From: an uncultured SAR116 cluster alpha proteobacterium
Lineage (GTDB): Bacteria; Pseudomonadota; Alphaproteobacteria; Puniceispirillales; Puniceispirillaceae
Assembly: GCA_902547925.1 (NCBI GenBank)
Contig: CACCQD010000008.1
Span: 1-64,000 of the forward strand
Direction: 5' to 3'
Length of the DNA stretch: 64,000 nt
The notes beneath the pieces are model-generated. The model had not been told where the DNA came from and did not search any database. It saw only the letters and a program-made list of their open reading frames with translations. Below, one piece after another: positions 1-64,000 of this stretch; positions within the stretch are counted from its first letter, which is position 1; each line of letters opens with the position of its first letter. Made by a program: the position numbers and the translations under genes.

Positions 1-776
1 TTGATCTGATGATGAATATTCTGGATTTTCTGGGGCGTTGTCGCTCCCATGACAAGATGCAAACCAAGCGCTGGCGCCGGTTTCCCCGCTCCCTTTTTTG
101 CTATCCGATCAAAGAACTGCAGGGCAAAATCATGCTTGTTCTGGGGTGGTGTGAAGACTAGCCCAGCCTTCTCCATCGCATTCAGGTAAATTGCTGGTGA
201 GCTGACCGCGCTGGCTGTCTCATTTTCCGCCCAGGGCAGGGGATAGGTCAGCGCTCTCTCCTGCATCTGCATCACATCATAAATGACAAACCGGCCACCT
301 GGCCTTATCACGCGCGCAGCCTCGCCGATCAACCGTGTCTTTTCAGAGATGTTCATCCCCACATGGATCATGTAGGCCGCGTCAAATTCATTTTCAGCAA
401 AGGGTAGTGCCAATGCGCTTCCGGTCTGCAGCTTGACCTGACCATCCAGCCCCACCAACCGGCTGAGGTGATTTCCCGTTTCAACAAAGCTTTTCGTCAA
501 ATCAATGCCGGTGACAGCACACCCTGTTTCCGCAGCAATGAACCGCGCCGGCCCACCAATGCCGCAGCCAATATCCAGAAGTCTTCCTGCGGCTGGTGGG
601 GTGAGGGCCTCGCTGACAAATCTGGTGGCTTCAACGCCGCCAATATGAAACTTGTCGACTGCACTCAGGTCCTGGGGCGTTGGTTGTGTGAGGCCCGCTT
701 GCCCAAGCCCAGCTAAGATTCGAGAGTACAGATCTGCCTTGTCATAATGGTCAACGATGTCTGCGTCATCGATCAT
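1..776 (-). CDS. SAM-dependent methyltransferase (3' end outside window)
   Basis: Reading the minus strand from the ATG at 776 gives an open frame that runs off the left edge, so the C-terminus is missing. A class I methyltransferase glycine loop (LLDIGCGIGGPARF) lies near residue 65, after an N-terminal DKFHIGG stretch typical of the UbiE/sarcosine-dimethylglycine N-methyltransferase-like group. Later motifs fit the fold: FDAAYMIHV and VIRPGGRFVIYDV. The substrate cannot be told. The ATG follows the stop of the DUF1330 gene by four bases, so the two are probably co-transcribed. Confidence 0.8.
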   Translation of the reverse strand, partial: MIDDADIVDHYDKADLYSRILAGLGQAGLTQPTPQDLSAVDKFHIGGVEATRFVSEALTPPAAGRLLDIGCGIGGPARFIAAETGCAVTGIDLTKSFVETGNHLSRLVGLDGQVKLQTGSALALPFAENEFDAAYMIHVGMNISEKTRLIGEAARVIRPGGRFVIYDVMQMQERALTYPLPWAENETASAVSSPAIYLNAMEKAGLVFTPPQNKHDFALQFFDRIAKKGAGKPAPALGLHLVMGATTPQKIQNIHHQI

Positions 777-780
777 CCCT

Positions 781-1071
781 TTATACGCCTTCGATAATTG
801 TCTGCACACTGGTTGAGGCTGACATGCGGATGGCTTTGGCCTCGGCATATTCGGCGGAGTGGTACCAGTCCTTGGCTGCCTGATAGGAGGGAAAGCGAAT
901 TACGACCATGCGGCTGCCATGAGGCTCTCCCTCGTAGCTGACGGATTTACCACCTCTAACCAGAAATTCACCGTCGAAATGTTGGATCGTTGGCAGAACC
1001 AGCTTGATATAGTCTGCATAGGTCTCGGGATCAGTCACATTGATTTGCGCAACAATATATCCAAACGCCAT
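781..1071 (-). CDS. DUF1330 family protein
   Basis: A 96-residue protein with the DUF1330 pattern: MAFGYIVAQINVTDPETY at the start, then a GGEFLVRGG-like stretch (here DGEFLVRGG) and a VVIRFPSYQAAKDWYHS helix. The family adopts a dimeric ferredoxin-like (alpha/beta barrel) fold and has no established general function. The start is fixed by a strong AGGAGGT ribosome-binding site just upstream. It comes first in a probable two-gene unit with the methyltransferase. Confidence 0.85.
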   Translation of the reverse strand: MAFGYIVAQINVTDPETYADYIKLVLPTIQHFDGEFLVRGGKSVSYEGEPHGSRMVVIRFPSYQAAKDWYHSAEYAEAKAIRMSASTSVQTIIEGV

Positions 1072-1214
1072 TTTTACCTCCTGACAGAAAAATCACGCCA
1101 ACGGTGCCACAAAAGCACCGAAACGCAAAGAGGCCAGTTGCCCCCGATATCATCGTCTCGATCGCGTGATTTCTGAAGACACGCTTGTGCCTAGCGCGGC
1201 CCTTAAGAGGAGGG

Positions 1215-1259
1215 GTTCAAGCAGAGAAGAAGTTCAAGCAGAGAAGGAGTTCAGGAAAA
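1215..1259. repeat. 17-bp tandem repeat
   Basis: Two near-identical 17-base units starting GTTCAAGCAGAGAAG follow one another at 1215-1231 and 1232-1248, with a partial third copy (GTTCAGGAAAA). The array lies in the 285-bp gap between the small secreted protein and the DUF1330 gene. Otherwise the gap shows only the DUF1330 ribosome-binding site. Confidence 0.75.
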
Positions 1260-1356
1260 AACTGCTGCCTATTAGGAACGCAAATCTCACATGAATGAAA
1301 AATAGCATAGCGTATTGCCCCAACATCAGTTGAGGCGGCGGGGCGGTGCCCTGTGC

Positions 1357-1719
1357 TTATTCATCGGCAGCATCAATGAAATCCTTTACCAACTGGTTCA
1401 CGCTTTTGTCACTGTTTGGCTCATATTTGCAGTCCATCGCCGTTGCGCAGTAATCACCTGGTGAGTTGTAGACGCCATGTACGGTCCTGTTCGCACCCGA
1501 ATAGACACAGATTTGCTCACCTTTATAGACTTTTTTGCGTGCAAGACGGCAGGTGGTAATTTTGGTGGGTTCGGTAACACCGCGCCACAAATCCTGCATC
1601 TTCTTGAAGCCGAGCCCAAAACCGCTTTTCTCGCCGCTGGCATGTGTCGCTGGCGCAGTTGCAAGCGCAAAGCAGATAAACATCATCACAAGATATGATT
1701 TTTTGAATAATTTACTCAT
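1357..1719 (-). CDS. Small secreted hypothetical protein
   Basis: A 120-residue protein I do not recognise. The first 28 residues are a clear Sec signal peptide: basic MSKLFKKS, a hydrophobic core, then an ATHASG cleavage region. The predicted mature part of about 92 residues has four cysteines (TTCRLARKK, GEQICVYSG, GDYCATAMDCKYE), which suggests two disulfides in the periplasm. The C-terminus is acidic (FIDAADE). It stands alone between the methyltransferase pair and the acyl-CoA genes, on the same strand. Confidence 0.7.
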   Translation of the reverse strand: MSKLFKKSYLVMMFICFALATAPATHASGEKSGFGLGFKKMQDLWRGVTEPTKITTCRLARKKVYKGEQICVYSGANRTVHGVYNSPGDYCATAMDCKYEPNSDKSVNQLVKDFIDAADE

Positions 1720-1946
1720 CCTGCACCTGCCGCATCGGAATAACCGAGGGGAGCGGTGTCTCTTTTTCGAAACCCAAGCGCGCTCATTATTCTTGTTTTT
1801 TTAGCGAGTTACGATAAGAACCTATAGTTATATATTTCTTTTGTCTGGTCAGCTAGTACTGCTCAACCGCTCATCCATTCAACACAACCACGGATTTGTC
1901 AGATTTGCAAGGTTTCCAGTTTGCCTCGTTCAGGATGCCGAGAACT

Positions 1947-3149
1947 CTATTCCGCGGCTCTGTCATACAATTTTGTGTAGCCATCGCGTGTTTGGGGCAA
2001 CTTGATCCCTAGGATGGCGCTGGCCACCTGAGTGCGCAGGATTTGTGCCGTGCCGCCAGCGATCGTAAACATCCGCGCGTCCCGGGTCAGACGTTCCATT
2101 GGTAGGTCGCGTGAATAGCCCATCGAGCCATGAATTTGCAGAGCGTCCTGCGTGACTTTGAGCGCAGTTTCCGAGGCCAGCACCTTCGCCTGTGCCGCCG
2201 CCAAAATATCGGGAAAGCCATCACCCGCGCCATCTGCAGCATCATGCAGCAATGCGCGCGACGCCTTCAGGCTGATGGACATATCGCTCAGCATCCATTG
2301 CAACCCCTGAAATTCGGCAATTGGCCGCCCGAACTGCATTCGGTTCAAGGCATAGTCGCGCGCTTCCTCAAAGGCGCGCTGGGCAATCCCGAGCGCAACT
2401 GTGCCAGCCCCAACCCGTTGGGCATTGTAAGCACTCATCAATCCGGCAAATCCCTTTTTCAGGCCGGATGGGGGAATGACTACCATATCCTCTGGTACCT
2501 CCATGTCGGTGAAGCTGACATCGGTCTCCGGGATCCCGCGCACCCCCATTGCCGGCGTGCGCCGGCCGATGACAAGGCCCGGCGTCTCGTCAAGAATGGC
2601 GATAAAGCCCGCAATACCTTGATTGACGCCATTTCCCATAATCTTGGCAAAAATCAGATGGAATTTGGAGACACCGCCACCGGTTATCCAATGCTTTTTG
2701 CCATTGATGATGTATTTATCGCCGTGTTTAACCGCCGTTGTAGTCATTTCGGTGGCGGCGCTGCCCGCATCTGGCTCAGTGATACAGATGGCAGGCTTGT
2801 CGCCAGCAAGGACATAAGCGGCGGCAAGGCGTTTTTGTCTGACGGAGCCATATTTCATCACCGCACCAATCGCGCCCATATTTGCCTCGACGGTAATCCG
2901 GCCCATGGTCGAGCAGCAGCGCGCCATTTCCTCTATAACGAGAACGGTGTCCATATAGCTCAGTCCGCGGCCGCCATACTCGGTTGGAATCGTCATTCCC
3001 ATAAAGCCGCCATCACGCAGTTTGGCGATGTTGTCCCACGGATAGTCCTCGTTGCTGTCAGTCGCCGCCGCGGTGGGCTTGAAGGTCGTTTCGGCCAGCT
3101 CACGCGCTCCATCCCTCAGCGCTATCTGGTCTTTCGTCAATCTGGTCAT
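1947..3149 (-). CDS. Acyl-CoA dehydrogenase
   Basis: A 400-residue FAD enzyme that would introduce a 2,3 double bond into an acyl-CoA. Family marks include CITEPDAGSAATEM (FAD/substrate binding), a YIINGKKHWITGG stretch, an RMQFGRPIAEFQGLQ helix and a C-terminal QIHGSMGYSRDLPMERLTRD. The C-terminal FTIAGGTAQILR lacks the Glu of the usual YEGT site, so the catalytic base is probably at the alternative position used by isovaleryl-CoA dehydrogenase types. The ATG at 3149 overlaps the CoA-transferase stop (ATGA); an in-frame start seven codons upstream is less likely. The substrate is unknown. Confidence 0.9.
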   Translation of the reverse strand: MTRLTKDQIALRDGARELAETTFKPTAAATDSNEDYPWDNIAKLRDGGFMGMTIPTEYGGRGLSYMDTVLVIEEMARCCSTMGRITVEANMGAIGAVMKYGSVRQKRLAAAYVLAGDKPAICITEPDAGSAATEMTTTAVKHGDKYIINGKKHWITGGGVSKFHLIFAKIMGNGVNQGIAGFIAILDETPGLVIGRRTPAMGVRGIPETDVSFTDMEVPEDMVVIPPSGLKKGFAGLMSAYNAQRVGAGTVALGIAQRAFEEARDYALNRMQFGRPIAEFQGLQWMLSDMSISLKASRALLHDAADGAGDGFPDILAAAQAKVLASETALKVTQDALQIHGSMGYSRDLPMERLTRDARMFTIAGGTAQILRTQVASAILGIKLPQTRDGYTKLYDRAAE

Positions 3150-4378
3150 GATCTCTCCTTTGCCTCCCATTTCACTAGTTCGGCCAAAATCTCATCATTA
3201 TGCTCACCGCAGAGTGGTGGCGGCCGTCTGTAACTTACAAGTGTCTTGCTGAATTTGACCGGATTGCCGATCAGATCAACACCTTTGCGTCCCGCCGCAG
3301 GATGCGCCATGGTAATCTTCATGTCACGTGCTGCCACTTGATCCGAGGCAAAGACATCCTCAACGTCATGAATGGCCCCAGTCGGGACATTGGCCGCATC
3401 AAGCGCCGCGACAAGGGCATCACGCTCCCATGTACCTATCTCCGCCTTCAGCAGGGGGATCAACTGGTCACGATTCTTCAGCCGCATCTGGTTTGTCTGG
3501 TATTCTGCGGTTTTGGCCAATTCCGCCCGTCCCAAAATGCTGCAAAAACGCGCAAACTGCGTGTCATTGCCTGCGGCAATGATCAGATGTCCGTCCTTTG
3601 TGGCAAAAACCTGATAGGGAACAATGTTTGGGTGTTGATTGCCCATGCGGTGTTGCGGCTCGCCCGAGACCAGATAATTGGTGCCGGAATTGATCAACCA
3701 GGAAATCTGGGTATCAACAAGTCCGAGGTCGATATGCTGTCCTTCGCCAGTGGCATCTTTGTGTCGCAACGCCGCCAGAATGGCCGTTGCCGCATACATC
3801 CCGCACATCACATCAGCGATGCCAACACCTACCTTCATCGGCTCACCCTCAGGATCGCCTGTCAAGCTCATCATTCCGCCAAAGGCCTGTGCCAGCAAAT
3901 CATATCCCGGACGGTGTGCATTCGGCCCGGTTTGGCCAAAGCCGGAGATCGAGCAATAGACAATCGCTGGATTGGAGGCGCTCAGACCAGCGTAATCCAG
4001 GCCGTATTTGGCAAGCCCCCCGACTTTGAAATTCTGGATCACGACATCGCAATGCCTCGCCAGCCGGTGGATCAACGCCTGCCCATCAGCGACGGTGATA
4101 TCAACAGCCAAAGAGCGCTTATTGCGGTTGGACGAGAGATAATAGGCGCTTTCACCTGATGCTGTGCCTGCATCATCACCCAGAAAAGGTGGCCCCCAAG
4201 ACCGCGTGTCATCACCGGTTCCGGGCTTTTCGATTTTGATGACATCGGCGCCATAGTCACCCATCAACTGGGTACAGGTCGGTCCAGCCAGAATCCGCGA
4301 CAGATCGAGAATACGCAATCCGGATAGCGGGCCGCTGGCCATCATTGTCTCTGTTTCACTCACAACGCTAGTCTCCAT
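3146..4378 (-). CDS. CaiB/BaiF family (type III) CoA-transferase
   Basis: A 410-residue class III CoA-transferase, an enzyme that moves CoA between carboxylic acids. Family motifs: LSRILAGPTCTQLMGDYGADVIKIE at the N-terminus (quoted here as two joined short motifs, LSRILAGP and GADVIKIEKPG), then NRNKRSLAVD, HCDVVIQNFKVGG, and YDLLAQAFGGMMSLTG, where the aspartate is the expected catalytic residue. It is translationally coupled to the acyl-CoA dehydrogenase downstream, so the pair probably activates and then oxidises one carboxylic acid. Which acid cannot be read from the sequence. Confidence 0.9.
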   Translation of the reverse strand: METSVVSETETMMASGPLSGLRILDLSRILAGPTCTQLMGDYGADVIKIEKPGTGDDTRSWGPPFLGDDAGTASGESAYYLSSNRNKRSLAVDITVADGQALIHRLARHCDVVIQNFKVGGLAKYGLDYAGLSASNPAIVYCSISGFGQTGPNAHRPGYDLLAQAFGGMMSLTGDPEGEPMKVGVGIADVMCGMYAATAILAALRHKDATGEGQHIDLGLVDTQISWLINSGTNYLVSGEPQHRMGNQHPNIVPYQVFATKDGHLIIAAGNDTQFARFCSILGRAELAKTAEYQTNQMRLKNRDQLIPLLKAEIGTWERDALVAALDAANVPTGAIHDVEDVFASDQVAARDMKITMAHPAAGRKGVDLIGNPVKFSKTLVSYRRPPPLCGEHNDEILAELVKWEAKERS

Positions 4379-4588
4379 CCTGAAGCGCGATCTGCACTAC
4401 TGTTCCGATCATTATTACAAATCTATCTGGCAACACTGTTGTCGACAATGTTACATTTTGACAGTGCCAACACCATCCAGCCTGTCTTTCAATGATGCAA
4501 AATTTGCATCGGGTTGCTAAAAAAATAACCCTTTTCTTCTGCAGTGAGTGTGGACTACGTAAAAAAGCAATGAGAGTTTGAGACAGAC

Positions 4589-5422
4589 ATGCGTGTCATT
4601 TTTATCAGCGATCTTGATGGCACCTTGCTTGGCCATACTGATTTCAGTTTTGATGAAATCAAGGATGCGATCATCGAGCTAATCGCCGCAGGCATCAGCT
4701 TGATCCCTGCGTCAAGCAAAACCAAGCCCGAGATAGAGGATTTTTGCCGGTCGCTTGGCGTTGACCTGCCCTTTATCTGCGAAAATGGCGCAGCGCTGGT
4801 GAACAGTCATTTGCTGCACTCGCAGGACAGACAGAACGGTACCGCGGCGGACAGTCATACCCTCGGGCGTGACCCAAAAATTCTGATGGCGGCATGGCGA
4901 GACGAGATACCGAAAACCCTGCGTGAGATGTGCGCATTTCTGGATGATATGGAAACCGCCAAGCAGCAGACCATTCTTGCTCTTGAGGGGGAGGCACTTG
5001 TCCGGGCGATGGATCGCAGTCATTCAGCGCTTTTCACCTTCCATGCTACGGCGGCGGACTTCGGTGAGTTGCAGGAGCAGGCGGAGAAGGCAGGATTGAT
5101 GGTGCAGTGTGGTGGGCGTGTTTGCGCGCTCTCGGCGCAGCATGATAAGGCCAGCTATCACCATATGATCAGGCAAACAGTGACAGACGAGGGCAACGCT
5201 CCCATTCTTGTTGGTTTTGGTGATGCGCCCAATGATGTAACAATGCTCCAGAGTTGCGACATTGCCTGCGTCATTCCCCGACCTGACGGCCAGCCCCTTA
5301 TTCTTCCTAAACCACCACAGATGCTGGTTCAGGCAGAGATTGCCGCTCCGCTTGGTTGGCTTGAGAGCGCTAGAGAGGCCCTTGACTTGATTGAACAGAA
5401 ATACGGTGAGCAAAATGGGTGA
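4589..5422 (+). CDS. HAD-family sugar-3-phosphoglycerate phosphatase (MPGP/GpgP type)
   Basis: A 277-residue HAD IIB hydrolase of the mannosyl-3-phosphoglycerate phosphatase family. Catalytic motifs: SDLDGTLL (Asp8 nucleophile, Asp10 acid/base), SSKT at 42-45 and GFGDAPNDVTML (Mg-binding acids at 212 and 216). FICENGAALV is characteristic of the family. Because the next gene is a glucosyl-3-phosphoglycerate synthase, the likely substrate is glucosyl-3-phosphoglycerate, giving glucosylglycerate; a mannosyl substrate is the alternative. First gene of a three-gene operon; its stop overlaps the next start. Confidence 0.85.
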   Translation: MRVIFISDLDGTLLGHTDFSFDEIKDAIIELIAAGISLIPASSKTKPEIEDFCRSLGVDLPFICENGAALVNSHLLHSQDRQNGTAADSHTLGRDPKILMAAWRDEIPKTLREMCAFLDDMETAKQQTILALEGEALVRAMDRSHSALFTFHATAADFGELQEQAEKAGLMVQCGGRVCALSAQHDKASYHHMIRQTVTDEGNAPILVGFGDAPNDVTMLQSCDIACVIPRPDGQPLILPKPPQMLVQAEIAAPLGWLESAREALDLIEQKYGEQNG

Positions 5423-6632
5423 CGCATATCAGGATGGCATTGTTGCAACACTGCACAATTTCCAGACCAAATCGCTTGATGATATCGAGGCGGAACTCAA
5501 ACTGTTCTCTGGCTACCGGCCCATGGAGTTGGTGCTTCCCTGCCTGTATTCAGAACTTGAGGGGCCGGCGTTGCGACATATTGTCGGGGAAATCAGCAAG
5601 GTAGATTACCTCAATCATGTGATAATCGGGCTGGACCGCGCTGACGGAGCTCAATATCGGGCAGCCCACTCCTTTTTTCAGAGTCTGAAACAACCCTTCT
5701 CGCTACTGTGGAATGACGGGCCACGGCTCCAAAACATTCATTCCCAGCTTGTTGAACGCGGCCTTGCGCCGACCGAGCCCGGCAAGGGGCGCAATGTCTG
5801 GTATTGTATTGGCTTTGCCAATGCCAGGGGAAAGGCGGAAGCTATCGCGCTGCATGATTGTGATATTCTGACTTATGATCGCTCGTTGCTGGCCAGATTA
5901 TTCTACCCGATCGCCAATCCGAACTACCAATTTGAATTCTGCAAGGGATATTACGCCCGCGTGGCAGACGGCAAGATGAATGGCCGGGTCTCACGGTTGT
6001 TGTTGGCTCCACTTTTAATAGCTATGGAACGTGTGCTCGGCCGTAGTGACTATCTCGATTTTCTGCGAAGTTTTCGCTATCCACTTGCCGGAGAATTTTC
6101 TTTCCGGCGGTCGCTGATACCAGAGCTCAGAATTCCCTCTGACTGGGGGCTTGAAGTGGGAATTCTGTCCGAGATGCACCGCAATCAGGCGAGCAACCGC
6201 ATTTGCCAGGTCAATATTGCGGATACCTACGACCATAAACACCAGCCACTTTCCGAGGATGATCGGAGTGCGGGCCTGTCGCGCATGTCGTCGGATATCT
6301 CAAAGGTGCTGATCCGCAAACTTGCGACCAAGGGCCATTGTTTTGGCCATGAGACTTTTCGCACCATCAAAGCTACCTATTTCCGCATCGCGCTCGACAT
6401 GGTGCGAATCTACCAGACTGATGCCGAGTTGAATGGCCTTTCTTTCGACATTGATGCCGAGGAGCGGGCGGTCGAGCTGTTTGCCGAGAATATCATGCGC
6501 GCGGGAGAAGAATTCTATTATTCGCCCATGGAAACGCCGTTTACACCATCGTGGACGAGGGTTCTCTCGGCGGTTCCGGATATTGGCTATCAACTTCGCA
6601 AAGCCGTTGAGGCTGACAATCAGGCGCTGTAA
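5415..6632 (+). CDS. gpgS: Glucosyl-3-phosphoglycerate synthase-like glycosyltransferase
   Basis: A 405-residue GT-A fold glycosyltransferase that would join glucose from a nucleotide sugar to 3-phosphoglycerate. It has a loop PGKGRN (122-127) and the metal-binding HDCD motif (147-150) in the order expected for GpgS enzymes; GEFSFRR and SDWGLEVG follow. I chose the ATG at 5415, which overlaps the phosphatase stop by eight bases and has GGTGAG in front; an ATG eight codons upstream is possible. The neighbours (phosphatase before, GH13 phosphorylase after) support glucosylglycerate over mannosylglycerate. The substrate is inferred. Confidence 0.8.
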   Translation: MGDAYQDGIVATLHNFQTKSLDDIEAELKLFSGYRPMELVLPCLYSELEGPALRHIVGEISKVDYLNHVIIGLDRADGAQYRAAHSFFQSLKQPFSLLWNDGPRLQNIHSQLVERGLAPTEPGKGRNVWYCIGFANARGKAEAIALHDCDILTYDRSLLARLFYPIANPNYQFEFCKGYYARVADGKMNGRVSRLLLAPLLIAMERVLGRSDYLDFLRSFRYPLAGEFSFRRSLIPELRIPSDWGLEVGILSEMHRNQASNRICQVNIADTYDHKHQPLSEDDRSAGLSRMSSDISKVLIRKLATKGHCFGHETFRTIKATYFRIALDMVRIYQTDAELNGLSFDIDAEERAVELFAENIMRAGEEFYYSPMETPFTPSWTRVLSAVPDIGYQLRKAVEADNQAL

Positions 6633-8389
6633 TGACTGCAGTAGAAAGCAATTACCATGAAGGGTTGATGTACCGGCTTGGGAACATCTATCAGGATGTT
6701 GACACTGCCATCCTCGGTGCGATTGCGGACCGCGTGCTTGCGCGTCTCGATGGTGCGTCAACTCCCGGCATTGAAGCCGCGTCACTGTGGGATGAGTCCA
6801 GTTGCCTGTTGATCAGCTACGCCGACAGCATTACCGATGGCCGCAAATCACCTCTTGTCTGTCTTGGCGAATTTGTGGAAACGCATTTGGATGATGTCAT
6901 TGACAGTGTGCATATCCTGCCATTTTTCCCCTCTACCGGAGATGATGGTTTCTCGGTGATGGATTACCGGGCCGTTGACCCACGACTTGGCTCTTGGAGT
7001 GATCTGACAAACATGTCGTCGTCGCGAAAGATCATGGCCGATGTCATTTTGAACCACGGCTCCAGATCCAGCGCATGGTTCAGACAGTTTGTTGATGGTG
7101 AGGCACCTGGTAGTGGCTATTTCTTGTCGGTTGATGATGATTTCGATGTTTCGCAGGTCATCCGCCCGCGTGAACATGCCCTGCTGCAACCGGTGACAAC
7201 GGTCGGAGGGGAAAAGAAAGTTTGGTGTACCTTCAGCGAGGACCAGGTTGATTTTGATTTTTCCAATCCGCTCCTGCTCGAGGAATTCATCGGCATTATT
7301 CTCGATTTTATTGATCACGGTGTTCGTATTCTGCGCCTCGATGCGGTGGGTTTTTTGTGGAAGGAAACCGGAACCACCTGTCTCAATCTGCGCCAGACAC
7401 ATGCAATCATCCAGCTGATCCGCTACATCGCCGATATTTATGATGATGAGACCGTCGTCGTCACCGAGACCAACCTGCCAAATCAGGAGAATCTGAGCTA
7501 TTTCGGTAATGGCAATGAGGCCCACTGGATTTATAATTTTTCGCTGCCACCTTTGATCCTTTACTCGTTGCTTTTCGCGGATTCCAGCATTTTGCGGCGC
7601 TGGAGCATGAGCATGCCACCGGCCCTGATGGGGACCAGCTACCTCAATTTTCTCTCCTCGCATGATGGATTTGGTATGCGACCGACCGAGGGCTTGCTTG
7701 ATGAGACGCAGCGCAAGCGCCTGTTTGATCGGTTGGAAGCGAATGGTAGCCTGTTTTCGCACCGCACCAAAGCCGATGGAACAACAAGCGTCTATGAAGC
7801 TAACACGACGTTGTTCAGTGCGCTGGAAAAAAGTGATGGTGACCCAACCGGCGCGCTGATTTCGGCACGATTTGTGGCTGCTTATGCGCTTATGTTTGGT
7901 CTGGAGGGGATTCCCGCGATTTACTTCAACAGTCTTATCTCCGCGCAAAATCACACCGACGGTGTTACCCGGTCGGGCATGAAGCGGGGGATCAACCGGC
8001 AGAAATTTGAAAAAGACTGGCTTGATGACAAGCTCTCAGATCCGATGAGCCGGGAGAGTGTCGGTCTTAAGACACTGAGAAACCTTCTGACGATCCGCAA
8101 ACAGCAACCGGCGTTTCATCCCAATGCAACGCAATTCACCCTTCAGTTGGGGGATGAACTTTTTGGCGTTTGGCGGCAAAGCCATGATCGCAAGCAAAGC
8201 ATTTTCGCGATCACCAATTTGTGTGCCAGCGAGCAGGCGCTTGATCTCTCCGCGATCAATCTGATCGACACGGAAAATTGGCATGATCTGATAACAAAAC
8301 AACAGATTGAAAGTAGGGGAGGATATCTAACGATGTCTCCCTATCAGACCGTCTGGATTACGAATCACGCGGTGCCTGCATCGCGGTGA
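6632..8389 (+). CDS. GH13 sugar phosphorylase (sucrose/glucosylglycerate phosphorylase type)
   Basis: A 585-residue alpha-amylase-family enzyme of the sucrose-phosphorylase-like group (GH13_18). The four conserved regions are present: DVILNH (137-142), RLDAV with nucleophile Asp237, VVTET with acid/base Glu279, and SSHDG with His344-Asp345. PFFPSTGDDGFSVMDY is typical of the group. The start overlaps the gpgS stop (TAATG). Members of this group split sucrose, sucrose-6-phosphate or glucosylglycerate with phosphate; given the operon, reversible phosphorolysis of glucosylglycerate to glucose-1-phosphate and glycerate is the best guess. Sucrose phosphorylase remains possible. Confidence 0.8.
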   Translation: MTAVESNYHEGLMYRLGNIYQDVDTAILGAIADRVLARLDGASTPGIEAASLWDESSCLLISYADSITDGRKSPLVCLGEFVETHLDDVIDSVHILPFFPSTGDDGFSVMDYRAVDPRLGSWSDLTNMSSSRKIMADVILNHGSRSSAWFRQFVDGEAPGSGYFLSVDDDFDVSQVIRPREHALLQPVTTVGGEKKVWCTFSEDQVDFDFSNPLLLEEFIGIILDFIDHGVRILRLDAVGFLWKETGTTCLNLRQTHAIIQLIRYIADIYDDETVVVTETNLPNQENLSYFGNGNEAHWIYNFSLPPLILYSLLFADSSILRRWSMSMPPALMGTSYLNFLSSHDGFGMRPTEGLLDETQRKRLFDRLEANGSLFSHRTKADGTTSVYEANTTLFSALEKSDGDPTGALISARFVAAYALMFGLEGIPAIYFNSLISAQNHTDGVTRSGMKRGINRQKFEKDWLDDKLSDPMSRESVGLKTLRNLLTIRKQQPAFHPNATQFTLQLGDELFGVWRQSHDRKQSIFAITNLCASEQALDLSAINLIDTENWHDLITKQQIESRGGYLTMSPYQTVWITNHAVPASR

Positions 8390-8413
8390 GCATGCGCGCG
8401 GCACGCTTTTTAA
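8390..8413 (+). terminator. Probable terminator of the glucosylglycerate operon
   Basis: An imperfect GC-rich hairpin (GCATGC facing GGCACGC) directly after the GH13 stop is followed by TTTTTAA. It overlaps the last codon of the convergent dehalogenase gene. Confidence 0.45.
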
Positions 8414-9126
8414 TACATCCTCAGGCAGCCCAGATGGTCGGCCAAATCTTCAACAGAATCTGTAATAATGGTCCAGTCGCTCGTGGCGGCGAAATCAACA
8501 CTCTGGTCGATGCCATATTCTGTCGGCCGATTGATATAGGCAGTCCGCATACCCTCATTGCGCGCCGCCGCGAGATCATCATTATGCGCCGCAGCCATCA
8601 TCACTTGTTCGGGCTCAAGGTGAAGAAGGCGTATCGCGTTCTGATAAACCGCCGGGTCGCGTTTGAACGCGCGGTGCATGTCGCTGGAGAAAATGAAATC
8701 CCATGGGATGCCGGCGCGCTTTGCCATTGTCGCCAACAACATCAGAGAGCCGTTTGATAAGGGCGAAATCATGAATTTGGACTTGATGCGGGTCAGGCCA
8801 GGCAGGCTGTCGGGCCATGGGTTCAGCCGGTGCCATGCCAGATTGAGATGAGCACGCTCATCCTCGTCAAGCATGGAAAGACCAAATTCCGGCAAAATCT
8901 CATCCAGCCTTTTGCGATGAATTAAATCGATGGACACAAATGCCTCTTTGCCTGCTGTTACGCGTGCCATACCCGGGGCATATCCTGCGCGCCACGCTCT
9001 TGCGAATGCGTCGCCGTCAAAATCGATCACTCCTTTGGAACGGGCCAGTTCCTTGCCTTCCTTGGCAATCGATGAGCGCCAATCCACAATCGTTCCAAAT
9101 GTGTCAAAAAGAACTACTTTGATCAC
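8410..9126 (-). CDS. Haloacid dehalogenase type II (HAD-like hydrolase)
   Basis: A 238-residue protein of the (S)-2-haloacid dehalogenase family. The nucleophile motif is LFDTFGTIVDW (Asp8, with Phe in the place of the second Asp of phosphatase HADs, as in dehalogenases). Then come PLSNGS (motif II), FKRDPAVYQ with the motif III Lys, and AAHNDDLAAA (motif IV). The predicted reaction is hydrolytic removal of halide from a 2-haloalkanoic acid, but many members act on other substrates. It converges with the glucosylglycerate operon. No ribosome-binding site of note. Confidence 0.85.
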   Translation of the reverse strand: MIKVVLFDTFGTIVDWRSSIAKEGKELARSKGVIDFDGDAFARAWRAGYAPGMARVTAGKEAFVSIDLIHRKRLDEILPEFGLSMLDEDERAHLNLAWHRLNPWPDSLPGLTRIKSKFMISPLSNGSLMLLATMAKRAGIPWDFIFSSDMHRAFKRDPAVYQNAIRLLHLEPEQVMMAAAHNDDLAAARNEGMRTAYINRPTEYGIDQSVDFAATSDWTIITDSVEDLADHLGCLRMY

Positions 9127-9408
9127 TTAATTCTCCGTTTTTAGCCAATAATAGGTGTTTTGCCCGCACTAGCCTGGCAGCCATCATGTTACGCATGTTT
9201 TTCGTATCCTGCCATTGGTCAGTGCTTCTTTTACGTCTGCACCGTCGGCAATAATGACTTTCACCTGTGGTGGGTGATGGCGCCTACTCTATTTTGGGTG
9301 ACATTTACACAGGTAATTTATCCGGTTTGATTTATCGGGTGCAGTTCATGGTAGGGCCATGCCCGCCACCAGCCAGTATTGCCTCGATCGCTTAATTGAG
9401 GAATACAG

Positions 9409-10002
9409 CTAAGACAACGGGCGAACGTCCGTGATGAGCCACTTCATCAAAACCTTCACAGGGCCAGGAATTTCTCGTTCACCTGATTCCCACCTGCGCA
9501 CAGTGCGACCACTTTTTACTTGCAGCACATTTGCCAACTTTTCCTGTGAAAGTCCTATCTTTTTTCGCCAATCGCGGAGCAGAGAGGGGGTGAGTTCAGT
9601 AACAATGCCGTCCTCATCAACGCAGTCAATCCCAAGTTCACGACACAAGTCGTGAATTTCATCGATGCGTTCTTGATCAACAACATTTGCACAGCCTTGG
9701 CGCCAAGTATTCAGGGTCATGCGACCATCTGCATGGACCTCTCGAATGACAACAGGGGCAACTTCGCGCTTGTGGCCGTCCTCCGGTTCCCAGACATCAA
9801 TCGCTAGCCGACTGGCATTCCCGTACATATGGCAGATTTGAGTACCCTTCTCGACAAAATCCCAAGTTCGGGCAAACAGGTTTAGCAGGAACTCATCCAT
9901 CTGAACCGATGTCATTCGTATGGCTGGATGAGGCGCCAACAGGTTGTTATGATCTGTCTCACGGTAAAATTGTGACCTTGAGTGGTAGCTAAAGTTGGTC
10001 AT
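9409..10002 (-). CDS. HTH (XRE-type) transcriptional regulator
   Basis: A 197-residue protein with an XRE-like helix-turn-helix near the C-terminus, about residues 142-188: LRDWRKKIGLSQEKLANVL then GRTVRRWESGEREIPG. The N-terminal 130 residues are not recognised; they contain a WEPEDGHKREVAPVVIRE stretch. It is divergent from nrdJ, and the 208-bp gap between them holds a pair of operator-like inverted repeats close to its own start. It is therefore a likely autoregulator that may also control nrdJ. Confidence 0.75.
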   Translation of the reverse strand: MTNFSYHSRSQFYRETDHNNLLAPHPAIRMTSVQMDEFLLNLFARTWDFVEKGTQICHMYGNASRLAIDVWEPEDGHKREVAPVVIREVHADGRMTLNTWRQGCANVVDQERIDEIHDLCRELGIDCVDEDGIVTELTPSLLRDWRKKIGLSQEKLANVLQVKSGRTVRRWESGEREIPGPVKVLMKWLITDVRPLS

Positions 10003-10041
10003 GTGACTGCATCCTTACAAAAATTCGCAACACGTCAGGAT

Positions 10042-10087
10042 AGGGCCATGTGTCCTAAAAATCAACTTGAAAGGGACATATGGCCCT
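10042..10087. promoter_or_regulatory. Operator-like inverted repeat pair
   Basis: AGGGCCATGTGTCC at 10042-10055 faces GGACATATGGCCCT at 10074-10087. The arms match as inverted copies with one mismatch in 14. Each arm is itself close to the palindrome GGnCATATGnCC. It lies 40 bp upstream of the HTH gene in the divergent gap with nrdJ, the usual place for a repressor site. Confidence 0.6.
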
Positions 10088-10153
10088 TATTTTACCTGCC
10101 GAACCCAAATGAGCTAGTCGGTCAAGTCGGCCTTTTTGGCCTGTTGAACCTGT

Positions 10154-10183
10154 TTGACTGATTGACTGTGTTCATGTTATGTT
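10154..10183 (+). promoter_or_regulatory. Possible sigma-70 promoter for nrdJ
   Basis: TTGACT at 10154-10159 and TATGTT at 10178-10183 are 18 bp apart and end 27 bp before the nrdJ start. A second TTGACT follows at 10162. Only the match to consensus supports this. Confidence 0.35.
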
Positions 10184-10210
10184 CTAATCTGCAGACAAGA
10201 GGTAATTCAA

Positions 10211-11920
10211 ATGATAAAGAACGACAGCTCGGACTACGGGCCACAGATGCGCTTGTCCCAAGAGATAGACGAGCAGAAATATCGGCAGACCGGTGAAGAC
10301 TTTTACTCGAAGTGCGTTCGCATTGCGGATGCGCTGAAAGATGACGCTGACCACTTCGAAAATTTCAAAGACGCATTGCGTCACATGCGCTTCCTCCCAG
10401 CTGGTCGTGTGCAAAACGCCATGGGAGCAGCTCGCCAGACAACAGCCTACAATTGTTTTGTCTCCGGCACGATCGAGGACAGCATGGACAGCATTATGAC
10501 CAGGGCCACTCAGGCAGCTGAGACGATGCGTAGGGGAGGCGGCATTGGTTACGACTTTAGTCGCATCCGTCCGCGAGGTGACCTAATCAAAAGCCTGGAG
10601 AGTCGCTCCAGTGGCCCTGTGAGCTTCATGGGCATCTTTGACAGCGTATGCCAGACAATTGCCTCGAGCGGCCACCGTAGAGGCGCACAGATGGGTGTGT
10701 TGCGGATCGATCACCCCGACATCGAGCAATTTATCAGTGTCAAACACAACTCAGATAAGTTGACTGGCTTCAATGTCTCGGTCGGTGTGACCGATGAGTT
10801 CATGCTGCATCTGCAAGACAAAAAGCCATTCTCACTGCGCTACGAAGGCACAGTGTACAAGGAAGTTGATCCAGTGGTCCTTTGGGACATGATCATGAGG
10901 TCAACCTGGGACTGGGCTGAGCCTGGTGTCCTGTTCATCGACCGGATCAACGAGATGAACAATCTTTACTACTGTGAGGACATCGAGGCGACCAACCCAT
11001 GCGGTGAGCAGCCTTTGCCAGCTTACGGTGCATGTTTGCTGGGGTCGTTTAACCTGCCGAAATACATCGTTGAGGGCAAATTTGACGTTGCGCAGTACAA
11101 GACAGACATAGCTGTTACCGTAAGAGCCATGGACAATGTGATCGACCGGACCATCTACCCACTGGCAGAACAGAAGTGGGAAGCAATTCAGAAGAGACGC
11201 ATGGGCCTGGGAGTGACCGGTCTAGCAAATGCCGGTGAAATGCTCGGCTACCCATACGCATCGGACAAATTCATGGCCTGGGCGAAGTCTGTTCTCTCAA
11301 TGCTGCGCGACTATTGCTACAAAGCAAGTGCCGAGCTGGCTAAAGAGAAAGGACCGTTTCCGCTGTGGGATTGGGAGAAGTACAGCAAAGGTAGGTTCAT
11401 CCAGACGCTGCCTCAGGAACTCCAGGATACGATCCAGACGACCGGAATCCGCAACAGCCATCTGACATCAATCGCACCTACTGGCACGATCAGTCTGACA
11501 GCTGACAACACCAGCTCAGGCATCGAGCCACCATTCGCTCTGTTCTACGACAGGACAATCGAAGGGTTCGACGGTCAATCGATAGAGCTTGTCGAGGATT
11601 ACGCTTACTCGAAAGGCTGGCTAGGTCGTACAGCCAATGAAATCACTGCGGACGAACACCTGGCGGTGCTGACACTGGCCTCGCAGCTGGTCGACAGCGC
11701 GGTGAGTAAGACGTGCAACGTGGGTGATGATGTCACCTACGATGAGTTCAAGCAGCTGTACTTCAAAGCCTGGAAGAGTGGCTGCAAAGGCATAACGACG
11801 TTTAGAGCGGCTGGCAAGCGATACGGAATCCTAAATGAGGTGAAACCGGACAACGACAACGAGCCAACGGCAGAAGCCTGTTTTATCAATAGTGAAACCG
11901 GGAAGAAGGAGTGTGACTAA
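10211..11920 (+). CDS. nrdJ: Adenosylcobalamin-dependent (class II) ribonucleotide reductase, short phage type
   Basis: A 569-residue class II reductase that makes deoxyribonucleotides using a cobalamin-derived radical. The thiyl-radical Cys264 sits in NPCGEQ (with Asn262 and Glu266). Cys82 (YNCFVSG) and Cys275, 11 residues after Cys264, are the expected redox pair. Cys557 and Cys568 at the C-terminus probably act in re-reduction. RRGGGIGYDFSRIRP and SIAPTGTISL are further family marks. It is shorter than most chromosomal NrdJ proteins (700 or more residues), as in many marine phages. The frame is fully open although neighbours are decayed. AAGAGGT precedes the ATG. Confidence 0.9.
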   Translation: MIKNDSSDYGPQMRLSQEIDEQKYRQTGEDFYSKCVRIADALKDDADHFENFKDALRHMRFLPAGRVQNAMGAARQTTAYNCFVSGTIEDSMDSIMTRATQAAETMRRGGGIGYDFSRIRPRGDLIKSLESRSSGPVSFMGIFDSVCQTIASSGHRRGAQMGVLRIDHPDIEQFISVKHNSDKLTGFNVSVGVTDEFMLHLQDKKPFSLRYEGTVYKEVDPVVLWDMIMRSTWDWAEPGVLFIDRINEMNNLYYCEDIEATNPCGEQPLPAYGACLLGSFNLPKYIVEGKFDVAQYKTDIAVTVRAMDNVIDRTIYPLAEQKWEAIQKRRMGLGVTGLANAGEMLGYPYASDKFMAWAKSVLSMLRDYCYKASAELAKEKGPFPLWDWEKYSKGRFIQTLPQELQDTIQTTGIRNSHLTSIAPTGTISLTADNTSSGIEPPFALFYDRTIEGFDGQSIELVEDYAYSKGWLGRTANEITADEHLAVLTLASQLVDSAVSKTCNVGDDVTYDEFKQLYFKAWKSGCKGITTFRAAGKRYGILNEVKPDNDNEPTAEACFINSETGKKECD

Positions 11921-12150
11921 TGACAACGACGCCAAATTGTTGCGGTCAAAAGATGACCCAAAAGCGGATGGATTTCTACTCATGCCAGCTTTGTAACGGT
12001 GAGGCCATCTGGTCCGCCGAGTACAACTGTTGGGAGTATGAGTGTCCGCACTCCCTCGACCCGAATTTTGGATACGGAAGGAGACTTGATGAGAGGACAA
12101 ATGTTGAAGGCTTTACAGCCTCACGCGAAAGCGAGCATCGAGCTGCATAA
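11920..12150 (+). CDS. Small Cys-rich (zinc-ribbon-like) protein
   Basis: A 76-residue protein of unknown function. Its start overlaps the nrdJ stop (TAATG) and AAGGAG lies eight bases upstream, so translation is well supported. Cysteines at 7/8, 22, 25, 37 and 42 (NCCGQKM, YSCQLCNG, NCWEYECPH) suggest a zinc ribbon. The last 20 codons overlap the next gene. A role linked to NrdJ is only inferred from the coupling. Confidence 0.65.
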   Translation: MTTTPNCCGQKMTQKRMDFYSCQLCNGEAIWSAEYNCWEYECPHSLDPNFGYGRRLDERTNVEGFTASRESEHRAA

Positions 12151-12268
12151 AGCGAGCAACGAGATATACCTGGCCAACCCTGGAGGGATTGGTGAAAACT
12201 CGGACACCCTCAAGGCTGTCCAAACTGAGCTAGACAAGATGTCTGTTCACTCTGACCGGCTCGAGTAG
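12089..12268 (+). CDS. Small phage-type protein, probably cut by an amber codon
   Basis: A 59-residue protein from the ATG at 12089, chosen because GGAAGGAG lies five bases upstream. The sequence (KALQPHAKASIELHKAS, then NPGGIGENSDTLKAVQ, then ELDKMSVHSDRLE) resembles small helical proteins seen beside reductase genes in marine podoviruses, from memory only. After DRLE a TAG stops the frame, but in-frame codons for LDYLVNSK and a second TAG follow directly, so the original protein was probably about nine residues longer. Confidence 0.65.
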   Translation: MRGQMLKALQPHAKASIELHKASNEIYLANPGGIGENSDTLKAVQTELDKMSVHSDRLE

Positions 12269-12314
12269 CTCGATTATCTGGTGAACAGCAAGTAGATTAC
12301 TGTCATGTTGATAA

Positions 12315-12629
12315 TCAGGTGTAATCATATTGGTCGATAAGAATGCCTCGATAACCAATCGTCACATTTTCAGTTTTCTGCTTCAACTCTATTTCTATGT
12401 CCTTCCATATGGGAAGACATCCATCCATGGCCTCTTTGTCTCGGTATTCAAAAACATAAGCCAACTGGTGTTGGCCCTTTCGATTCCAAACTCTTGTGCA
12501 TGAGTAGCGTGTCAGCCCAGCTTCCTTGAACCGAGGCATGAATTGGCCCTTTACAGCATCCCAGCGGTGTATGCTTAAGTCTAACTCATTTTCTGTTTTA
12601 AACGTTTGGACAGTTATGTTCATCAGCAT
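12315..12629 (-). CDS. Hypothetical protein, paralogue of its upstream neighbour
   Basis: A 104-residue protein with no recognised name. It shares a core with the next gene upstream: AGLTRYSCTRVWNRKG, then FEYRDKEAMDGCLPIWKD, then RGILIDQYD near the end. Length and the EYRD...W pattern are reminiscent of dimeric alpha/beta-barrel (ABM/NIPSNAP-like) proteins. That fold guess is inference. GGAG lies about nine bases before the ATG. It runs opposite to the nrdJ genes and is second of two tandem copies 28 bp apart. Confidence 0.6.
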   Translation of the reverse strand: MLMNITVQTFKTENELDLSIHRWDAVKGQFMPRFKEAGLTRYSCTRVWNRKGQHQLAYVFEYRDKEAMDGCLPIWKDIEIELKQKTENVTIGYRGILIDQYDYT

Positions 12630-12657
12630 TTGAGAGTCTCCAGATCATCAAGGCGAG

Positions 12658-13005
12658 CTAATCATGGCACTTTTCGGCTTCAGTAAAATCGTACAGTACA
12701 ATCCCCCGATTTGGATTAATCTTGGGAGCAAATTGAGGAACATCTTTTATCAAGTCAGACATGTAATCTTTCCAGATGGCATCACACTTAGCGAACGCAT
12801 CTTGGTCTCGGTATTCTAACCAATTTCCAATGGTAAACTTATTCTTGTTGAAAATTCTGGTCACATAGAATTTAGTCATGCCAGCCGCTCGCAATTTGCC
12901 TGCATGAGCCTCGTAACGTTGCTCAACGAGGTAAAGAAAACCTCTCATTTCACTTTCGTTCGGAAAGTCTAGAGTTGTGAAGCTAGTAATAACAGCTTGA
13001 GACAT
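12658..13005 (-). CDS. Hypothetical protein, paralogue of its downstream neighbour
   Basis: A 115-residue protein similar to the gene after it. The common core is AGMTKFYVTRIFNKNK, WLEYRDQDAFAKCDAIWKD and a late RGIVLYDF. The start has AGGAG six bases upstream. The two genes look like an old tandem duplication: the pattern of positions is conserved but many residues differ. No catalytic residues can be named. A small alpha/beta-barrel monooxygenase-like or NIPSNAP-like fold is possible. Confidence 0.65.
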   Translation of the reverse strand: MSQAVITSFTTLDFPNESEMRGFLYLVEQRYEAHAGKLRAAGMTKFYVTRIFNKNKFTIGNWLEYRDQDAFAKCDAIWKDYMSDLIKDVPQFAPKINPNRGIVLYDFTEAEKCHD

Positions 13006-13044
13006 TTCTGCTCCTACAAGTTCAACCTTTATTTTTTGATAGCC

Positions 13045-13419
13045 TCACTGGCTAATCCCATTGGGGCTTTTTTTCATCGGCCGAAATGCCAGGCTCTCTT
13101 TCTTTGCCTTCCGCTCAGACTGCAACCTGGCCAATTCTTCCTTCAAAGACGTGACATCGTCGTTTGCATTTTGCGCTGCAAGCAAGCGTTGTTCGACATC
13201 AATCATCCGACGGGTAACTTCATCGATTTCGGATTGCACCTTTGAATTGCTATTTTCAGCATGAATTTCCATGTACCGTCTGGCGTAGTAACTATATCGG
13301 CCCTCATCAGGCAGTGCATCGCTTGGGATGGAGGGCCACTTAATCCCTGGCTTCTGCTCAGGTGAGACTAGGTAGAGACCCATCTTTGCTTCTGTCTTTT
13401 TTGCCTCGGTATCTGTCAT
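13045..13419 (-). CDS. Hypothetical coiled-coil protein
   Basis: A 124-residue protein of unknown function. The N-terminal half is charged and has a GRYSYYARRYMEIHAEN stretch. From about residue 55 to 110 a heptad-rich helix (VQSEIDEVTRRMIDVEQRL, then LKEELARLQSERKAKKE) predicts a coiled coil. The C-terminus is basic. AGGT precedes the ATG by some ten bases. It is transcribed with the tiny Cys/His gene upstream unless the hairpin between them stops transcription. Confidence 0.5.
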   Translation of the reverse strand: MTDTEAKKTEAKMGLYLVSPEQKPGIKWPSIPSDALPDEGRYSYYARRYMEIHAENSNSKVQSEIDEVTRRMIDVEQRLLAAQNANDDVTSLKEELARLQSERKAKKESLAFRPMKKSPNGISQ

Positions 13420-13469
13420 TCAATTTTACCTGTTGGGTTATCTCATGCTATGAATAGAGGTAGTGGTTT

Positions 13470-13499
13470 CCCCCGTCTCTGCGGTAGCAGAAACGAGGG
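13470..13499 (-). other. Strong intergenic hairpin
   Basis: A 13-bp stem with a few G-T pairs (CCCCCGTCTCTGC against GCAGAAACGAGGG) closes a GGTA loop. It lies 10 bp after the stop of the tiny gene at 13510-13653. No T-run follows on the minus strand, so it is more likely an mRNA-stabilising or processing element than a classic terminator. Confidence 0.55.
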
Positions 13500-13509
13500 T
13501 TAAAAACCA

Positions 13510-13653
13510 TTAGGCTGCTTTAGTTGCCTTTTCAGCCTGACGTGCTTGATAAGCGGCGAGTCTTTTCTGATAATCATCTTCTGAGAGACCGTGCCAGCCA
13601 ATACATTTGCCGCTAGGCGAGCGACCGCATCCACACTTGTTTGCCTCAGCCAT
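13510..13653 (-). CDS. 47-residue protein with CDGSH-like Cys/His pattern
   Basis: A 47-residue protein found by reading the minus strand. GGGAG lies seven bases before the ATG. The N-terminus has CGCGRSPSGKCIGWHG, i.e. Cys7, Cys9, Cys17 and His21. This resembles the 3Cys-1His ligand set of CDGSH iron-sulfur proteins (C-x-C-x2-S-x3-P-x-C-D-G-x-H), but the loop is one residue shorter and Pro and Asp are missing. It could bind zinc or a [2Fe-2S] cluster. The rest is a short helix (SEDDYQKRLAAYQARQAEK). A longer frame here in another phase is a shadow. Confidence 0.65.
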   Translation of the reverse strand: MAEANKCGCGRSPSGKCIGWHGLSEDDYQKRLAAYQARQAEKATKAA

Positions 13654-13736
13654 AAAATAGCTCCCTTATTTACAATGACCCCTGGTTGAACTCCCTGAAG
13701 TGGCGTCAAATACGGGAATTGCAATGGAGGCAAACA

Positions 13737-13820
13737 ATGTTTTCCACTGAACAGAAAAATCCATGTAAAAGAAAAAGACCAGTGCCATCAAGCAATCTGG
13801 TGCACATTGGCCATTCCTAG
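13737..13820 (+). CDS. Tiny basic peptide (27 residues)
   Basis: An ATG with GGAGG six bases upstream opens a 27-codon frame ending at TAG. The peptide is basic in the middle (KNPCKRKRPVPSSN) and has no known relatives that I recognise. The ribosome-binding site is the main evidence. It is the first of three short plus-strand frames. Confidence 0.4.
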   Translation: MFSTEQKNPCKRKRPVPSSNLVHIGHS

Positions 13821-13878
13821 CCAGGTAACACCTGGGTCATAGGGTATAGGGCCGCGCCTCCCTTCTGCAGGGAGACAT

Positions 13879-14013
13879 GTGCGGCACCCGTGCAGAGAAC
13901 ATAATGATTTTGCTGCATATAAGCAACTTTTGACGGGTTCCACCCATGAGAAACCTAAAGGGCCGAACGCTCGCTATGCAGCGGCATTGGTATCAATCAA
14001 AAGCAAACGATAG
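13879..14013 (+). CDS. Small hypothetical protein (44 residues, GTG start)
   Basis: A 44-codon frame starting at GTG with GGGAG four bases upstream. The product looks protein-like: HNDFAAYKQLLTGSTHEK, then PKGPNARYAAALVSIKSKR, basic overall. Possibly a remnant of a longer gene. A small hairpin (CTCCCT/AGGGAG) covers the ribosome-binding site. Confidence 0.35.
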   Translation: MRHPCREHNDFAAYKQLLTGSTHEKPKGPNARYAAALVSIKSKR

Positions 14014-14021
14014 GTAGCGCT

Positions 14022-14108
14022 ATGTCCAAGTGGCTAATGCGTTTCTACATCGCACTGCTTGCTGCTTATTTATCGTCACCGCAACCCACACGGTGTGTGA
14101 TTGTTTGA
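14022..14108 (+). CDS. Tiny membrane peptide (28 residues)
   Basis: A 28-codon frame from ATG with AGGT eight bases before it. The N-terminal half is hydrophobic (MSKWLMRFYIALLAAYLSS), enough for one membrane span. It ends two bases before the end of the convergent broken membrane gene. No function known. Confidence 0.35.
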   Translation: MSKWLMRFYIALLAAYLSSPQPTRCVIV

Positions 14109-14109
14109 G

Positions 14110-14281
14110 CTATAACAAAAGCCAACTCATGAATCCAATCAAAAAACCACCAAGCATGAACATCCAGAGATAAATTAGGATGTTGGCAAGTTGTTGCTGC
14201 CGAAGTTTGCCATCACCAAAAATCCAGAAAAGGCTTACACCAACCACCAATAGCAAACATCACGACAAATGTTTCAATCAC
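14110..14281 (-). pseudogene. Small membrane protein with frameshift
   Basis: On the minus strand a frame beginning IETFVVMFAIGGW stops soon, while the next frame continues with VSLFWIFGDGKLRQQQ and ILIYLWMFMLGGFLIGF. Removing one T near the TTGGTGTAAGCC site joins them into one protein of about 56 residues with two membrane spans. The most likely reading is a one-base insertion in a phage-type membrane gene. The start codon (GTG at 14281) is uncertain. Confidence 0.5.
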
Positions 14282-14297
14282 ACTATTGACGTCTCTG

Positions 14298-14432
14298 TTA
14301 GTCGACTAAGGTCACCAGGGTCACACCAGCTGCAATGGCCATTAAGAGCATGGGTGTCCATCGTCGTCTTTTTCTTATGTTTGCTGAGGTCGTCATTGCG
14401 TTCATCGCGTGGATGCGAGAAAAGTCGATCAT
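14298..14432 (-). CDS. Small single-span membrane protein (44 residues)
   Basis: A 44-residue protein starting at an ATG with GGCAGGAG about seven bases upstream. The N-terminal half is polar and basic (NIRKRRRW), the C-terminal half a single membrane helix (TPMLLMAIAAGVTLVTLV). It lies directly upstream of the frameshifted membrane gene, 17 bp apart. In phages such pairs may be lysis genes, but nothing here shows that. Confidence 0.55.
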   Translation of the reverse strand: MIDFSRIHAMNAMTTSANIRKRRRWTPMLLMAIAAGVTLVTLVD

Positions 14433-14723
14433 AGTGTCTCCTGCCTTTTGTTAACGGAGGCTAGTGGCGAACTCCGGAACACATATTGTTCCACCCTGAA
14501 CGCAGGTTGGCTAGCGATAATGACTCGCAATGATGTCCCGATTTGCATCGAAGAAATCCGACCCCATCCCAATAAATTTCTGACAAATGGCCTAATATCT
14601 GACAACCGGGCATCGATATCCTAGTGAGGCTAGATCACTCGGACACCTCGATCCAACGATTTCAGTTACTTACATGGATAAACGATTAGATTGGTTCCTT
14701 ATTGATCGAAATCGACCCCCTGG

Positions 14724-15511
14724 GTGTCAAATCAGCCTCGATTTCAAAAATCCGCTACAGGTCGATCGTTGTTGTTGGAGTTAAACAAGGACGCAATCAG
14801 CAAGCAAAATAGCGCAGCTATGGTTGAGCAGCTGGCGACAATGTCTCAGCAGCGTCAAAAAATCATTGCTCGCAACTTTGCTAACCAGTTTGTGAAACCG
14901 CTATTCCATGAAATCTATCGCCTGGTCGTCGAAAATGAAGACCAGGAAAAGATTGTCGAGTTGGCCGGATCATAAGTTGTTATCGATCCCAGAACCTGAA
15001 CAGAACAGCGTGACGTGATGGTTCAACCGCGGTTTGCCTATGGCGAAAAGGAGCAGGAGGCAGCCAAGCTACTGCAAATGCATACCTGTTTAGCCAAGAT
15101 CCGTCACTTGCGACTATATACGGCCTTCAGAACAGATATCTGATGCTGAAATCGATCCTCGAGCAGCAGGGTATATTGAATGTCGAATAATATTTGATGC
15201 CCCTAGACCAGCCACCACCTCAACAGCCGGATCCTGCATAAGAGATGCAGCAACAACTGGCTATTAAGCAGTTGGAGCTGCAGGAGCGTCAGATTGCGGT
15301 CGCTGAGATGAAAGCTCAGACCGATGCCCAACAAGCAGCAGCCGAGATCGAAATGGATGCAACTAAGGCTGAAGCCAGCCATGCACTTCAGTCCGACAAC
15401 CAGGATTTGAAAGAAGCACAATTCGAACACAAGGTCCGCATCGATGAAAGCGAGTTAGCTATTTTGAAGCGCACTGATGATGTCCGTGGGATTGCATCTC
15501 CCACGGGTTAA
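14724..15511 (+). pseudogene. Decayed phage portal protein
   Basis: The translation carries the typical C-terminal half of a podovirus/P22-like portal (head-tail connector) protein: ELNKDAISKQNSAAMVEQL, SQQRQKIIARNFANQF, LFHEIYRLVVENE, then QPRFAYGEKEQEAAKL, RYLMLKSILEQQGILNVE, and a Gln-rich helical tail (QLAIKQLELQERQIAVAEM). It is interrupted by in-frame stops at 14973, 14997, 15188 and 15239 and a frameshift near 15088. The 5' half of the gene is missing. This is the clearest proof that the island was a tailed phage. Confidence 0.8.
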
Positions 15512-15596
15512 CATCATTCGAAAGTAGTACAACTATAGATTCTTTCTCAGGGCCACCCTCCCTTCGAAACTTTTTTCACGACAATGTTGCAGTGAA

Positions 15597-15788
15597 TTAA
15601 TCTGTAGTTTTGATGCCTAAGTAAAACTCAATAATTTGGAAAGATTGGGATATTGTGGGTGTTGCGTGGCTGCCTCTGACCTCACCCTCAAGAAGTGCAG
15701 ATTTAGGGACCGACCTCATATTGTTTCGAGCAAATCTGAAGGTTGGATATACAAAAAGCACGGCCACAAAAAATAAGATGCGTTTCAT
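15597..15788 (-). CDS. Small membrane-anchored or secreted protein
   Basis: A 63-residue protein. The ATG has GGAGG four to five bases upstream, the best ribosome-binding site in this part of the island. The first 20 residues (MKRILFFVAVLFVYPTFRFA) form a signal or anchor helix; the rest is polar. No family recognised. Confidence 0.5.
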   Translation of the reverse strand: MKRILFFVAVLFVYPTFRFARNNMRSVPKSALLEGEVRGSHATPTISQSFQIIEFYLGIKTTD

Positions 15789-15849
15789 AAATCCTCCAAA
15801 GCCTGTTCCTATACCTCAACAATACAACTGGAAGATGACTTTGGATTTT

Positions 15850-15875
15850 AAAAAGAAGGGCCGCCGAAGCGACCC
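15850..15875 (-). terminator. Rho-independent terminator
   Basis: On the minus strand GGGTCGC-TTCG-GCGGCCC, a seven-pair stem with a stable UUCG loop, is followed by TTCTTTTT. It lies just upstream of the 63-residue gene, so it ends a transcript coming from the right. Confidence 0.7.
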
Positions 15876-15976
15876 TCAGTTTAGGGAGGAATTATGAATG
15901 TCAAATAGTCGGCAAATCATTAACACTCCCTCATTAAAGCAAGGGTCGTGCCAAACTGTGGCAATCTTGTGAAATC

Positions 15977-16014
15977 AAAAAAGGGCCACCGTAGATTTGG
16001 CTATACGGTGGCCC
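15977..16014 (-). terminator. Strong rho-independent terminator
   Basis: Perfect 11-bp arms, GGGCCACCGTA at 15983-15993 and TACGGTGGCCC at 16004-16014, are followed on the minus strand by TTTTTTG. This is a textbook terminator for minus-strand transcription, yet no credible gene lies between it and the integrase. Confidence 0.8.
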
Positions 16015-16960
16015 AGTTCCGTCGGGTTTATCATCCCCGACTAAGGGAGAAACAAGGGTGGCTGAATCCCCCTGCTTCAATGCGTAAGAGAAAGATTCAA
16101 GTATGAATCGTAACTTACTGAACTGACTCGCAATTATCGTGCCAAAACCAAAGAAAACATTAACCTCAAGTAAAATATTAAATTTTTGTTTCAACTATAT
16201 TGAAAATACTATATTTAAATTTTAAAATTGCAAATTTGAGGAGTGGAGTATTCGTTGCCATGATTAAGGTTATAAAAAGAGGCTTTAACAGAATTAGAAG
16301 GGTTAAAGCTCAGCTACTTTGTCTTTTCTCAAATGATGGCGAGAGTTGTTACCTAAGAAGACCCAAGTCAATAGTGACCATCATCTAGTACAATCATGGG
16401 TGATATTCACTACTACTTCTACTCTTCAACAAAAGGCAACCAAAGTAACTAAGGCTTGAGAAGACTAGCTTATACCAGAAACCATAAGCCGACTTGTACC
16501 TATGGCCCTATGGCGCTGTGGTTAATAAAGTAGACGAAATTCCTAAGGCTACCACCTTCGTTAACGACCACAGTAATAACTTAATCTTAGGTACTATAGT
16601 AACTAAAGGGGGGAATAGGTGGACGATAATTTGCTCATTGTCGTTAATGTCGTCTCTTTCGTCCCATTTCGAGTGATGTACATTAGGTAATCTTGGCTGC
16701 TCTAGTCGATGATTGCAAAATCACGTTTTAAGAGTCACTGAAGCCTCTTTGGGGCGTGTCTGCTATCTTGTATATCGAAGGTGCTTACCCCCGCTCAGCG
16801 ACTCTCAAATCGCCGTTAAACGCTATCTAAGAATATGATGATAGGGGTGTGTTGTTGCTTCACGGAAAACTCTCGAAGAGACTCAAGTTTATAAGCATAT
16901 TTTTGAGGAAAAGTCAATGCCTTGCTCCAATAATTTTATTTGTTGACAATGGCTTACTTC
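16015..16960. other. AT-rich stretch without a recognised gene
   Basis: About 950 bp between the minus-strand terminator and the integrase. Short open frames on both strands (for example 16200-16388 and 16494-16676, plus) lack a convincing ribosome-binding site and protein-like composition. Given the terminator at its left end, an untranslated RNA or the 3' region of the integrase transcript is possible. Confidence 0.5.
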
Positions 16961-18222
16961 TTAGCAGCTGATTTTAGATATAGTTTCCATTTTCTGTGCC
17001 ATCGACGTTCCACCTGAGTATAACCCATAAGTCATTGTCTGCTTCTCATGCCCTAAAATGTCCGCAGCAACGCCCTCGATGACTCCCGCCTGTTCCAGAT
17101 TCGTTGTTACCGTCTTGCGGAGGCTGTGGAATACCAGCTCAGGGCCGAATCCCAGTTCCTTTTTGAGGCGACCAAACCGCTTTGATAGACCAGGTGAACG
17201 CTGGTCGTACTGGTTCTTAGCTTTCGACGATATTAGGAATCTGTCACCGCTCTCCTCGATTAGCCTGTTGACCACTGGGACAATGGCTGGATGAAGAGGC
17301 ACAAACCCCACCCCAGCCTGTGTCCTAGACTGTCTGATACGCAATGCCCTGTGGTTGTCCTCCAAGACTGCGTCCTCCGCCCTAAGGCTACACAGATCCT
17401 CTATTCTAGCTCCTGTGTATAAAGAAAGCTGGGTGAGGTCGGATAACACACTGTCCTTGCCAGCAGAGACAGCCTTCATTAGCTCAAGACACTCGGCATT
17501 GCTAAAGCCGTGCCTGACTATGGACTTGCCTTCTCCAGTCTTGCGAATTGTATGGCCAGCAAAAGGTGATGGGTCACTAACGACCTGCATGGAGAGCAGG
17601 TAGGTCCAGAAAGAGTTAAGAGAACCCAAGCGTCTTTTGACCGACTTTGCACCAACATCCTCTGGCGAGGAACGCCTTAACCACTCACCTACAAGCTTGG
17701 CATCTGGGATAAGGGCTGTTTCCTCCTTGTGGAAGGCAACAACATCTCTTCGCATCTGGTCCACGGTCTTGCTTTTGAGGCTACCCATCCGTCTACATAC
17801 TCTTCCAGCATAATTATCTGGCCTGAGGCGATGCCGTAGAAAGTTTTTGCTGTCTCGTTGAGATGAGTGTCTTCCACCTCGTGAAAGTCTCTGCCTCCCA
17901 GAATGATATCCTCCATCTCATCCTCGATTATGACGCCCTTGATGAATTCATCTTCATCATTTTTCTGCCCGTCTTTATCTAATGCTTTCTCGAGAGCCTT
18001 TGCACGGGCCATGACGCAATCTTGTTTGGCCTCTTCAATCAGCTTTTTCCATTTGAGAACCAGAGGGGCTGCAAGAAGCTCAGCTTCCTTGCGGTTTGAA
18101 GTGCCAAGGTATTTCTTGAACTCGTTCTTTCCAAAAATGGCACGTAGCTTTTTTGGGATAACAAGACGTGCTGAATAGGTTTGGCCCCTGCGCACCACAA
18201 AGCTCATCGACCACGACCTCAT
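16961..18222 (-). pseudogene. Tyrosine integrase broken by a frameshift
   Basis: The gene reads in two frames. The N-terminal part (18222-17689) has the arm/core-binding start FVVRRGQTYSARLVIPKKL and a YLGTSNRKEAELLA stretch, as in many phage integrases. The C-terminal part (to 16961) has the catalytic domain: GARIEDLCSL (Arg), HSLRKTVTT (His, Arg), ILGHEKQT (His) and GLYSGG (Tyr nucleophile). The frames join near 17785 in the TGGGT of VDGW/GSLKSK, where one base seems lost. Either a mutation or a sequencing error. The gene begins 94 bp from the tRNA-Ser 3' end. Confidence 0.85.
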
Positions 18223-18232
18223 TTATACTCAT

Positions 18233-18254
18233 TTGGTACAAACCTTGGTACAAA
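18233..18254. repeat. Direct repeat upstream of the integrase
   Basis: TTGGTACAAA occurs at 18233-18242 and again at 18245-18254, a 12-bp period, between the integrase start and tRNA-Ser. The position suits integrase arm-type or excisionase binding sites. Confidence 0.55.
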
Positions 18255-18315
18255 ATAGACCGAAGCCATTTCCAAAAGTACAATGAAATCAATATATAGG
18301 AAAGACGTAAATTAA

Positions 18316-18405
18316 TGGCGGAGAGGGTGGGATTCGAACCCACGAAGGGCTCGCACCCTTGCCGGTTTTCAAGACCGGTGCATTCAACCGCTCTGCCACC
18401 TCTCC
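18316..18405 (-). tRNA. tRNA-Ser (UGA)
   Basis: A 90-nt class II tRNA on the minus strand. Acceptor stem GGAGAGG pairs with CCTCTCC; the anticodon arm is CCGGT-CTTGAAA-ACCGG with anticodon TGA; a variable arm (AGGGTGCGAGCCCT) follows, then the T arm TGGGTTCGAATCCCA. Discriminator G and CCA are encoded. It is the apparent attachment site of the prophage. Confidence 0.95.
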
Positions 18406-18591
18406 AATGCTCATTATTGAACGGTATCCGGTGTCTACCGAAACCTGTGGTGAAGGTCAATACCTCTGCACTCAATTTAATTATGCCAAAGAAATCTCAA
18501 GGATTTTCAGCGAAGAAATCAATTCCTGGCGGGCTGCAATCCATCGTTACCCATGTCAGTGCCATGCTTGACCGTCACTGACACCAAAAGG

Positions 18592-19185
18592 TTAGGCAAG
18601 GGTCATACAGGCGGCGCGCATCTCCTCTAGCGCGGCAGTGAGCGATCCGTTGAAATCAATCGCTCAGCAGCTGGCGAGGCGGGCCTCCAAAGGAAAACTC
18701 TGAGCAGCACCATCAATCGTTGACCACGCCACACAAAAATTAGTCGCCAATCCTGCCATGGTCAGGTGAGTACATCCAACCTCACGCAAATATTCTGCAA
18801 GTCCTGTCTGCGTTACTTTGTCATTCTCAAAAAAGGCGGAATAGGAATCAACCTCCGGGTTCATCCCCTTGCGGATGATTGCAGACGCCAGAGATGTGTC
18901 GGGGCCCGCGTGAAAGGCGGTGACTTCACTGCCTTGAATACAATGATCTGGCAATAGAGCCTGAGGCCCATAGGGCATTTCGACCATTTCCAGTGGCGTC
19001 TTTCCCGGATGTGACGAGGCAAAGCTGCTATGGGCGGCTAGATGCCAATCCTGCGTCAGCATTACAAGATGATGAGCGGACATCATGTCATTGATTGATG
19101 ACATGATGGTATCGCCATCCTCCAATGCCCATGCCCCGCCGGGACAGAAATCATTCCGGGGGTCAATTACATCGAGACAATTCAT
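18592..19185 (-). pseudogene. pncA: Nicotinamidase/pyrazinamidase with internal stop
   Basis: An isochorismatase-fold nicotinamidase that would convert nicotinamide to nicotinate for NAD salvage. Catalytic residues are present: Asp8 (DVIDPRNDF), the Lys of IIRKGMN and the Cys of LATNFCVAW; the metal site is in TQDWHLAAHSSF. The frame stops at TGA (18664) after 173 codons, but the same frame then reads AIDFNGSLTAALEEM up to TAA at 18592, the normal C-terminus of PncA, where Arg (CGA) usually precedes AID. So a CGA to TGA change is likely. The truncated form keeps the active site and might work in part. Confidence 0.75.
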
Positions 19186-19622
19186 TCCGTCTTCCTTGCT
19201 GTTATCATGTTGTTATTTCGCTAAGGGACAATGCTAGCGTCTTTTTGGCATCAAACAAAGCCGCACCGCAAGTCCGGTCACGCCCCGTGAAGCGCCCGGC
19301 AACGAATGGTCGTGTGATATCATGGCAAAAACCGTCCGGCCAAAGTTCACCTTTTCGCGTTTTTGGCAACTGTGGTACATTTAGAAAATATGGAGTCTGC
19401 GGCCTCTGTGGTAAACATACCTATCTCCCGTTCAAGATTGTATGGTCCTTTGTTGCGGCTCCATGTTTGCCTCCGTATCCGGGCGCTATGCAAAAGTCTT
19501 TTCAAACTGCACAGCGTTGTGTGATGACGTTGCACGCCATAGGGTTAAGGTAGCGTCATTTAAGGCCCTCGCCATTACCGGCGGGTGCAGGGTAACAATT
19601 TACACCAAATAAGGTTGTGTCG
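19186..19622. other. Intergenic region upstream of the RND operon
   Basis: 437 bp with no credible gene on either strand. It must contain the promoters of pncA (leftward) and of the efflux operon (rightward); I see no clear operator. Confidence 0.5.
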
Positions 19623-21374
19623 ATGAGTGTTTCATATTTATTCCAATTTTTCAGGTTTGTAGGGGGGTGCGTTGGTCGCTGGTCAGTTTTCAGTCTGCTC
19701 AGCACCGTGATGATGGTCGCTGCATCTCTTGCCCACGCCCAGGAATATGGTGGGCGCACAGCATCGGTGGAAACAGCGCAGGCAAAACAGGAAGTGCTCT
19801 CACGTTTTACCGACGTACAGGGCCGCATGGTTTCTGGCAATTCCTCAGCTATCACTGCCGTGACCAACGGTGTTGTTAACCTGGCGACATTGCGGATTGG
19901 CGATATGGTGGAGCAGGGACAGCTGATCGCCACGCAGGACAGCAAACCACTCCGTCGTCAGCTGGCGCTGCTTGAAATAAGGGTGGCAGATGCAAAGATT
20001 CGCCTTGCCGAGGCCACGCAGAGCGATCGCGATGAGACTGATCGGCAACAGCGTCAGCGTGAAAATCTACGCTTGCGCCTCACAGAAGCGAATGCCCGCA
20101 TTAACGAGCTTGAGGCCGATTTGCGCCATGAGGCTGATCAGTTGGCTGTGAATAAACAGCAATTGGAACTGCTTGAGGGTAAAGCGAAGCGGGCGCAGAA
20201 TTTGGCTGACCGCAACACACTGCCAAGCGAGGCCGCGGAAACCGCGCTGGGTGCCAGTTTGAACGCCCGTCAACAGATGCTCGCTCGTGAGGCAACAATC
20301 ACTGGAAAAAGGGCGCAACTCGCCAACGCTCGGTCTGCTGTTGCGCGAACACGATTGGAAATTGACCAGCTTTTGCGCGATATCGCCTCCCCGGACGGGT
20401 TTACAATCGCAAGAATTGAGGCTGAGATTCGCCAGTTTGAGTTAGATATAACGGATCTGCGCGCTGATATCCGCGAAACAAATCTTGTTGCACCGCGTGA
20501 TGGCCAGTTGATTTTTTTGGCAGAGCTTCAACAGGGTTACAGCCGCAAAGGTGACGTCATTGCCCGCGTGTTGGCAATGGACGAATTCGAGGTCGAGGCT
20601 GAGATTCCCGTTGCCTATATGGGATTTGTCGGCGCTGCCGATAACATTCGGTCATTCGACCTCGAAGGCCAAATGATTATGCTGAAACCAAGAGCCGTCC
20701 TGCCGGTGCAAAATGCGCGCACCGGAACGCAGACTGTGCGGTTTAGGATCAAGGGTGATCTTGCCCCCGCGGCACGCGCAGATAATGCGGTCATTGTGCT
20801 GAAAGTGCCAACCTCGAGCCCGGCACCGGTTGTCACGGTGCTGAAAGACGCTGTACTGCCGGTTGTCGGCGGGCACATAGTGTATGTCGCCGAGGAGGGC
20901 ATTGCTATCAAGAAACGTATCCGGCTTGGTGATGCCTTCGGCGATAGTTTTGTCGTCCTGCAGGGGCTGGAGGCGGGGGCTGATGTAATTGTCCGTGGTA
21001 ATGAGGCGCTGAACGATGGCAAGAAAATCAAGATTGGGGGCGCACCTGTCGTTAAAAAACCCACGGGTCCGGGAGGGGAGGTATGGAGTTTGAACTGGAC
21101 AACAAGCCGGGGACCGGCGTCAGCCAATTTGGTGCTTGGCACTGAAAAATCGCTGTTCAATGACGAGGAAATCTCCGTCGTGCGCGCCGGTGAAGATATC
21201 AACTTCATCGGCAAGCTGTTCCTGCCATTCGGTGTTCTCGACCTCGATTTCAACGGCACCATTGAGGGCAACAATATGGCGGGCGAGGTCACGCTGCGTG
21301 GTCTGCCCGGGGGGCGTGAGCCGACGCTTGATTTCACCGGCAAAAAGGACCCCGGTACAAAGGATGCTGACTGA
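19623..21374 (+). CDS. RND efflux periplasmic adaptor (membrane fusion protein) with extra C-terminal domain
   Basis: A 583-residue adaptor linking an RND pump to the outer membrane. Signal peptide to about residue 42 (MMVAASLAHAQ). Then a half-lipoyl domain (NGVVNLATLRIGDMVEQGQ), a long alpha-hairpin coiled coil (about 110-270), the second lipoyl half (NLVAPRDGQLIFLAELQQG), barrel and membrane-proximal domains up to about 465. The last 110 residues (after VVKKPTGPGGEVWSLNW) are beta-rich and not part of usual adaptors. The ATG was chosen over a GTG two codons earlier. Its stop overlaps the pump start. Confidence 0.9.
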   Translation: MSVSYLFQFFRFVGGCVGRWSVFSLLSTVMMVAASLAHAQEYGGRTASVETAQAKQEVLSRFTDVQGRMVSGNSSAITAVTNGVVNLATLRIGDMVEQGQLIATQDSKPLRRQLALLEIRVADAKIRLAEATQSDRDETDRQQRQRENLRLRLTEANARINELEADLRHEADQLAVNKQQLELLEGKAKRAQNLADRNTLPSEAAETALGASLNARQQMLAREATITGKRAQLANARSAVARTRLEIDQLLRDIASPDGFTIARIEAEIRQFELDITDLRADIRETNLVAPRDGQLIFLAELQQGYSRKGDVIARVLAMDEFEVEAEIPVAYMGFVGAADNIRSFDLEGQMIMLKPRAVLPVQNARTGTQTVRFRIKGDLAPAARADNAVIVLKVPTSSPAPVVTVLKDAVLPVVGGHIVYVAEEGIAIKKRIRLGDAFGDSFVVLQGLEAGADVIVRGNEALNDGKKIKIGGAPVVKKPTGPGGEVWSLNWTTSRGPASANLVLGTEKSLFNDEEISVVRAGEDINFIGKLFLPFGVLDLDFNGTIEGNNMAGEVTLRGLPGGREPTLDFTGKKDPGTKDAD

Positions 21375-24300
21375 TGGGTGGGTTGATCAAAACGGCCATC
21401 GAACGTCCGGTTGCCATTCTTGCGCTGGTGCTGCTGACGGTGCTGTTCGGCATTGTCGCACTTCGTAACATCCCGATCCAGATGAGCCCAGACATTGAAA
21501 AGCCTATATTGCAGGTGCGGGTCAATTGGCCCGGCGCATCACCTGAGGATGTTGATCGGGAAGTCGTTGCCCGGCTGGAACGTGAGCTTGCTTCGCTGAA
21601 CGGGCTCGAGGAAATGGCTTCGCAGTCATCGCGCGGCCGGGCCAGGGTCACACTAACTTACAATGTCTCGCAGGATATGGATAAAGCACTGGTGCTGTTG
21701 CTCAGCAAGCTGTCATCGGTCAGCAATCTTCCCACTGATGCCAAGACGCCAGAAGTGCGCACCTCCAATTCAGATGATAGTCCGATCGCGCGTATGGCCC
21801 TGATCTCAACCATTGCGGAGGCAAATGATCTCGAGGGTCTGGGCAATTTCCTTGAGTCCGACATCATCGAACCGCTTGGCCGTGTTGACGGCGTTGCTGA
21901 GGTCACGGTGTATGGCGGCGGTAACCGCGAGATGCGTATTTTCATTGATCCTGAGAAGCTGGTGCGATACCGCTTGACGTTGACTGAGGTTATCGACGCC
22001 CTGCGTTCGTCCTCGACAATGATGAGTGTTGGCGTCGTAAATGAGGGAAAGCGGACCTACGCAGTGCGGGCGGAGGCGGTGAATTACACACCTCAGACGG
22101 CGGGGCGGATTGTGCTCAGAACCGATCTCTCTGAAACCGGAACGTTGGTTCCTTTGCTTCTCTCCGATGTTGCGACGATCAAGCTACAGGTTCAGGAACG
22201 CACCAGCTTTCGCCGTTTTATGGGTAAAGATACCATTATAATCAATGCTTTGCGTGCACAAGGTACAAATGTGGTTGAAACAATGAAGGCGCTTGCGCTT
22301 GTCGTTGATGATCTCAATGCGACAACCCTGGCGGCGCGTGATCTTGATCTTTCCATTGTATATGATGAGACAAAATATATTTCCTCCGCAATTGACCTGG
22401 TCCAGCAGAACATATGGTTTGGTGGTGTTCTGGCGCTTATGGTTTTGTTACTGTTTTTGCGGTCTGCCCTGCCGACAATCATTGTTTTTGCGGCAATCCC
22501 AGTCTCGGTTATTGGCACCTTCGTCGCCATTGCTGGGCTGGGGCTGTCAATCAATGTGATTTCTCTTGCTGGGCTTGCCTTTGCTGTTGGCATGGTTGTC
22601 GATGCCTCGATCGTAAGTTTGGAGAATATCTTTCGCCTGCGGCAACGCGGGCTGAGTGCCGAGAATGCCGCTTACCATGGTGCAAGACAGGTTTGGGCGC
22701 CCATTTTGGGGTCCGCTCTGACGACGGTGATCGTTTTTATTCCTGTATTGATGCTGCAACTCCCTGTCGGTCAGTTGTTCCGCGACATCGGCATCGCCAT
22801 TTCGGTGGCGGTGTTGATATCGGTTGTCGTTTCTGTGACGGTGATCCCGGCTCTGGCATCGCGTCTGTTGCAGGGCAGGGCTGACCGCTTTGGCGTACTG
22901 TTGCCGATCCCCGGACTTGACAATTTGACTCGTGGCTTTGCGGCTCTGATCCTACGCTACGCGACCTTTGCGGTGCGCCGCCGGGTGGTTGGACTTGTTG
23001 TCGTTGGCGTGGTTCTGGCGGGTGCTGCTGGATTTTCCTATCGCTTCATGCCACAGCTTGATTATCTGCCAGACGGCAACGCCAACTTTGTTTTTGGCCG
23101 GATTTTTGTTCCTCCGGGCTACTCAATGAAAGAGACCATGAGGATCGCCGAAAAAATGGAGACGGCGGCGCGTCCCCTTTGGGAAGGTGAGGCCCCTGCA
23201 GACGGCCCTCCGGCCATTGAGCGCTTTTTCTTTGTGGCTTTTTCGGGTGGTGCTTTTGTGGGTGCGTCAGCGGTTGAACCATCGCGTGTCGCCGGTCTGC
23301 AGAGCGTTTTAATGACGCCGATCTTCTCTGAACCGGGGGCTGGTGCGTTCGTGCGTCAGTCGTCGCTGTTTGGACGCTCTGTAGGCGGGTCTCGGTCAAT
23401 TCGGCTGGATGTATCTGGGCCGGACCGCGGTACCATCCTGCCCATTGCCTATCGTCTCAATGAAGCGTTGTCGGACCGTTTTTCGCGGCGGGAGGGAAAC
23501 CAGATCCGTGCTATCCCAAGTCTCGATAGCGGTGCCCCGCAAATCAGAATTTCTCCCGATCTGATGGCGCTGGCACGTGCTGGCGTTTCGGTACGTGAAC
23601 TGGCATCCACCGTCGACGTTTTCAATGACGGTGCCAATGTGATCCAGATTCCGATCCAGGGTGAGTTGATCGACATGGTGTTGTCCGGCAAGGATGCGCG
23701 CAATCTGACAGCGGCGGCTCTATCAGATATTCCATTGGTGACGAGAGCTGGCAATATTCTGCGTCTTGACCAGCTTGCCACTTTGGAAATCATTAACGCG
23801 CCCGAACAGATAAGACGCCTTGGTGGCCGCCAGTCATTATCGCTGCAACTGCGGCCGAATGAGGCAGTACCACTTGAACAGGCAGTGCAAGTTATTGAGG
23901 ATGAAATTCTGGTCGACCTGCGTGCCGATGCGTCCGCCGCCGGCGTTACCATAGCTATCAAGGGCGCTGCCAGTGCGCTTGAGGAAACATGGACGGCCAT
24001 GCAGTCCAATGTAGCCATCGCCATTATGGTGATTTTCCTGCTTCTTGTCGTGCTACTGCGAAATTTTGTTTTGCCGGTGATAATTCTGCTGGCAGTGCCA
24101 GTTGCGGCGGCAGGCGGTATTGGCGGGCTCGCCCTGTTGAACATCTATATCCGGCAACCGCTTGATATGCTGACCATGCTTGGGTTTGTGATTTTGACTG
24201 GTGTCGTGGTGAATAATGCGATTTTGATGATCGAACAGACCATGTTGCACATGCGTGAGGAGGCGTTGGACGTCGCCACCGCGATCATCGAGGCAACCCG

Positions 24301-24559
24301 CAACCGGATCAGGCCGATTTTCATGTCCACCCTGACCTCGTTGTTTGGACTGGTGCCTCTGGTGATTTTTCCGGGGGCTGGCTCAGAGTTATATCGCGGC
24401 CTTGGGGTGGTTGTCTTTGGCGGGCTTGGCTTGTCGACGATTGCTACGTTGATCATCGTTCCACCCCTGCTATCCATCGCCCTGCAGAGCCGTCTTGCCG
24501 GCGCTGTTATCACGCCGCATATTATTGACCTGGACGCTGCAAAAAGTGGCAAGGTCTGA
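21374..24559 (+). CDS. RND efflux pump permease (AcrB/HAE1-like)
   Basis: A 1061-residue inner-membrane proton antiporter with the usual layout: TM1 (PVAILALVLLTVLFGIVAL), a large periplasmic loop, TM2-6, a second loop, TM8-12. The TM4 proton-relay motif reads GMVVDASIV near residue 409, so only one of the two aspartates of AcrB (D407/D408) is kept. The start overlaps the adaptor stop (TGATG). No outer-membrane channel gene follows, so a channel elsewhere must be shared. The substrate is unknown. Confidence 0.9.
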   Translation: MGGLIKTAIERPVAILALVLLTVLFGIVALRNIPIQMSPDIEKPILQVRVNWPGASPEDVDREVVARLERELASLNGLEEMASQSSRGRARVTLTYNVSQDMDKALVLLLSKLSSVSNLPTDAKTPEVRTSNSDDSPIARMALISTIAEANDLEGLGNFLESDIIEPLGRVDGVAEVTVYGGGNREMRIFIDPEKLVRYRLTLTEVIDALRSSSTMMSVGVVNEGKRTYAVRAEAVNYTPQTAGRIVLRTDLSETGTLVPLLLSDVATIKLQVQERTSFRRFMGKDTIIINALRAQGTNVVETMKALALVVDDLNATTLAARDLDLSIVYDETKYISSAIDLVQQNIWFGGVLALMVLLLFLRSALPTIIVFAAIPVSVIGTFVAIAGLGLSINVISLAGLAFAVGMVVDASIVSLENIFRLRQRGLSAENAAYHGARQVWAPILGSALTTVIVFIPVLMLQLPVGQLFRDIGIAISVAVLISVVVSVTVIPALASRLLQGRADRFGVLLPIPGLDNLTRGFAALILRYATFAVRRRVVGLVVVGVVLAGAAGFSYRFMPQLDYLPDGNANFVFGRIFVPPGYSMKETMRIAEKMETAARPLWEGEAPADGPPAIERFFFVAFSGGAFVGASAVEPSRVAGLQSVLMTPIFSEPGAGAFVRQSSLFGRSVGGSRSIRLDVSGPDRGTILPIAYRLNEALSDRFSRREGNQIRAIPSLDSGAPQIRISPDLMALARAGVSVRELASTVDVFNDGANVIQIPIQGELIDMVLSGKDARNLTAAALSDIPLVTRAGNILRLDQLATLEIINAPEQIRRLGGRQSLSLQLRPNEAVPLEQAVQVIEDEILVDLRADASAAGVTIAIKGAASALEETWTAMQSNVAIAIMVIFLLLVVLLRNFVLPVIILLAVPVAAAGGIGGLALLNIYIRQPLDMLTMLGFVILTGVVVNNAILMIEQTMLHMREEALDVATAIIEATRNRIRPIFMSTLTSLFGLVPLVIFPGAGSELYRGLGVVVFGGLGLSTIATLIIVPPLLSIALQSRLAGAVITPHIIDLDAAKSGKV

Positions 24560-24567
24560 GCAATCCT

Positions 24568-24588
24568 CCGCCAATCGGCGGTATTTTT
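24568..24588 (+). terminator. Terminator of the RND operon
   Basis: CCGCC-AATC-GGCGG followed by TATTTTTT, nine bases after the permease stop. Confidence 0.75.
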
Positions 24589-24683
24589 TCTTGCGCCCAG
24601 AGCCAATCGGCTGTTGCAACAACTTGTGGTATCAACGTACCATGCCCACCACATGCTGCGTGTGGTTGGGCGGAGAAGGGGCT

Positions 24684-25712
24684 ATGACGGTTTCGATGAC
24701 AACAGGCAAAGTCAGAGTGCTGTCACGTCTTCGGCGCTGCATATTTTCGTGTTTGTTTTGTCTTTTTTTCGCTGGTACGGCGCAGGCGATAACCGACAAT
24801 GGTGATTTTGCCAACTGGGTTCAGGATTTGCGGGCCGAGGCGCGGCAGAAGGGAATTTCTGACGCCGTACTGGATCAAGCGCTGAATGGTATCGCGCCGT
24901 TGCCACGGGTGATCGAGCTAGACCGCAGTCAGCCGGAATTCAAGCTTACCTTTAAGGAATATCTGGGCAAAGTCGTCTCGCCGACGCGCAAGCGGGTTGC
25001 AGCAGAAAAGCTCGAGGAGCATGATAAGCTGTTGACCGAGATTGCCGCCAAATATGGTGTCCAGAAACGGTTTCTGGTGACTTTCTGGGGGGTCGAGACC
25101 AGCTTTGGCCGTTATCTCGGATCCTTCAATGTGCCGCAGGCGTTGGTGACGCTCGCCCATGATGGGCGGCGCAGCGCCTATTTCCGCAAAGAGCTGTTTA
25201 ACGCACTCACGATCCTTGAGGAAGGGCATATCAGCGCGGCGGCGATGAAGGGGTCTTGGGCCGGTGCGATGGGACAAAGTCAGTTCATGCCGTCTTCCTT
25301 TGTCAATTATGCCGTCGATTGGGATGGCGATGGAAAGCGCGATATCTGGGCGACAAAGGCGGATGTTTTCGCCTCTTCCGCCAATTACTTGGCCAAGGCG
25401 GGCTGGCGTGACGACATCACCTGGGGCCGCGCTGTTGCTCTTCCGTCTGATGGCAGAATCGATGGCAAAGCTGCTCCGGCGCTGGCTGATGCGAAGACAA
25501 AGATGTTGCTGGGTGAGTGGGCCAAAGCAGGTGTGAAAAGTGTGGATGGATCAGCGCTGCCAGCACGTCCATTGCAGGCGCGTCTCGTCATGCCAGCGGG
25601 AGATGCGGGCCCGGCCTACCTCGTCTACAGTAATTTTGACTCGATCCTTGCCTGGAATCGTTCAAATTATTACGCTCTGGCAATCGGCATTCTCTCTGAT
25701 ACGCTCCGGTAA
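24684..25712 (+). CDS. Lytic murein transglycosylase (MltB family)
   Basis: A 342-residue peptidoglycan-cleaving enzyme. A signal peptide ends around residue 32 (FFAGTAQA). The catalytic Glu is in TFWGVETSFGRYLG at about residue 137, followed by the family marks GSWAGAMGQSQFMPSSF and DGDGKRDIW and a C-terminal NRSNYYALAIGILSD. The ATG at 24684 has GGAGAAGGGG just upstream; a longer frame starts further left without a signal peptide. There is no lipobox, so it is probably a soluble periplasmic form. It precedes rlpA and a carboxypeptidase, all cell-wall genes. Confidence 0.9.
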   Translation: MTVSMTTGKVRVLSRLRRCIFSCLFCLFFAGTAQAITDNGDFANWVQDLRAEARQKGISDAVLDQALNGIAPLPRVIELDRSQPEFKLTFKEYLGKVVSPTRKRVAAEKLEEHDKLLTEIAAKYGVQKRFLVTFWGVETSFGRYLGSFNVPQALVTLAHDGRRSAYFRKELFNALTILEEGHISAAAMKGSWAGAMGQSQFMPSSFVNYAVDWDGDGKRDIWATKADVFASSANYLAKAGWRDDITWGRAVALPSDGRIDGKAAPALADAKTKMLLGEWAKAGVKSVDGSALPARPLQARLVMPAGDAGPAYLVYSNFDSILAWNRSNYYALAIGILSDTLR

Positions 25713-25723
25713 GCAATGGTGCC

Positions 25724-25791
25724 CATGTTGAAAAATTGCTCATGTTGAAGAATCGCTCATGTTAGACAATTGCCCATGTTAGATAATTGCC
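25724..25791 (+). repeat. Four 17-bp tandem repeats carrying the rlpA start codon
   Basis: Units begin CATGTT and end AATTGCC or close variants, at 25724, 25741, 25758 and 25775, exactly 17 bp apart. Each contains an ATG. The first three open only mini-frames of seven codons (MLKNCSC, MLKNRSC, MLDNCPC); the last ATG (25776) starts rlpA. There is no Shine-Dalgarno sequence inside the array. Confidence 0.85.
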
Positions 25792-26762
25792 AATTCCGTC
25801 ACCTGAAGCTTGCTCTTCTTCTGTTGCTTCTTGCCGGTTGCTCGACAGCGGAATTGACTGTTGATCTGATCAAGAAGTCTAAAAAACGCGCTCAGGAGGT
25901 CGAGATAGCAAAGGCCGTTGAGGAGGGAGCGATCACCGCAAACCCAGCCTACAAGATTGGCAATCCCTATCAGGTTGGCGGAGTGTGGTATTATCCGGAG
26001 CGTGATTTGGCGTATGACGAAACCGGAATCGGCTCTTGGTATGGCGATGAATTTGCCGGTAGGTTGACGGCCAATGGCGAGATTTTTGATCCCGATATGG
26101 TTACGGCAGCCCACAAGACACTGCCCATGCCCAGTGTCGTTAGAGTGACGAACCTCGACAATGGCAAATCACTGGTTGTCCGGATTAATGACCGTGGGCC
26201 ATTTGTTGCTGGCAGGATCATCGACCTGTCGCGTGAGGCGGCGCGCTTGATCGGCTACCGCGATCAGGGGATCGCCCGGGTGCGGGTGCAGGTGTTGGCG
26301 GAACAAACACTGCGTTTGGAAAAGCTGGCAAAGAACGGCAATTTCATAGAGATTATCGGCGATGTAACTGCCATGCCGACAGTTGCTGCGGTTGAACAGC
26401 CCGAGGTCAGCATGAAAGCCAAATCCTCATCCGGCAAAACAGTTGATTCTGACGTTGGGAATGACAACGTTTCAGCGCTCGAATTACTGGCACGCTCGCG
26501 GGTTGGTGAGGTAATAACAGTCGCACCAATAGAGACTCAGATATGGGTTCAAGTGGGTGCCTTCTTTGCCGAGCACAACGCCTCGAATGTTCTTACCAAA
26601 GTGGAGGGTGTCGGGGCGGGTCAGGTGTCACCGGTTGATGTTTCAGGCCAGACACTACATCGTGTGCGCATTGGTCCTTTAAACTCGGTTGAAGCGGCTG
26701 ACAGGGCGCTTGACGGTGTTATCGGCCTTGGCTTCAGTGGGGCTCGGATTGTTGTCGATTGA
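25776..26762 (+). CDS. rlpA: RlpA-like septal ring lytic transglycosylase lipoprotein
   Basis: A 328-residue lipoprotein acting on denuded glycan strands. Lipobox LLLAGC near residue 22. Then a double-psi beta-barrel (about 85-165) with [17 protein letters not shown], the [10 protein letters not shown] segment and RINDRGPF, whose Asp is the expected catalytic acid. A SPOR domain closes the protein ([18 protein letters not shown] onward). The ATG at 25776 lies in the fourth copy of the tandem repeat; a TTG two codons earlier is the alternative. Confidence 0.88.
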
Positions 26763-26973
26763 GCTGATGCCGCCGAATGTGTCGGTTAGCAACGGATTAG
26801 GTCATTTTTATGCCGTCTTTTCGTGCTAGCAAGCGATCAACCCGGATATCTTGAGATGGCTGGCAGATTGGAGTTGGCCGCGTCATGATGGGGACATGGA
26901 CGATGGTAGGATAGTGACGCCAAGAGAGAGTGACTATTATCCTGCGACCTTTATAGAATTTGAGAGTGGATAG

Positions 26974-28179
26974 ATGAAAAATCATATTAAAGCCCGGATA
27001 TCAACTCTTGGCTATGCGCTGCGGAACATAGGTCTGGCGCTTGCCATCCTGTTGCTTAGTGGGGAGCCTGTGCAGGCCGTTGAAATTGACAGCTCGGCAG
27101 AGTTTGCTTTTATCACTGATTATGCCTCGGGAAAGGTTTTGATGGCGAAAGACGCTGATATGCCGATGAAGCCTGCGTCCATGGCGAAGATCATGACTGT
27201 GTTCATTACCTTTCAGCGGATCAAAGAGGGTGGTCTGTCGCTTGATGATACGTTTCTTGTCTCCGAGAAAGCGTGGCGCAAGGGCGGTTCCAAGACATTC
27301 ATTGAAGTGGGCAAACAGGTTACGGTCAGTGACCTGCTGCATGGGGTTATCGTGCAATCGGGAAATGATGCAGCGATTGCACTTGCCGAGGGTATCTCTG
27401 GTACCGAGGATGGGTTTGCCGAGGAAATGAATTTCACTGCCAGGAAGCTCGGCATGCTGAACTCCGTGTTCAAGAATGCAACCGGCTGGCCGCATCCCGA
27501 CCAAACCACAACCGCGCGCGATCTCAACATTCTGGCGACGGCGATGATCCGCGAATTTCCTGCTGATGAATATCCGCTTCTCTATCCGATGTTTGCCAAG
27601 AAAGAATTCACCTTTAACGGCATCAAGCAGGGCAATCGCAACCCATTGGTCTATGGCACGGAAGGGGCTGATGGACTGAAAACCGGCCATACTGAGGAGT
27701 CTGGCTATGGTCTTGTCGGCTCGGCGCAGCGGCGCGACCAGCGTGTGATCATGGTGCTGAACGGCATGACCAGCAAGAAACAACGCTCATCCGAATCCCA
27801 GCGGTTGGTGGATCTGATCTTCCGCGAATATAGGCATTACCTACTCTATGAGGCCGGTGAGGTTGTTGACCGGGCGAATGTCTGGCTTGGTGAGGATGCG
27901 CATGTTGATTTGGTGTTGAGGGACAGGCTTGATCTGGTTATCACGCGCGCTGAACGCCGCAAGATGAAGGTAACCCTGCAATGGCTTGACCCCTTACCGG
28001 CCCCCCTGGTCAAGGGAGATTTAGTTGGCAAGCTGGTTCTTGATCTCCCCGGCAAAAGCAACAGCTATGAGCTGCTTGTTGGCAAATCTGTCGAGGAGCT
28101 GGGACTTTTTGATCGCATTGGTGCGGCGCTGAAATATTTGATCTTCGGTGCGGGCGCCGACGTGTTGGCCAACAGCTAG
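26974..28179 (+). CDS. D-alanyl-D-alanine carboxypeptidase (PBP5/6 type, S11)
   Basis: A 401-residue low-molecular-weight penicillin-binding protein that trims the terminal D-Ala of peptidoglycan stem peptides. Signal peptide up to about residue 36 (LLLSGEPVQAVE). Active-site motifs: SMAK (Ser69, Lys72), SGN at 129-131 and KTG at 236-238. A C-terminal beta domain follows (residues 290-375), and the last 25 residues can form the amphipathic membrane anchor (LGLFDRIGAALKYLIFGAG). The gap before it has no clear terminator. Close neighbours tmk and holB follow in the same direction, the usual alphaproteobacterial order. Confidence 0.92.
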   Translation: MKNHIKARISTLGYALRNIGLALAILLLSGEPVQAVEIDSSAEFAFITDYASGKVLMAKDADMPMKPASMAKIMTVFITFQRIKEGGLSLDDTFLVSEKAWRKGGSKTFIEVGKQVTVSDLLHGVIVQSGNDAAIALAEGISGTEDGFAEEMNFTARKLGMLNSVFKNATGWPHPDQTTTARDLNILATAMIREFPADEYPLLYPMFAKKEFTFNGIKQGNRNPLVYGTEGADGLKTGHTEESGYGLVGSAQRRDQRVIMVLNGMTSKKQRSSESQRLVDLIFREYRHYLLYEAGEVVDRANVWLGEDAHVDLVLRDRLDLVITRAERRKMKVTLQWLDPLPAPLVKGDLVGKLVLDLPGKSNSYELLVGKSVEELGLFDRIGAALKYLIFGAGADVLANS

Positions 28180-28188
28180 GCATTGGTG

Positions 28189-28836
28189 ATGGCGGATAGG
28201 CGGGGATACTTCATTTCCTTCGAGGGTGGCGAGGGCAGTGGCAAGACAACACAGATACGCCTTCTCGTTGACTGGATTGAGCAGGTGGCACCACAGTGGC
28301 GGCCGCTGACAACGCGTGAGCCGGGTGGCACAGACGCTGCTGAGGACATTCGCACACTTCTGGTGACTGGCGCGGCCGATAAATGGCGCCCGGCCACCGA
28401 GGCCATGCTGATGTCGGCCTCGCGTCACGAACATGTGGAAAATGTAATCCGGCCGGCGCTTGCTGCGGGCCGCATTGTGATCAGTGACCGGTATAATGAC
28501 TCGACAGCTGTCTATCAGGGGTTGGTTGGCGGCGTTGACAGCGCTTCTATCGCCGCTCTGCATCATCTTGCCTGCAACGGGCTTGTTCCTGATATCACGT
28601 TTCTACTTGATATGGACGAGGATGAGGGGCTTGGCCGCGCAGGTGACCGTGGTGGAGATGAAACCCGGTTTGAAAGCAAGGGACAATCTTTTCATGCGGC
28701 GGTGCGCCGGGGGTTTCTTGATCAGGCGGCAGGCGCGCCTGATCGCTTTGTCGTTTTGAATGCCGCAGCCCCAATTGAGGAAATCGCAGCCAAAATTCAA
28801 AGCATCTTCAACCAGCGTCTTGCAATTTGCGGGTGA
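28189..28836 (+). CDS. tmk: Thymidylate kinase
   Basis: A 215-residue enzyme phosphorylating dTMP to dTDP with ATP. P-loop FEGGEGSGKTT (near residue 11), the TREPGGT dTMP-binding loop, the ISDRYNDSTAVYQG motif with the DR(Y) signature, and a lid region with RAGDRGGDETRFE. The ATG at 28189 was preferred over GTG/TTG codons just before it; no clear ribosome-binding site. The stop overlaps the start zone of holB. Confidence 0.93.
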   Translation: MADRRGYFISFEGGEGSGKTTQIRLLVDWIEQVAPQWRPLTTREPGGTDAAEDIRTLLVTGAADKWRPATEAMLMSASRHEHVENVIRPALAAGRIVISDRYNDSTAVYQGLVGGVDSASIAALHHLACNGLVPDITFLLDMDEDEGLGRAGDRGGDETRFESKGQSFHAAVRRGFLDQAAGAPDRFVVLNAAAPIEEIAAKIQSIFNQRLAICG

Positions 28837-28847
28837 GGGCGGCTTTC

Positions 28848-29918
28848 ATGCAGGATCAGTTATCGTCAAACGAGTCGCCCCTTCCCTCCATCACTGGCCA
28901 TTCCGGGTTCCAACAGGACCTTGTTGCCGCCATTGGACAGGGGCGCATGCACCATGCGTGGTTGCTCACCGGGCCACTTGGCATTGGCAAGGCGCAGCTG
29001 GCATTGCGGGCGGCGGCGTGGCTACTGGCTGAAAAAAACGACGATCCTCTCTTTGCCAAAATGTCTTCAGGCTTTGAGATTGACCCAGCCGATCCTGGCG
29101 TGAAGCTTGTGCTGAATGGCGCACATCCCGATCTCAAAATCTTGGCGCCGCTCGAGGAGGATAATAAATCCGGTCAAATCAAGATTGATCAGATAAGGGC
29201 GCTACTGCCCTTTATGATGCATAAACCCGGACGTGGCGGCTGGCGTGTTGCAATCATAGACTCAATGGATGTAGTAAATCCTAATGGGGCCAATGCGTTA
29301 CTGAAACTTCTTGAGGAACCACCTGAAAAAACGGTGCTGTTTCTGATCGCGTCACGCCCGGGGCAATTGCCGCCAACAATCCGCTCGCGGTGCCGTGTCG
29401 CCCGGATGTCGGCCCTCGATCAGGATAACAGTGCTGCGGTGATTGCCAGCATTTGCCCAGACGCCGATGCCAGCCAGCGAGAATTGTTGACAATCCTTGG
29501 CGAGGGTGCACCGGGCCGCGCGATAATGATGGCCGAAAGTGGTGCCGCTGACTGTTATCAGGCGTCCTGTGCGCTGCTGGCTGAGGATCGGCTGGACCGA
29601 GTGGCGCTTGCCACAATCTGCGGCAAATGGGGCAAGGGTGGTGCGGCTGGTAAGAACAGTCGTCAGGGCGCGATCATGCTGCTTGAGCGTTTGTTGCGTC
29701 TTTGCGCGCTTGCCGCATCCGGCGTCAGTCTGCCGTCCTGCTGCCAATTTGAGGAACGGGTGATTGCTGTGCTTTGCCAGCGCCATGCCGCGGGCAGGCT
29801 GGCAGAGATGCAAAGCGACTTCAGTCAGAAAGCGGCACAGGCAGATGTGCTGTATCTTGATTTTGCCCAGTTTCTCACGCGTCAATTGACGGCTTTTCAT
29901 CGGAAATCCTTGCCCTGA
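28848..29918 (+). CDS. holB: DNA polymerase III subunit delta'
   Basis: A 356-residue clamp-loader subunit. AAA+ marks: a modified P-loop GPLGIGKAQLA, the IIDSMDVVNPNGANALLKLLEEP segment (read as IIDSMDVVNP and NALLKLLEEPP) and a sensor/arginine-finger region PTIRSRCR. The ATG at 28848 has GAGGGCGG upstream and lies 12 bp after the tmk stop; earlier TTG/GTG codons are less likely. The zinc cysteines of E. coli delta' are absent, as in many alphaproteobacteria. Confidence 0.88.
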   Translation: MQDQLSSNESPLPSITGHSGFQQDLVAAIGQGRMHHAWLLTGPLGIGKAQLALRAAAWLLAEKNDDPLFAKMSSGFEIDPADPGVKLVLNGAHPDLKILAPLEEDNKSGQIKIDQIRALLPFMMHKPGRGGWRVAIIDSMDVVNPNGANALLKLLEEPPEKTVLFLIASRPGQLPPTIRSRCRVARMSALDQDNSAAVIASICPDADASQRELLTILGEGAPGRAIMMAESGAADCYQASCALLAEDRLDRVALATICGKWGKGGAAGKNSRQGAIMLLERLLRLCALAASGVSLPSCCQFEERVIAVLCQRHAAGRLAEMQSDFSQKAAQADVLYLDFAQFLTRQLTAFHRKSLP

Positions 29919-29999
29919 ACAGGTGATGATTGTAGACCCTGTGTAGACGGTCATCTTCCGTTTCCCATTCGTCTTTTGCGTGAAAGCCAGAATAAGCTG

Positions 30000-31559
30000 A
30001 TGACCAGCCAATCGAAACCGAAATATTACCTGACAACGCCGATTTACTATGTCAACGACAAGCCGCACATTGGTCATGCCTACACGACGTTGGCATGTGA
30101 TTTTCTGGCGCGGTTCAAACGTCTTGATGGCTATGATGTCTGTTTCCTGACCGGCACTGATGAACACGGGCAGAAGGTCGAGAAGGCCGCCCTTGATACC
30201 GGTGTCTCACCACAGGATTTTACCGATAGTGTCAGCCAGAATTTTCGTGATCTCACCGTCAATTTAAATTTCTCCAATGATGACTTTATCCGGACCACCG
30301 AAAGCCGCCACAAAGCGGCCTGCCAGGCATTATGGGATTTGCTGCGTGACCGCGGGCATATCACCCTCGGCAGCTATTCCGGTTGGTATGCCACGCGTGA
30401 TGAGGCCTTTTACACCGAGAGCGAGTTGGTAGATGGCATGGCTCCAACAGGCGCGCCTTTAGAATGGGTCGAGGAGCCCTCCTACTTCTTCAATCTGTCA
30501 CACTGGCAGGACAAGCTACTCGCTTTTTATGAGGCGCATCCAGATTTTGTTGGGCCTGACTCCCGCTTTAATGAAGTTAAGAGCTTTGTTGCAGGTGGGT
30601 TGCGGGATCTCTCGGTCAGCCGTGCCAGCTTCAAATGGGGTGTCCCAGTACCCAACGATGATGATCACGTGATGTATGTCTGGCTTGACGCGCTGACCAA
30701 CTACATCACTGCTACCGGTTGGCCGATCGATGGCGATTTTGGCGATGCGGAAAAATACTTTCAGCTCTGGCCCGCTGATCTGCATATGGTCGGCAAGGAT
30801 ATCCTGCGCTTTCACGCCGTCTATTGGCCTGCCTTTTTGATGGCGGCGGATTTACCGTTGCCAAAGCGTGTTTTTGCCCATGGCTGGTGGACCAATGAGG
30901 GGCAGAAAATCTCCAAATCGCTCGGCAATGCCATTGATCCGTTGGCACTGGCTGACCAATATGGCCTTGATCAGATGCGTTATTTTCTGATGCGCGAGGT
31001 GCCGTTCGGCAAGGATGGTGACTACTCCACACAGGCGATGATCAATCGGATGAATAGCGATCTGGCCAATGATCTTGGCAATCTCTCGCAGCGTGTTCTG
31101 TCGATGGTTTTCAAGAATTGCGACGGGGTGATGCCAGCCTTTCCCGAGAGCCCAACTGCCGAAGATAAGGCGCTCATCGCCGCAGCGGATGCCTTATTGC
31201 CAGCAGTGCGTGAACAGATGGACAGGCAGGGTTTTCACGAGGCGTTGCGCCTGATCTGGCAGGTTATTGCCGACGCCAATCGCTATGTTGACGCCGCCGC
31301 ACCCTGGGCTCTTAAAAAGACTGATCCGCCGCGCATGGCTGAGGTGCTGGCAGTGCTTGCAGAAATCATCCGCCAAGTGGGCATTTTGGTGCAGCCGCTG
31401 ATGCCGGATTCTGCAGAGAAAATGCTCGATCAACTTGGTGTTGCCGCTGACCAGCGCAATTTTGCGCAGATCGGTGGTGCGACGCGGCTTGCCAACGGTC
31501 ATACCATCGCCAAGCCGGAGCCTGTTTTCCCCCGTTATATTGAGGAAGAGACAGTTTAA
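30000..31559 (+). CDS. metG: Methionyl-tRNA synthetase
   Basis: A 519-residue class I aminoacyl-tRNA synthetase. HIGH motif as PHIGHAY near residue 22, KMSKS motif as KISKSLGN. The connective peptide (SYSGWYATRDEAFYTESEL) lacks zinc-binding cysteines and there is no C-terminal tRNA-binding (Trbp) domain, so it is the shorter bacterial form. The ATG at 30000 was chosen; a TTG eight codons earlier would add a tail with no similarity. The stop overlaps the next start (TAATG). Confidence 0.94.
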   Translation: MTSQSKPKYYLTTPIYYVNDKPHIGHAYTTLACDFLARFKRLDGYDVCFLTGTDEHGQKVEKAALDTGVSPQDFTDSVSQNFRDLTVNLNFSNDDFIRTTESRHKAACQALWDLLRDRGHITLGSYSGWYATRDEAFYTESELVDGMAPTGAPLEWVEEPSYFFNLSHWQDKLLAFYEAHPDFVGPDSRFNEVKSFVAGGLRDLSVSRASFKWGVPVPNDDDHVMYVWLDALTNYITATGWPIDGDFGDAEKYFQLWPADLHMVGKDILRFHAVYWPAFLMAADLPLPKRVFAHGWWTNEGQKISKSLGNAIDPLALADQYGLDQMRYFLMREVPFGKDGDYSTQAMINRMNSDLANDLGNLSQRVLSMVFKNCDGVMPAFPESPTAEDKALIAAADALLPAVREQMDRQGFHEALRLIWQVIADANRYVDAAAPWALKKTDPPRMAEVLAVLAEIIRQVGILVQPLMPDSAEKMLDQLGVAADQRNFAQIGGATRLANGHTIAKPEPVFPRYIEEETV

Positions 31560-32356
31560 TGCAGCAGGTGGTGATTATCGACAGCCATGCGCATCTCGAT
31601 TACCCGCAGCTTGCCGCTGATTTGCCGGGGGTGTTGGCGCGGGCCGAGACTGCGGGTGTCAGGCAGATCATCTCGATTGGTGTCAAGCTAAGCACCAGCA
31701 ATGCGCCGCGTGAAATTGCCGAAGCCCATGACAATGTCTGGTTCAGCGTTGGCGTGCATCCGCATGAAGCGGCAAATGAGCCTCTTTCCTGTGACCGTGA
31801 TGCGTTTCTGGCGGCTGCCGACCATCCCAAATGCGTTGCCATTGGCGAAGCTGGGCTTGATTACTTCTATGATTATGCACCGCGCGAAAAACAAGCCGAG
31901 AGTTTCCGCGTGCAGATCGGTGTTGCGCGCCAGCTGGGGTTGCCAATCATTGTCCATGCGCGTGATGCTGATGAGGATATTGCCGCTATCATTGAAGATG
32001 AAATGACCAAATGTACATTTTCTGGCGTTCTACATTGTTTCAGCTCAGGCGCTACGTTGGCGCGCCGGGCGCTTGCCGTTGGCTTCTATATCAGCTTTTC
32101 CGGCATTCTAACCTTTAAAAAGGCCGAGAAAATCCGCGAGGTTGCCGGGTTTGCGCCGGTTGACCGGATTCTCGTTGAGACTGACGCGCCGTTTCTTGCG
32201 CCAATGCCGCATCGTGGAAAAACCAACGAGCCGGCCTTCACCGCACATACTTTGGCACGGCTGGCCGAGGTGAGGGGAATGTCAGTGGCCGAAATGGCGG
32301 CGCAGACAACGCAGAATACGCTCCGCCTGTTCTCCAGAATGGAGGGTGCCGGATGA
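31559..32356 (+). CDS. TatD family deoxyribonuclease
   Basis: A 265-residue TIM-barrel metal-dependent hydrolase. Metal ligands are where expected: DSHAHLDY (start), GEAGLDYFYD, IVHARDADED, LHCFSSG and VETDAPFLAPM. Family members are 3'-5' DNA exonucleases. Translationally coupled to metG upstream and overlapping the next gene by four bases (ATGA). Confidence 0.9.
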   Translation: MQQVVIIDSHAHLDYPQLAADLPGVLARAETAGVRQIISIGVKLSTSNAPREIAEAHDNVWFSVGVHPHEAANEPLSCDRDAFLAAADHPKCVAIGEAGLDYFYDYAPREKQAESFRVQIGVARQLGLPIIVHARDADEDIAAIIEDEMTKCTFSGVLHCFSSGATLARRALAVGFYISFSGILTFKKAEKIREVAGFAPVDRILVETDAPFLAPMPHRGKTNEPAFTAHTLARLAEVRGMSVAEMAAQTTQNTLRLFSRMEGAG

Positions 32357-33132
32357 AAGTGACGATGTTGGGATGTGGAACCTCAGTTGGTGTGCCAGCG
32401 CTTGGCAGAGCTGGCTGGGGTGCTTGTGATCCAGAGGATCCACGCAACCGGCGGCAACGGTGCGCTGTTCTGGTGCAGAGCGAGATGACAAACATTCTGG
32501 TTGATTCAGGGCCTGACATTCGCAATCAGCTTCTGCCGCTGAATCTGGAGCGGATTGATGCGCTTCTAATTACCCACACGCATTCTGATCATGTTGCCGG
32601 GCTGGATGATCTGCGCGCTTTTTTCTTTCCTGACCGTGTCGAGATTCCAGTTCACGCAACTGAGCGGCATGGACAAGACATCGTCACCCGATTTCCATAT
32701 CTGTTTGAGAAAAAGCCGGAGTCGCCAAGTTATTTTGTGCCGCCGATGGAAATGCGGGAGATTGCTGCTGGCCAGCAGCTCCAGATTGGCGATATCGCAA
32801 TCGACGTTCTGCATCAGGATCATGGCAACACATCGTCGCTCGGCTTTCTGTTCAATGGGTGTTTTGGCTATTCGACCGATGTCGTGGCGATGCCTGATGG
32901 TGTTTTTGATCGGCTCGCCAATGTTGATCTGTGGATCGTTGAGGCGTTGCGTGAGACGCCACATCAGAGCCATTCGCATTTCCAGCAGACTTTTGAGTGG
33001 ATTGAGCGCGTCAGGCCGGGACGGGCCGTTCTGACTCATCTTGGGCTGGACGCGGATTACGAAACACTGGCGGCAATCTGCCCAACCAACACCGAACCCG
33101 GCGTCGATGGATTGGTGTTTGAGCTGGAGTGA
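32353..33132 (+). CDS. Metallo-beta-lactamase fold hydrolase (PhnP-like)
   Basis: A 259-residue MBL-fold protein with the THTHSDHVAGLDDLR metal motif, CGTSVGVPALG at the N-terminus, HQDHGNTSSLGF, YSTDVVAMPD and a late LTHLGLDADY. It resembles PhnP-type cyclic phosphodiesterases, which are commonly found after tatD in alphaproteobacteria. The true substrate is unknown. Last gene of the run tmk-holB-metG-tatD. Confidence 0.85.
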   Translation: MKVTMLGCGTSVGVPALGRAGWGACDPEDPRNRRQRCAVLVQSEMTNILVDSGPDIRNQLLPLNLERIDALLITHTHSDHVAGLDDLRAFFFPDRVEIPVHATERHGQDIVTRFPYLFEKKPESPSYFVPPMEMREIAAGQQLQIGDIAIDVLHQDHGNTSSLGFLFNGCFGYSTDVVAMPDGVFDRLANVDLWIVEALRETPHQSHSHFQQTFEWIERVRPGRAVLTHLGLDADYETLAAICPTNTEPGVDGLVFELE

Positions 33133-33492
33133 TCTCAAACCAGCCATAAATTCCAACCCACATCCCCGCCATACGGCCCACAGTTTATACGCATAATATA
33201 CATTATGCGACAATTATTATTATATCCCCCTGGAACAATCTAGAACAAACGCCTGCCCGTGGATCGAGTGTGGGTGCTTGAGTGCGGGTGAGACTAACGC
33301 TGAAGCTAGCGCCGTACCTAGAAAGCACGGCGAATTTGCCCGTCCCGTCTTTATATGCTTGCCGGTCATGACTGGTTTGTTTCACCCTGACCTTACATTT
33401 GGCTTGTTGCCTTTCTGAGCGGATGGCAAAAATTCTTCCTTCATCACAGATTGAGGCTTCTGTCTGGGCGTTGGTTGCGGTATGGTTCGCCA
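33133..33492. other. Intergenic region between the MBL gene and the riboswitch
   Basis: 360 bp without a credible gene. It holds a perfect 8-bp inverted repeat, CGCATAAT-ATAC-ATTATGCG (33190-33209), followed by an AT stretch, possibly the terminator of the tmk operon. A GAGTGTGGGTG/GAGTGCGGGTG direct repeat is seen near 33268. The promoter of the thiamine operon must lie in the right part. Confidence 0.5.
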
Positions 33493-33580
33493 TTCCCTTG
33501 GGGTGTTTCGGTGCTGTGCGCTGAAGCTGAGAAAAACCCATTGAACCTGAACCAGGTCATGCTGGCGGAGGAAAGCGGAA
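33493..33580 (+). promoter_or_regulatory. TPP riboswitch (THI element)
   Basis: The conserved core is plain: GGGGTG, then GCTGAGA, ACCCATTGAACCTGA, ACCAGGTCATGCTGGCGGAGGAA (read in two parts: CCAGGTCATGCTGG and CGGAGGAA). This matches the thiamine pyrophosphate aptamer. It lies about 80 bp before thiB, so TPP should shut down the transporter operon. Confidence 0.92.
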
Positions 33581-33658
33581 ACAGACGGCGTTTCTTATGC
33601 GCTCCCTGACCCACTTCTTGCACCGCCCAATATGGCTAACGCTACATTGGAGTTGTTT

Positions 33659-34657
33659 ATGAACATCAAATCTCTGTTTTTTACTCTTGTGATGGTAGTT
33701 TGTGTGCCGGCATTTGCCTCGGCCAAACCCGTCCTGACTGTCTATACCTATGATTCCTTCGCCTCTGAATGGGGGCCGGGACCAGCAATTGAAAAGGCTT
33801 TTGAGGAAAATTGTGACTGTGATCTGCAATTCATTGCACTCGATTCCTCAATTGGTATTCTTGGCCGTGTTCAGCTTGAGGGCGCGTCCTCAAAGGCCGA
33901 CATTGTTCTGGGTCTTGATACCAATTTGATGGCGACAGCCAGAGAGACAGGCCTTTTTGCAGTGCATGGCACCAGCCTGGCAGGACGCACCGCATTACCA
34001 ACTTCGTTCGAGGATGACATCTTCGTACCGTTTGATTGGGGCCATTTCGCTTTTGTCTATGACAGCACCAAACTGGCCACGGTCCCCACATCCTTTGACG
34101 AGCTGCTTGCGGCGCCTGAGGATCTGCGCATTGTCATTCAAGATCCCCGCACAGCAACCCCGGGCCTTGGTCTGCTGCTCTGGATCAAATCTGTTTATGG
34201 CGATGATGCGCCAAAGGCATGGGCCGCCCTTTCCCCGAAAATTGTAACTGTGACAAAGGGGTGGTGGGATTCCTATTCGATGTTCCTTGAGGGTGAGGCC
34301 GATATGGTGCTCTCCTACTCAACCTCCCCGGCCTATCACATCGTCGCCGATAGAACCGATCAGTATAAGGCCGCCAGCTTTGCCGAGGGGCATTACATGC
34401 AGATCGAAGTGGCGGCGATGCTGAAAGGCGCCCCGCAGCCCGAGCTTGCTGGAAAATTCATGGATTTCATTCTTGAAGATGGTTTTCAGGCGGTGATTCC
34501 AACAACAAACTGGATGTATCCAGCTGGCAAGGCAGCGCTCCCTGATGCTTTTGATAGCCTGATTACGCCTGCAAAATCCCTTTTGTTTTCGCCTGATGAG
34601 GTAGCAACAAACAAAGCTGCCTGGGTCAATGAATGGCAAATGGCACTCACCCAATAG
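33659..34657 (+). CDS. thiB: Thiamine ABC transporter, substrate-binding protein
   Basis: A 332-residue periplasmic binding protein of the ThiB family. Signal peptide to about residue 23 (CVPAFASAK). VLTVYTYDSFASEWGPG, then DIVLGLDTNL, PFDWGHFAFVYD and TKGWWDSYSMFLEGEAD with the aromatic residues that stack on thiamine in known ThiB structures. The ATG at 33659 has GGAG upstream. Under the TPP riboswitch; first of thiBPQ. Confidence 0.93.
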   Translation: MNIKSLFFTLVMVVCVPAFASAKPVLTVYTYDSFASEWGPGPAIEKAFEENCDCDLQFIALDSSIGILGRVQLEGASSKADIVLGLDTNLMATARETGLFAVHGTSLAGRTALPTSFEDDIFVPFDWGHFAFVYDSTKLATVPTSFDELLAAPEDLRIVIQDPRTATPGLGLLLWIKSVYGDDAPKAWAALSPKIVTVTKGWWDSYSMFLEGEADMVLSYSTSPAYHIVADRTDQYKAASFAEGHYMQIEVAAMLKGAPQPELAGKFMDFILEDGFQAVIPTTNWMYPAGKAALPDAFDSLITPAKSLLFSPDEVATNKAAWVNEWQMALTQ

Positions 34658-36303
34658 TCAGCTACAGGTCAAGCGGCGCTTATGTGCCGCTTGGCATGCT
34701 CGGGGCAGCCGGACTGATCCTGATCGCCCTTGCCACCATTGGTGCGCTTCTTGGCGTTGGTGCATCACGTCCTGAAGGGGTGATGACCGTTCTTGCTGGC
34801 AATATGCCACGCGTCTGGCGGGTTGCCGGCTTCACGTTCTGGCAGGCTTCGCTCTCGGCTATGTTGTCGCTGCTTGTCGCCCTCCCCGTGGCTTTGGCAT
34901 ATTGGCGCAGAACATCAACTTGGAAGTTGAGTAAATTGAATTCATTGTCATTTTTGGCCATTGTCATGCCGACGACCGTGGCTGTTGCAGGGCTTCTTGG
35001 CGTCTGGGGCCAGAATGGTGCCATCTCCTATTTGCTGCGTGCCATTGGGGGTGATGGTCTGTCACCAATCTATGGTCTCGGTGCGGTCTTGCTGGCGCAT
35101 GTTTTCTTCAATGCGCCTTTGATGCTGCGGGTGTTTATTTCGGGCCTGTCCTCTATTCCAGCGGCGCAATGGCGTCTTGCCGCGCAATGGGGGCTGAGCG
35201 ATTGGCAGCGGTTCAGGCTGATCGAGTGGCCGATCCTCAAACAGCTCATACCCGGCCTTGTGACGATTGTATTTCTGCTTTGTTTTACCTCATTTTCATT
35301 GATTTTAATGCTTGGCGGCGGTCCGGCCGTGACCACGCTTGAGGTGTCAATTTATACGGCACTGAGATTTGATTTCGACCTGCCGATGGCGGCGCTGTTG
35401 TCGCTTGTGCAATTGACGATCTGTGCGGCGGTGGTCGCCATTCTGGCGCGTCTTGATGCCGCCGGACTGGCGACTGTTGCCCCCTCACCCGGCAAAAGGC
35501 TGCGCCAGCCGGGTGATGCCCATTATCAGACAATTCTGCTCGATGCGCTGCTGATCGCCGGTTTCCTCCTGCTTGCTGTGGCCCCGCTCTGTGCTGTCAT
35601 TTTGGATGGGATGACGGATATCCTGTTAAGAGTGATCACCTGGCCGGCCTTTCATCGTGCATTGATTGCATCACTTGCCTTGGCAGTTGCATCAGCGTTG
35701 TTGGCCACGACACTTGCAACAATAATGGCGGCGGCGCGTGTTCGCCTGGAACGGAACGGCAGATGGGTGTTTGATCTTGCCGTCTCGCTCTATCTTGCTG
35801 TCTCGGCCATTGTCCTTGGCACGGGGCTGTTCATCCTGTTGCGTGGCATGGTCGACGTCTTTGTCATCGCCCCGCTATTGCTGCTGCTTGCCAACATGCT
35901 TGTCGCTCTGCCTTTTGCCTACCGCGTCATACAGGGAAAAATGGCGATGTTGGCTTACGCGCAGGACAAGCTGTGCGACAGTCTTGATCTGCGAGGCTGG
36001 CGGCGGTTCCGGCTGATTACCTTTCCGGCATTGGCACGCGAGCTTGGCTTTGCTGCCGGTCTCAGCGCAGCGCTCTCTCTTGGTGACATGACTGTGATCG
36101 CTCTGTTTGGCAGCCAGCAGTTTCAGACGCTTCCATGGTTGTTGTATCAGACGATGGCACGCTACCGGGCAGAGGATGCGGCGGCGCTGGCGCTGCTCTT
36201 ATTTGTGTTGACGCTGCTGCTCTTTGGGGTGTTTGTGAAGGGCGCGACCTATCTGCCAGGCAGATCCCGGCCGCACGGGAGGCAGAGTAATGTTACGGAT
36301 TGA
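34633..36303 (+). CDS. thiP: Thiamine ABC transporter, permease
   Basis: A 556-residue fused permease with about 12 membrane spans in two halves. Each half has an EAA-type coupling loop: AAQWGLSDWQRFRLIEWPIL and CDSLDLRGWRRFRLITFPAL. Members of the ThiP family carry exactly this duplication. The start overlaps the thiB end by 25 bp and the stop overlaps thiQ by 14 bp, so the three are translated together. Confidence 0.92.
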   Translation: MANGTHPIVSYRSSGAYVPLGMLGAAGLILIALATIGALLGVGASRPEGVMTVLAGNMPRVWRVAGFTFWQASLSAMLSLLVALPVALAYWRRTSTWKLSKLNSLSFLAIVMPTTVAVAGLLGVWGQNGAISYLLRAIGGDGLSPIYGLGAVLLAHVFFNAPLMLRVFISGLSSIPAAQWRLAAQWGLSDWQRFRLIEWPILKQLIPGLVTIVFLLCFTSFSLILMLGGGPAVTTLEVSIYTALRFDFDLPMAALLSLVQLTICAAVVAILARLDAAGLATVAPSPGKRLRQPGDAHYQTILLDALLIAGFLLLAVAPLCAVILDGMTDILLRVITWPAFHRALIASLALAVASALLATTLATIMAAARVRLERNGRWVFDLAVSLYLAVSAIVLGTGLFILLRGMVDVFVIAPLLLLLANMLVALPFAYRVIQGKMAMLAYAQDKLCDSLDLRGWRRFRLITFPALARELGFAAGLSAALSLGDMTVIALFGSQQFQTLPWLLYQTMARYRAEDAAALALLLFVLTLLLFGVFVKGATYLPGRSRPHGRQSNVTD

Positions 36304-36913
36304 GGGACTTCGGTTCAGCTGGGGTGAGGATTTCCATTTCACCTATGATCTTAGCGTTGCGAGTGGCGAGATTCTCGCGGTTCAGGGGCCGTCCGGCGTC
36401 GGCAAGACGACGTTGCTTGAATTAATCGCCGGGTTTCAGACGCCAACAGCCGGCAATCTTACATGGGATGACAAAGATCTCGTTCCTCTGCCGCCGTGGC
36501 AGCGGCCTGTGACCACGGTTTTCCAGGCAGATAATCTGTTTAGTCATCTCAGCTGTCTTGACAATGTACTGATCGGGCTTGGCCGGGAGGAAAGACCTAC
36601 ACCAGCGCTGCATAAATATATTGATGAATATTTCACCCAGCTTGGCCTGGAGGGATTGCAGAGCAGAATGCCCTCGCAGATTTCCGGTGGACAGCAACAG
36701 CGAGTTGCCCTTGTACGGGCCTTGATCCGCGCTCGTCCGATTCTGCTTCTTGATGAGAGTTTTAGCGCGCTTGATTGGGACATGCGCAAGGAGTGCTTTG
36801 ACGCGCTGAAGGCCGTTGTCGCTTCACATGAGATGGCCGCCCTACTGGTCAGTCATGATACGCGCGACGCGGAATATCTGGGGTGCCGGGAGTTGCGCCT
36901 TGCGACTGATTAG
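36290..36913 (+). CDS. thiQ: Thiamine ABC transporter, ATPase
   Basis: A 207-residue ABC ATPase: Walker A GPSGVGKTT, Q-loop TVFQADNLF, signature ISGGQQQRV, Walker B ILLLDESFSALD (Ser in place of Pro after Glu), switch His in LLVSHDTRD. GGGAGG lies seven bases upstream of the ATG. It energises thiamine uptake with ThiB and ThiP. Short C-terminus as usual for ThiQ. Confidence 0.92.
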   Translation: MLRIEGLRFSWGEDFHFTYDLSVASGEILAVQGPSGVGKTTLLELIAGFQTPTAGNLTWDDKDLVPLPPWQRPVTTVFQADNLFSHLSCLDNVLIGLGREERPTPALHKYIDEYFTQLGLEGLQSRMPSQISGGQQQRVALVRALIRARPILLLDESFSALDWDMRKECFDALKAVVASHEMAALLVSHDTRDAEYLGCRELRLATD

Positions 36914-37059
36914 CATGCTTTGCGACTGCCGCAGACACTCCTGAAGGGGAAAACATCACCCTCCTTGAAGGCGCTCAACCGAGTGTAAATTCAACTTCAT
37001 CTTTTATTAATAAATAATCCTCTAAATTATACTTATTAGAACGGTGACAGGTCATGGGG

Positions 37060-37080
37060 ACCTTGCAAAGCAAGGTTCTT
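37060..37080 (+). promoter_or_regulatory. Small hairpin in the leader of a small gene
   Basis: ACCTTGC-AAA-GCAAGGT followed by TCTTT ends 22 bp before the small gene at 37103 and ten bases before its GGAGG. It could be an attenuator or a weak terminator. Confidence 0.5.
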
Positions 37081-37102
37081 TAGCACTCTGGAGGATCAAG
37101 CC

Positions 37103-37306
37103 ATGCCTGTAATTAAAGTAAGTTTCTTCCGTGATATGAGCTATGACAGCCACACGTGCCATGTGTCCCTCCCTCACATGGTTAGTGACAGGTTGCACAT
37201 GGTGATATGTCAGATGATGCAGGCGAGTGAGTTCTTTGCATGCTACCACCCGCCAGAAGGTGGTGTGGTGGCGCTTGATAAACAGGGTGTGAGCATTCAG
37301 ATCTAG
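37103..37306 (+). CDS. Small hypothetical protein (67 residues)
   Basis: A 67-residue protein with GGAGG eight bases before the ATG and a strong terminator 35 bp after its stop, so it is a free-standing transcription unit. It is rich in Met, His and Cys (SYDSHTCHVSLPHMV, RLHMVICQMMQ, FACYHPPEGG). I do not recognise it; a metal-related role is only a guess from composition. Confidence 0.6.
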   Translation: MPVIKVSFFRDMSYDSHTCHVSLPHMVSDRLHMVICQMMQASEFFACYHPPEGGVVALDKQGVSIQI

Positions 37307-37340
37307 CGTTTTTCTCCCTTTGAAGCTGGCTGAATGTAAA

Positions 37341-37370
37341 AGCCCCCGGCCGTGAGGCGGGGGCTGTTTT
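37341..37370 (+). terminator. Rho-independent terminator
   Basis: AGCCCCCG and CGGGGGCT arms around a nine-base loop, followed by GTTTT, end the transcript of the small gene at 37103-37306. Confidence 0.85.
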
Positions 37371-37866
37371 ATTCTGGAAGCCGGGTGGTGAGCGCGAGAC
37401 ATTTTAATGTTCACGACTTTTCCAATAAAAGCAATGTATGTAGGGTGAATCAACTAGCCTGCACCCGGTGTGTTTTCCGGTTAGTAAATAAGCACCATGT
37501 TTGTATCCATAAGCTAGAGGACACAATTGCCTGTCATTCGATCCTGCTCGTCCAATGAGTAAAAATGTTTATCGCGTTAAAATCGGCTAGGATCTTGATA
37601 CATGCTCACTGCTCAATCGCCATGACGGCAATTGCCAAAAGCCGCACCGGCAACCTTTTGGGTCGAACGCAAGCACCTAGAACGAACATTTTTTCCCTTT
37701 TATCGTTGCGTCTTTCGCAGCAGGCGGTCGTGCAAACCGCAAAAGATACTTTGCGGTGGCAGAAATCGACGGATAAAATACGTCTGGACTCGGCAAATAG
37801 AATTATGGGAACAGGTGCGACAACCGTATGCCATAGCCATTGGGATGGACAGCCGGGGAGTCCGTC
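37371..37866. other. Intergenic stretch, no credible gene
   Basis: 496 bp between the small gene and the ABC importer. Two overlapping plus-strand frames (37565-37870 and 37632-37976) lack a ribosome-binding site, have odd composition and the second runs into the permease gene. They might be remnants of something, but nothing is recognisable. Confidence 0.5.
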
Positions 37867-38622
37867 CTAGTCGGTTGATCTTTCAGCCCAGCCAGCAAAT
37901 ATCTTTTCAAGAACCACCACGACGTAGTACAGTGCGATACCAAGAACCGCCAGCGCGATCAGGACGGCAAACATAAGCGGATAGTCTGCATTTGTTTTGC
38001 CACTGTCGAAAAGCGCACCAAGACCTCGACCATGGGGTGAAACGATCTCCATGAGGTTGGTGCCGATGAAGGCAAGTGTTACCGCCACTTTCAGGGCCCC
38101 AAAGAATTCAGGCAGTGTCTTCGGCAAGGCTATCTTCCAGAAAATCGTCAGTTGCGATGCGCCGAGGGAACGCAGAATATCACGGTATTCGGGCTCCAGC
38201 GTCGACAGACCAATTGAGACCGAAACGGCGATCGGAAAGAACGAGATCATGAAGGCGATTAAGACCGTGTTAAGATCATGCTGGCCGACAAACATCAGTG
38301 CCACGATTGGCACTACCGTGGCCTTGGGAATAGCGTTGAAGCCTACCAGCAGTGGATAGAGGCCTTCACGCATGACCTTTGAGAAACCCATCACCATGCC
38401 AAACAACACTCCCACGGCGATGGCGATCAGCAGACCGACTATTGTTCGCCACAATGTTTCCCAGCCGAAGGTGAGGAAAAGTCCCTTGAACCGCCAGAAA
38501 GCCGGCCAGAGATCGCTTGGTGACGCCATCTTGTAGTTCGGCCAGTCATTGACCCACACCAGTCCCTCCCAGAACAAAAGGAAGATAATCATCGCGAAGA
38601 TGGGAACGAATACCTGTCTCAT
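37867..38622 (-). CDS. ABC transporter permease (SsuC/TauC/ThiX type)
   Basis: A 251-residue inner-membrane permease with six spans. The coupling loop is RDILRSLGASQLTIFWKIALPKTLPE (read as LRSLGAS and IALPKTLPEFF). FFPIAVSVSIGL and GFNAIPKATVVPI are typical of the sulfonate/nitrate/pyrimidine-precursor branch. The start overlaps the ATPase stop by four bases. Third gene of the importer operon. Confidence 0.88.
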   Translation of the reverse strand: MRQVFVPIFAMIIFLLFWEGLVWVNDWPNYKMASPSDLWPAFWRFKGLFLTFGWETLWRTIVGLLIAIAVGVLFGMVMGFSKVMREGLYPLLVGFNAIPKATVVPIVALMFVGQHDLNTVLIAFMISFFPIAVSVSIGLSTLEPEYRDILRSLGASQLTIFWKIALPKTLPEFFGALKVAVTLAFIGTNLMEIVSPHGRGLGALFDSGKTNADYPLMFAVLIALAVLGIALYYVVVVLEKIFAGWAERSTD

Positions 38623-39422
38623 GCCGCAGGCTCCTCACCCTTGCGGGCAATCCTGATCTGTTCCCTTAGGATGTTCAGCATCTCGTTAGCTTCCGGCTTA
38701 TAAAGCTGGTCTAGGGATCGCGGCCCTTGCTGCGGCATGGACTGATTGTATTGCACCGTCGCTGGCCGGCCGGACAGAACGATAACCTGGTCGGCAAGGA
38801 AGATAGCCTCGCGCAAATCATGCGTAATCAACACGCCGGTGAACGGCTCTTCCTCTCGAAGTCGATGCATGGTCAGCCAAAGGTCCTCGCGCGTGAACGC
38901 ATCAAGGGCGCCGAAAGGCTCGTCAAGGATCAGGACTTCCGGCCTGTGGACCAGCGCACGACACAGCGAGGCCCTCTGGCGCATCCCACCTGACAGTTCA
39001 GATGGCCGCTTGTCCTCGAAGCCCGACAGCCCGACAAGCTTCAACAGGTCGTTGGCACGGGACTCGCGGTCTGACGCACTGAGGTCATTCGGCACGATCT
39101 CCAGCGGCAGTAACACGTTCTTGATGATGCTGCGCCATTCCAGCAGGACCGGATTCTGGAAAGCCATGCCAACGGTCGAGCGCGGAGAGGTTACCTTCTC
39201 ACCCTGGAACCAGACGCTCCCCTCGTCGGGCTTCAGAAGCCCGGCAACAAGCCTCGTAACGGTTGACTTCCCGCACCCAGACGGACCGACTATGGCACTG
39301 AACCCGTTTTCAGGCACGCTGAGACTCAGCCTGTCCAGCACTGGGAGACTCCCTGAATTGGTGTTGAAGGTGTGCGAAACCCCATCGATGACGATTAGGT
39401 CGTTGTCGTTCAATATCTTCAT
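38619..39422 (-). CDS. ABC transporter ATPase (SsuB/TauB type)
   Basis: A 267-residue ATPase with Walker A GPSGCGKST, Q-loop MAFQNPVLLEWRS, signature LSGGMRQRA, Walker B VLILDEPFGALD and switch His in LITHDLREA. It is preceded by a hairpin after the binding-protein gene and coupled to the permease downstream. The family imports taurine, sulfonates, nitrate or pyrimidine precursors. Confidence 0.9.
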   Translation of the reverse strand: MKILNDNDLIVIDGVSHTFNTNSGSLPVLDRLSLSVPENGFSAIVGPSGCGKSTVTRLVAGLLKPDEGSVWFQGEKVTSPRSTVGMAFQNPVLLEWRSIIKNVLLPLEIVPNDLSASDRESRANDLLKLVGLSGFEDKRPSELSGGMRQRASLCRALVHRPEVLILDEPFGALDAFTREDLWLTMHRLREEEPFTGVLITHDLREAIFLADQVIVLSGRPATVQYNQSMPQQGPRSLDQLYKPEANEMLNILREQIRIARKGEEPAA

Positions 39423-39442
39423 TTATGCTGCCAATACATGGA

Positions 39443-39468
39443 ATACAGCCCAGGTTACTGGGCTGTAT
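39443..39468 (-). other. Intercistronic hairpin
   Basis: ATACAGCCCAG-GTTA-CTGGGCTGTAT, an uninterrupted 11-bp stem, fills the 58-bp gap between binding-protein and ATPase genes. Such hairpins commonly stabilise the upstream mRNA, giving more binding protein than ATPase. No T-run follows. Confidence 0.75.
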
Positions 39469-39480
39469 GTATGCGATGTT

Positions 39481-40494
39481 CTAGTTCAACTTGAATCCGC
39501 CGGACGGCAGAAAAGTGTCTGTGAAATACAAGGCAGCATTTGGCACGGCCTTGTAGTCATAAGTCTCCTTCAGCTGGTCGATAGCAGCAGCAAATCGCGC
39601 TGTATCGATCCCGCCCATGCCGTTAGTTTTCACATAGTCAGTCAGCACATTGGCGTCGATGGCAAGCTTCAGGCGTCGCTCTTCAAGAGCTGCGTCGGCC
39701 GCCGGGTTCCGCTTCACCAGAGCGGCTGCCGCGGCGGAGGGATTGGCTATGGCGTCCTTCCAACCTGCGGCAACCGCTGCAAGGAATGCCTTCACCGTGG
39801 CTTCGTTGGCTGCGGCATACTCGGTGTTGACAATCACAGCATTGCCGTAGAGCTTCAGACCGTGGTCGGCCATCAGAATGGTTGAGATGTCATTTTCTGG
39901 CACACCCAGACGCACTAAGTTCAGATAGGACGAAAACGAGAAGCCGGTGACGGAGTCGACCTTGCCCTCGGCAAGCATCGGCTCACGGGTCGGGAAACCT
40001 ACCGGCTCGACCTTGATCTTGTCGATGTCGATATTGTTGGCCTTTGCGAAGGATGGGAATTGTGCCCAGGCCCCGTCGGGCGGTGGTGCGCCGAGGACCG
40101 ATCCTTCAAGATCGCTAGGATCGCTGATGCCGAGCGACTTGCGTCCGACCACCGCGAATGGTGGCTTGTCATATACCATCATTACCGCCGTCACAGGCGC
40201 GCCGGGGTTTTGGTCAAGGAATTTGATCAAGGAATTGATGTCGGCAAAACCGATAGGAAAGGCGCCCGTTGCTACCTTTGGAATGGCGTCGAGAGATCCT
40301 TTTCCAGGTGAGATTTCGACCTCAAGACCGGCGGCGGAGAAGTGGCCGTTGTCAATGGCAAGAAAATAAGGCGCAGAGGGGCCCTCGAATTTCCAATCCA
40401 GGGCGAACTGGACATTGGTCGTGGCGTGGCTGCTGACGCTCGCGTAAGTTGCTGCAATCCCAAATGCGATCGCTTTTATGTTTCTGTGGATCAT
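39481..40494 (-). CDS. ABC transporter substrate-binding protein (NMT1/THI5-like)
   Basis: A 337-residue periplasmic binding protein of the NMT1/THI5 family. A signal peptide ends around residue 24 (SVSSHATT). Family marks: QFALDWKFEGPSAPYFLAID, AAGLEVEISPGKG, GFADINSLIKF and GLKLYGNAVIVN. AGGAGTG precedes the ATG. The FALDW start is shared with pyrimidine-precursor and aromatic/sulfonate binders. The location after a thiamine transporter makes a thiamine-related ligand possible, but this operon has no TPP riboswitch. Confidence 0.85.
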   Translation of the reverse strand: MIHRNIKAIAFGIAATYASVSSHATTNVQFALDWKFEGPSAPYFLAIDNGHFSAAGLEVEISPGKGSLDAIPKVATGAFPIGFADINSLIKFLDQNPGAPVTAVMMVYDKPPFAVVGRKSLGISDPSDLEGSVLGAPPPDGAWAQFPSFAKANNIDIDKIKVEPVGFPTREPMLAEGKVDSVTGFSFSSYLNLVRLGVPENDISTILMADHGLKLYGNAVIVNTEYAAANEATVKAFLAAVAAGWKDAIANPSAAAAALVKRNPAADAALEERRLKLAIDANVLTDYVKTNGMGGIDTARFAAAIDQLKETYDYKAVPNAALYFTDTFLPSGGFKLN

Positions 40495-40885
40495 TATTTG
40501 TCACTCCTAAGGCTTCGGGCCGATTGATTGCGACCCGCATGGTGATTAACCGCATACCAATCCGTCATCTCTGGATAGTGCTTATTTTTTCTCACTGTGC
40601 TGCGTTATCTTCGCAGGCTGGTATAAAAAAGCCAGCGATTTGTCGACCACCGGCCCGGCGAAATCAACCGTCGCACTTTTTGATAAAACGGGCCTAGTAT
40701 AAGAAGGTCTAGAAAATACGTTTTTGTTATATTTGTTGGCGGCGCTGCTGATCCGGAAATAAAAAAGACACTAAAAACGATGGTTTCCAACTTTTGATTT
40801 GGTCAGCGCGATACAGCGTAAAATTATAAAATTATATAATGAAAACAATATAAATAAGACAAATTTATAAAATTTTTTTGGTGAG
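40495..40885. other. Upstream region of the ABC importer, no gene seen
   Basis: About 390 bp. The left end must contain the importer promoter. From about 40800 the sequence becomes very AT-rich (long A/T runs up to 40880), just before the repeat block. No credible gene. Confidence 0.5.
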
Positions 40886-40976
40886 TTTTCCGGTAAAATA
40901 GGCTTTTCAGGAGGTCGTTAATTTCCGGTGAAATAGACAGTTTTTTCCGGTGTACACCGGAATTTCCGGTGTAGGG
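40886..40976. repeat. TTCCGGT repeat block with an 18-bp palindrome
   Basis: Four copies of a TTTCCGGT motif: TTTTCCGGTAAAATAG (40886), ATTTCCGGTGAAATAG (40921), TTTTCCGGTGTACACC (40943) and AATTTCCGGTGTAGGG (40961). The third forms the perfect palindrome TTCCGGTGTACACCGGAA at 40945-40962. The block borders an AT-rich tract and lies about 90 bp from the tRNA-Lys 3' end. Confidence 0.8.
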
Positions 40977-41017
40977 TGTCCAACACTGTCTTACACAGTC
41001 CACTAAGAACCATAAGT

Positions 41018-41067
41018 CCATCCTCCTATTTGTTGTAGGATATAGGTTTCAACAAATAGGAGGATGG
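41018..41067. repeat. 18-bp perfect inverted repeat ending at the tRNA-Lys CCA
   Basis: CCATCCTCCTATTTGTTG at 41018-41035 and its exact reverse complement at 41050-41067, with a 14-base loop. The right arm's last three bases encode the CCA end of tRNA-Lys. In the transcript the hairpin starts at that CCA; no T-run follows. Confidence 0.85.
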
Positions 41068-41140
41068 TGAGCGCGACAGGATTCGAACCTGTGACCCAGT
41101 GATTAAAAGTCACTTGCTCTACCAACTGAGCTACGCGCCC
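41065..41140 (-). tRNA. tRNA-Lys (UUU)
   Basis: A 76-nt tRNA on the minus strand: acceptor GGGCGCG/CGCGCTC, D arm GCTCAGTTGGTAGAGC, anticodon loop ACTTTTAAT with anticodon TTT, T arm ACAGGTTCGAATCCTGT, discriminator A and encoded CCA. It follows coaD by about 140 bp. Confidence 0.95.
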
Positions 41141-41282
41141 TCGCCCCGGATTCTAGGCACTTCAATTGCCAAAGGCCGGCAGCTTAATGCCCCCTGTATA
41201 GAAGTGAGTTGAATCGCTGTCCAGCGAAAAACATGCCAAAAACAGGGAAATTAACGGTTTTTGCGCGGACGGTGTAAACCGG

Positions 41283-41795
41283 CTAGCCTCTACCCAGCTT
41301 GACCGTTAGCACCTCGGCCACGGCTTTCGGGACAAAACTCGAAATGTCGCCGCCAAAGCGCCCGACCTCCTTGACGAAACGCGAGGCAACGAAATGCTGA
41401 TGCTCGGCCGCCATCAGGAATACGGTCTCAAGTTCGCCATGCAAGCGTTTGTTAATGCTTGCCATTTGGAATTCAATTTCGAAGTCACTGACAGCGCGCA
41501 ACCCCCGCACAATGATTGATGCCTTCTCATCACGGGCAAAATCGGTCAGCAGTGATGAAAAGGGTTTAACTCGAATGGGCACTGTAACGCGGCCCTCATC
41601 CATCAGACGCTGACTTTCCGCCTGGGTAAGGTTGGAGCGCTCGGCGACGGTCAGCAACGGACTCTTATCGGCATTATCCGCCACAGCAACGATCAACTCA
41701 TCTCCCAGCCGTGCGGCACGCTCAATGATGTCGATATGGCCATAAGTCAGTGGATCGAATGTCCCAGGGTAAATGACTATACGCTTGCCCATCAT
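41283..41795 (-). CDS. coaD: Phosphopantetheine adenylyltransferase
   Basis: A 170-residue nucleotidyltransferase that forms dephospho-CoA from 4'-phosphopantetheine and ATP. Signature motifs: [17 protein letters not shown] with the HxGH-type site, [26 protein letters not shown], and SSFVPKAV close to the C-terminus. The first of two adjacent ATG codons overlaps the gyrA stop (ATGA); starting at the second would make it 169 residues. Confidence 0.95.
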
Positions 41796-44557
41796 CCGCC
41801 CTCATTGTCCTCATCGACATTGGCGCCATCGCTCACGTCATCACCTGTGGCAGGGGTCTCAATTTCAGCTGTGTTTTCGGTTATCGTTTCCGAGGTGGAG
41901 GCCAGTGATGGATCACCTGCAGCGCCATCTTGCGCGCTATCTTGGACGGGAACGTCAGGCTGCGTCTGATCGCTGCCTTCATTGTTATCGTCATCGCCAT
42001 CATCGTCTGTTTCGCGGACGATACCGGCAGACACGACCTTTTCGGTGGCATTGTCGGCAACATCGAACAGCCGGACCCCCAGCGTCTTACGGCTGGCGAT
42101 GCGGATCGAGTCACCCTCACCACCATGCACGCGAATGCGGATAATCTGCCCCTCATTGGTAACCAGCATTAACTGGTCCTGCTCAACGACAGAAAAACTG
42201 GCCATGACCTTGCCATTGCGTTCCGAAATCTCGATATTGGCGACGCCCTGGCCACCACGGCCTGTGACACGGTAGTCATTCACAGGCGTGCGTTTGCCAT
42301 AGCCGTTTTCAGTAACAGACAGGATGAATTCCTGCTCGGCATCGGCAATCACCGACATGGAGACAACCCGGTCATCACTACCCAGCTTGATACCACGAAC
42401 ACCGGTGCTGTCACGCCCCCGGAAAACGCGCACAGCTGATGCCGCAAAGCGGATGGCTTTGCCATTACGTGTTGCCATCAGCACGTCATCATCATCGTTG
42501 CAGGGTTGCACCCCGACAAGCTCATCCCCCTCACCCAGCTTCATGGCGATCTTGCCATTGCGCTTGATGTTGGTGAAATCGCTCAGATTGTTCCGCCGGA
42601 CATTGCCCGAGGCGGTGCTGAACATCACATGCAGATCGCCCCAGCTGCTTTCATCATCTGGCATCGGCATAACGGTGTTGATCGTCTCGTCCGGCTCGAT
42701 AGGTAGCAGATTGACCATCGCCTTGCCCAGTGATTGCGGGGCTGATTCCGGTAGTTTGTAGCATTTCAGCTGATAGACCATGCCCTTTGAGGTGAAGAAC
42801 AGGATCGGCGTATGCGTATTGGCAACAAACAGGCTTGTAACGAAATCCTCATCTCGCGTTTTCATTCCGGCCCGGCCCTTGCCACCGCGTCGTTGCGCCC
42901 GGTAAACGGACAATGGCACGCGCTTGATATAGCCACGATGGCTGACAGTGACGACCATGTCCTCCTGCTGGATCAGATCCTCATCATCCTGATCCGCCAG
43001 CTGGTCGGAAATTTCGGTGCGGCGCGGGTCGCTCAACCGTTCACGAGCGGCTGACAGTTCTTCAAGAACCACCTGATCAACCCGAGTTGCCGATCCCAAA
43101 ATGTCCAGATAATCTGCAATCTTATCAGCCAACTCACGGGTTTCATCGGCCAGCTTGTCACGCTCCATACCGGTCAGCCGTTGCAGGCGCAACTCTAGAA
43201 TGGCTCTCGCCTGCGTTTCTGAGAGGTGATAATGACCGTCAATCACCTCATGCCCGGGATCATCAATCAGAGTGATGAACGCCTCGACCTCACGTGCTGG
43301 CCAGGAGCGGCCGCACAATTCATTGCGGGCGGTTTCGGTATCGGGCGCAGCCTTGATCAGTTCGATGATTTCGTCGATCGACGCCAGCGCCACCATCAAT
43401 CCGGCAAGGATATGGGCGCGATCGCGTGCCTTGCCGAGCAGATAGATCGTACGGCGGGTGACGACATCGCGGCGAAACTCACAGAATGCTGAAATAACAT
43501 CCTTCAGGCCCATCTGAATCGGGCGGCCACCATTCATCGCCAGCATATTAACCGGAAAGCTCGTCTGGAGGCGTGAATGTCGGTAAAGCTGGTTCAGGAT
43601 CACATCACCCGAGGCATCGCGCTTGATCTCGATGACGACGCGCATGCCGTTACGGTCAGATTCATCACGGATGTCTGAGATGCCCTCAATCACCTTGTCA
43701 CGGACCATTTCGCCAATCCGCTCAAGCAGCTGCGCCTTGTTCACCTGGTAGGGGATTTCGTGAATGATGATGGATTCGCGGTCCTTGGCGTTTGTCTGCA
43801 CCTCGGCCTTGGCGCGCATGATGATGGATCCACGACCGGTGGCGTAGGCCTCACGAATGCCATGGCGCCCCATGATCAACGCACCGGTTGGAAAATCCGG
43901 GCCGGGAACGATTTCGGTCAATTCTTCTGTGCTGATCTCCGGATTGGTGACATAGGCCTCGCAGGCAGCTATCACCTCACCCGGATTGTGCGGCGGTATG
44001 TTGGTCGCCATGCCAACGGCGATCCCGTTGGCGCCATTGACCAGCAGATTCGGATATTCAGCAGGCAGAACGGTTGGTTCAAGCTGTGTTTCGTCATAAT
44101 TCTGCGAGAATTCGACCGTATCCTTGTCGATATCGCGCAACAGGCTCTCGGCCGCGCGTGCAAGACGCGATTCCGTATAGCGCATCGCCGCTGCTGGGTC
44201 GCCGTCAACAGAGCCGAAATTGCCCTGCCCATCGACAAGTGGCAAGCGCATCGAGAAATTCTGCGCCATGCGCACCATGGCTTCATAAATCGAACTGTCA
44301 CCATGCGGGTGGTAGTTACCCATCACGTCACCAACGATCCGCGCCGATTTGCGCGGTGGCTTCGACCAGTCGTAATTTCCCTCCATCATTGCATAGAGGA
44401 TGCGCCGATGGACCGGTTTCAGTCCATCACGCACGTCCGGTAAAGCCCGTGAGACGATCACGCTCATCGCATAATCGAGATAGGATTTGCGCATCTCGTC
44501 GGAGATCGAAATTGTCGGCGTCAGAGGCCCGGATTCTGGTGGTTTTGTGTCAGTCAA
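41792..44557 (-). CDS. gyrA: DNA gyrase subunit A
   Basis: A 921-residue type II topoisomerase subunit. The catalytic Tyr127 is in [10 protein letters not shown]. The quinolone region reads [12 protein letters not shown], so Ser88 equals E. coli Ser83 (sensitive residue) and Glu92 stands for Asp87. The GyrA-box ([11 protein letters not shown], near 560) starts the beta-pinwheel C-terminal domain. The last 70 residues are an acidic, low-complexity tail ([11 protein letters not shown] onward, ending NVDEDNEGG). It is coupled to coaD and divergently placed from nothing obvious; ssb lies upstream on the same strand. Confidence 0.96.
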
Positions 44558-44725
44558 AATAATCTCGCGTTACGTGGCGAAGCTGACGCGCCCGTGACAG
44601 CGCCTCACACAAGATTTGTACCACAAAACAGTGGCAGACCACAAAATATAGTTGTCATGCGCGAAAAAAGTGCTGCCCGGAACAATCTCAGACATCACTT
44701 TTTTATTTCGTTTTATCTAGCTGAT

Positions 44726-45232
44726 TTAAAACGGAATATCATCGTCCAAATCATTGGTGTTCCGCATTGGTGGAGGCGTTGTTGGCGCGGAACCGAAATC
44801 ACCAATGCTGGCGCCCTGATTGCTGGCGAAACCACCACTCGAATCACCGCCGCCATAGCTGCTGCCAGCGCCGCTGTCACCGCGGCTGCCAAGCAGGGTC
44901 ATTTCACCACGATAGCGTTGCAATACCACTTCGGTGGTGTATTTCTCAACGCCCTGCTGGTCGGTCCATTTGCGGGTTTGCAATTGGCCTTCGATATAGA
45001 CATTGGACCCTTTGCGCAGATATTGCTCGGCGATCCGGCCCAGATTTTCATTGAAAATCACCACCCGGTGCCACTCGGTCTTTTCCCGCGGTTCACCGGT
45101 GTTTTTATCTTTCCAGCGTTCCGATGTGGCAATCGACAGATTGACGATCTTCGCGCCATCCTGGGTTGATCTGACTTCGGGGTCACGCCCCAGATTTCCA
45201 ACCAGAATAACTTTGTTTACGCTACCGGCCAT
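44726..45232 (-). CDS. ssb: Single-stranded DNA-binding protein
   Basis: A 168-residue SSB. OB-fold from [19 protein letters not shown] through [10 protein letters not shown] and [12 protein letters not shown] Gly/Ser-rich linker (about 115-150) leads to the acidic tip DDDIPF that recruits repair and replication proteins. The start at 45232 was chosen by similarity; the frame is open 23 codons further upstream. It is divergent from uvrA, as in many proteobacteria; no alphaproteobacterial LexA box (GAAC-N7-GAAC) is seen in the gap. Confidence 0.94.
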
Positions 45233-45268
45233 GTTGCACTTGCTCCCTGATGCGTCGTCCCCTATGGA

Positions 45269-45306
45269 CGGATTCAAAAAATCCCGTGTGGGCGGATTCA
45301 AAAAAT
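45269..45306. repeat. Short direct repeat between ssb and uvrA
   Basis: CGGATTCAAAAAAT occurs at 45269-45282 and 45293-45306, 24 bp apart, in the divergent gap. It may be a regulator site shared by both genes. Confidence 0.55.
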
Positions 45307-45395
45307 AAGGTAAAACAGACGAAAAAATCTCAATAGACCTTTAGAATACGCGTGGGAATACACATGTGACAAGGTAATTCCTTTGGATCATTTCC

Positions 45396-48300
45396 ATGCC
45401 GCCACGACAAAAACGCTGGCGGTCTTTTTTAGCTCTGGATTATACTCAGCTCATGCCAAACGAAACAAAGAGAACACCAGCCTCTGCTGGCCGGGCGGGC
45501 CTGTCTACCGCTGCCGTGCCCGGACATGATTCCATTCATCCCCCATCTCAGGATGACATAGAAATCAGCGCTGAACCGCGTGTGATCGCTGTCCGCGGCG
45601 CGCGTGAGCACAATCTGAGCAACGTCAATATTGACCTGCCGCGCGACCGTCTTGTGGTGCTCACCGGCTTGTCAGGTTCCGGCAAATCTTCACTTGCCTT
45701 TGACACTATCTACGCTGAAGGACAGCGCCGTTATGTTGAATCGCTGTCGGCCTATGCACGGCAGTTTCTGGAGATGATGCAAAAGCCCGATGTCGATCTC
45801 ATCGAAGGTCTGTCTCCGGCGATTTCCATTGAGCAGAAGACGACATCACGAAATCCCCGTTCAACAGTGGGCACGGTGACAGAAATATATGATTACATGC
45901 GCCTTCTGTGGGCGCGGATAGGCACCCCCTATTCACCGGCCACCGGGCTGCCGATTCGCAGCCAGACCGTCAGCCAGATGGTCGATATTCTGTTGGCGAT
46001 GGATGAAGGAACCCGGATTTATCTGCTGGCGCCGATCGTGCGAGGCCGCAAGGGTGAATACCGCAAGGAACTGGCAGAATTTCACCGCAAGGGGTTCAGC
46101 CGGGTGCGGATTGATGGCGAGATGTATGATCTCGATGACACGCCGGCGCTCGACAAGAAACGCAAGCATGATATCGAGATCGTCATTGACCGTTTGGTCA
46201 TCAAAGGTGACCCGGACGAATTGTCAACGCGCCTTGCCGATAGCCTGGAAACGGCACTTGGCTTGACGGACGGGTTGGCCTTTGCCGACAATGCTGATAG
46301 CGGCGATCGCACAGTGTTCTCGGCCAATTTTGCCTGTCCGGAGTCAGGCTTCACCATTGACGAGATTGAGCCGCGCCTATTCTCCTTCAACAATCCGTTT
46401 GGCGCCTGCCCTTCATGTGACGGGCTCGGGGTCAGCAGTCATTTCGATGAGCAGCTCGTCGTTCCTGACACTCGTCAAACGCTGCGCGGCGGCGCTTTGG
46501 CCCCCTGGTCGTCCAGCACGTCGCGCTATTATATCCAGACGCTGGAATCGCTGGCCCGGCAGTTTGGCTTTTCACTCGACACGCCTTTCGGCGATCTTGA
46601 TGATGACACCAAATCAATCATTCTGCATGGCTCTGGCAAAATGCCGGTGACCATGGAATTTGATGATGGCATGCGGTCCTATCGCACAACCAAGCCTTTT
46701 GAGGGCATCATGCCCAACCTGGCCCGACGCTATCGTGAGACAGATTCGGCCTGGGTGCGTGAGGAAATGGAGAAATACCGCGCCAACCATCCGTGTGATG
46801 GCTGTGGCGGCAAGCGTCTTAAGCCTGAATCCCTGGCCGTCAAGGTGGACATGAAAGACATTTCCGACATTGCCCGGCTGTCAATTGGCGATGCACGTGA
46901 CTGGTTCAGCGGTCTCAATGAAAAACTCAAGGGGCAGGAATCGGAAATTGCCGCGCGCATCCTCAAGGAAATCAACGAACGACTGGGTTTCCTTGTTAAT
47001 GTTGGCCTGAATTATCTGTCAATGGCGCGCAATTCGGGAACGCTGTCTGGCGGTGAGTCCCAACGCATTCGCCTTGCCTCGCAGATTGGCTCTGGCCTCA
47101 CCGGCGTTCTCTATGTGCTTGATGAACCGTCGATCGGCCTGCATCAGCGTGACAATGACCGGCTGTTGGCAACATTGGTGCGCCTGCGTGACCTCGGCAA
47201 TACGGTGTTGGTTGTCGAGCATGATGAGGACTCTATTCGCCTTGCCGATTATGTTGTTGATATGGGTCCGGGTGCCGGCGTCCATGGCGGTCTTGTTGTC
47301 GCTGCTGGCACGCCTGATCAGATTTTGCAGAATGAGCAATCACTGACCGCGCAATATCTATCGGGCGCGCTGGAAATTGCCATTCCGCCGAAACGGCGCA
47401 AGCCGGTCAAGGGACGGGTGATCCGTGTCAATGAGGCCAGTGGCAACAATCTGCACGCTGTCAGTGTCGATTTTCCGCTAGGGGTGCTGACCTGCGTCAC
47501 GGGTGTGTCGGGTGGCGGCAAGTCAACACTCGTCCTCGAAACGCTCTGGAAATCGCTGGCGCGGCGGCTGCACAAGGCGCGTGAGATGCCGGCCCCGCAT
47601 AAATCCATCCTTGGCGCCGAGCTGCTTGATAAAGTGGTTGATATCGACCAATCACCGATTGGCCGTACACCGCGCTCAAACCCGGCCACCTACACCGGTG
47701 CCTTTACGCCGATCCGGGAATGGTTTGCAGGCCTGCCTGAAGCAAAGGCCCGTGGCTATGCGCCCGGTCGTTTCTCCTTCAACGTCAAGGGGGGGCGCTG
47801 TGAAGCCTGTCAGGGCGATGGGCTGATCAAGATTGAGATGCACTTTCTGCCCGATGTCTATGTGACCTGTGACAGCTGCAAGGGCCGGCGCTACAACCGG
47901 GAAACGCTGGAAATTACCTTCCGTGGCAAATCAATTGCCGATGTGCTTGAAATGACCGTTGAGGAAGGTGTCGATTTTTTCAAGGCGGTGCCGTCCATTC
48001 GTGAAAAGCTGGAAACGATGTTCCGCGTTGGCCTCGGCTATGTCCGGATTGGCCAGCAGGCGACGACCTTGTCCGGTGGTGAGGCGCAGCGTGTCAAATT
48101 GTCCAAGGAGCTGTCGCGCCGGGCAACTGGTCGCACCATCTACATTCTTGATGAACCGACAACCGGCCTGCATTTCCATGATATCGCAAAACTTCTCAAT
48201 GTGTTGCAGGAGCTTGTCGATCAGGGCAACACAGTGATTGTCATCGAACATAATATGGATGTGATCAAAACTGCTGACTGGGTGATTGATCTGGGCCCAG

Positions 48301-48413
48301 AGGGTGGTGACGGTGGCGGCCATATTGTTGCCGAGGGAACGCCAGAGACGGTGGCGGCAACAGCTGGCTCGCATACGGGTGAATATCTGGCGCGTATTTT
48401 TGAGAAAAAGTGA
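45396..48413 (+). CDS. uvrA: Excinuclease ABC subunit A
   Basis: A 1005-residue damage-recognition ATPase of nucleotide excision repair. Two ABC modules: Walker [11 protein letters not shown] and [10 protein letters not shown], signatures LSGGESQRI and LSGGEAQRV, Walker [12 protein letters not shown] and [11 protein letters not shown]. Zinc-finger cysteines: [37 protein letters not shown]. It is about 50 residues longer than usual at the N-terminus, and the ATG at 45453 (MPNETK) is a realistic alternative start. Divergent from ssb. Confidence 0.95.
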
Positions 48414-48416
48414 GTG

Positions 48417-49793
48417 ATGATGGCTGATATGAGCGAAGCCCACCACAAACCTGTGCATGTGATTGGCGGTGGCCTTGCTGGTAGCGAGGCTGCTTTTCAG
48501 ATCGCCTCACGCAATGTGCCGGTGGTTCTGCATGAAATGCGTCCAGTGCGCATGACCGACGCGCATCACACTGAAAACCTTGCCGAACTTGTTTGTTCGA
48601 ACTCTTTTCGCTCGGATGATGCAACCAGCAACGCTGTCGGCGTTCTGCATCAGGAAATGCGCGAGATTAATTCGCTGATCATGCGTGCGGCTGATCTTCA
48701 CAAAGTACCGGCAGGTGGCGCACTGGCTGTTGACCGTGATGGTTTTGCCGAACATGTCGGCAAATTGCTGGCATCCAATCCGCTGGTGACAATCGCCCGC
48801 GAGGAGGTCAACGAGATTCCCGCAGAGTGGGATAATGTGATCATTGCCACGGGCCCCCTCACCTCGCCGCCACTGGCTGAATTGATTCGCACGCTTGGCG
48901 GTGAGGAGGATCTCGCCTTCTTTGACGCAATTGCCCCGATCGTTCATTTTGACAGCATTGACATGGATGTTGCCTGGTTTCAGTCCCGGTATGACAAATC
49001 GACGGATGGCGGTGATGGCAAGGATTACATCAACTGTCCGATGACGCGCGACCAATATGAGGGCTTCATTGACGAGCTGCTTTCTGGCGAGAAGATGTTA
49101 TTCAAGGAATGGGAGGAGAACACCCCCTATTTTGATGGCTGTATGCCGATCGAGGTCATGGCGTCCCGAGGCCGTGAGACGCTGCGTTTTGGGCCGATGA
49201 AGCCGGTCGGTTTGACCAATGCTCATGATGGCTCGCGCCCGCATGCTGTGATCCAGCTACGTCAGGACAATTCGCTTGGCACACTTTACAATATGGTCGG
49301 TTTCCAGACGAAGCTCAAGCATGGCGAACAGGTACGGGTGTTCCAGTCGATCCCCGGTCTTGGCGTCGCACAATTTGCCAGGCTCGGCGGGTTGCACCGC
49401 AACACCTTCATCAACGCACCCCGCCTGCTCGATGCCCAATTACGTCTGAAAGCGAATCCAAGGCTGCGTTTTGCCGGACAGATCACCGGGGTTGAGGGGT
49501 ATATCGAATCTGCGGCTGTCGGCATGCTTGCCGGGATTATGGCGGCCAATGACCGGCATAGCACGAGCTGGCAGGCACCGCCTGTTGATACGGCGCATGG
49601 GGCATTGCTGGCCCATATAACCGGCGGGGCGATGGCCGACAGTTTTCAGCCGATGAATGTCAATTTTGGCCTGTTTCCAGACATTCAAACACCCCAGGGC
49701 AAGCGAAAGCTCAAGGGCCGAGAGCGTAAACTTGCCTATGCGGCACGCGCGCTTAACTCGTTCCGCGGCTGGGCTAGTGATTGGGCCGCGTAG
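48417..49793 (+). CDS. trmFO: Folate-dependent tRNA (uracil-54-C5) methyltransferase
   Basis: A 458-residue FAD enzyme that makes ribothymidine at position 54 of tRNA with methylenetetrahydrofolate. N-terminal FAD loop [12 protein letters not shown], then [18 protein letters not shown] (a family hallmark with the catalytic-site Cys nearby), [14 protein letters not shown], and C-terminal [16 protein letters not shown]. It starts three bases after the uvrA stop, at one of two adjacent ATGs. Convergent with the next gene. Confidence 0.94.
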
Positions 49794-49809
49794 GGCAACG
49801 GCCATGCTT

Positions 49810-50430
49810 TCAGCCGCCGCCGATCCCGAATCGCCAGAACAGCAACCGCCAGATCAATAGCGGATCCTCGTCTCTGCTTCCTGCATCCGCTTGCCGGTTT
49901 GCCAGACAGCCAGCCAGATAGAGCCAGCGCGCCGCGCCGCCGCCACGTTTCAGGGTGCCAAGATCGCCAGCCTTGAACCTGTAAGTCCCTATCTTATTCT
50001 TGGCTAATTGGTCGGCTATCCTGGCCGCAATATCACCAAAATCTGCGCCGCATGTCACTTTTGTGGCAAGCTGCCAGCACCCGGCAAAACAGAATGTGGG
50101 GCTGACTTCAATATCATTGATCCGGGTCTGCCAGAGTGCGACAAGCGCCAATAGATCATCCCGGCTGATCCGCATTGCCGCAATATGGGCCTGCAGCGCC
50201 TGCATCAGGGGCACCTCCGGCGGTGTCTCTTTATCAGCCAGCGCGTCATGCCACCATTGCAATCGGACTGCCGCCAGCATGATTTCACTCGGAATCTGGA
50301 CAGCATTTTCCAGCTCATTGGCCAGACAGAAGATGTCCGCCAGAAGCCGCCGGTCATTCTTGGGGGCAAACAGCAGACAAAGCGCCAGCTGTTTGTCGTT
50401 GTCTCGTAAAATCTGCCAAGAATCCTGCAT
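49810..50430 (-). CDS. Squalene/phytoene synthase family protein (NDUFAF6-like)
   Basis: A 206-residue member of the trans-isoprenyl-synthase fold family. It keeps the fold marks (ANELENAVQIPSE, RLQWWHDAL) but lacks the aspartate-rich DxxxD motifs needed for prenyl diphosphate chemistry, like the mitochondrial complex I assembly factor NDUFAF6. The start at 50430 was chosen because the longer frame overlaps the upstream gene. It follows the Mth938-like gene by 23 bp, so the two are co-transcribed after secF. Confidence 0.75.
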   Translation of the reverse strand: MQDSWQILRDNDKQLALCLLFAPKNDRRLLADIFCLANELENAVQIPSEIMLAAVRLQWWHDALADKETPPEVPLMQALQAHIAAMRISRDDLLALVALWQTRINDIEVSPTFCFAGCWQLATKVTCGADFGDIAARIADQLAKNKIGTYRFKAGDLGTLKRGGGAARWLYLAGCLANRQADAGSRDEDPLLIWRLLFWRFGIGGG

Positions 50431-50453
50431 CGTTGCCCGATCAATGCGGGCCG

Positions 50454-50834
50454 TCAGATGGCGATGAGCGCGGCAGCGGCACTTCGCCCCTCGCTCATCA
50501 GCACGTTCCATGTCCGACAGGCAGCCGCGGTTGACATCAATTCAAGATTGACTCCATTGGCCTTCAAATCAGCCGCCAATTCTGGCAAATGCTGCTGTGG
50601 TGCCGGTCCTGCGCCAAGCAGAAACAAGGGCGGCGGCACCTCACCCAGCAAGGGCGTGAGATCGGCAAAGCGCAGGCTGGTGGGCTCGGGGCAGCGCCAT
50701 TCGCGTGTCAAGCGTGGCAACAACAACAGATCGCCCTGATAGCGTTGGCTTGTTACCCGAAAGCCGCCATCGCCATATCCATGCACAAGCTGCAACTCGC
50801 CATCGCCGTTAAAATTCTTGATTTCAATGCCCAT
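50454..50834 (-). CDS. Mth938-like domain protein (NDUFAF3-like)
   Basis: A 126-residue protein of the Mth938/DUF498 family. Marks: LVHGYGDGGFRV, LLLLPRLTREW, LFLLGAGPA and a late MSTAAACRTWNVLMSEGRS, typical of the family. The human relative NDUFAF3 assembles respiratory complex I. In bacteria the role is not settled. Gene order secD-secF-this gene-NDUFAF6-like gene is notable. Confidence 0.88.
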   Translation of the reverse strand: MGIEIKNFNGDGELQLVHGYGDGGFRVTSQRYQGDLLLLPRLTREWRCPEPTSLRFADLTPLLGEVPPPLFLLGAGPAPQQHLPELAADLKANGVNLELMSTAAACRTWNVLMSEGRSAAAALIAI

Positions 50835-50856
50835 CTGCGTTTCGCTTACCTACGAA

Positions 50857-51801
50857 TTACGAAGTGCTGCCCTGATCTCCGACAGCGCCGTCTTCCTCAT
50901 CTTCTTCGGTGCGTTTCAGGTCAAATTTGGCCAGCATACCGACAGCAACAAACACCGAGGAATACGTGCCAATGATCACACCCCACATCATTGCCAATGC
51001 AAAATCACGCAGAACAGCGCCACCGAATATGACGATCGCCAACAATGCCAGCAAGGTTGTCACCGAGGTCATCACCGTACGAGACAGGGTTTCATTCAGG
51101 GATTTGTTCAGAATGTCACGCTGTTCATAGGATTTATAGCGGCGTAAATTCTCGCGCACCCGGTCAAAGACCACGACCGTATCATTTATCGAATAGCCAG
51201 CAATTGTCAGGATCGCCGCAACCGTTGCCAGATTGAACTCAAAAGAAGTCAGTGAAAATAGGCCGATTGTTGAGACCACATCATGTGACAGCGCGAGAAT
51301 CGCCGCGATCGAGAACTGCCATTCAAAGCGGAACCAGATATACAGCATGATCGCCAGCAATGCGCACCCCACCGCCAGCATGCCCTTTTCAGCAAGTTCA
51401 GCACCCACAGTTGGGCCGACAAATTCGGTACGGCGCACCTCATAATCGCTGCCAAGGCTCTGGGTGATGGCCTGGATTGCCGCGATCTGTGCCTTCTCAT
51501 CGCCCTCCTGGCGCTGGACACGGATCAGAATGTCAGTCTCGGTGCCAAATTCCTGCAGGTTGATATCACCAAGGTCGAGCTGTTCCAACCCGCCGCGCAA
51601 ACCCGAAACATTTGCCGGGCCTGCGTTGCTGCGCGCCTCAATCAGAATTCCACCCTTGAAATCAATACCGAGATTGAGCCCGGATACCAGAAATATGCCG
51701 ATCGACGCCAGTACAAGCAGCGCAGAAAACACCAGCGCCGCCGGGTGCAATTTCATGAAATCTATTGAGGTATCGCTTGGAACGAGTTTCAACCGCATCA
51801 T
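50857..51801 (-). CDS. secF: Protein translocase subunit SecF
   Basis: A 314-residue inner-membrane protein with six spans that uses proton force to help Sec export. GLNLGIDFKGGILIEAR (the signature after TM1), a periplasmic domain to about 130, then TM2-6 with YSINDTVVVFDRVREN in the conserved TM4 region. The C-terminus is acidic. It begins seven bases after the secD stop. Confidence 0.95.
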   Translation of the reverse strand: MMRLKLVPSDTSIDFMKLHPAALVFSALLVLASIGIFLVSGLNLGIDFKGGILIEARSNAGPANVSGLRGGLEQLDLGDINLQEFGTETDILIRVQRQEGDEKAQIAAIQAITQSLGSDYEVRRTEFVGPTVGAELAEKGMLAVGCALLAIMLYIWFRFEWQFSIAAILALSHDVVSTIGLFSLTSFEFNLATVAAILTIAGYSINDTVVVFDRVRENLRRYKSYEQRDILNKSLNETLSRTVMTSVTTLLALLAIVIFGGAVLRDFALAMMWGVIIGTYSSVFVAVGMLAKFDLKRTEEDEEDGAVGDQGSTS

Positions 51802-51808
51802 TCAATCC

Positions 51809-53368
51809 TCACAACTCAAGCGTTCTGGGGCGTTTACGCTCCAGCCAGATGACAATCAGCAACCGCGTGACCATTACCGCGGTGAACAACGACGTCAGAA
51901 TGCCAATCGCCAGTGTCACGGCAAAGCCCTTAATCGGTCCAGAGCCAAACAGATACAGGAACAACGCCGCAAACAGCGTTGTCAAATTACTGTCGACAAT
52001 GGTCGAGATGGCACGTTGATACCCGCCATCAATGGCTGCCATCACCGATCTGCCACGACGCAATTCCTCACGGATACGCTCAAAAACTAGAACATTGGCG
52101 TCAACTGCCATTCCCATGGTGAGGACGATACCGGCAATCCCGGGCAGGGTCAGCGTCGCCTGAAGCGCCGACAGCGCCGCCAGAATCAGGATGATATTTA
52201 CCATCAGGGCGACGTCGGCAAGCGCCCCGAACAGGCCATAGCTGAGCAGCATATAGAAAATCACCAGCACCAGCCCGACAGCCGCCGCAATTTTGCCAGC
52301 TACCACCGAATCAGCGCCAAGGCCCGGGCCAACGGAGCGTTCCTCAAGAACGATCAGCGGTGCCGGCAGCGCACCAGCCCGCAGAATCAGCGCTAGCTCA
52401 TTGGTTTCCGCGACGCTGAATTGACCGGTGATCTGGCCACTGCCGAAAATCTGGCTCTGGATTGTTGGTGCTGAGACAACCTTGCCATCAAGGACAATGG
52501 CAAATGGCCGTCCTATGTTGCTGCCGGTGACACGGCCAAACTTTTTCGCGCCAGTGGAGTTCAGGGTAAAACTCACCGATGGCCGGTTGTTCTGGTCAAA
52601 ACTCGCCGTTGCCCCATCCAGCATTTCGCCGCTAACCATCACCCGTTTCTCGACAACATAGCTCTGGCTGTTCTCGTCATCGCCAGGCAGCAACACTCTT
52701 CCCGGCGGCACCCGCCCACTCGTGATCGCCTCGGCGCCGGTAAGGCTGGTATCGACCAGCTGGAAGGTCAGCTTTGCGGTACGTCCCAACAGCCGCTTGA
52801 TCGTCTCCGGATCATCAACGCCGGGCAACTGCACCAGAACCCGGTCTTTGCCCTGACGCTGGATGATTGGCTCTTTTGTGCCGTCGGGGTCGATCCGGCG
52901 GCGAATGATTTCCATCGATTGTTCAACCGTCTGGTTGCGAAGCTCAATCAGGCCAGCCTCATCGAGTGATATCTGATAGCTCTGGCTGTCATTGGTGGTG
53001 ATCAGCCCCCGGCCAAGCTCATCAAAAATCTGCTCAGCAGCTCCAACGTCATCAGCCTTGCGCACGCTTACACTGACCGACCGGTTTTCAACCTTCAGAT
53101 CGCTGAACCGAATTTTCTCAGTCCGAAATTCCTGACGGATGGTCTCGCCGAGACTGTTCAGCCGCTCGGTCTCAACAACCTCCATATCGACCAGCATCAG
53201 CAGATGCGAGCCCCCCTGAAGATCAAGCCCGAGATTGATTTTTTGCCCGGGAAGCAGGCCGGAGTCACCCTCCTCACCAGATGGCAACAGGTTTGGCAGC
53301 GCGTAGACAATACCAAGCGCGACAACAAACAGCACCAGCAACTTTTTCCAGCTCTCAAATTGCAGCAT
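51809..53368 (-). CDS. secD: Protein translocase subunit SecD
   Basis: A 519-residue partner of SecF. GLDLQGGSHLLMLVD after TM1, a large periplasmic P1 region with RIDPDGTKEPIIQRQG and LVQLPGVDDPE, then five spans including AVDANVLVFERIREELR. Its order yajC-secD-secF on the minus strand is the standard operon. Confidence 0.96.
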   Translation of the reverse strand: MLQFESWKKLLVLFVVALGIVYALPNLLPSGEEGDSGLLPGQKINLGLDLQGGSHLLMLVDMEVVETERLNSLGETIRQEFRTEKIRFSDLKVENRSVSVSVRKADDVGAAEQIFDELGRGLITTNDSQSYQISLDEAGLIELRNQTVEQSMEIIRRRIDPDGTKEPIIQRQGKDRVLVQLPGVDDPETIKRLLGRTAKLTFQLVDTSLTGAEAITSGRVPPGRVLLPGDDENSQSYVVEKRVMVSGEMLDGATASFDQNNRPSVSFTLNSTGAKKFGRVTGSNIGRPFAIVLDGKVVSAPTIQSQIFGSGQITGQFSVAETNELALILRAGALPAPLIVLEERSVGPGLGADSVVAGKIAAAVGLVLVIFYMLLSYGLFGALADVALMVNIILILAALSALQATLTLPGIAGIVLTMGMAVDANVLVFERIREELRRGRSVMAAIDGGYQRAISTIVDSNLTTLFAALFLYLFGSGPIKGFAVTLAIGILTSLFTAVMVTRLLIVIWLERKRPRTLEL

Positions 53369-53454
53369 GACTTGCAGACTTTCGTTTTAGGGTGTCCATT
53401 GCCACTTCACCCGACACGAGCGGCACCGCCTGGTGAGGCAGACACCAGTGCCAC

Positions 53455-53775
53455 CTATTTCTTTGGTTCGGTTTTGCCTTTGATGTCGGCGACCATGGCA
53501 CGTACGACCTGCACCTTGACACCTTTGGCAATCTCAACATCAACGGTGTCGCTGTCATCTGTCACCTTGATCACGGTTCCCATCAGACCTCCAGAAGTCA
53601 CGATCTTGTCGCCGCGCCGCATGGCTGCCAGCATTTCCTTATGCTGTTTGGCGCGCTTTTGCTGGGGCCGGATCAGCAGGAAATAGAAAATCACCATCAC
53701 GAAGATGATCGGCAACAGGCCAAAGCCGCCTTCGGCTAGACCACCAGATTGTGCAAAGGCAGGGGTAATAAGCAT
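53455..53775 (-). CDS. yajC: Preprotein translocase subunit YajC
   Basis: A 106-residue protein with one N-terminal span (LLPIIFVMVIFYFLLIRP) followed by QQKRAKQHKEMLAAMRRGD and VTSGGLMGTVIKV, the conserved cytosolic part. It binds the SecDF complex. The ATG at 53775 was chosen; the open frame extends far upstream, through non-homologous sequence, into the divergent ATPase region. Confidence 0.93.
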   Translation of the reverse strand: MLITPAFAQSGGLAEGGFGLLPIIFVMVIFYFLLIRPQQKRAKQHKEMLAAMRRGDKIVTSGGLMGTVIKVTDDSDTVDVEIAKGVKVQVVRAMVADIKGKTEPKK

Positions 53776-53946
53776 TTGGTTCGACTCCACGCGTTTCGAA
53801 ACATTTGCAGCACAATAGACGGCCTTGTCCAAGGGGGCAATGACCGATACTCGCAATAGGAGCAAAATTAGCTGAAATGAAACAAGCCCGGATAAAAGGT
53901 GGCAATGGATATTGTGGGCCGGATGCGGGCTTGATAAGCTCACGCC

Positions 53947-54810
53947 ATGACAGATCAAAGTGAAAACAACGTCCTTCTGGCCCAACTGACACGCATTGCC
54001 GATACGCTTGAGCGTCAGTCCCCTCCCCCTCCAGATGCGGGCAGGTTGCCCAAGACTGAGGCCTATGTCTGGGACTCCACCAGCCGCAATCTTGCTGCCA
54101 TTGCCAGCGTCAACCGTCTGGATCTGGCCCTTCTTCGCGGCATCGATCATCAACGTGATGCGCTGCTTGCCAATAGCCGCGCCTTCGCCTCTGGCTTGAG
54201 TGCCAATAATGCCCTGCTCTGGGGCGCGCGTGGCACGGGCAAATCATCGCTCGTCAAAGCCGTGCATGGCGCTCTGCTTGCTGAGGGCAAGGATTGCGGA
54301 CTGGTCGAGATTCACCGCGAGGATATTGACCACCTGCCTTTCTTGATGGGGTTTTTGTCACAGATTGATCGGCGGTTCATTATTTTTTCTGATGATCTCG
54401 CCTTTGAGCATGGCGAAAGCACCTATAAATCGCTGAAGGCGGCGCTTGATGGCGGTGTGGAAGGACGACCCGACAACGTTATTTTCTACGCCACATCGAA
54501 CCGGCGGCATCTGATGCCGCGCCAGATGATCGAGAATGAACGCTCAACCGTGATCAACCCGTCTGAGGGTGTCGAGGAAAGCGTCTCGTTGTCCGATAGA
54601 TTCGGCCTCTGGATCGGTTTTCATTCGATTGATCAGGAGGTGTTCTTCCAGATAGTCGATGCCTATGTCGCGCATTTCGGCATTCCAACTGCCGATAGTG
54701 ACCTGCACGCCGAAGCGCTGGCCTGGTCGATGGAACGGGGTGCCCGGTCCGGCCGTGTTGCTTGGCAGTTCATTCTTGATCTGGCGGCACGCACCCAGAC
54801 ACCGCTTTGA
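53947..54810 (+). CDS. DUF815 family AAA-type ATPase
   Basis: A 287-residue ATPase of the DUF815 family, widely conserved in alphaproteobacteria without a known role. Walker A GARGTGKSSL (about residue 95), Walker B RRFIIFSDDLAFE, and sensor/arginine motifs FYATSNRRHLMP and SLSDRFGLWIGF. Family members are often found between yajC and peptidoglycan-linked genes. Divergent from yajC, convergent with the LytM gene. Confidence 0.85.
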   Translation: MTDQSENNVLLAQLTRIADTLERQSPPPPDAGRLPKTEAYVWDSTSRNLAAIASVNRLDLALLRGIDHQRDALLANSRAFASGLSANNALLWGARGTGKSSLVKAVHGALLAEGKDCGLVEIHREDIDHLPFLMGFLSQIDRRFIIFSDDLAFEHGESTYKSLKAALDGGVEGRPDNVIFYATSNRRHLMPRQMIENERSTVINPSEGVEESVSLSDRFGLWIGFHSIDQEVFFQIVDAYVAHFGIPTADSDLHAEALAWSMERGARSGRVAWQFILDLAARTQTPL

Positions 54811-54843
54811 TATTGGCATTTCTGACCTATCCCCGACCTATTC

Positions 54844-55794
54844 CTAACTTATCAAGGTCCGTGGATCGATTGGCCGCCGCGCCTTGCGAATCTCGAAATG
54901 CAGCTGTGGTGTGTTGACCTTGCCGGTCTGGCCAACCGTGGCAATCTTCTGTCCACCCTCGACAACATCGCCCTCCTTGATCAATACACTGTCGAGATGC
55001 GCATAGGCGGTGATCACTCCATCCTTGTGTTTGATAAGAACCAGCGTGCCAAAGGATTTGATTTCTCGGCCGATAAAGGCAACAGTCCCGTCTGCTGCAG
55101 CCAAGACATCAGCCCCGGCAGCCGCCGCTATATTGATCCCGTCATTGTGTACGCCGCGCGCCGCCGGGCCAAATTCGGTAATCACCTCACCCGTGACCGG
55201 CCACATGAAGGGCCCGCCTGTCGACGGAGCGACGAACTGTTTGCGCGGTGGCGTTGGCACCGATGTCACTGCCTGTGCCATCGTCTGGGTGGTGGCCACC
55301 TCACTTTGCGGGATCACGCCAAGACGGGCAAAATCCGGTTCCGCCGGCAAGATCAGCCGTTGGCCGATAATCAGTGTCAACGGCACCTTGCTGCCATTTG
55401 CCGTGGCAAGCTGCTCCTCGCTGATGCCATAGCGCTCAACTATCGAACTACTGCTGTCGCCCGGAAACACCATATGAAAGCGCGGCGGTGAAAGCCTCAG
55501 TTGCTGACCCGCGCCAATGATGAATGGCGCTTCGATCTGGTTGTCCTCGATGATGGCAAGCGGGCTGACCTGATAGCGTGCAGCAATCGTATATAATGTT
55601 TCGCCGCGCATCACCGTTACATAACCGTCTGGCGGAATTGGCATGATGGATTCACGTTGCGGCGCAGTGACCACCGGTGCCAGCGCCTTTTCAGGCACGG
55701 CCTTGTCTAGTTTTAAACAGCCCGCAACCGTGATCAAAGATCCGGCAAGCAGGGCACGGCAGAGATATGTGCCAAAATTACCTTGTACTGACAT
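54844..55794 (-). CDS. LysM/LytM-domain lipoprotein (NlpD-like amidase activator)
   Basis: A 316-residue outer-membrane lipoprotein. Lipobox TVAGC near residue 26. Two LysM peptidoglycan-binding motifs (VMRGETLYTIAARYQV; VFPGDSSSSIVERYGI) and a C-terminal M23 (LytM) fold (about 200-316). The zinc site is degenerate: the usual H-x3-D reads HNDGIN and the H-x-H is QLHFE, so it is likely to activate cell-wall amidases, as NlpD does, and not to cut glycan itself. It starts three bases after the pcm stop, as in the common surE-pcm-nlpD order. Confidence 0.88.
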   Translation of the reverse strand: MSVQGNFGTYLCRALLAGSLITVAGCLKLDKAVPEKALAPVVTAPQRESIMPIPPDGYVTVMRGETLYTIAARYQVSPLAIIEDNQIEAPFIIGAGQQLRLSPPRFHMVFPGDSSSSIVERYGISEEQLATANGSKVPLTLIIGQRLILPAEPDFARLGVIPQSEVATTQTMAQAVTSVPTPPRKQFVAPSTGGPFMWPVTGEVITEFGPAARGVHNDGINIAAAAGADVLAAADGTVAFIGREIKSFGTLVLIKHKDGVITAYAHLDSVLIKEGDVVEGGQKIATVGQTGKVNTPQLHFEIRKARRPIDPRTLIS

Positions 55795-55797
55795 TCA

Positions 55798-56424
55798 TCA
55801 TCCCTCGACCAGTGGCACAAATCTTACCGGCAAAATATAATCTTTTGCAAAGTCATTTTCAGTTCGAGTGATCACCACAATCTGCTGATCACGCCCCGCG
55901 CCGACGGGCGCCACCATGATGCCACCGATCTTTAGCTGGTTTAGCAAGGCGGCGGGCAATTCGGTGCAGCCGCAGGTCATGATGATGCGGTCAAAGGGCG
56001 CTGTTTCAGGCCAGCCTAGTGAGCCATCGCCAAGCCGGAAAGTAATGTTCGAGATTCGCAGGGCGCGAATTCTGTTCTCCGCCTCAACAAGCAATGGACG
56101 GAGTCGTTCCACTGTGTAGACGCGGCGACATAAAAACGTCAGTATCGAGGCCTGATAGCCGCTACCGGTGCCAATCTCCAGAACACGCTCTCGCCCTGTC
56201 AGCGCCAGCGCACTGGTCATTCGGGCAACGACATAGGGCTGGCTGATCGTTTGGTCCATTGGGATAGGCAGCGAGGCATTCTCATAGGCATGTTGACGTA
56301 GCGCCGCTGGCACAAAATCCTCACGCGGCACCTTCTCCATCGCCGACAGCACCGCAGAGTCATTGATTCCCTGTCCGCGCAGGGTCATCGTCAATTGTGC
56401 TTTGAGATTCTGGAAATCTTCCAT
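55798..56424 (-). CDS. pcm: Protein-L-isoaspartate O-methyltransferase
   Basis: A 208-residue SAM enzyme that repairs isoaspartyl residues in damaged proteins. VPREDFVP, SLPIPMDQTISQPYVVA (the substrate-binding signature), VLEIGTGSGYQASIL (SAM loop) and a conserved late GGIMVAPVG. The ATG at 56424 matches family length; the frame is open 19 codons upstream. Between surE and the LytM gene, the classic stationary-phase survival order. Confidence 0.93.
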   Translation of the reverse strand: MEDFQNLKAQLTMTLRGQGINDSAVLSAMEKVPREDFVPAALRQHAYENASLPIPMDQTISQPYVVARMTSALALTGRERVLEIGTGSGYQASILTFLCRRVYTVERLRPLLVEAENRIRALRISNITFRLGDGSLGWPETAPFDRIIMTCGCTELPAALLNQLKIGGIMVAPVGAGRDQQIVVITRTENDFAKDYILPVRFVPLVEG

Positions 56425-56516
56425 GTCCGGTTTCTTCTCGTTTTGGCCGCGATGATAAAGCCCAAGATCGCTCAAAGCCACCGGACTTTTGTTACTTTAT
56501 TTTGTTTGTCACCTCA

Positions 56517-56596
56517 TCCCCAGTTGTCAAACACCCGTGGCATAAAGTACCCGTGTTGTCAGAGACCCATGTTGTCAAAGGCTCGTGTCGTTAGGG
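56517..56596. repeat. 16-bp tandem repeat across the surE 3' end
   Basis: Five imperfect units near consensus ACCCGTGTTGTCAAAG at 56517, 56533, 56549, 56565 and 56581. The array covers the last codons and stop of surE and runs into the gap before pcm. Confidence 0.7.
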
Positions 56597-57365
56597 TGGC
56601 CTGGATGTCGAAAGCGGTGATATCCATGCCGAGCGCAGTCAGCGCAATCCAGCCATCATCCATAACCGCGCGATCGCTGCCGGCGAGTGTCTCCGGTGCG
56701 GCAATGACCGGCCCCAGGCGAAAGCTGTTCGGCACAGAGCCGGCAACAATCTGGTCGCCAACCTTGTGTCGGTCAAGGCTTGCGGGCTTGATGCCTCTGA
56801 CCATGGCAGCATCACAGGAGGGGAAATTGACGTTCATGATCGTGCGTTCCGGCCATCCATGATCCAGCAGGTGACGGATCACATATTCGCCATGCTGCGT
56901 CGCCACATCAAAATCACCCTGCTCGACACCGGCATTGCGCTGCGACAGCGCGATTGCCGGCACATTCTGCAATGTCGCTTCCATCGCCGCCGCGATTGTT
57001 CCTGAATACAGCACGTCATCGGCGACATTCATCCCGGCATTGATGCCGGACAGGACAAGATCGGGTTTTTTATCCATCAGTTGCTCAAGTCCCAGAATGA
57101 CACAGTCACTGGGCGTGCCGCCAACAGCGAATTGCTGCGGGCCACGCGTCTTAACCATTATATCCCGGCGCAGGGTTATGGCACGTGATGCGCCCGATTT
57201 ATTGTCCATCGGCGCGACAATCCAGATATCGTCACTGAGCTGGCGAGCAATCCCGGCCAAAATCTGAATGCCCATGGCATCAAAGCCATCATCATTGGAG
57301 AGAAGAATCCGGCCAACCGGCTTGCTTGATGCGTTGGAGGCTGACGACACGGGGGGTGATGACAT
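56559..57365 (-). CDS. surE: 5'/3'-nucleotidase SurE
   Basis: A 268-residue metal-dependent phosphatase. LLSNDDGFDAMGI holds the Asp-Asp metal site; further marks are VAPMDNKSGASRAIT, GGTPSDCVILGLEQL and LVLSGINAGMNVADDVLYSGT. It acts on nucleoside 5'- and 3'-monophosphates and is linked to survival in stationary phase. Its last codons lie in a tandem repeat (see 56517-56596). Confidence 0.95.
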   Translation of the reverse strand: MSSPPVSSASNASSKPVGRILLSNDDGFDAMGIQILAGIARQLSDDIWIVAPMDNKSGASRAITLRRDIMVKTRGPQQFAVGGTPSDCVILGLEQLMDKKPDLVLSGINAGMNVADDVLYSGTIAAAMEATLQNVPAIALSQRNAGVEQGDFDVATQHGEYVIRHLLDHGWPERTIMNVNFPSCDAAMVRGIKPASLDRHKVGDQIVAGSVPNSFRLGPVIAAPETLAGSDRAVMDDGWIALTALGMDITAFDIQATLTTRAFDNMGL

Positions 57366-57457
57366 GGTACATCCTGGCGTTCACAAAAAACAAAAACAAA
57401 AACGGTCAACAGACCGCCAAAAGAGAAAGACAACTCAAAAGGAGCAACTACCACCCA

Positions 57458-58735
57458 TCAGGCTGGCGCTATCCGGTCGCTCCTCATATAGGAATGCAGT
57501 ACTGTCGGCAACTGGACCGTACCATCTTCCTGCTGTCCATTTTCCAGCACTGCGATCATAGCCCGGCCGACAGCAACGCCAGACCCGTTCAATGTATGGA
57601 CAAACTGGATGTTGCCATTGTCGTCACGAAACCGCGCCTTCATGCGGCGTGCCTGAAACGGCCCACAATTTGAACAGGATGAAATCTCGCGATACATACC
57701 CTTGCCCTCATTCTGTCCGGGCAGCCATACCTCGATGTCATAGGTCTTCTGGGCAGAAAAGCCGGTATCGCCAGAGCAAAGCCTTACCACCCGATAAGGC
57801 AGTTCGAGCTGCTGCAACACCTCCTCGGCACAGGCGGTCATACGCTCATGCTCGGCAGCTGATTCGCCGGGTGTCGTAATGCTGACAAGCTCGACCTTGC
57901 TGAATTGGTGCTGGCGGATCATGCCGCGCGTATCGCGGCCCGCCGACCCAGCCTCCGACCGGAAACAGGGTGTATGCGCCGTCATCCGCAGGGGCAGGCT
58001 GTTGGCATCGACAATCTCGCCAGCGACAATATTGGTCAGCGGCACCTCGGCGGTGGGGATCAGCCATTTATCATTGGCACGGTAAAGATCTTCGGCAAAT
58101 TTTGGCAGCTGGCCGGTGCCAGTCATCGTCTGCGTGTTGACCAGATAGGGCGGTATCGTCTCGACATAGTCGAATTTGCTGGTGTGCAGATCAAGCATAA
58201 AGGCGGCCAACGCGCGTTCCAGTCTGGCAAGCTGATGCCGCAGAACGACAAAACGCGCCCCCGACACTTTGGCACCAAGGGCAAAATCCATCTGCTCCAA
58301 CCCTTCACCAATCTCCACATGATCGCGGGGGGTGAAAGAAAAACCTGGGATCGAGCCATGCGTGCGCACCAGCTCATTGTCATCTTCATCATCGCCAGCC
58401 GGTACCGCGTCATCAAGCTGGTTCGGCAGTTCCATCAACCGACTGTCAAGCTGCGCGGCAAGGGTGTTTTCCTCGGCTTCCATTTCTGGCATCTGCTGTT
58501 TGATGTCATTGACCTCGGCGATAAGCGCATCCGAATCCCTGCCCTGAGATTTCAGTGCGCCAATCTCCTTTGACGCCTGATTGCGCCGTGATTGCATCTC
58601 CTGCAGACGGACCTGCAACCCACGGCGCTTGCTGTCAATCTCGAGGATAGCCCCGGCCACGGGATCAAGCCCGCGCCGGGCAAGTGCGGCATCGAATTGC
58701 TCTGGGTTATCGCGGATGAAGCGGATGTCATGCAT
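57458..58735 (-). CDS. serS: Seryl-tRNA synthetase
   Basis: A 425-residue class II synthetase. An N-terminal coiled-coil arm (about 28-105: [20 protein letters not shown]) binds the tRNA long variable arm. Catalytic motifs: [20 protein letters not shown] (motif 2) and [19 protein letters not shown] (motif 3, GxGxxxxR). The start at 58735 ([14 protein letters not shown]) matches the family. It lies about 90 bp before surE, same strand. Confidence 0.95.
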
Positions 58736-58838
58736 GGTGGGCCTAAATCCTCGAAGATAAAATTGGTCTGATTGCTGAGCTAAAAAATCGTTTGTTAAAC
58801 TCCCGGCGACCCGCCCTCTGGTCGCGGTCATCGGCTGG

Positions 58839-59657
58839 TCAGGCTGTGTCCTCATCCTTTGGGGCTATGATTTTTGCGCCGAAAACCGATATCTCATAAA
58901 GCAGGATAATCGGCAAGGCCAGCAGCAACTGCGACACCACATCCGGTGGGGTCAGCACGGCGGCGGCAACAAAAGCGACGACAATCGCAACCTTGCGCTT
59001 TGCGGCAAGCCCTTCCGGTGTGACAAGGCCGGCCCGCGCCAGCAGCAGCAACACCACCGGCAACTCGAAAGCAAGTCCAAAGGCAAAAATCAGCCGCATA
59101 ATCAGTGAAAGATATTCGCTGATTCGGGGTTCAATCTCAATCGCCAGCGCGCCATCGGTGGCGGCCATCTCAAACGAGATGAAAAAGTTCCATGCCATGG
59201 GCGTGACCACATAATAGACCATCGCCGCGCCAAGCGTGAACAGCACCGGGGTCGCTACAAGGAATGGCAGAAAGGCGCGTTTCTCGCTGCGATACAGCGC
59301 CGGGGCAACAAATTTGTAGATCTGCATGCTGATGATCGGAAAGGAAATACACAGCGCCGCGAAAAACCCGACCTTGATCTGCGTGAAAAATCCCTCATGC
59401 AGCGCCGTGAAAATCATCCGGCCGCCGCCTTTTTCCTCCATGATCTCGGCCAGGGGGGCCTGCAGGAAAATAAAAACATGATTAGCGATGCTGTTGCTTA
59501 CACCGCCGCCGGGCATTGGCGAGATGAACAGGACAAACAGCACAAGAAAGGCCAACAACGCAACACCGAGCCGGTTGCGCAATTCGGTCAGATGACCGAT
59601 CAGCGACATCTGTCCCCCGTCGGCCTCTGTCTCTGGCGTGTTGTTCATCTCTGCCAT
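58839..59657 (-). CDS. tatC: Twin-arginine translocase subunit TatC
   Basis: A 272-residue inner-membrane receptor for folded Tat substrates. [18 protein letters not shown] begins TM1 (conserved HLTELRxR); then [24 protein letters not shown]-like [12 protein letters not shown] and [20 protein letters not shown]-type spans (here [20 protein letters not shown]). Six spans in all. Third gene of tatA-tatB-tatC, reading from the right. Confidence 0.95.
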
Positions 59658-59662
59658 CTTGT

Positions 59663-60127
59663 CTAGCTTTTTGCTTTTTCGGCGGTGCTTATGGAAGTGT
59701 TTGCGGAAGTGTTTGTAGCAGCGGCTTTATCGGGTGTCGGCTCCGGGGTTTTGGTCGCCGCTGCCATTTCGTCACCAGCGTTCTTGGCAATCGCGCCAAT
59801 GCCTTTGACATCATCACCGGCGACATCTTTGCCAATGCTGTCCTTCAGACTGCCAACGGTTTCCCCGACCCCGCCCGTTGGATCAATCGCATCGGCAATT
59901 TCGTTAAGATTTCCGGATTTTGCCTGATCAAGCGTCTTTTTCAGATCGGCTACATCGGCCTCATTCGCAAGATCGGTCATGCTGCTGGTGAATTCATTGG
60001 CGGCGCGCCGGATCTGGCGCATGACACCGGTAAATCCCCGCAACATTTTGGGCAGTTCTTTTGGGCCAACGACCATCACAAGGACGAAGGCGACAACAAG
60101 AAATTCCCAACCACCGATATCGAGCAT
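59663..60127 (-). CDS. tatB: Twin-arginine translocase subunit TatB
   Basis: A 154-residue protein. MLDIGGWEFLVVAFVLVMV with VVGPKELPKMLRGFTG forms the TM and hinge typical of TatB (Glu in span, GPKELP). An amphipathic helix follows (VMRQIRRAANEFTSSM), then a long, poorly conserved tail rich in Ala, Thr and Asp. It forms the substrate-binding core with TatC. Confidence 0.93.
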   Translation of the reverse strand: MLDIGGWEFLVVAFVLVMVVGPKELPKMLRGFTGVMRQIRRAANEFTSSMTDLANEADVADLKKTLDQAKSGNLNEIADAIDPTGGVGETVGSLKDSIGKDVAGDDVKGIGAIAKNAGDEMAAATKTPEPTPDKAAATNTSANTSISTAEKAKS

Positions 60128-60143
60128 GACGCGTCTCTACCGG

Positions 60144-60449
60144 TTATTTTTTGGCAGCGGATTTTTTGCTGGCTTTTTTGGAAGCGGATTTTTTGGCGGT
60201 TGCTGTCTTCGCAGCTTTTTTCGCAGGTGCCTTTTTCTTGGCGGCTTTTTTGGCTGCTGGCGCTGCCTCAATGACCTCAACCTCGTCCTCGGCTGCAGAT
60301 TCTTCCTCACTGCCTTTCAGGCCGGTTTTGAAGTTGCGTAGGCCTTTTCCGAAATCTCCCATGATTGCCGACACTTTACCGCGACCACCAAACAACAACA
60401 GAACAACGGCAAGAATGACAATCCATTGCAATGGGCTCATAAAACTCAT
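60144..60449 (-). CDS. tatA: Twin-arginine translocase subunit TatA
   Basis: A 101-residue pore-forming Tat subunit. Short N-terminal span ([20 protein letters not shown] with the FGGRGK hinge) and an amphipathic helix ([19 protein letters not shown]). After an acidic stretch the last 40 residues are almost only Lys, Ala and Ser ([19 protein letters not shown]), like a histone H1 tail. The ATG at 60449 has AGAGGAAAT before it. Confidence 0.93.
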
Positions 60450-60619
60450 GGCATTTCCTCTTAAACTTTTCAGGATATGGCATTTACGCCACCTGACTCT
60501 GACCTGACTATAAACAGGCAATGGGGGTAGAACAACAATTCCTTGCACAAACCGCTGGCAGTACCCTGTGTTTTTTGCCGCATCCCACCCGGCGAACGCG
60601 GCCCACCGGCGCGCCGCCG

Positions 60620-61660
60620 TTAGTTGGCGGCAAAAACAAAGGCCTGTTCGGCATCAACACTGATCCGGACCTGCGTTCCCTCATCAAAGGAATTCAACCC
60701 GGGAACCCGGGCATGCAGATGGAGCTCATCCGTTCCAGTGGGAACCGACAGATGAATTAGCGATGCGCGCCCAAGCAGACGTGCTTCCATCACCACGGCA
60801 TTGGCAACAACGCTGCTGTCCGGTTCGATCCGCAACGCCTCATAGCGAATGACGATGCTGGCGGGATCGCCATCTCCCATTTCGGCACGCGCGTCAAAAT
60901 TACCAAGCGGCGTCTCGATTTGGCCATCTCTGACCACGCCCTCGACCCGATTGACCTCCCCAAAGAATTCGGCAACGAAAGCGCTGTTCGGCTGACAATA
61001 GAGATTGACCGGGCGTCCAGTCTGCGTCACCGTCCCGTCACGCAGAACGATGATCCGGTCCGACATGAACATCGCCTCCTCGGCATCATGCGTCACCATC
61101 AGCGCTGCGGTTTTTGTTGCCTTTAGCACATGCAACATCTGGTCACGAATGCGCTCGCGCAAGCGGCTGTCAAGCCCGGCATAAGGTTCGTCGAGCAGGA
61201 TTACCGATGGCTTTGGCGCCAGCGCACGGGCAAGGGCGACACGCTGTTGCTGGCCACCCGATAATTCATGCGGATAGGCATCGGCCAGCCTCTCTATATT
61301 GACCTCGGCCAGCACATCCAGTCCCCGCCGTGTGGCGAGGCTACCTTTTACCGGCAGACCAAAGACAACATTCTCGATTACGCTGAGGTGCGGAAACAAC
61401 GCATAATCCTGGAACATGAAGCCGACACCGCGTTTTTCAGGCGGCATCATCATTTCAGGGCCAGACACTCTGTTGCCATCCAGCCAGATTTCGCCGCCAA
61501 GCGGTTGCTCAAGTCCAGCAGCAAGACGCAGCAGGGTTGTCTTGCCACATCCAGAAGGCCCCAACAGCGTGACAACCTCTCCCTCATTTACTGTCAGGCT
61601 GATATCACTCACTGACTTGGTTCCACCATAGGCATGTGCAATGTTGCGAAACTCAAGCAT
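60620..61660 (-). CDS. ABC transporter ATPase (FbpC/PotA type)
   Basis: A 346-residue ATPase with a C-terminal TOBE regulatory domain. Walker [12 protein letters not shown]-loop [12 protein letters not shown], signature LSGGQQQRV, Walker [13 protein letters not shown], switch His VTHDAEEAM. This group drives uptake of ferric iron, polyamines, sulfate or similar. No permease or binding protein lies in the window. The ATG at 61660 overlaps the scpB stop by eight bases and has GAGGAGG upstream. Confidence 0.85.
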
Positions 61661-62348
61661 CCGCGCCCTCCTCATCCGAATTGACGTTCAATCCGGCTTC
61701 TACCATAGCCTCTTCCATCAACTGATCATCCAGCAAATCATCCCCCTCTTCATCGCTATCGTCATCCTGATTTGTTGCTGGGCTGTCCATCAGTGCGCCA
61801 AGAATTTGCCCCTTGCGTAGCAGGCCAGCTGACTTCAACTCGTCAAGTCCGGGTAGGTCGGTGATGCTGTCAAGGCCAAAATGGTCAAGAAAAACCGGAC
61901 TAGTTCCCCAGGTCAAGGGCCGTCCCGGCGTCCGACGCCGGCCACGTGGCTTGATCCATGTCAGTTCCAGCAGAATGTCGATGGTTCCCTTTGACAGGCT
62001 GATCCCCCGGATTTCCTCGATCTCAGCCCGTGTGATGGGCTGATGATAGGCGATAATCGCCAAAACCTCGAGGGCGGCGCGCGACAGTGGGCGTTCCACC
62101 TGTTTGTGCTGGCTCAGCCGTTCAGCAATCTCCGCGCGGGTACGAAAGGCCCAACCATCCCCCACCTGTCGCAACTCGATGCCGCAGTTTGTATCAAAAC
62201 GCTGGCGGATCATCTCAACGATTTCGGCCATGTCCTGCTCATCGGGGATATGGTGCCGTAATTCGCGTTCGCGCACGGGTTTGTCAGAGGCAAAGATAAT
62301 CGCCTCAACCGTCGCGGCGTAGCCCATCAGCTCTGTCTTTTCGGTCAT
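61653..62348 (-). CDS. scpB: Segregation and condensation protein B
   Basis: A 231-residue kleisin-associated protein with two winged-helix domains: AATVEAIIFASDKPVRERELRHH region at the start, then RPLSRAALEVLAIIAYHQPITRAEIEEIRG, the family signature (quoted in two parts: ALEVLAIIAYHQPITRAE and EIRGI). A VFLDHFGLDSITDLPGL segment follows. The acidic C-terminus (about 40 residues) is variable. It overlaps scpA by four bases (ATGA). Confidence 0.92.
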   Translation of the reverse strand: MTEKTELMGYAATVEAIIFASDKPVRERELRHHIPDEQDMAEIVEMIRQRFDTNCGIELRQVGDGWAFRTRAEIAERLSQHKQVERPLSRAALEVLAIIAYHQPITRAEIEEIRGISLSKGTIDILLELTWIKPRGRRRTPGRPLTWGTSPVFLDHFGLDSITDLPGLDELKSAGLLRKGQILGALMDSPATNQDDDSDEEGDDLLDDQLMEEAMVEAGLNVNSDEEGADA

Positions 62349-63133
62349 GGTGCATCCTTGGATTTGATGTAGAGCGTTGCGTAATGCGCATCCTGGCGTA
62401 ATTTTAGCAGCCCATCGCGGGCCAATTCAAGCGATGCGACAAAATGCGATGCCGTTGCCGAACGCCGGTCGATTGGCGCGCGCAGATTGGGGGGAAGAAA
62501 ACTCTCCAGCGTTGTCCAGTCGGGCATGCCGCCAATCAGATGCCGCAGGCGTTTCGCCGCTTCCTCGACCGAAAACAGCTTTGTCGCCTCAATCGTCAGC
62601 GTTTCATTCTCCAACCCTGATTGGATACCGCCATAACAGGCCAGCAAATTATACAGGCTTGCCTGCCAGACCGCCTCGTTGGTGATGCTGAATTGTTCAA
62701 CTGCGCCCCGTGCAAACCGCTGTTGGCCAAGCCGGGGTAGTGATATCAGCCGTTTTGCCGCTTGTTGCATGGCCTCAAGGCGCACCAGTTGGTAGCGCAG
62801 CGCATCAGCCATATCGATGATTTCCTCATCCTGTTCCGGCTCCGGGTCGGGCAGCAGAAGCCGAGATTTCAGATAGGCAAGCCACGCCGCCATCACCAGA
62901 TAATCGGCAGCAACCTCCAGATCAAGCTGCCGAGCACTAATGATAAAATTGAGATATTGTTCGGCAAGCGGCAAAATCGCGATCTGCGTCAGATCGACTT
63001 TTTGATCACGCGCCAGCGACAGCAATAGATCAATCGGCCCCTCAAATCCCTCAAGATTGACAAAAAGCGCCAGTTGCTCGGCATCGCCGCGGCGGATATC
63101 AGCCTCGAAACTGTCATCACTTGGGTTTGTCAT
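62345..63133 (-). CDS. scpA: Segregation and condensation protein A
   Basis: A 262-residue kleisin of the SMC-ScpAB condensin that compacts chromosomes. FEGPIDLLLSLARDQKVDLTQI and ILPLAEQYLNFI, with DYLVMAAWLAYLKSRLLLPDPE, are the N-terminal SMC-binding signature; a C-terminal winged helix (HFVASLELARDGLLKLRQ) follows. No smc gene lies nearby, as is normal. Confidence 0.93.
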   Translation of the reverse strand: MTNPSDDSFEADIRRGDAEQLALFVNLEGFEGPIDLLLSLARDQKVDLTQIAILPLAEQYLNFIISARQLDLEVAADYLVMAAWLAYLKSRLLLPDPEPEQDEEIIDMADALRYQLVRLEAMQQAAKRLISLPRLGQQRFARGAVEQFSITNEAVWQASLYNLLACYGGIQSGLENETLTIEATKLFSVEEAAKRLRHLIGGMPDWTTLESFLPPNLRAPIDRRSATASHFVASLELARDGLLKLRQDAHYATLYIKSKDAP

Positions 63134-63163
63134 TGGCGTCGCTGCGTCATTGGCTTCGTTCAG

Positions 63164-64000
63164 TCATTGGCTGGGTGAGGTGAATTTGCGTAGGATACAA
63201 TCCTGTCCGGCGCGTTTTAGCGATGCACAAATGGTGTCGGCAGCTTCACGTGGCAGTGGTTCCGAGACAACGCGCCAGAAAATGCCATTGTCGCCCGTGT
63301 CGATAATGATCGTCCCCAGCGTCGCACCCTGCAACCGTTTTTCATGCTTTTTCAACAGCAATCCTGCCTGCTCAGCGGCAACATCTTCTTTGCGGAAGGC
63401 GGCAAGCTGGACTATATAGGTCGGCTCGTTGGGGTCGGCCGCAACACGTGATGTGGTGATCGGCCGGCTTTCCGGTTTCTTTGGTTTCGTTGGCTTTGGC
63501 GTGGCTGTAATGGTCTTGGTTGGCTTTTCCAGGTTTTGGGTTGCCGCTGCATCTTTCGCGTCAAGTGCATCCTTGGCTTCAGATTCGTTCTTGGTTTCTG
63601 GCGCTGCATCCTCTGCATCTGTGACGCTGTTCTGAACATTTGTGTCCGCCAACTGTGTCGCTGTCACCTTTTCGGTGTCCGTTTTGTCGCCGCTTTTTGT
63701 GCCATTTTCGTGTTTTGTGCTCAATTCTGGTGCGGTACTGGTCTCACCATTCCTCTGGCTGGCTACCTCGGTCTCAAGCTTCTGCCGGGACTCTTGTAAA
63801 GGTTCAATGGTAACAGGAGGCAATTCCGGTGCGTCCGATGGTGGCAGCAACGTCTCCACCTCCTCGGTCTCCGGGGTCAGGTCGCCCAGCATTCTCATCA
63901 CCTTGGAGTCCTGGTTGGTGATGATCTTTCCACCTGCGTCAACCGGCTTTGTCTTGAACGGCCCATCCTCTGCGCGGATCATCACGATATCGCTCGATGT
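63164..64000 (-). CDS. SPOR-domain protein (5' end outside window)
   Basis: The frame is open to the right edge, so the N-terminus, probably a membrane anchor, is missing. The visible part begins SSDIVMIRAEDGPFKTKP and DAGGKIITNQDSKV, typical of the SPOR protein that precedes scpA in alphaproteobacteria. Then follows a long Glu/Thr/Lys-rich linker (about residues 70-185) and a C-terminal SPOR domain (TYIVQLAAFRKEDVAAEQAG onward) that binds denuded septal glycan. Confidence 0.88.
   Translation of the reverse strand, partial: TSSDIVMIRAEDGPFKTKPVDAGGKIITNQDSKVMRMLGDLTPETEEVETLLPPSDAPELPPVTIEPLQESRQKLETEVASQRNGETSTAPELSTKHENGTKSGDKTDTEKVTATQLADTNVQNSVTDAEDAAPETKNESEAKDALDAKDAAATQNLEKPTKTITATPKPTKPKKPESRPITTSRVAADPNEPTYIVQLAAFRKEDVAAEQAGLLLKKHEKRLQGATLGTIIIDTGDNGIFWRVVSEPLPREAADTICASLKRAGQDCILRKFTSPSQ

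Follow-up and report, generated by a model that had tools for sequence, protein, structure and literature searches.

What keeps a ribonucleotide reductase gene open inside a prophage that is falling apart? The question is raised by a locus of an uncultured SAR116 cluster alphaproteobacterium (G000), whose assembly is fragmented (1.67 Mb, 57.6% complete); the window analysed here is the whole stretch of 64,000 nucleotides taken from it. The answer that we consider probable is a domesticated prophage gene: the locus is the relic of a T7-like podovirus in which selection keeps nrdJ and its neighbouring HTH gene as an accessory second reductase.

Alignment to the empty site in a congener (G003, contig C17; genome 96% complete) delimited the prophage relic, hereafter the island, as 8.9 kb at 9374-18313 between a HAD-hydrolase gene and tRNA-Ser, an extent slightly exceeding the 9409-18315 of the sequence-only reading. 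The island is absent from G003, where the HAD-hydrolase gene and tRNA-Ser lie side by side. The host flanks are 94% and 91% identical to G003, the homology spanning 4847-9388 and 18314-21705, and this alignment on both sides rules out mis-binning or a chimera. The attachment site is tRNA-Ser(tga) (18316-18405, minus strand; ARAGORN), which adjoins the HAD gene in G003. An attR copy of the tRNA end, and with it a duplicated attachment site, was not found in the window, indicating that this end of the island has been deleted; att-like tRNA-Asn copies are present at the relic sites of two further congeners, G001 and G002. The integrase beside the tRNA gene and the unoccupied site in G003 together identify a tRNA-integrated prophage relic.

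Decay is visible across the island. The tyrosine integrase (16961-18222, minus strand; PF00589 6e-18 and PF20172 2e-14) is split by one frameshift near 17790, possibly an assembly error, into two frames at 16961-17788 and 17689-18222. The portal-protein relic (14757-15508, plus strand; PF23899 SU10_portal) covers residues 452-702 of 702 in two frames with four in-frame stops; its N-terminal ~450 residues are gone and the last ~250 are 67-68% identical to the portal of a related prophage in G010, a closed chromosome of 2,753,527 bases from the same family. None of the other structural genes of that intact prophage was recognisable in the window. The left end of the island lies inside the tail of the gene that lies ahead of nrdJ in free phages, presumably of the DUF3310 family; its last 11 codons are left (9380-9412, plus strand; C-L-D-R-L-I-E-E-Y-S-stop, compare DRLIEEYDA in L004 787-1059), the remainder is deleted, and a pseudogene of the same type with 5 stops occupies this place in G001. 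The sequence-only reading had described a decaying prophage at tRNA-Ser with broken integrase and portal genes and its structural genes gone, and this description holds, the portal remnant being the only structural gene still recognisable.

The phage-type nrdJ (10211-11920, plus strand) is open and encodes a class II (adenosylcobalamin) ribonucleotide reductase of 569 aa that matches TIGR02504 with 532.8 bits (1e-159; curated cut-off 400 bits). The protein is related to Thermotoga maritima NrdJ (PDB 1xje, 3e-69), of the NDP-type family, with which it shares the barrel domain and an aligned thiyl cysteine and redox cysteine pair. Its residues C82, N262, C264, E266 and C275 align with the catalytic residues C134, N320, C322, E324 and C333 of 1xje, and all five are invariant among 19 relatives. 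As expected of a reductase without a separate radical-generating subunit, no class I small subunit (PF00268) was found in G000 or in any of the 61 genomes searched. Judged by family and active site, the phage-type NrdJ is a class II enzyme. An ATP-cone domain was not detected in it. In the NrdJ tree the window protein, the proteins of L004 and L007 (both viral contigs) and the G001 and G002 copies form one clade (support 100/98), and the G010 copy falls in another, a placement that points to phage origin and several captures. The earlier description of the gene as a phage-derived class II reductase is supported.

Upstream of nrdJ and divergent from it lies the gene of an HTH regulator of 197 aa (9409-10002, minus strand; PF01381 HTH_3 2e-6); a single-sequence model of its fold was too poor to use (mean pLDDT 46). 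The gene is intact in G000 and G001 and open in G002, where it is cut by the contig end; among 136 genomes of the order it was found only in these three, with pairwise dN/dS of 0.09-0.16, and it had no homologues among the viral contigs or phage records. The two genes share a 208-bp intergenic region (10003-10210) containing an operator-like inverted repeat, AGGGCCATGTGTCC-N18-GGACATATGGCCCT (10042-10087), whose arms are the sole exact matches to AGGGCCATRTGTCC in the genome; in G001 the right arm is conserved and the left arm partly so. A wider HTH regulon beyond nrdJ was rejected, since the remaining arm matches carry one mismatch and occur near the control level. A promoter-like site, TTGACT-18-TATGTT (10154-10183, plus strand), is a weak candidate from a consensus scan that performed at chance level (1 found against 2.4 expected), and the TTGAC upstream of nrdJ recurs in G001.

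The same pattern was found in two congeners. Each of G000, G001 and G002 has just one intact nrdJ of the phage type, with a divergent HTH gene as its partner; the relics occupy two tRNA sites. In G001 the intact gene lies between hisIE and tRNA-Asn (the C4 relic), and in G002 nrdJ is on contig C19 near tRNA-Ser and the piece of the HTH gene beside hisIE on contig C17; each reaches a contig end, so that their adjacency in G002 is inferred. The phage-type nrdJ is absent from G003 and from G004 (73% complete), which shows that it is dispensable, and the second, truncated nrdJ copy with stops in G001 (C21), present beside the intact one, shows that unselected copies do decay. For comparison, the G010 prophage spans ~40 kb with an integrase, polymerases, nrdJ, a thyX-type gene, portal, terminase and tail genes, several of them named by reading rather than by profile. 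When the first set of about 20 (21) proteins of this prophage was tested against the three relics, NrdJ alone survived at full length, and with a wider phage protein set the other genes appeared as short fragments only. The G010 element itself (C1:384960-424600) is nearly complete, has a T7-type polymerase by reading and is possibly still active.

The surviving genes were compared with their decayed surroundings. Across the three relics, ~17 in-frame stops occur in ~1,160 codons of phage remnants against none in 1,704 nrdJ codons (conditional P ~2e-7; the count took in remnants long enough to recognise, and the stops cluster by gene). Between G001 and G002, nrdJ shows 49 nonsynonymous and 130 synonymous differences and a dN/dS of 0.078, within the 0.04-0.10 of phage pairs. 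In codon branch models, in which the nrdJ branches include time spent inside phages, the background (phage) omega was 0.067-0.069; the G001 and G002 tips gave 0.080 (2ΔlnL 5.3 against 0.12 and 228 against 1.0), and G000 gave 0.113 with an upper limit of about 0.19, a value of 1.0 being rejected at 2ΔlnL 28.9. G000 has a long branch with a somewhat elevated omega (2ΔlnL 4.3), compatible with brief neutral evolution following integration. Expressed as neutral time by a manual calculation, these values set a ceiling of about 0.01 substitutions per site for nrdJ of G001 and G002, and correspond to a best value of about 0.03 with an upper bound of about 0.05 for G000; the portal relic, likewise converted by hand, gave about 0.125 (roughly 0.03-0.3), and the stop densities in the relic neighbours imply roughly 0.08-0.2. 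The G000 figures for nrdJ and its surroundings overlap at the edge, so that the window alone is moderate evidence. We conclude that nrdJ is held under purifying selection amid decay, with strong support in G001 and G002 and moderate support in the window taken alone. The selective retention that the sequence-only reading had proposed is thereby borne out (nrdJ omega of 0.08-0.11, the phages having 0.067, and three copies free of stops), and the relaxed selection that it had named as counter-evidence does not appear in the dN/dS analysis.

For the small genes that follow nrdJ the case is less uniform. Directly 3' of it lie orf76, encoding a small Cys-rich protein (11920-12150, plus strand) with no match in the phage records, and orf59, a small phage-family gene of 59 aa (12089-12268, plus strand) that has no Pfam match and by eye resembles small ORFs in G001 C50 and G004 C75. 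That nrdJ and its two followers are open is correct for the window; orf76 is also open in G001, but it has a premature stop in G002 and a dN/dS of 0.26-0.35, so the retention does not extend to it throughout.

Luck and youth might also account for the pattern, if the prophage were recent and decay had struck the portal and integrase first, nrdJ being merely spared so far. For the window alone this reading has some room: four stops in 255 relic codons against none in 569 nrdJ codons is a contrast of P ~0.009, the integrase carries the single, possibly artefactual frameshift, 12% of simulation runs left nrdJ without a stop at 0.03 neutral substitutions per site, and the absence of the island from G003, at a hisIE dS of 0.24 from G000, means that the island may be young. 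We nevertheless regard it as unlikely, because two further relics, one of them certainly at another site, repeat the pattern, and because the G001-G002 differences and the branch model confine the neutral time of nrdJ far below that of its neighbours.

Descent of the relics from one old, vertically inherited island is doubtful. For G000 and G001 it was rejected on the different integration sites; for G001 and G002 it is unlikely, since the nrdJ dS of 0.49 contrasts with about 2 in host genes such as hisF. The low nrdJ dS together with the different sites argues for separate phage integrations or horizontal exchange. Between G000 and either of the other two, synonymous sites of nrdJ are saturated, while the HTH gene (dS 0.64-0.68) and orf76 (dS 0.51-0.53) are not, which indicates that nrdJ was swapped within conserved flanks at least once. 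This last contrast would also be expected if infecting relatives of the phage kept replacing nrdJ by homologous recombination, with no host need for the gene. The exchange could, however, predate integration and have taken place in the phage; recombination would have to reach nrdJ and the HTH gene yet spare orf76 and the DUF3310-type gene, and no HTH-bearing phage was found among the viral contigs or phage records, all of which makes continual refreshing from outside improbable.

We give little credence to the locus being a compact mobile element, or a phage satellite, whose working genes are the HTH gene, nrdJ and integrase. A comparable arrangement in three species, at tRNA-Ser and at tRNA-Asn, an intact integrase in G002 and non-coding blocks in common would suit such an element; the last include a non-coding relic at 15840-16460, 87% identical to G001 C12, a relic that also adjoins tRNA-Ser, and 82% identical to G002 C19. 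On the other hand, the integrase is frameshifted in G000 and was not found in the G001 C4 relic, the left end begins inside a phage gene remnant, no attR was found in G000, and there are portal, endolysin and tail-fibre fragments with stops.

The search for another reductase that the sequence-only reading had suggested returned a chromosomal one, which is the other half of its stated counter-evidence. G000 also encodes a bacterial class II NrdJ, open over 931 aa to the contig end and 1,210-1,227 aa long in congeners, and the reductase query was matched in 58 of the 61 genomes searched. The host enzyme of ~1,200 aa has a TSCPD domain and a Ribonuc_red_2_N extension, both lacking in the 569-aa phage-type form, which is much shorter than is usual in the class II NrdJ family. 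The idea that the phage gene is the host's B12-dependent route to deoxynucleotides, class II as its product is by family and active site, is accordingly refuted as regards the sole or main route, since nearly all relatives searched have the bacterial enzyme, and the phage-type gene is dispensed with in G003 and G004. From its sequence, the phage-type NrdJ is a second, compact B12-dependent reductase, redundant with the host class II enzyme.

Returning to domestication, the evidence fits the following course. A temperate podovirus of the T7-like kind, with a class II ribonucleotide reductase among its genes, integrated at tRNA-Ser, and the prophage then decayed through deletion, frameshift and nonsense mutation. 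Selection has since kept nrdJ and the divergent HTH gene as an accessory second reductase, a step that has statistical support once the congeners are included and moderate support from the window alone. The compact NrdJ would make dNTPs with the adenosylcobalamin that the cell already requires and, having no ATP-cone, would probably escape shut-off by dATP. The HTH protein would repress nrdJ through the inverted repeat in the promoter region that the two genes share, and nrdJ might be switched on when extra dNTPs help, for example in repair or regrowth. The arrangement suggests that nrdJ is likely a repressed, inducible extra reductase. More tentatively, such captures may recur in the genus, the class II reductases of temperate T7-like phages being retained, each under an HTH repressor and operator of its own, to supply dNTPs on induction outside the feedback control of the bacterial reductase, possibly for survival of DNA damage or for nucleotide competition with infecting phages.

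The window gene was set beside known systems. Class II reductases are common in lytic marine podoviruses (PMC6775973), and the B12-dependent enzyme of the window resembles those of cobaviruses and the roseophages CRP-9 and CRP-738, with ~60% protein identity to CRP-9/CRP-738 and up to 80% to viral contigs. Cobaviruses are described as lytic and as lacking signs of temperate life, whereas the source phage of the window had an integrase; its relative in G010 has, by reading of the sequence, a T7-type RNA polymerase, and cobavirus SIO1 is without one (PMC6775973). On these two features a cobavirus identity was rejected. A survey of 173 putative Rhodobacteraceae prophages reported the absence of the RNR genes that are familiar from roseophages (PMC8224337), which suggests that a temperate carrier and a retained copy are uncommon. 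Domesticated ('grounded') prophage genes likewise stay under purifying selection as the prophage decays (PMC6379469, PMC8987985); unlike the reviewed cases, the window gene encodes an enzyme of nucleotide metabolism, whose essential function the host already covers. No direct report of a domesticated prophage reductase was found in a literature search that most subscription journals lay outside.

Rhodobacterales provide a precedent for two class II enzymes in one genome. Their second, short class II reductase (NF005401 / PRK06948 type, 'ribonucleotide reductase-like protein'; the NF005401 label is provisional) is 45-47% identical to the window protein and occurs together with an NrdJ of >1,200 aa in three of the Rhodobacterales genomes checked; the prophage-relic setting is a feature of the window gene. 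Short class II genes besides the >1,200-aa one were seen at L087, L111, L123 and other Rhodobacterales loci.

Reductases encoded by phages rank among the most abundant genes in the sea and are regarded as tools of lytic infection. Here, in three cases within a single genus, the host seems to have kept such an enzyme after the death of the phage, in addition to the essential one that it already has. The locus thus offers a tractable example of viral nucleotide metabolism handed to bacteria, in which the benefit of a second B12-dependent reductase becomes a directly testable question.

The island has further contents. Two intact tandem DUF6974 genes (104 and 115 aa; 12315-13005, minus strand; PF22388 8e-12 and 1e-11) are probably cargo; the G002 relic has a distant homologue in this position. 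The adjacent orf124 (13045-13419, minus strand) is 62% identical to the gene next to the broken nrdJ of G001 C21. Searches of the island for RNA families gave the tRNA and weak matches only, and PADLOC gave no convincing match to a defence function. The genus holds many more relics with pieces of the same phage family, several of them located at tRNA genes or close by (G001 C12, C21 and C50; G000 C6 and C14; G004 C75 and C30). Furthermore, a non-coding phage element of ~65-70 nt (window 14529-14602) is conserved at 75-88% identity across the phage group, in contigs L004, L006, L007 and L075 and the G010 prophage, and more weakly in L016. It has the form TCCCGATTTG...AAATTTCT...GCCTAATGTC, with copies at L004 4379-4447, L007 8497-8573 and G010 C1:406524-406589; it lies between the replication and tail-fibre regions, is more conserved than coding DNA in this phage group and is perhaps a regulatory, origin or packaging site.
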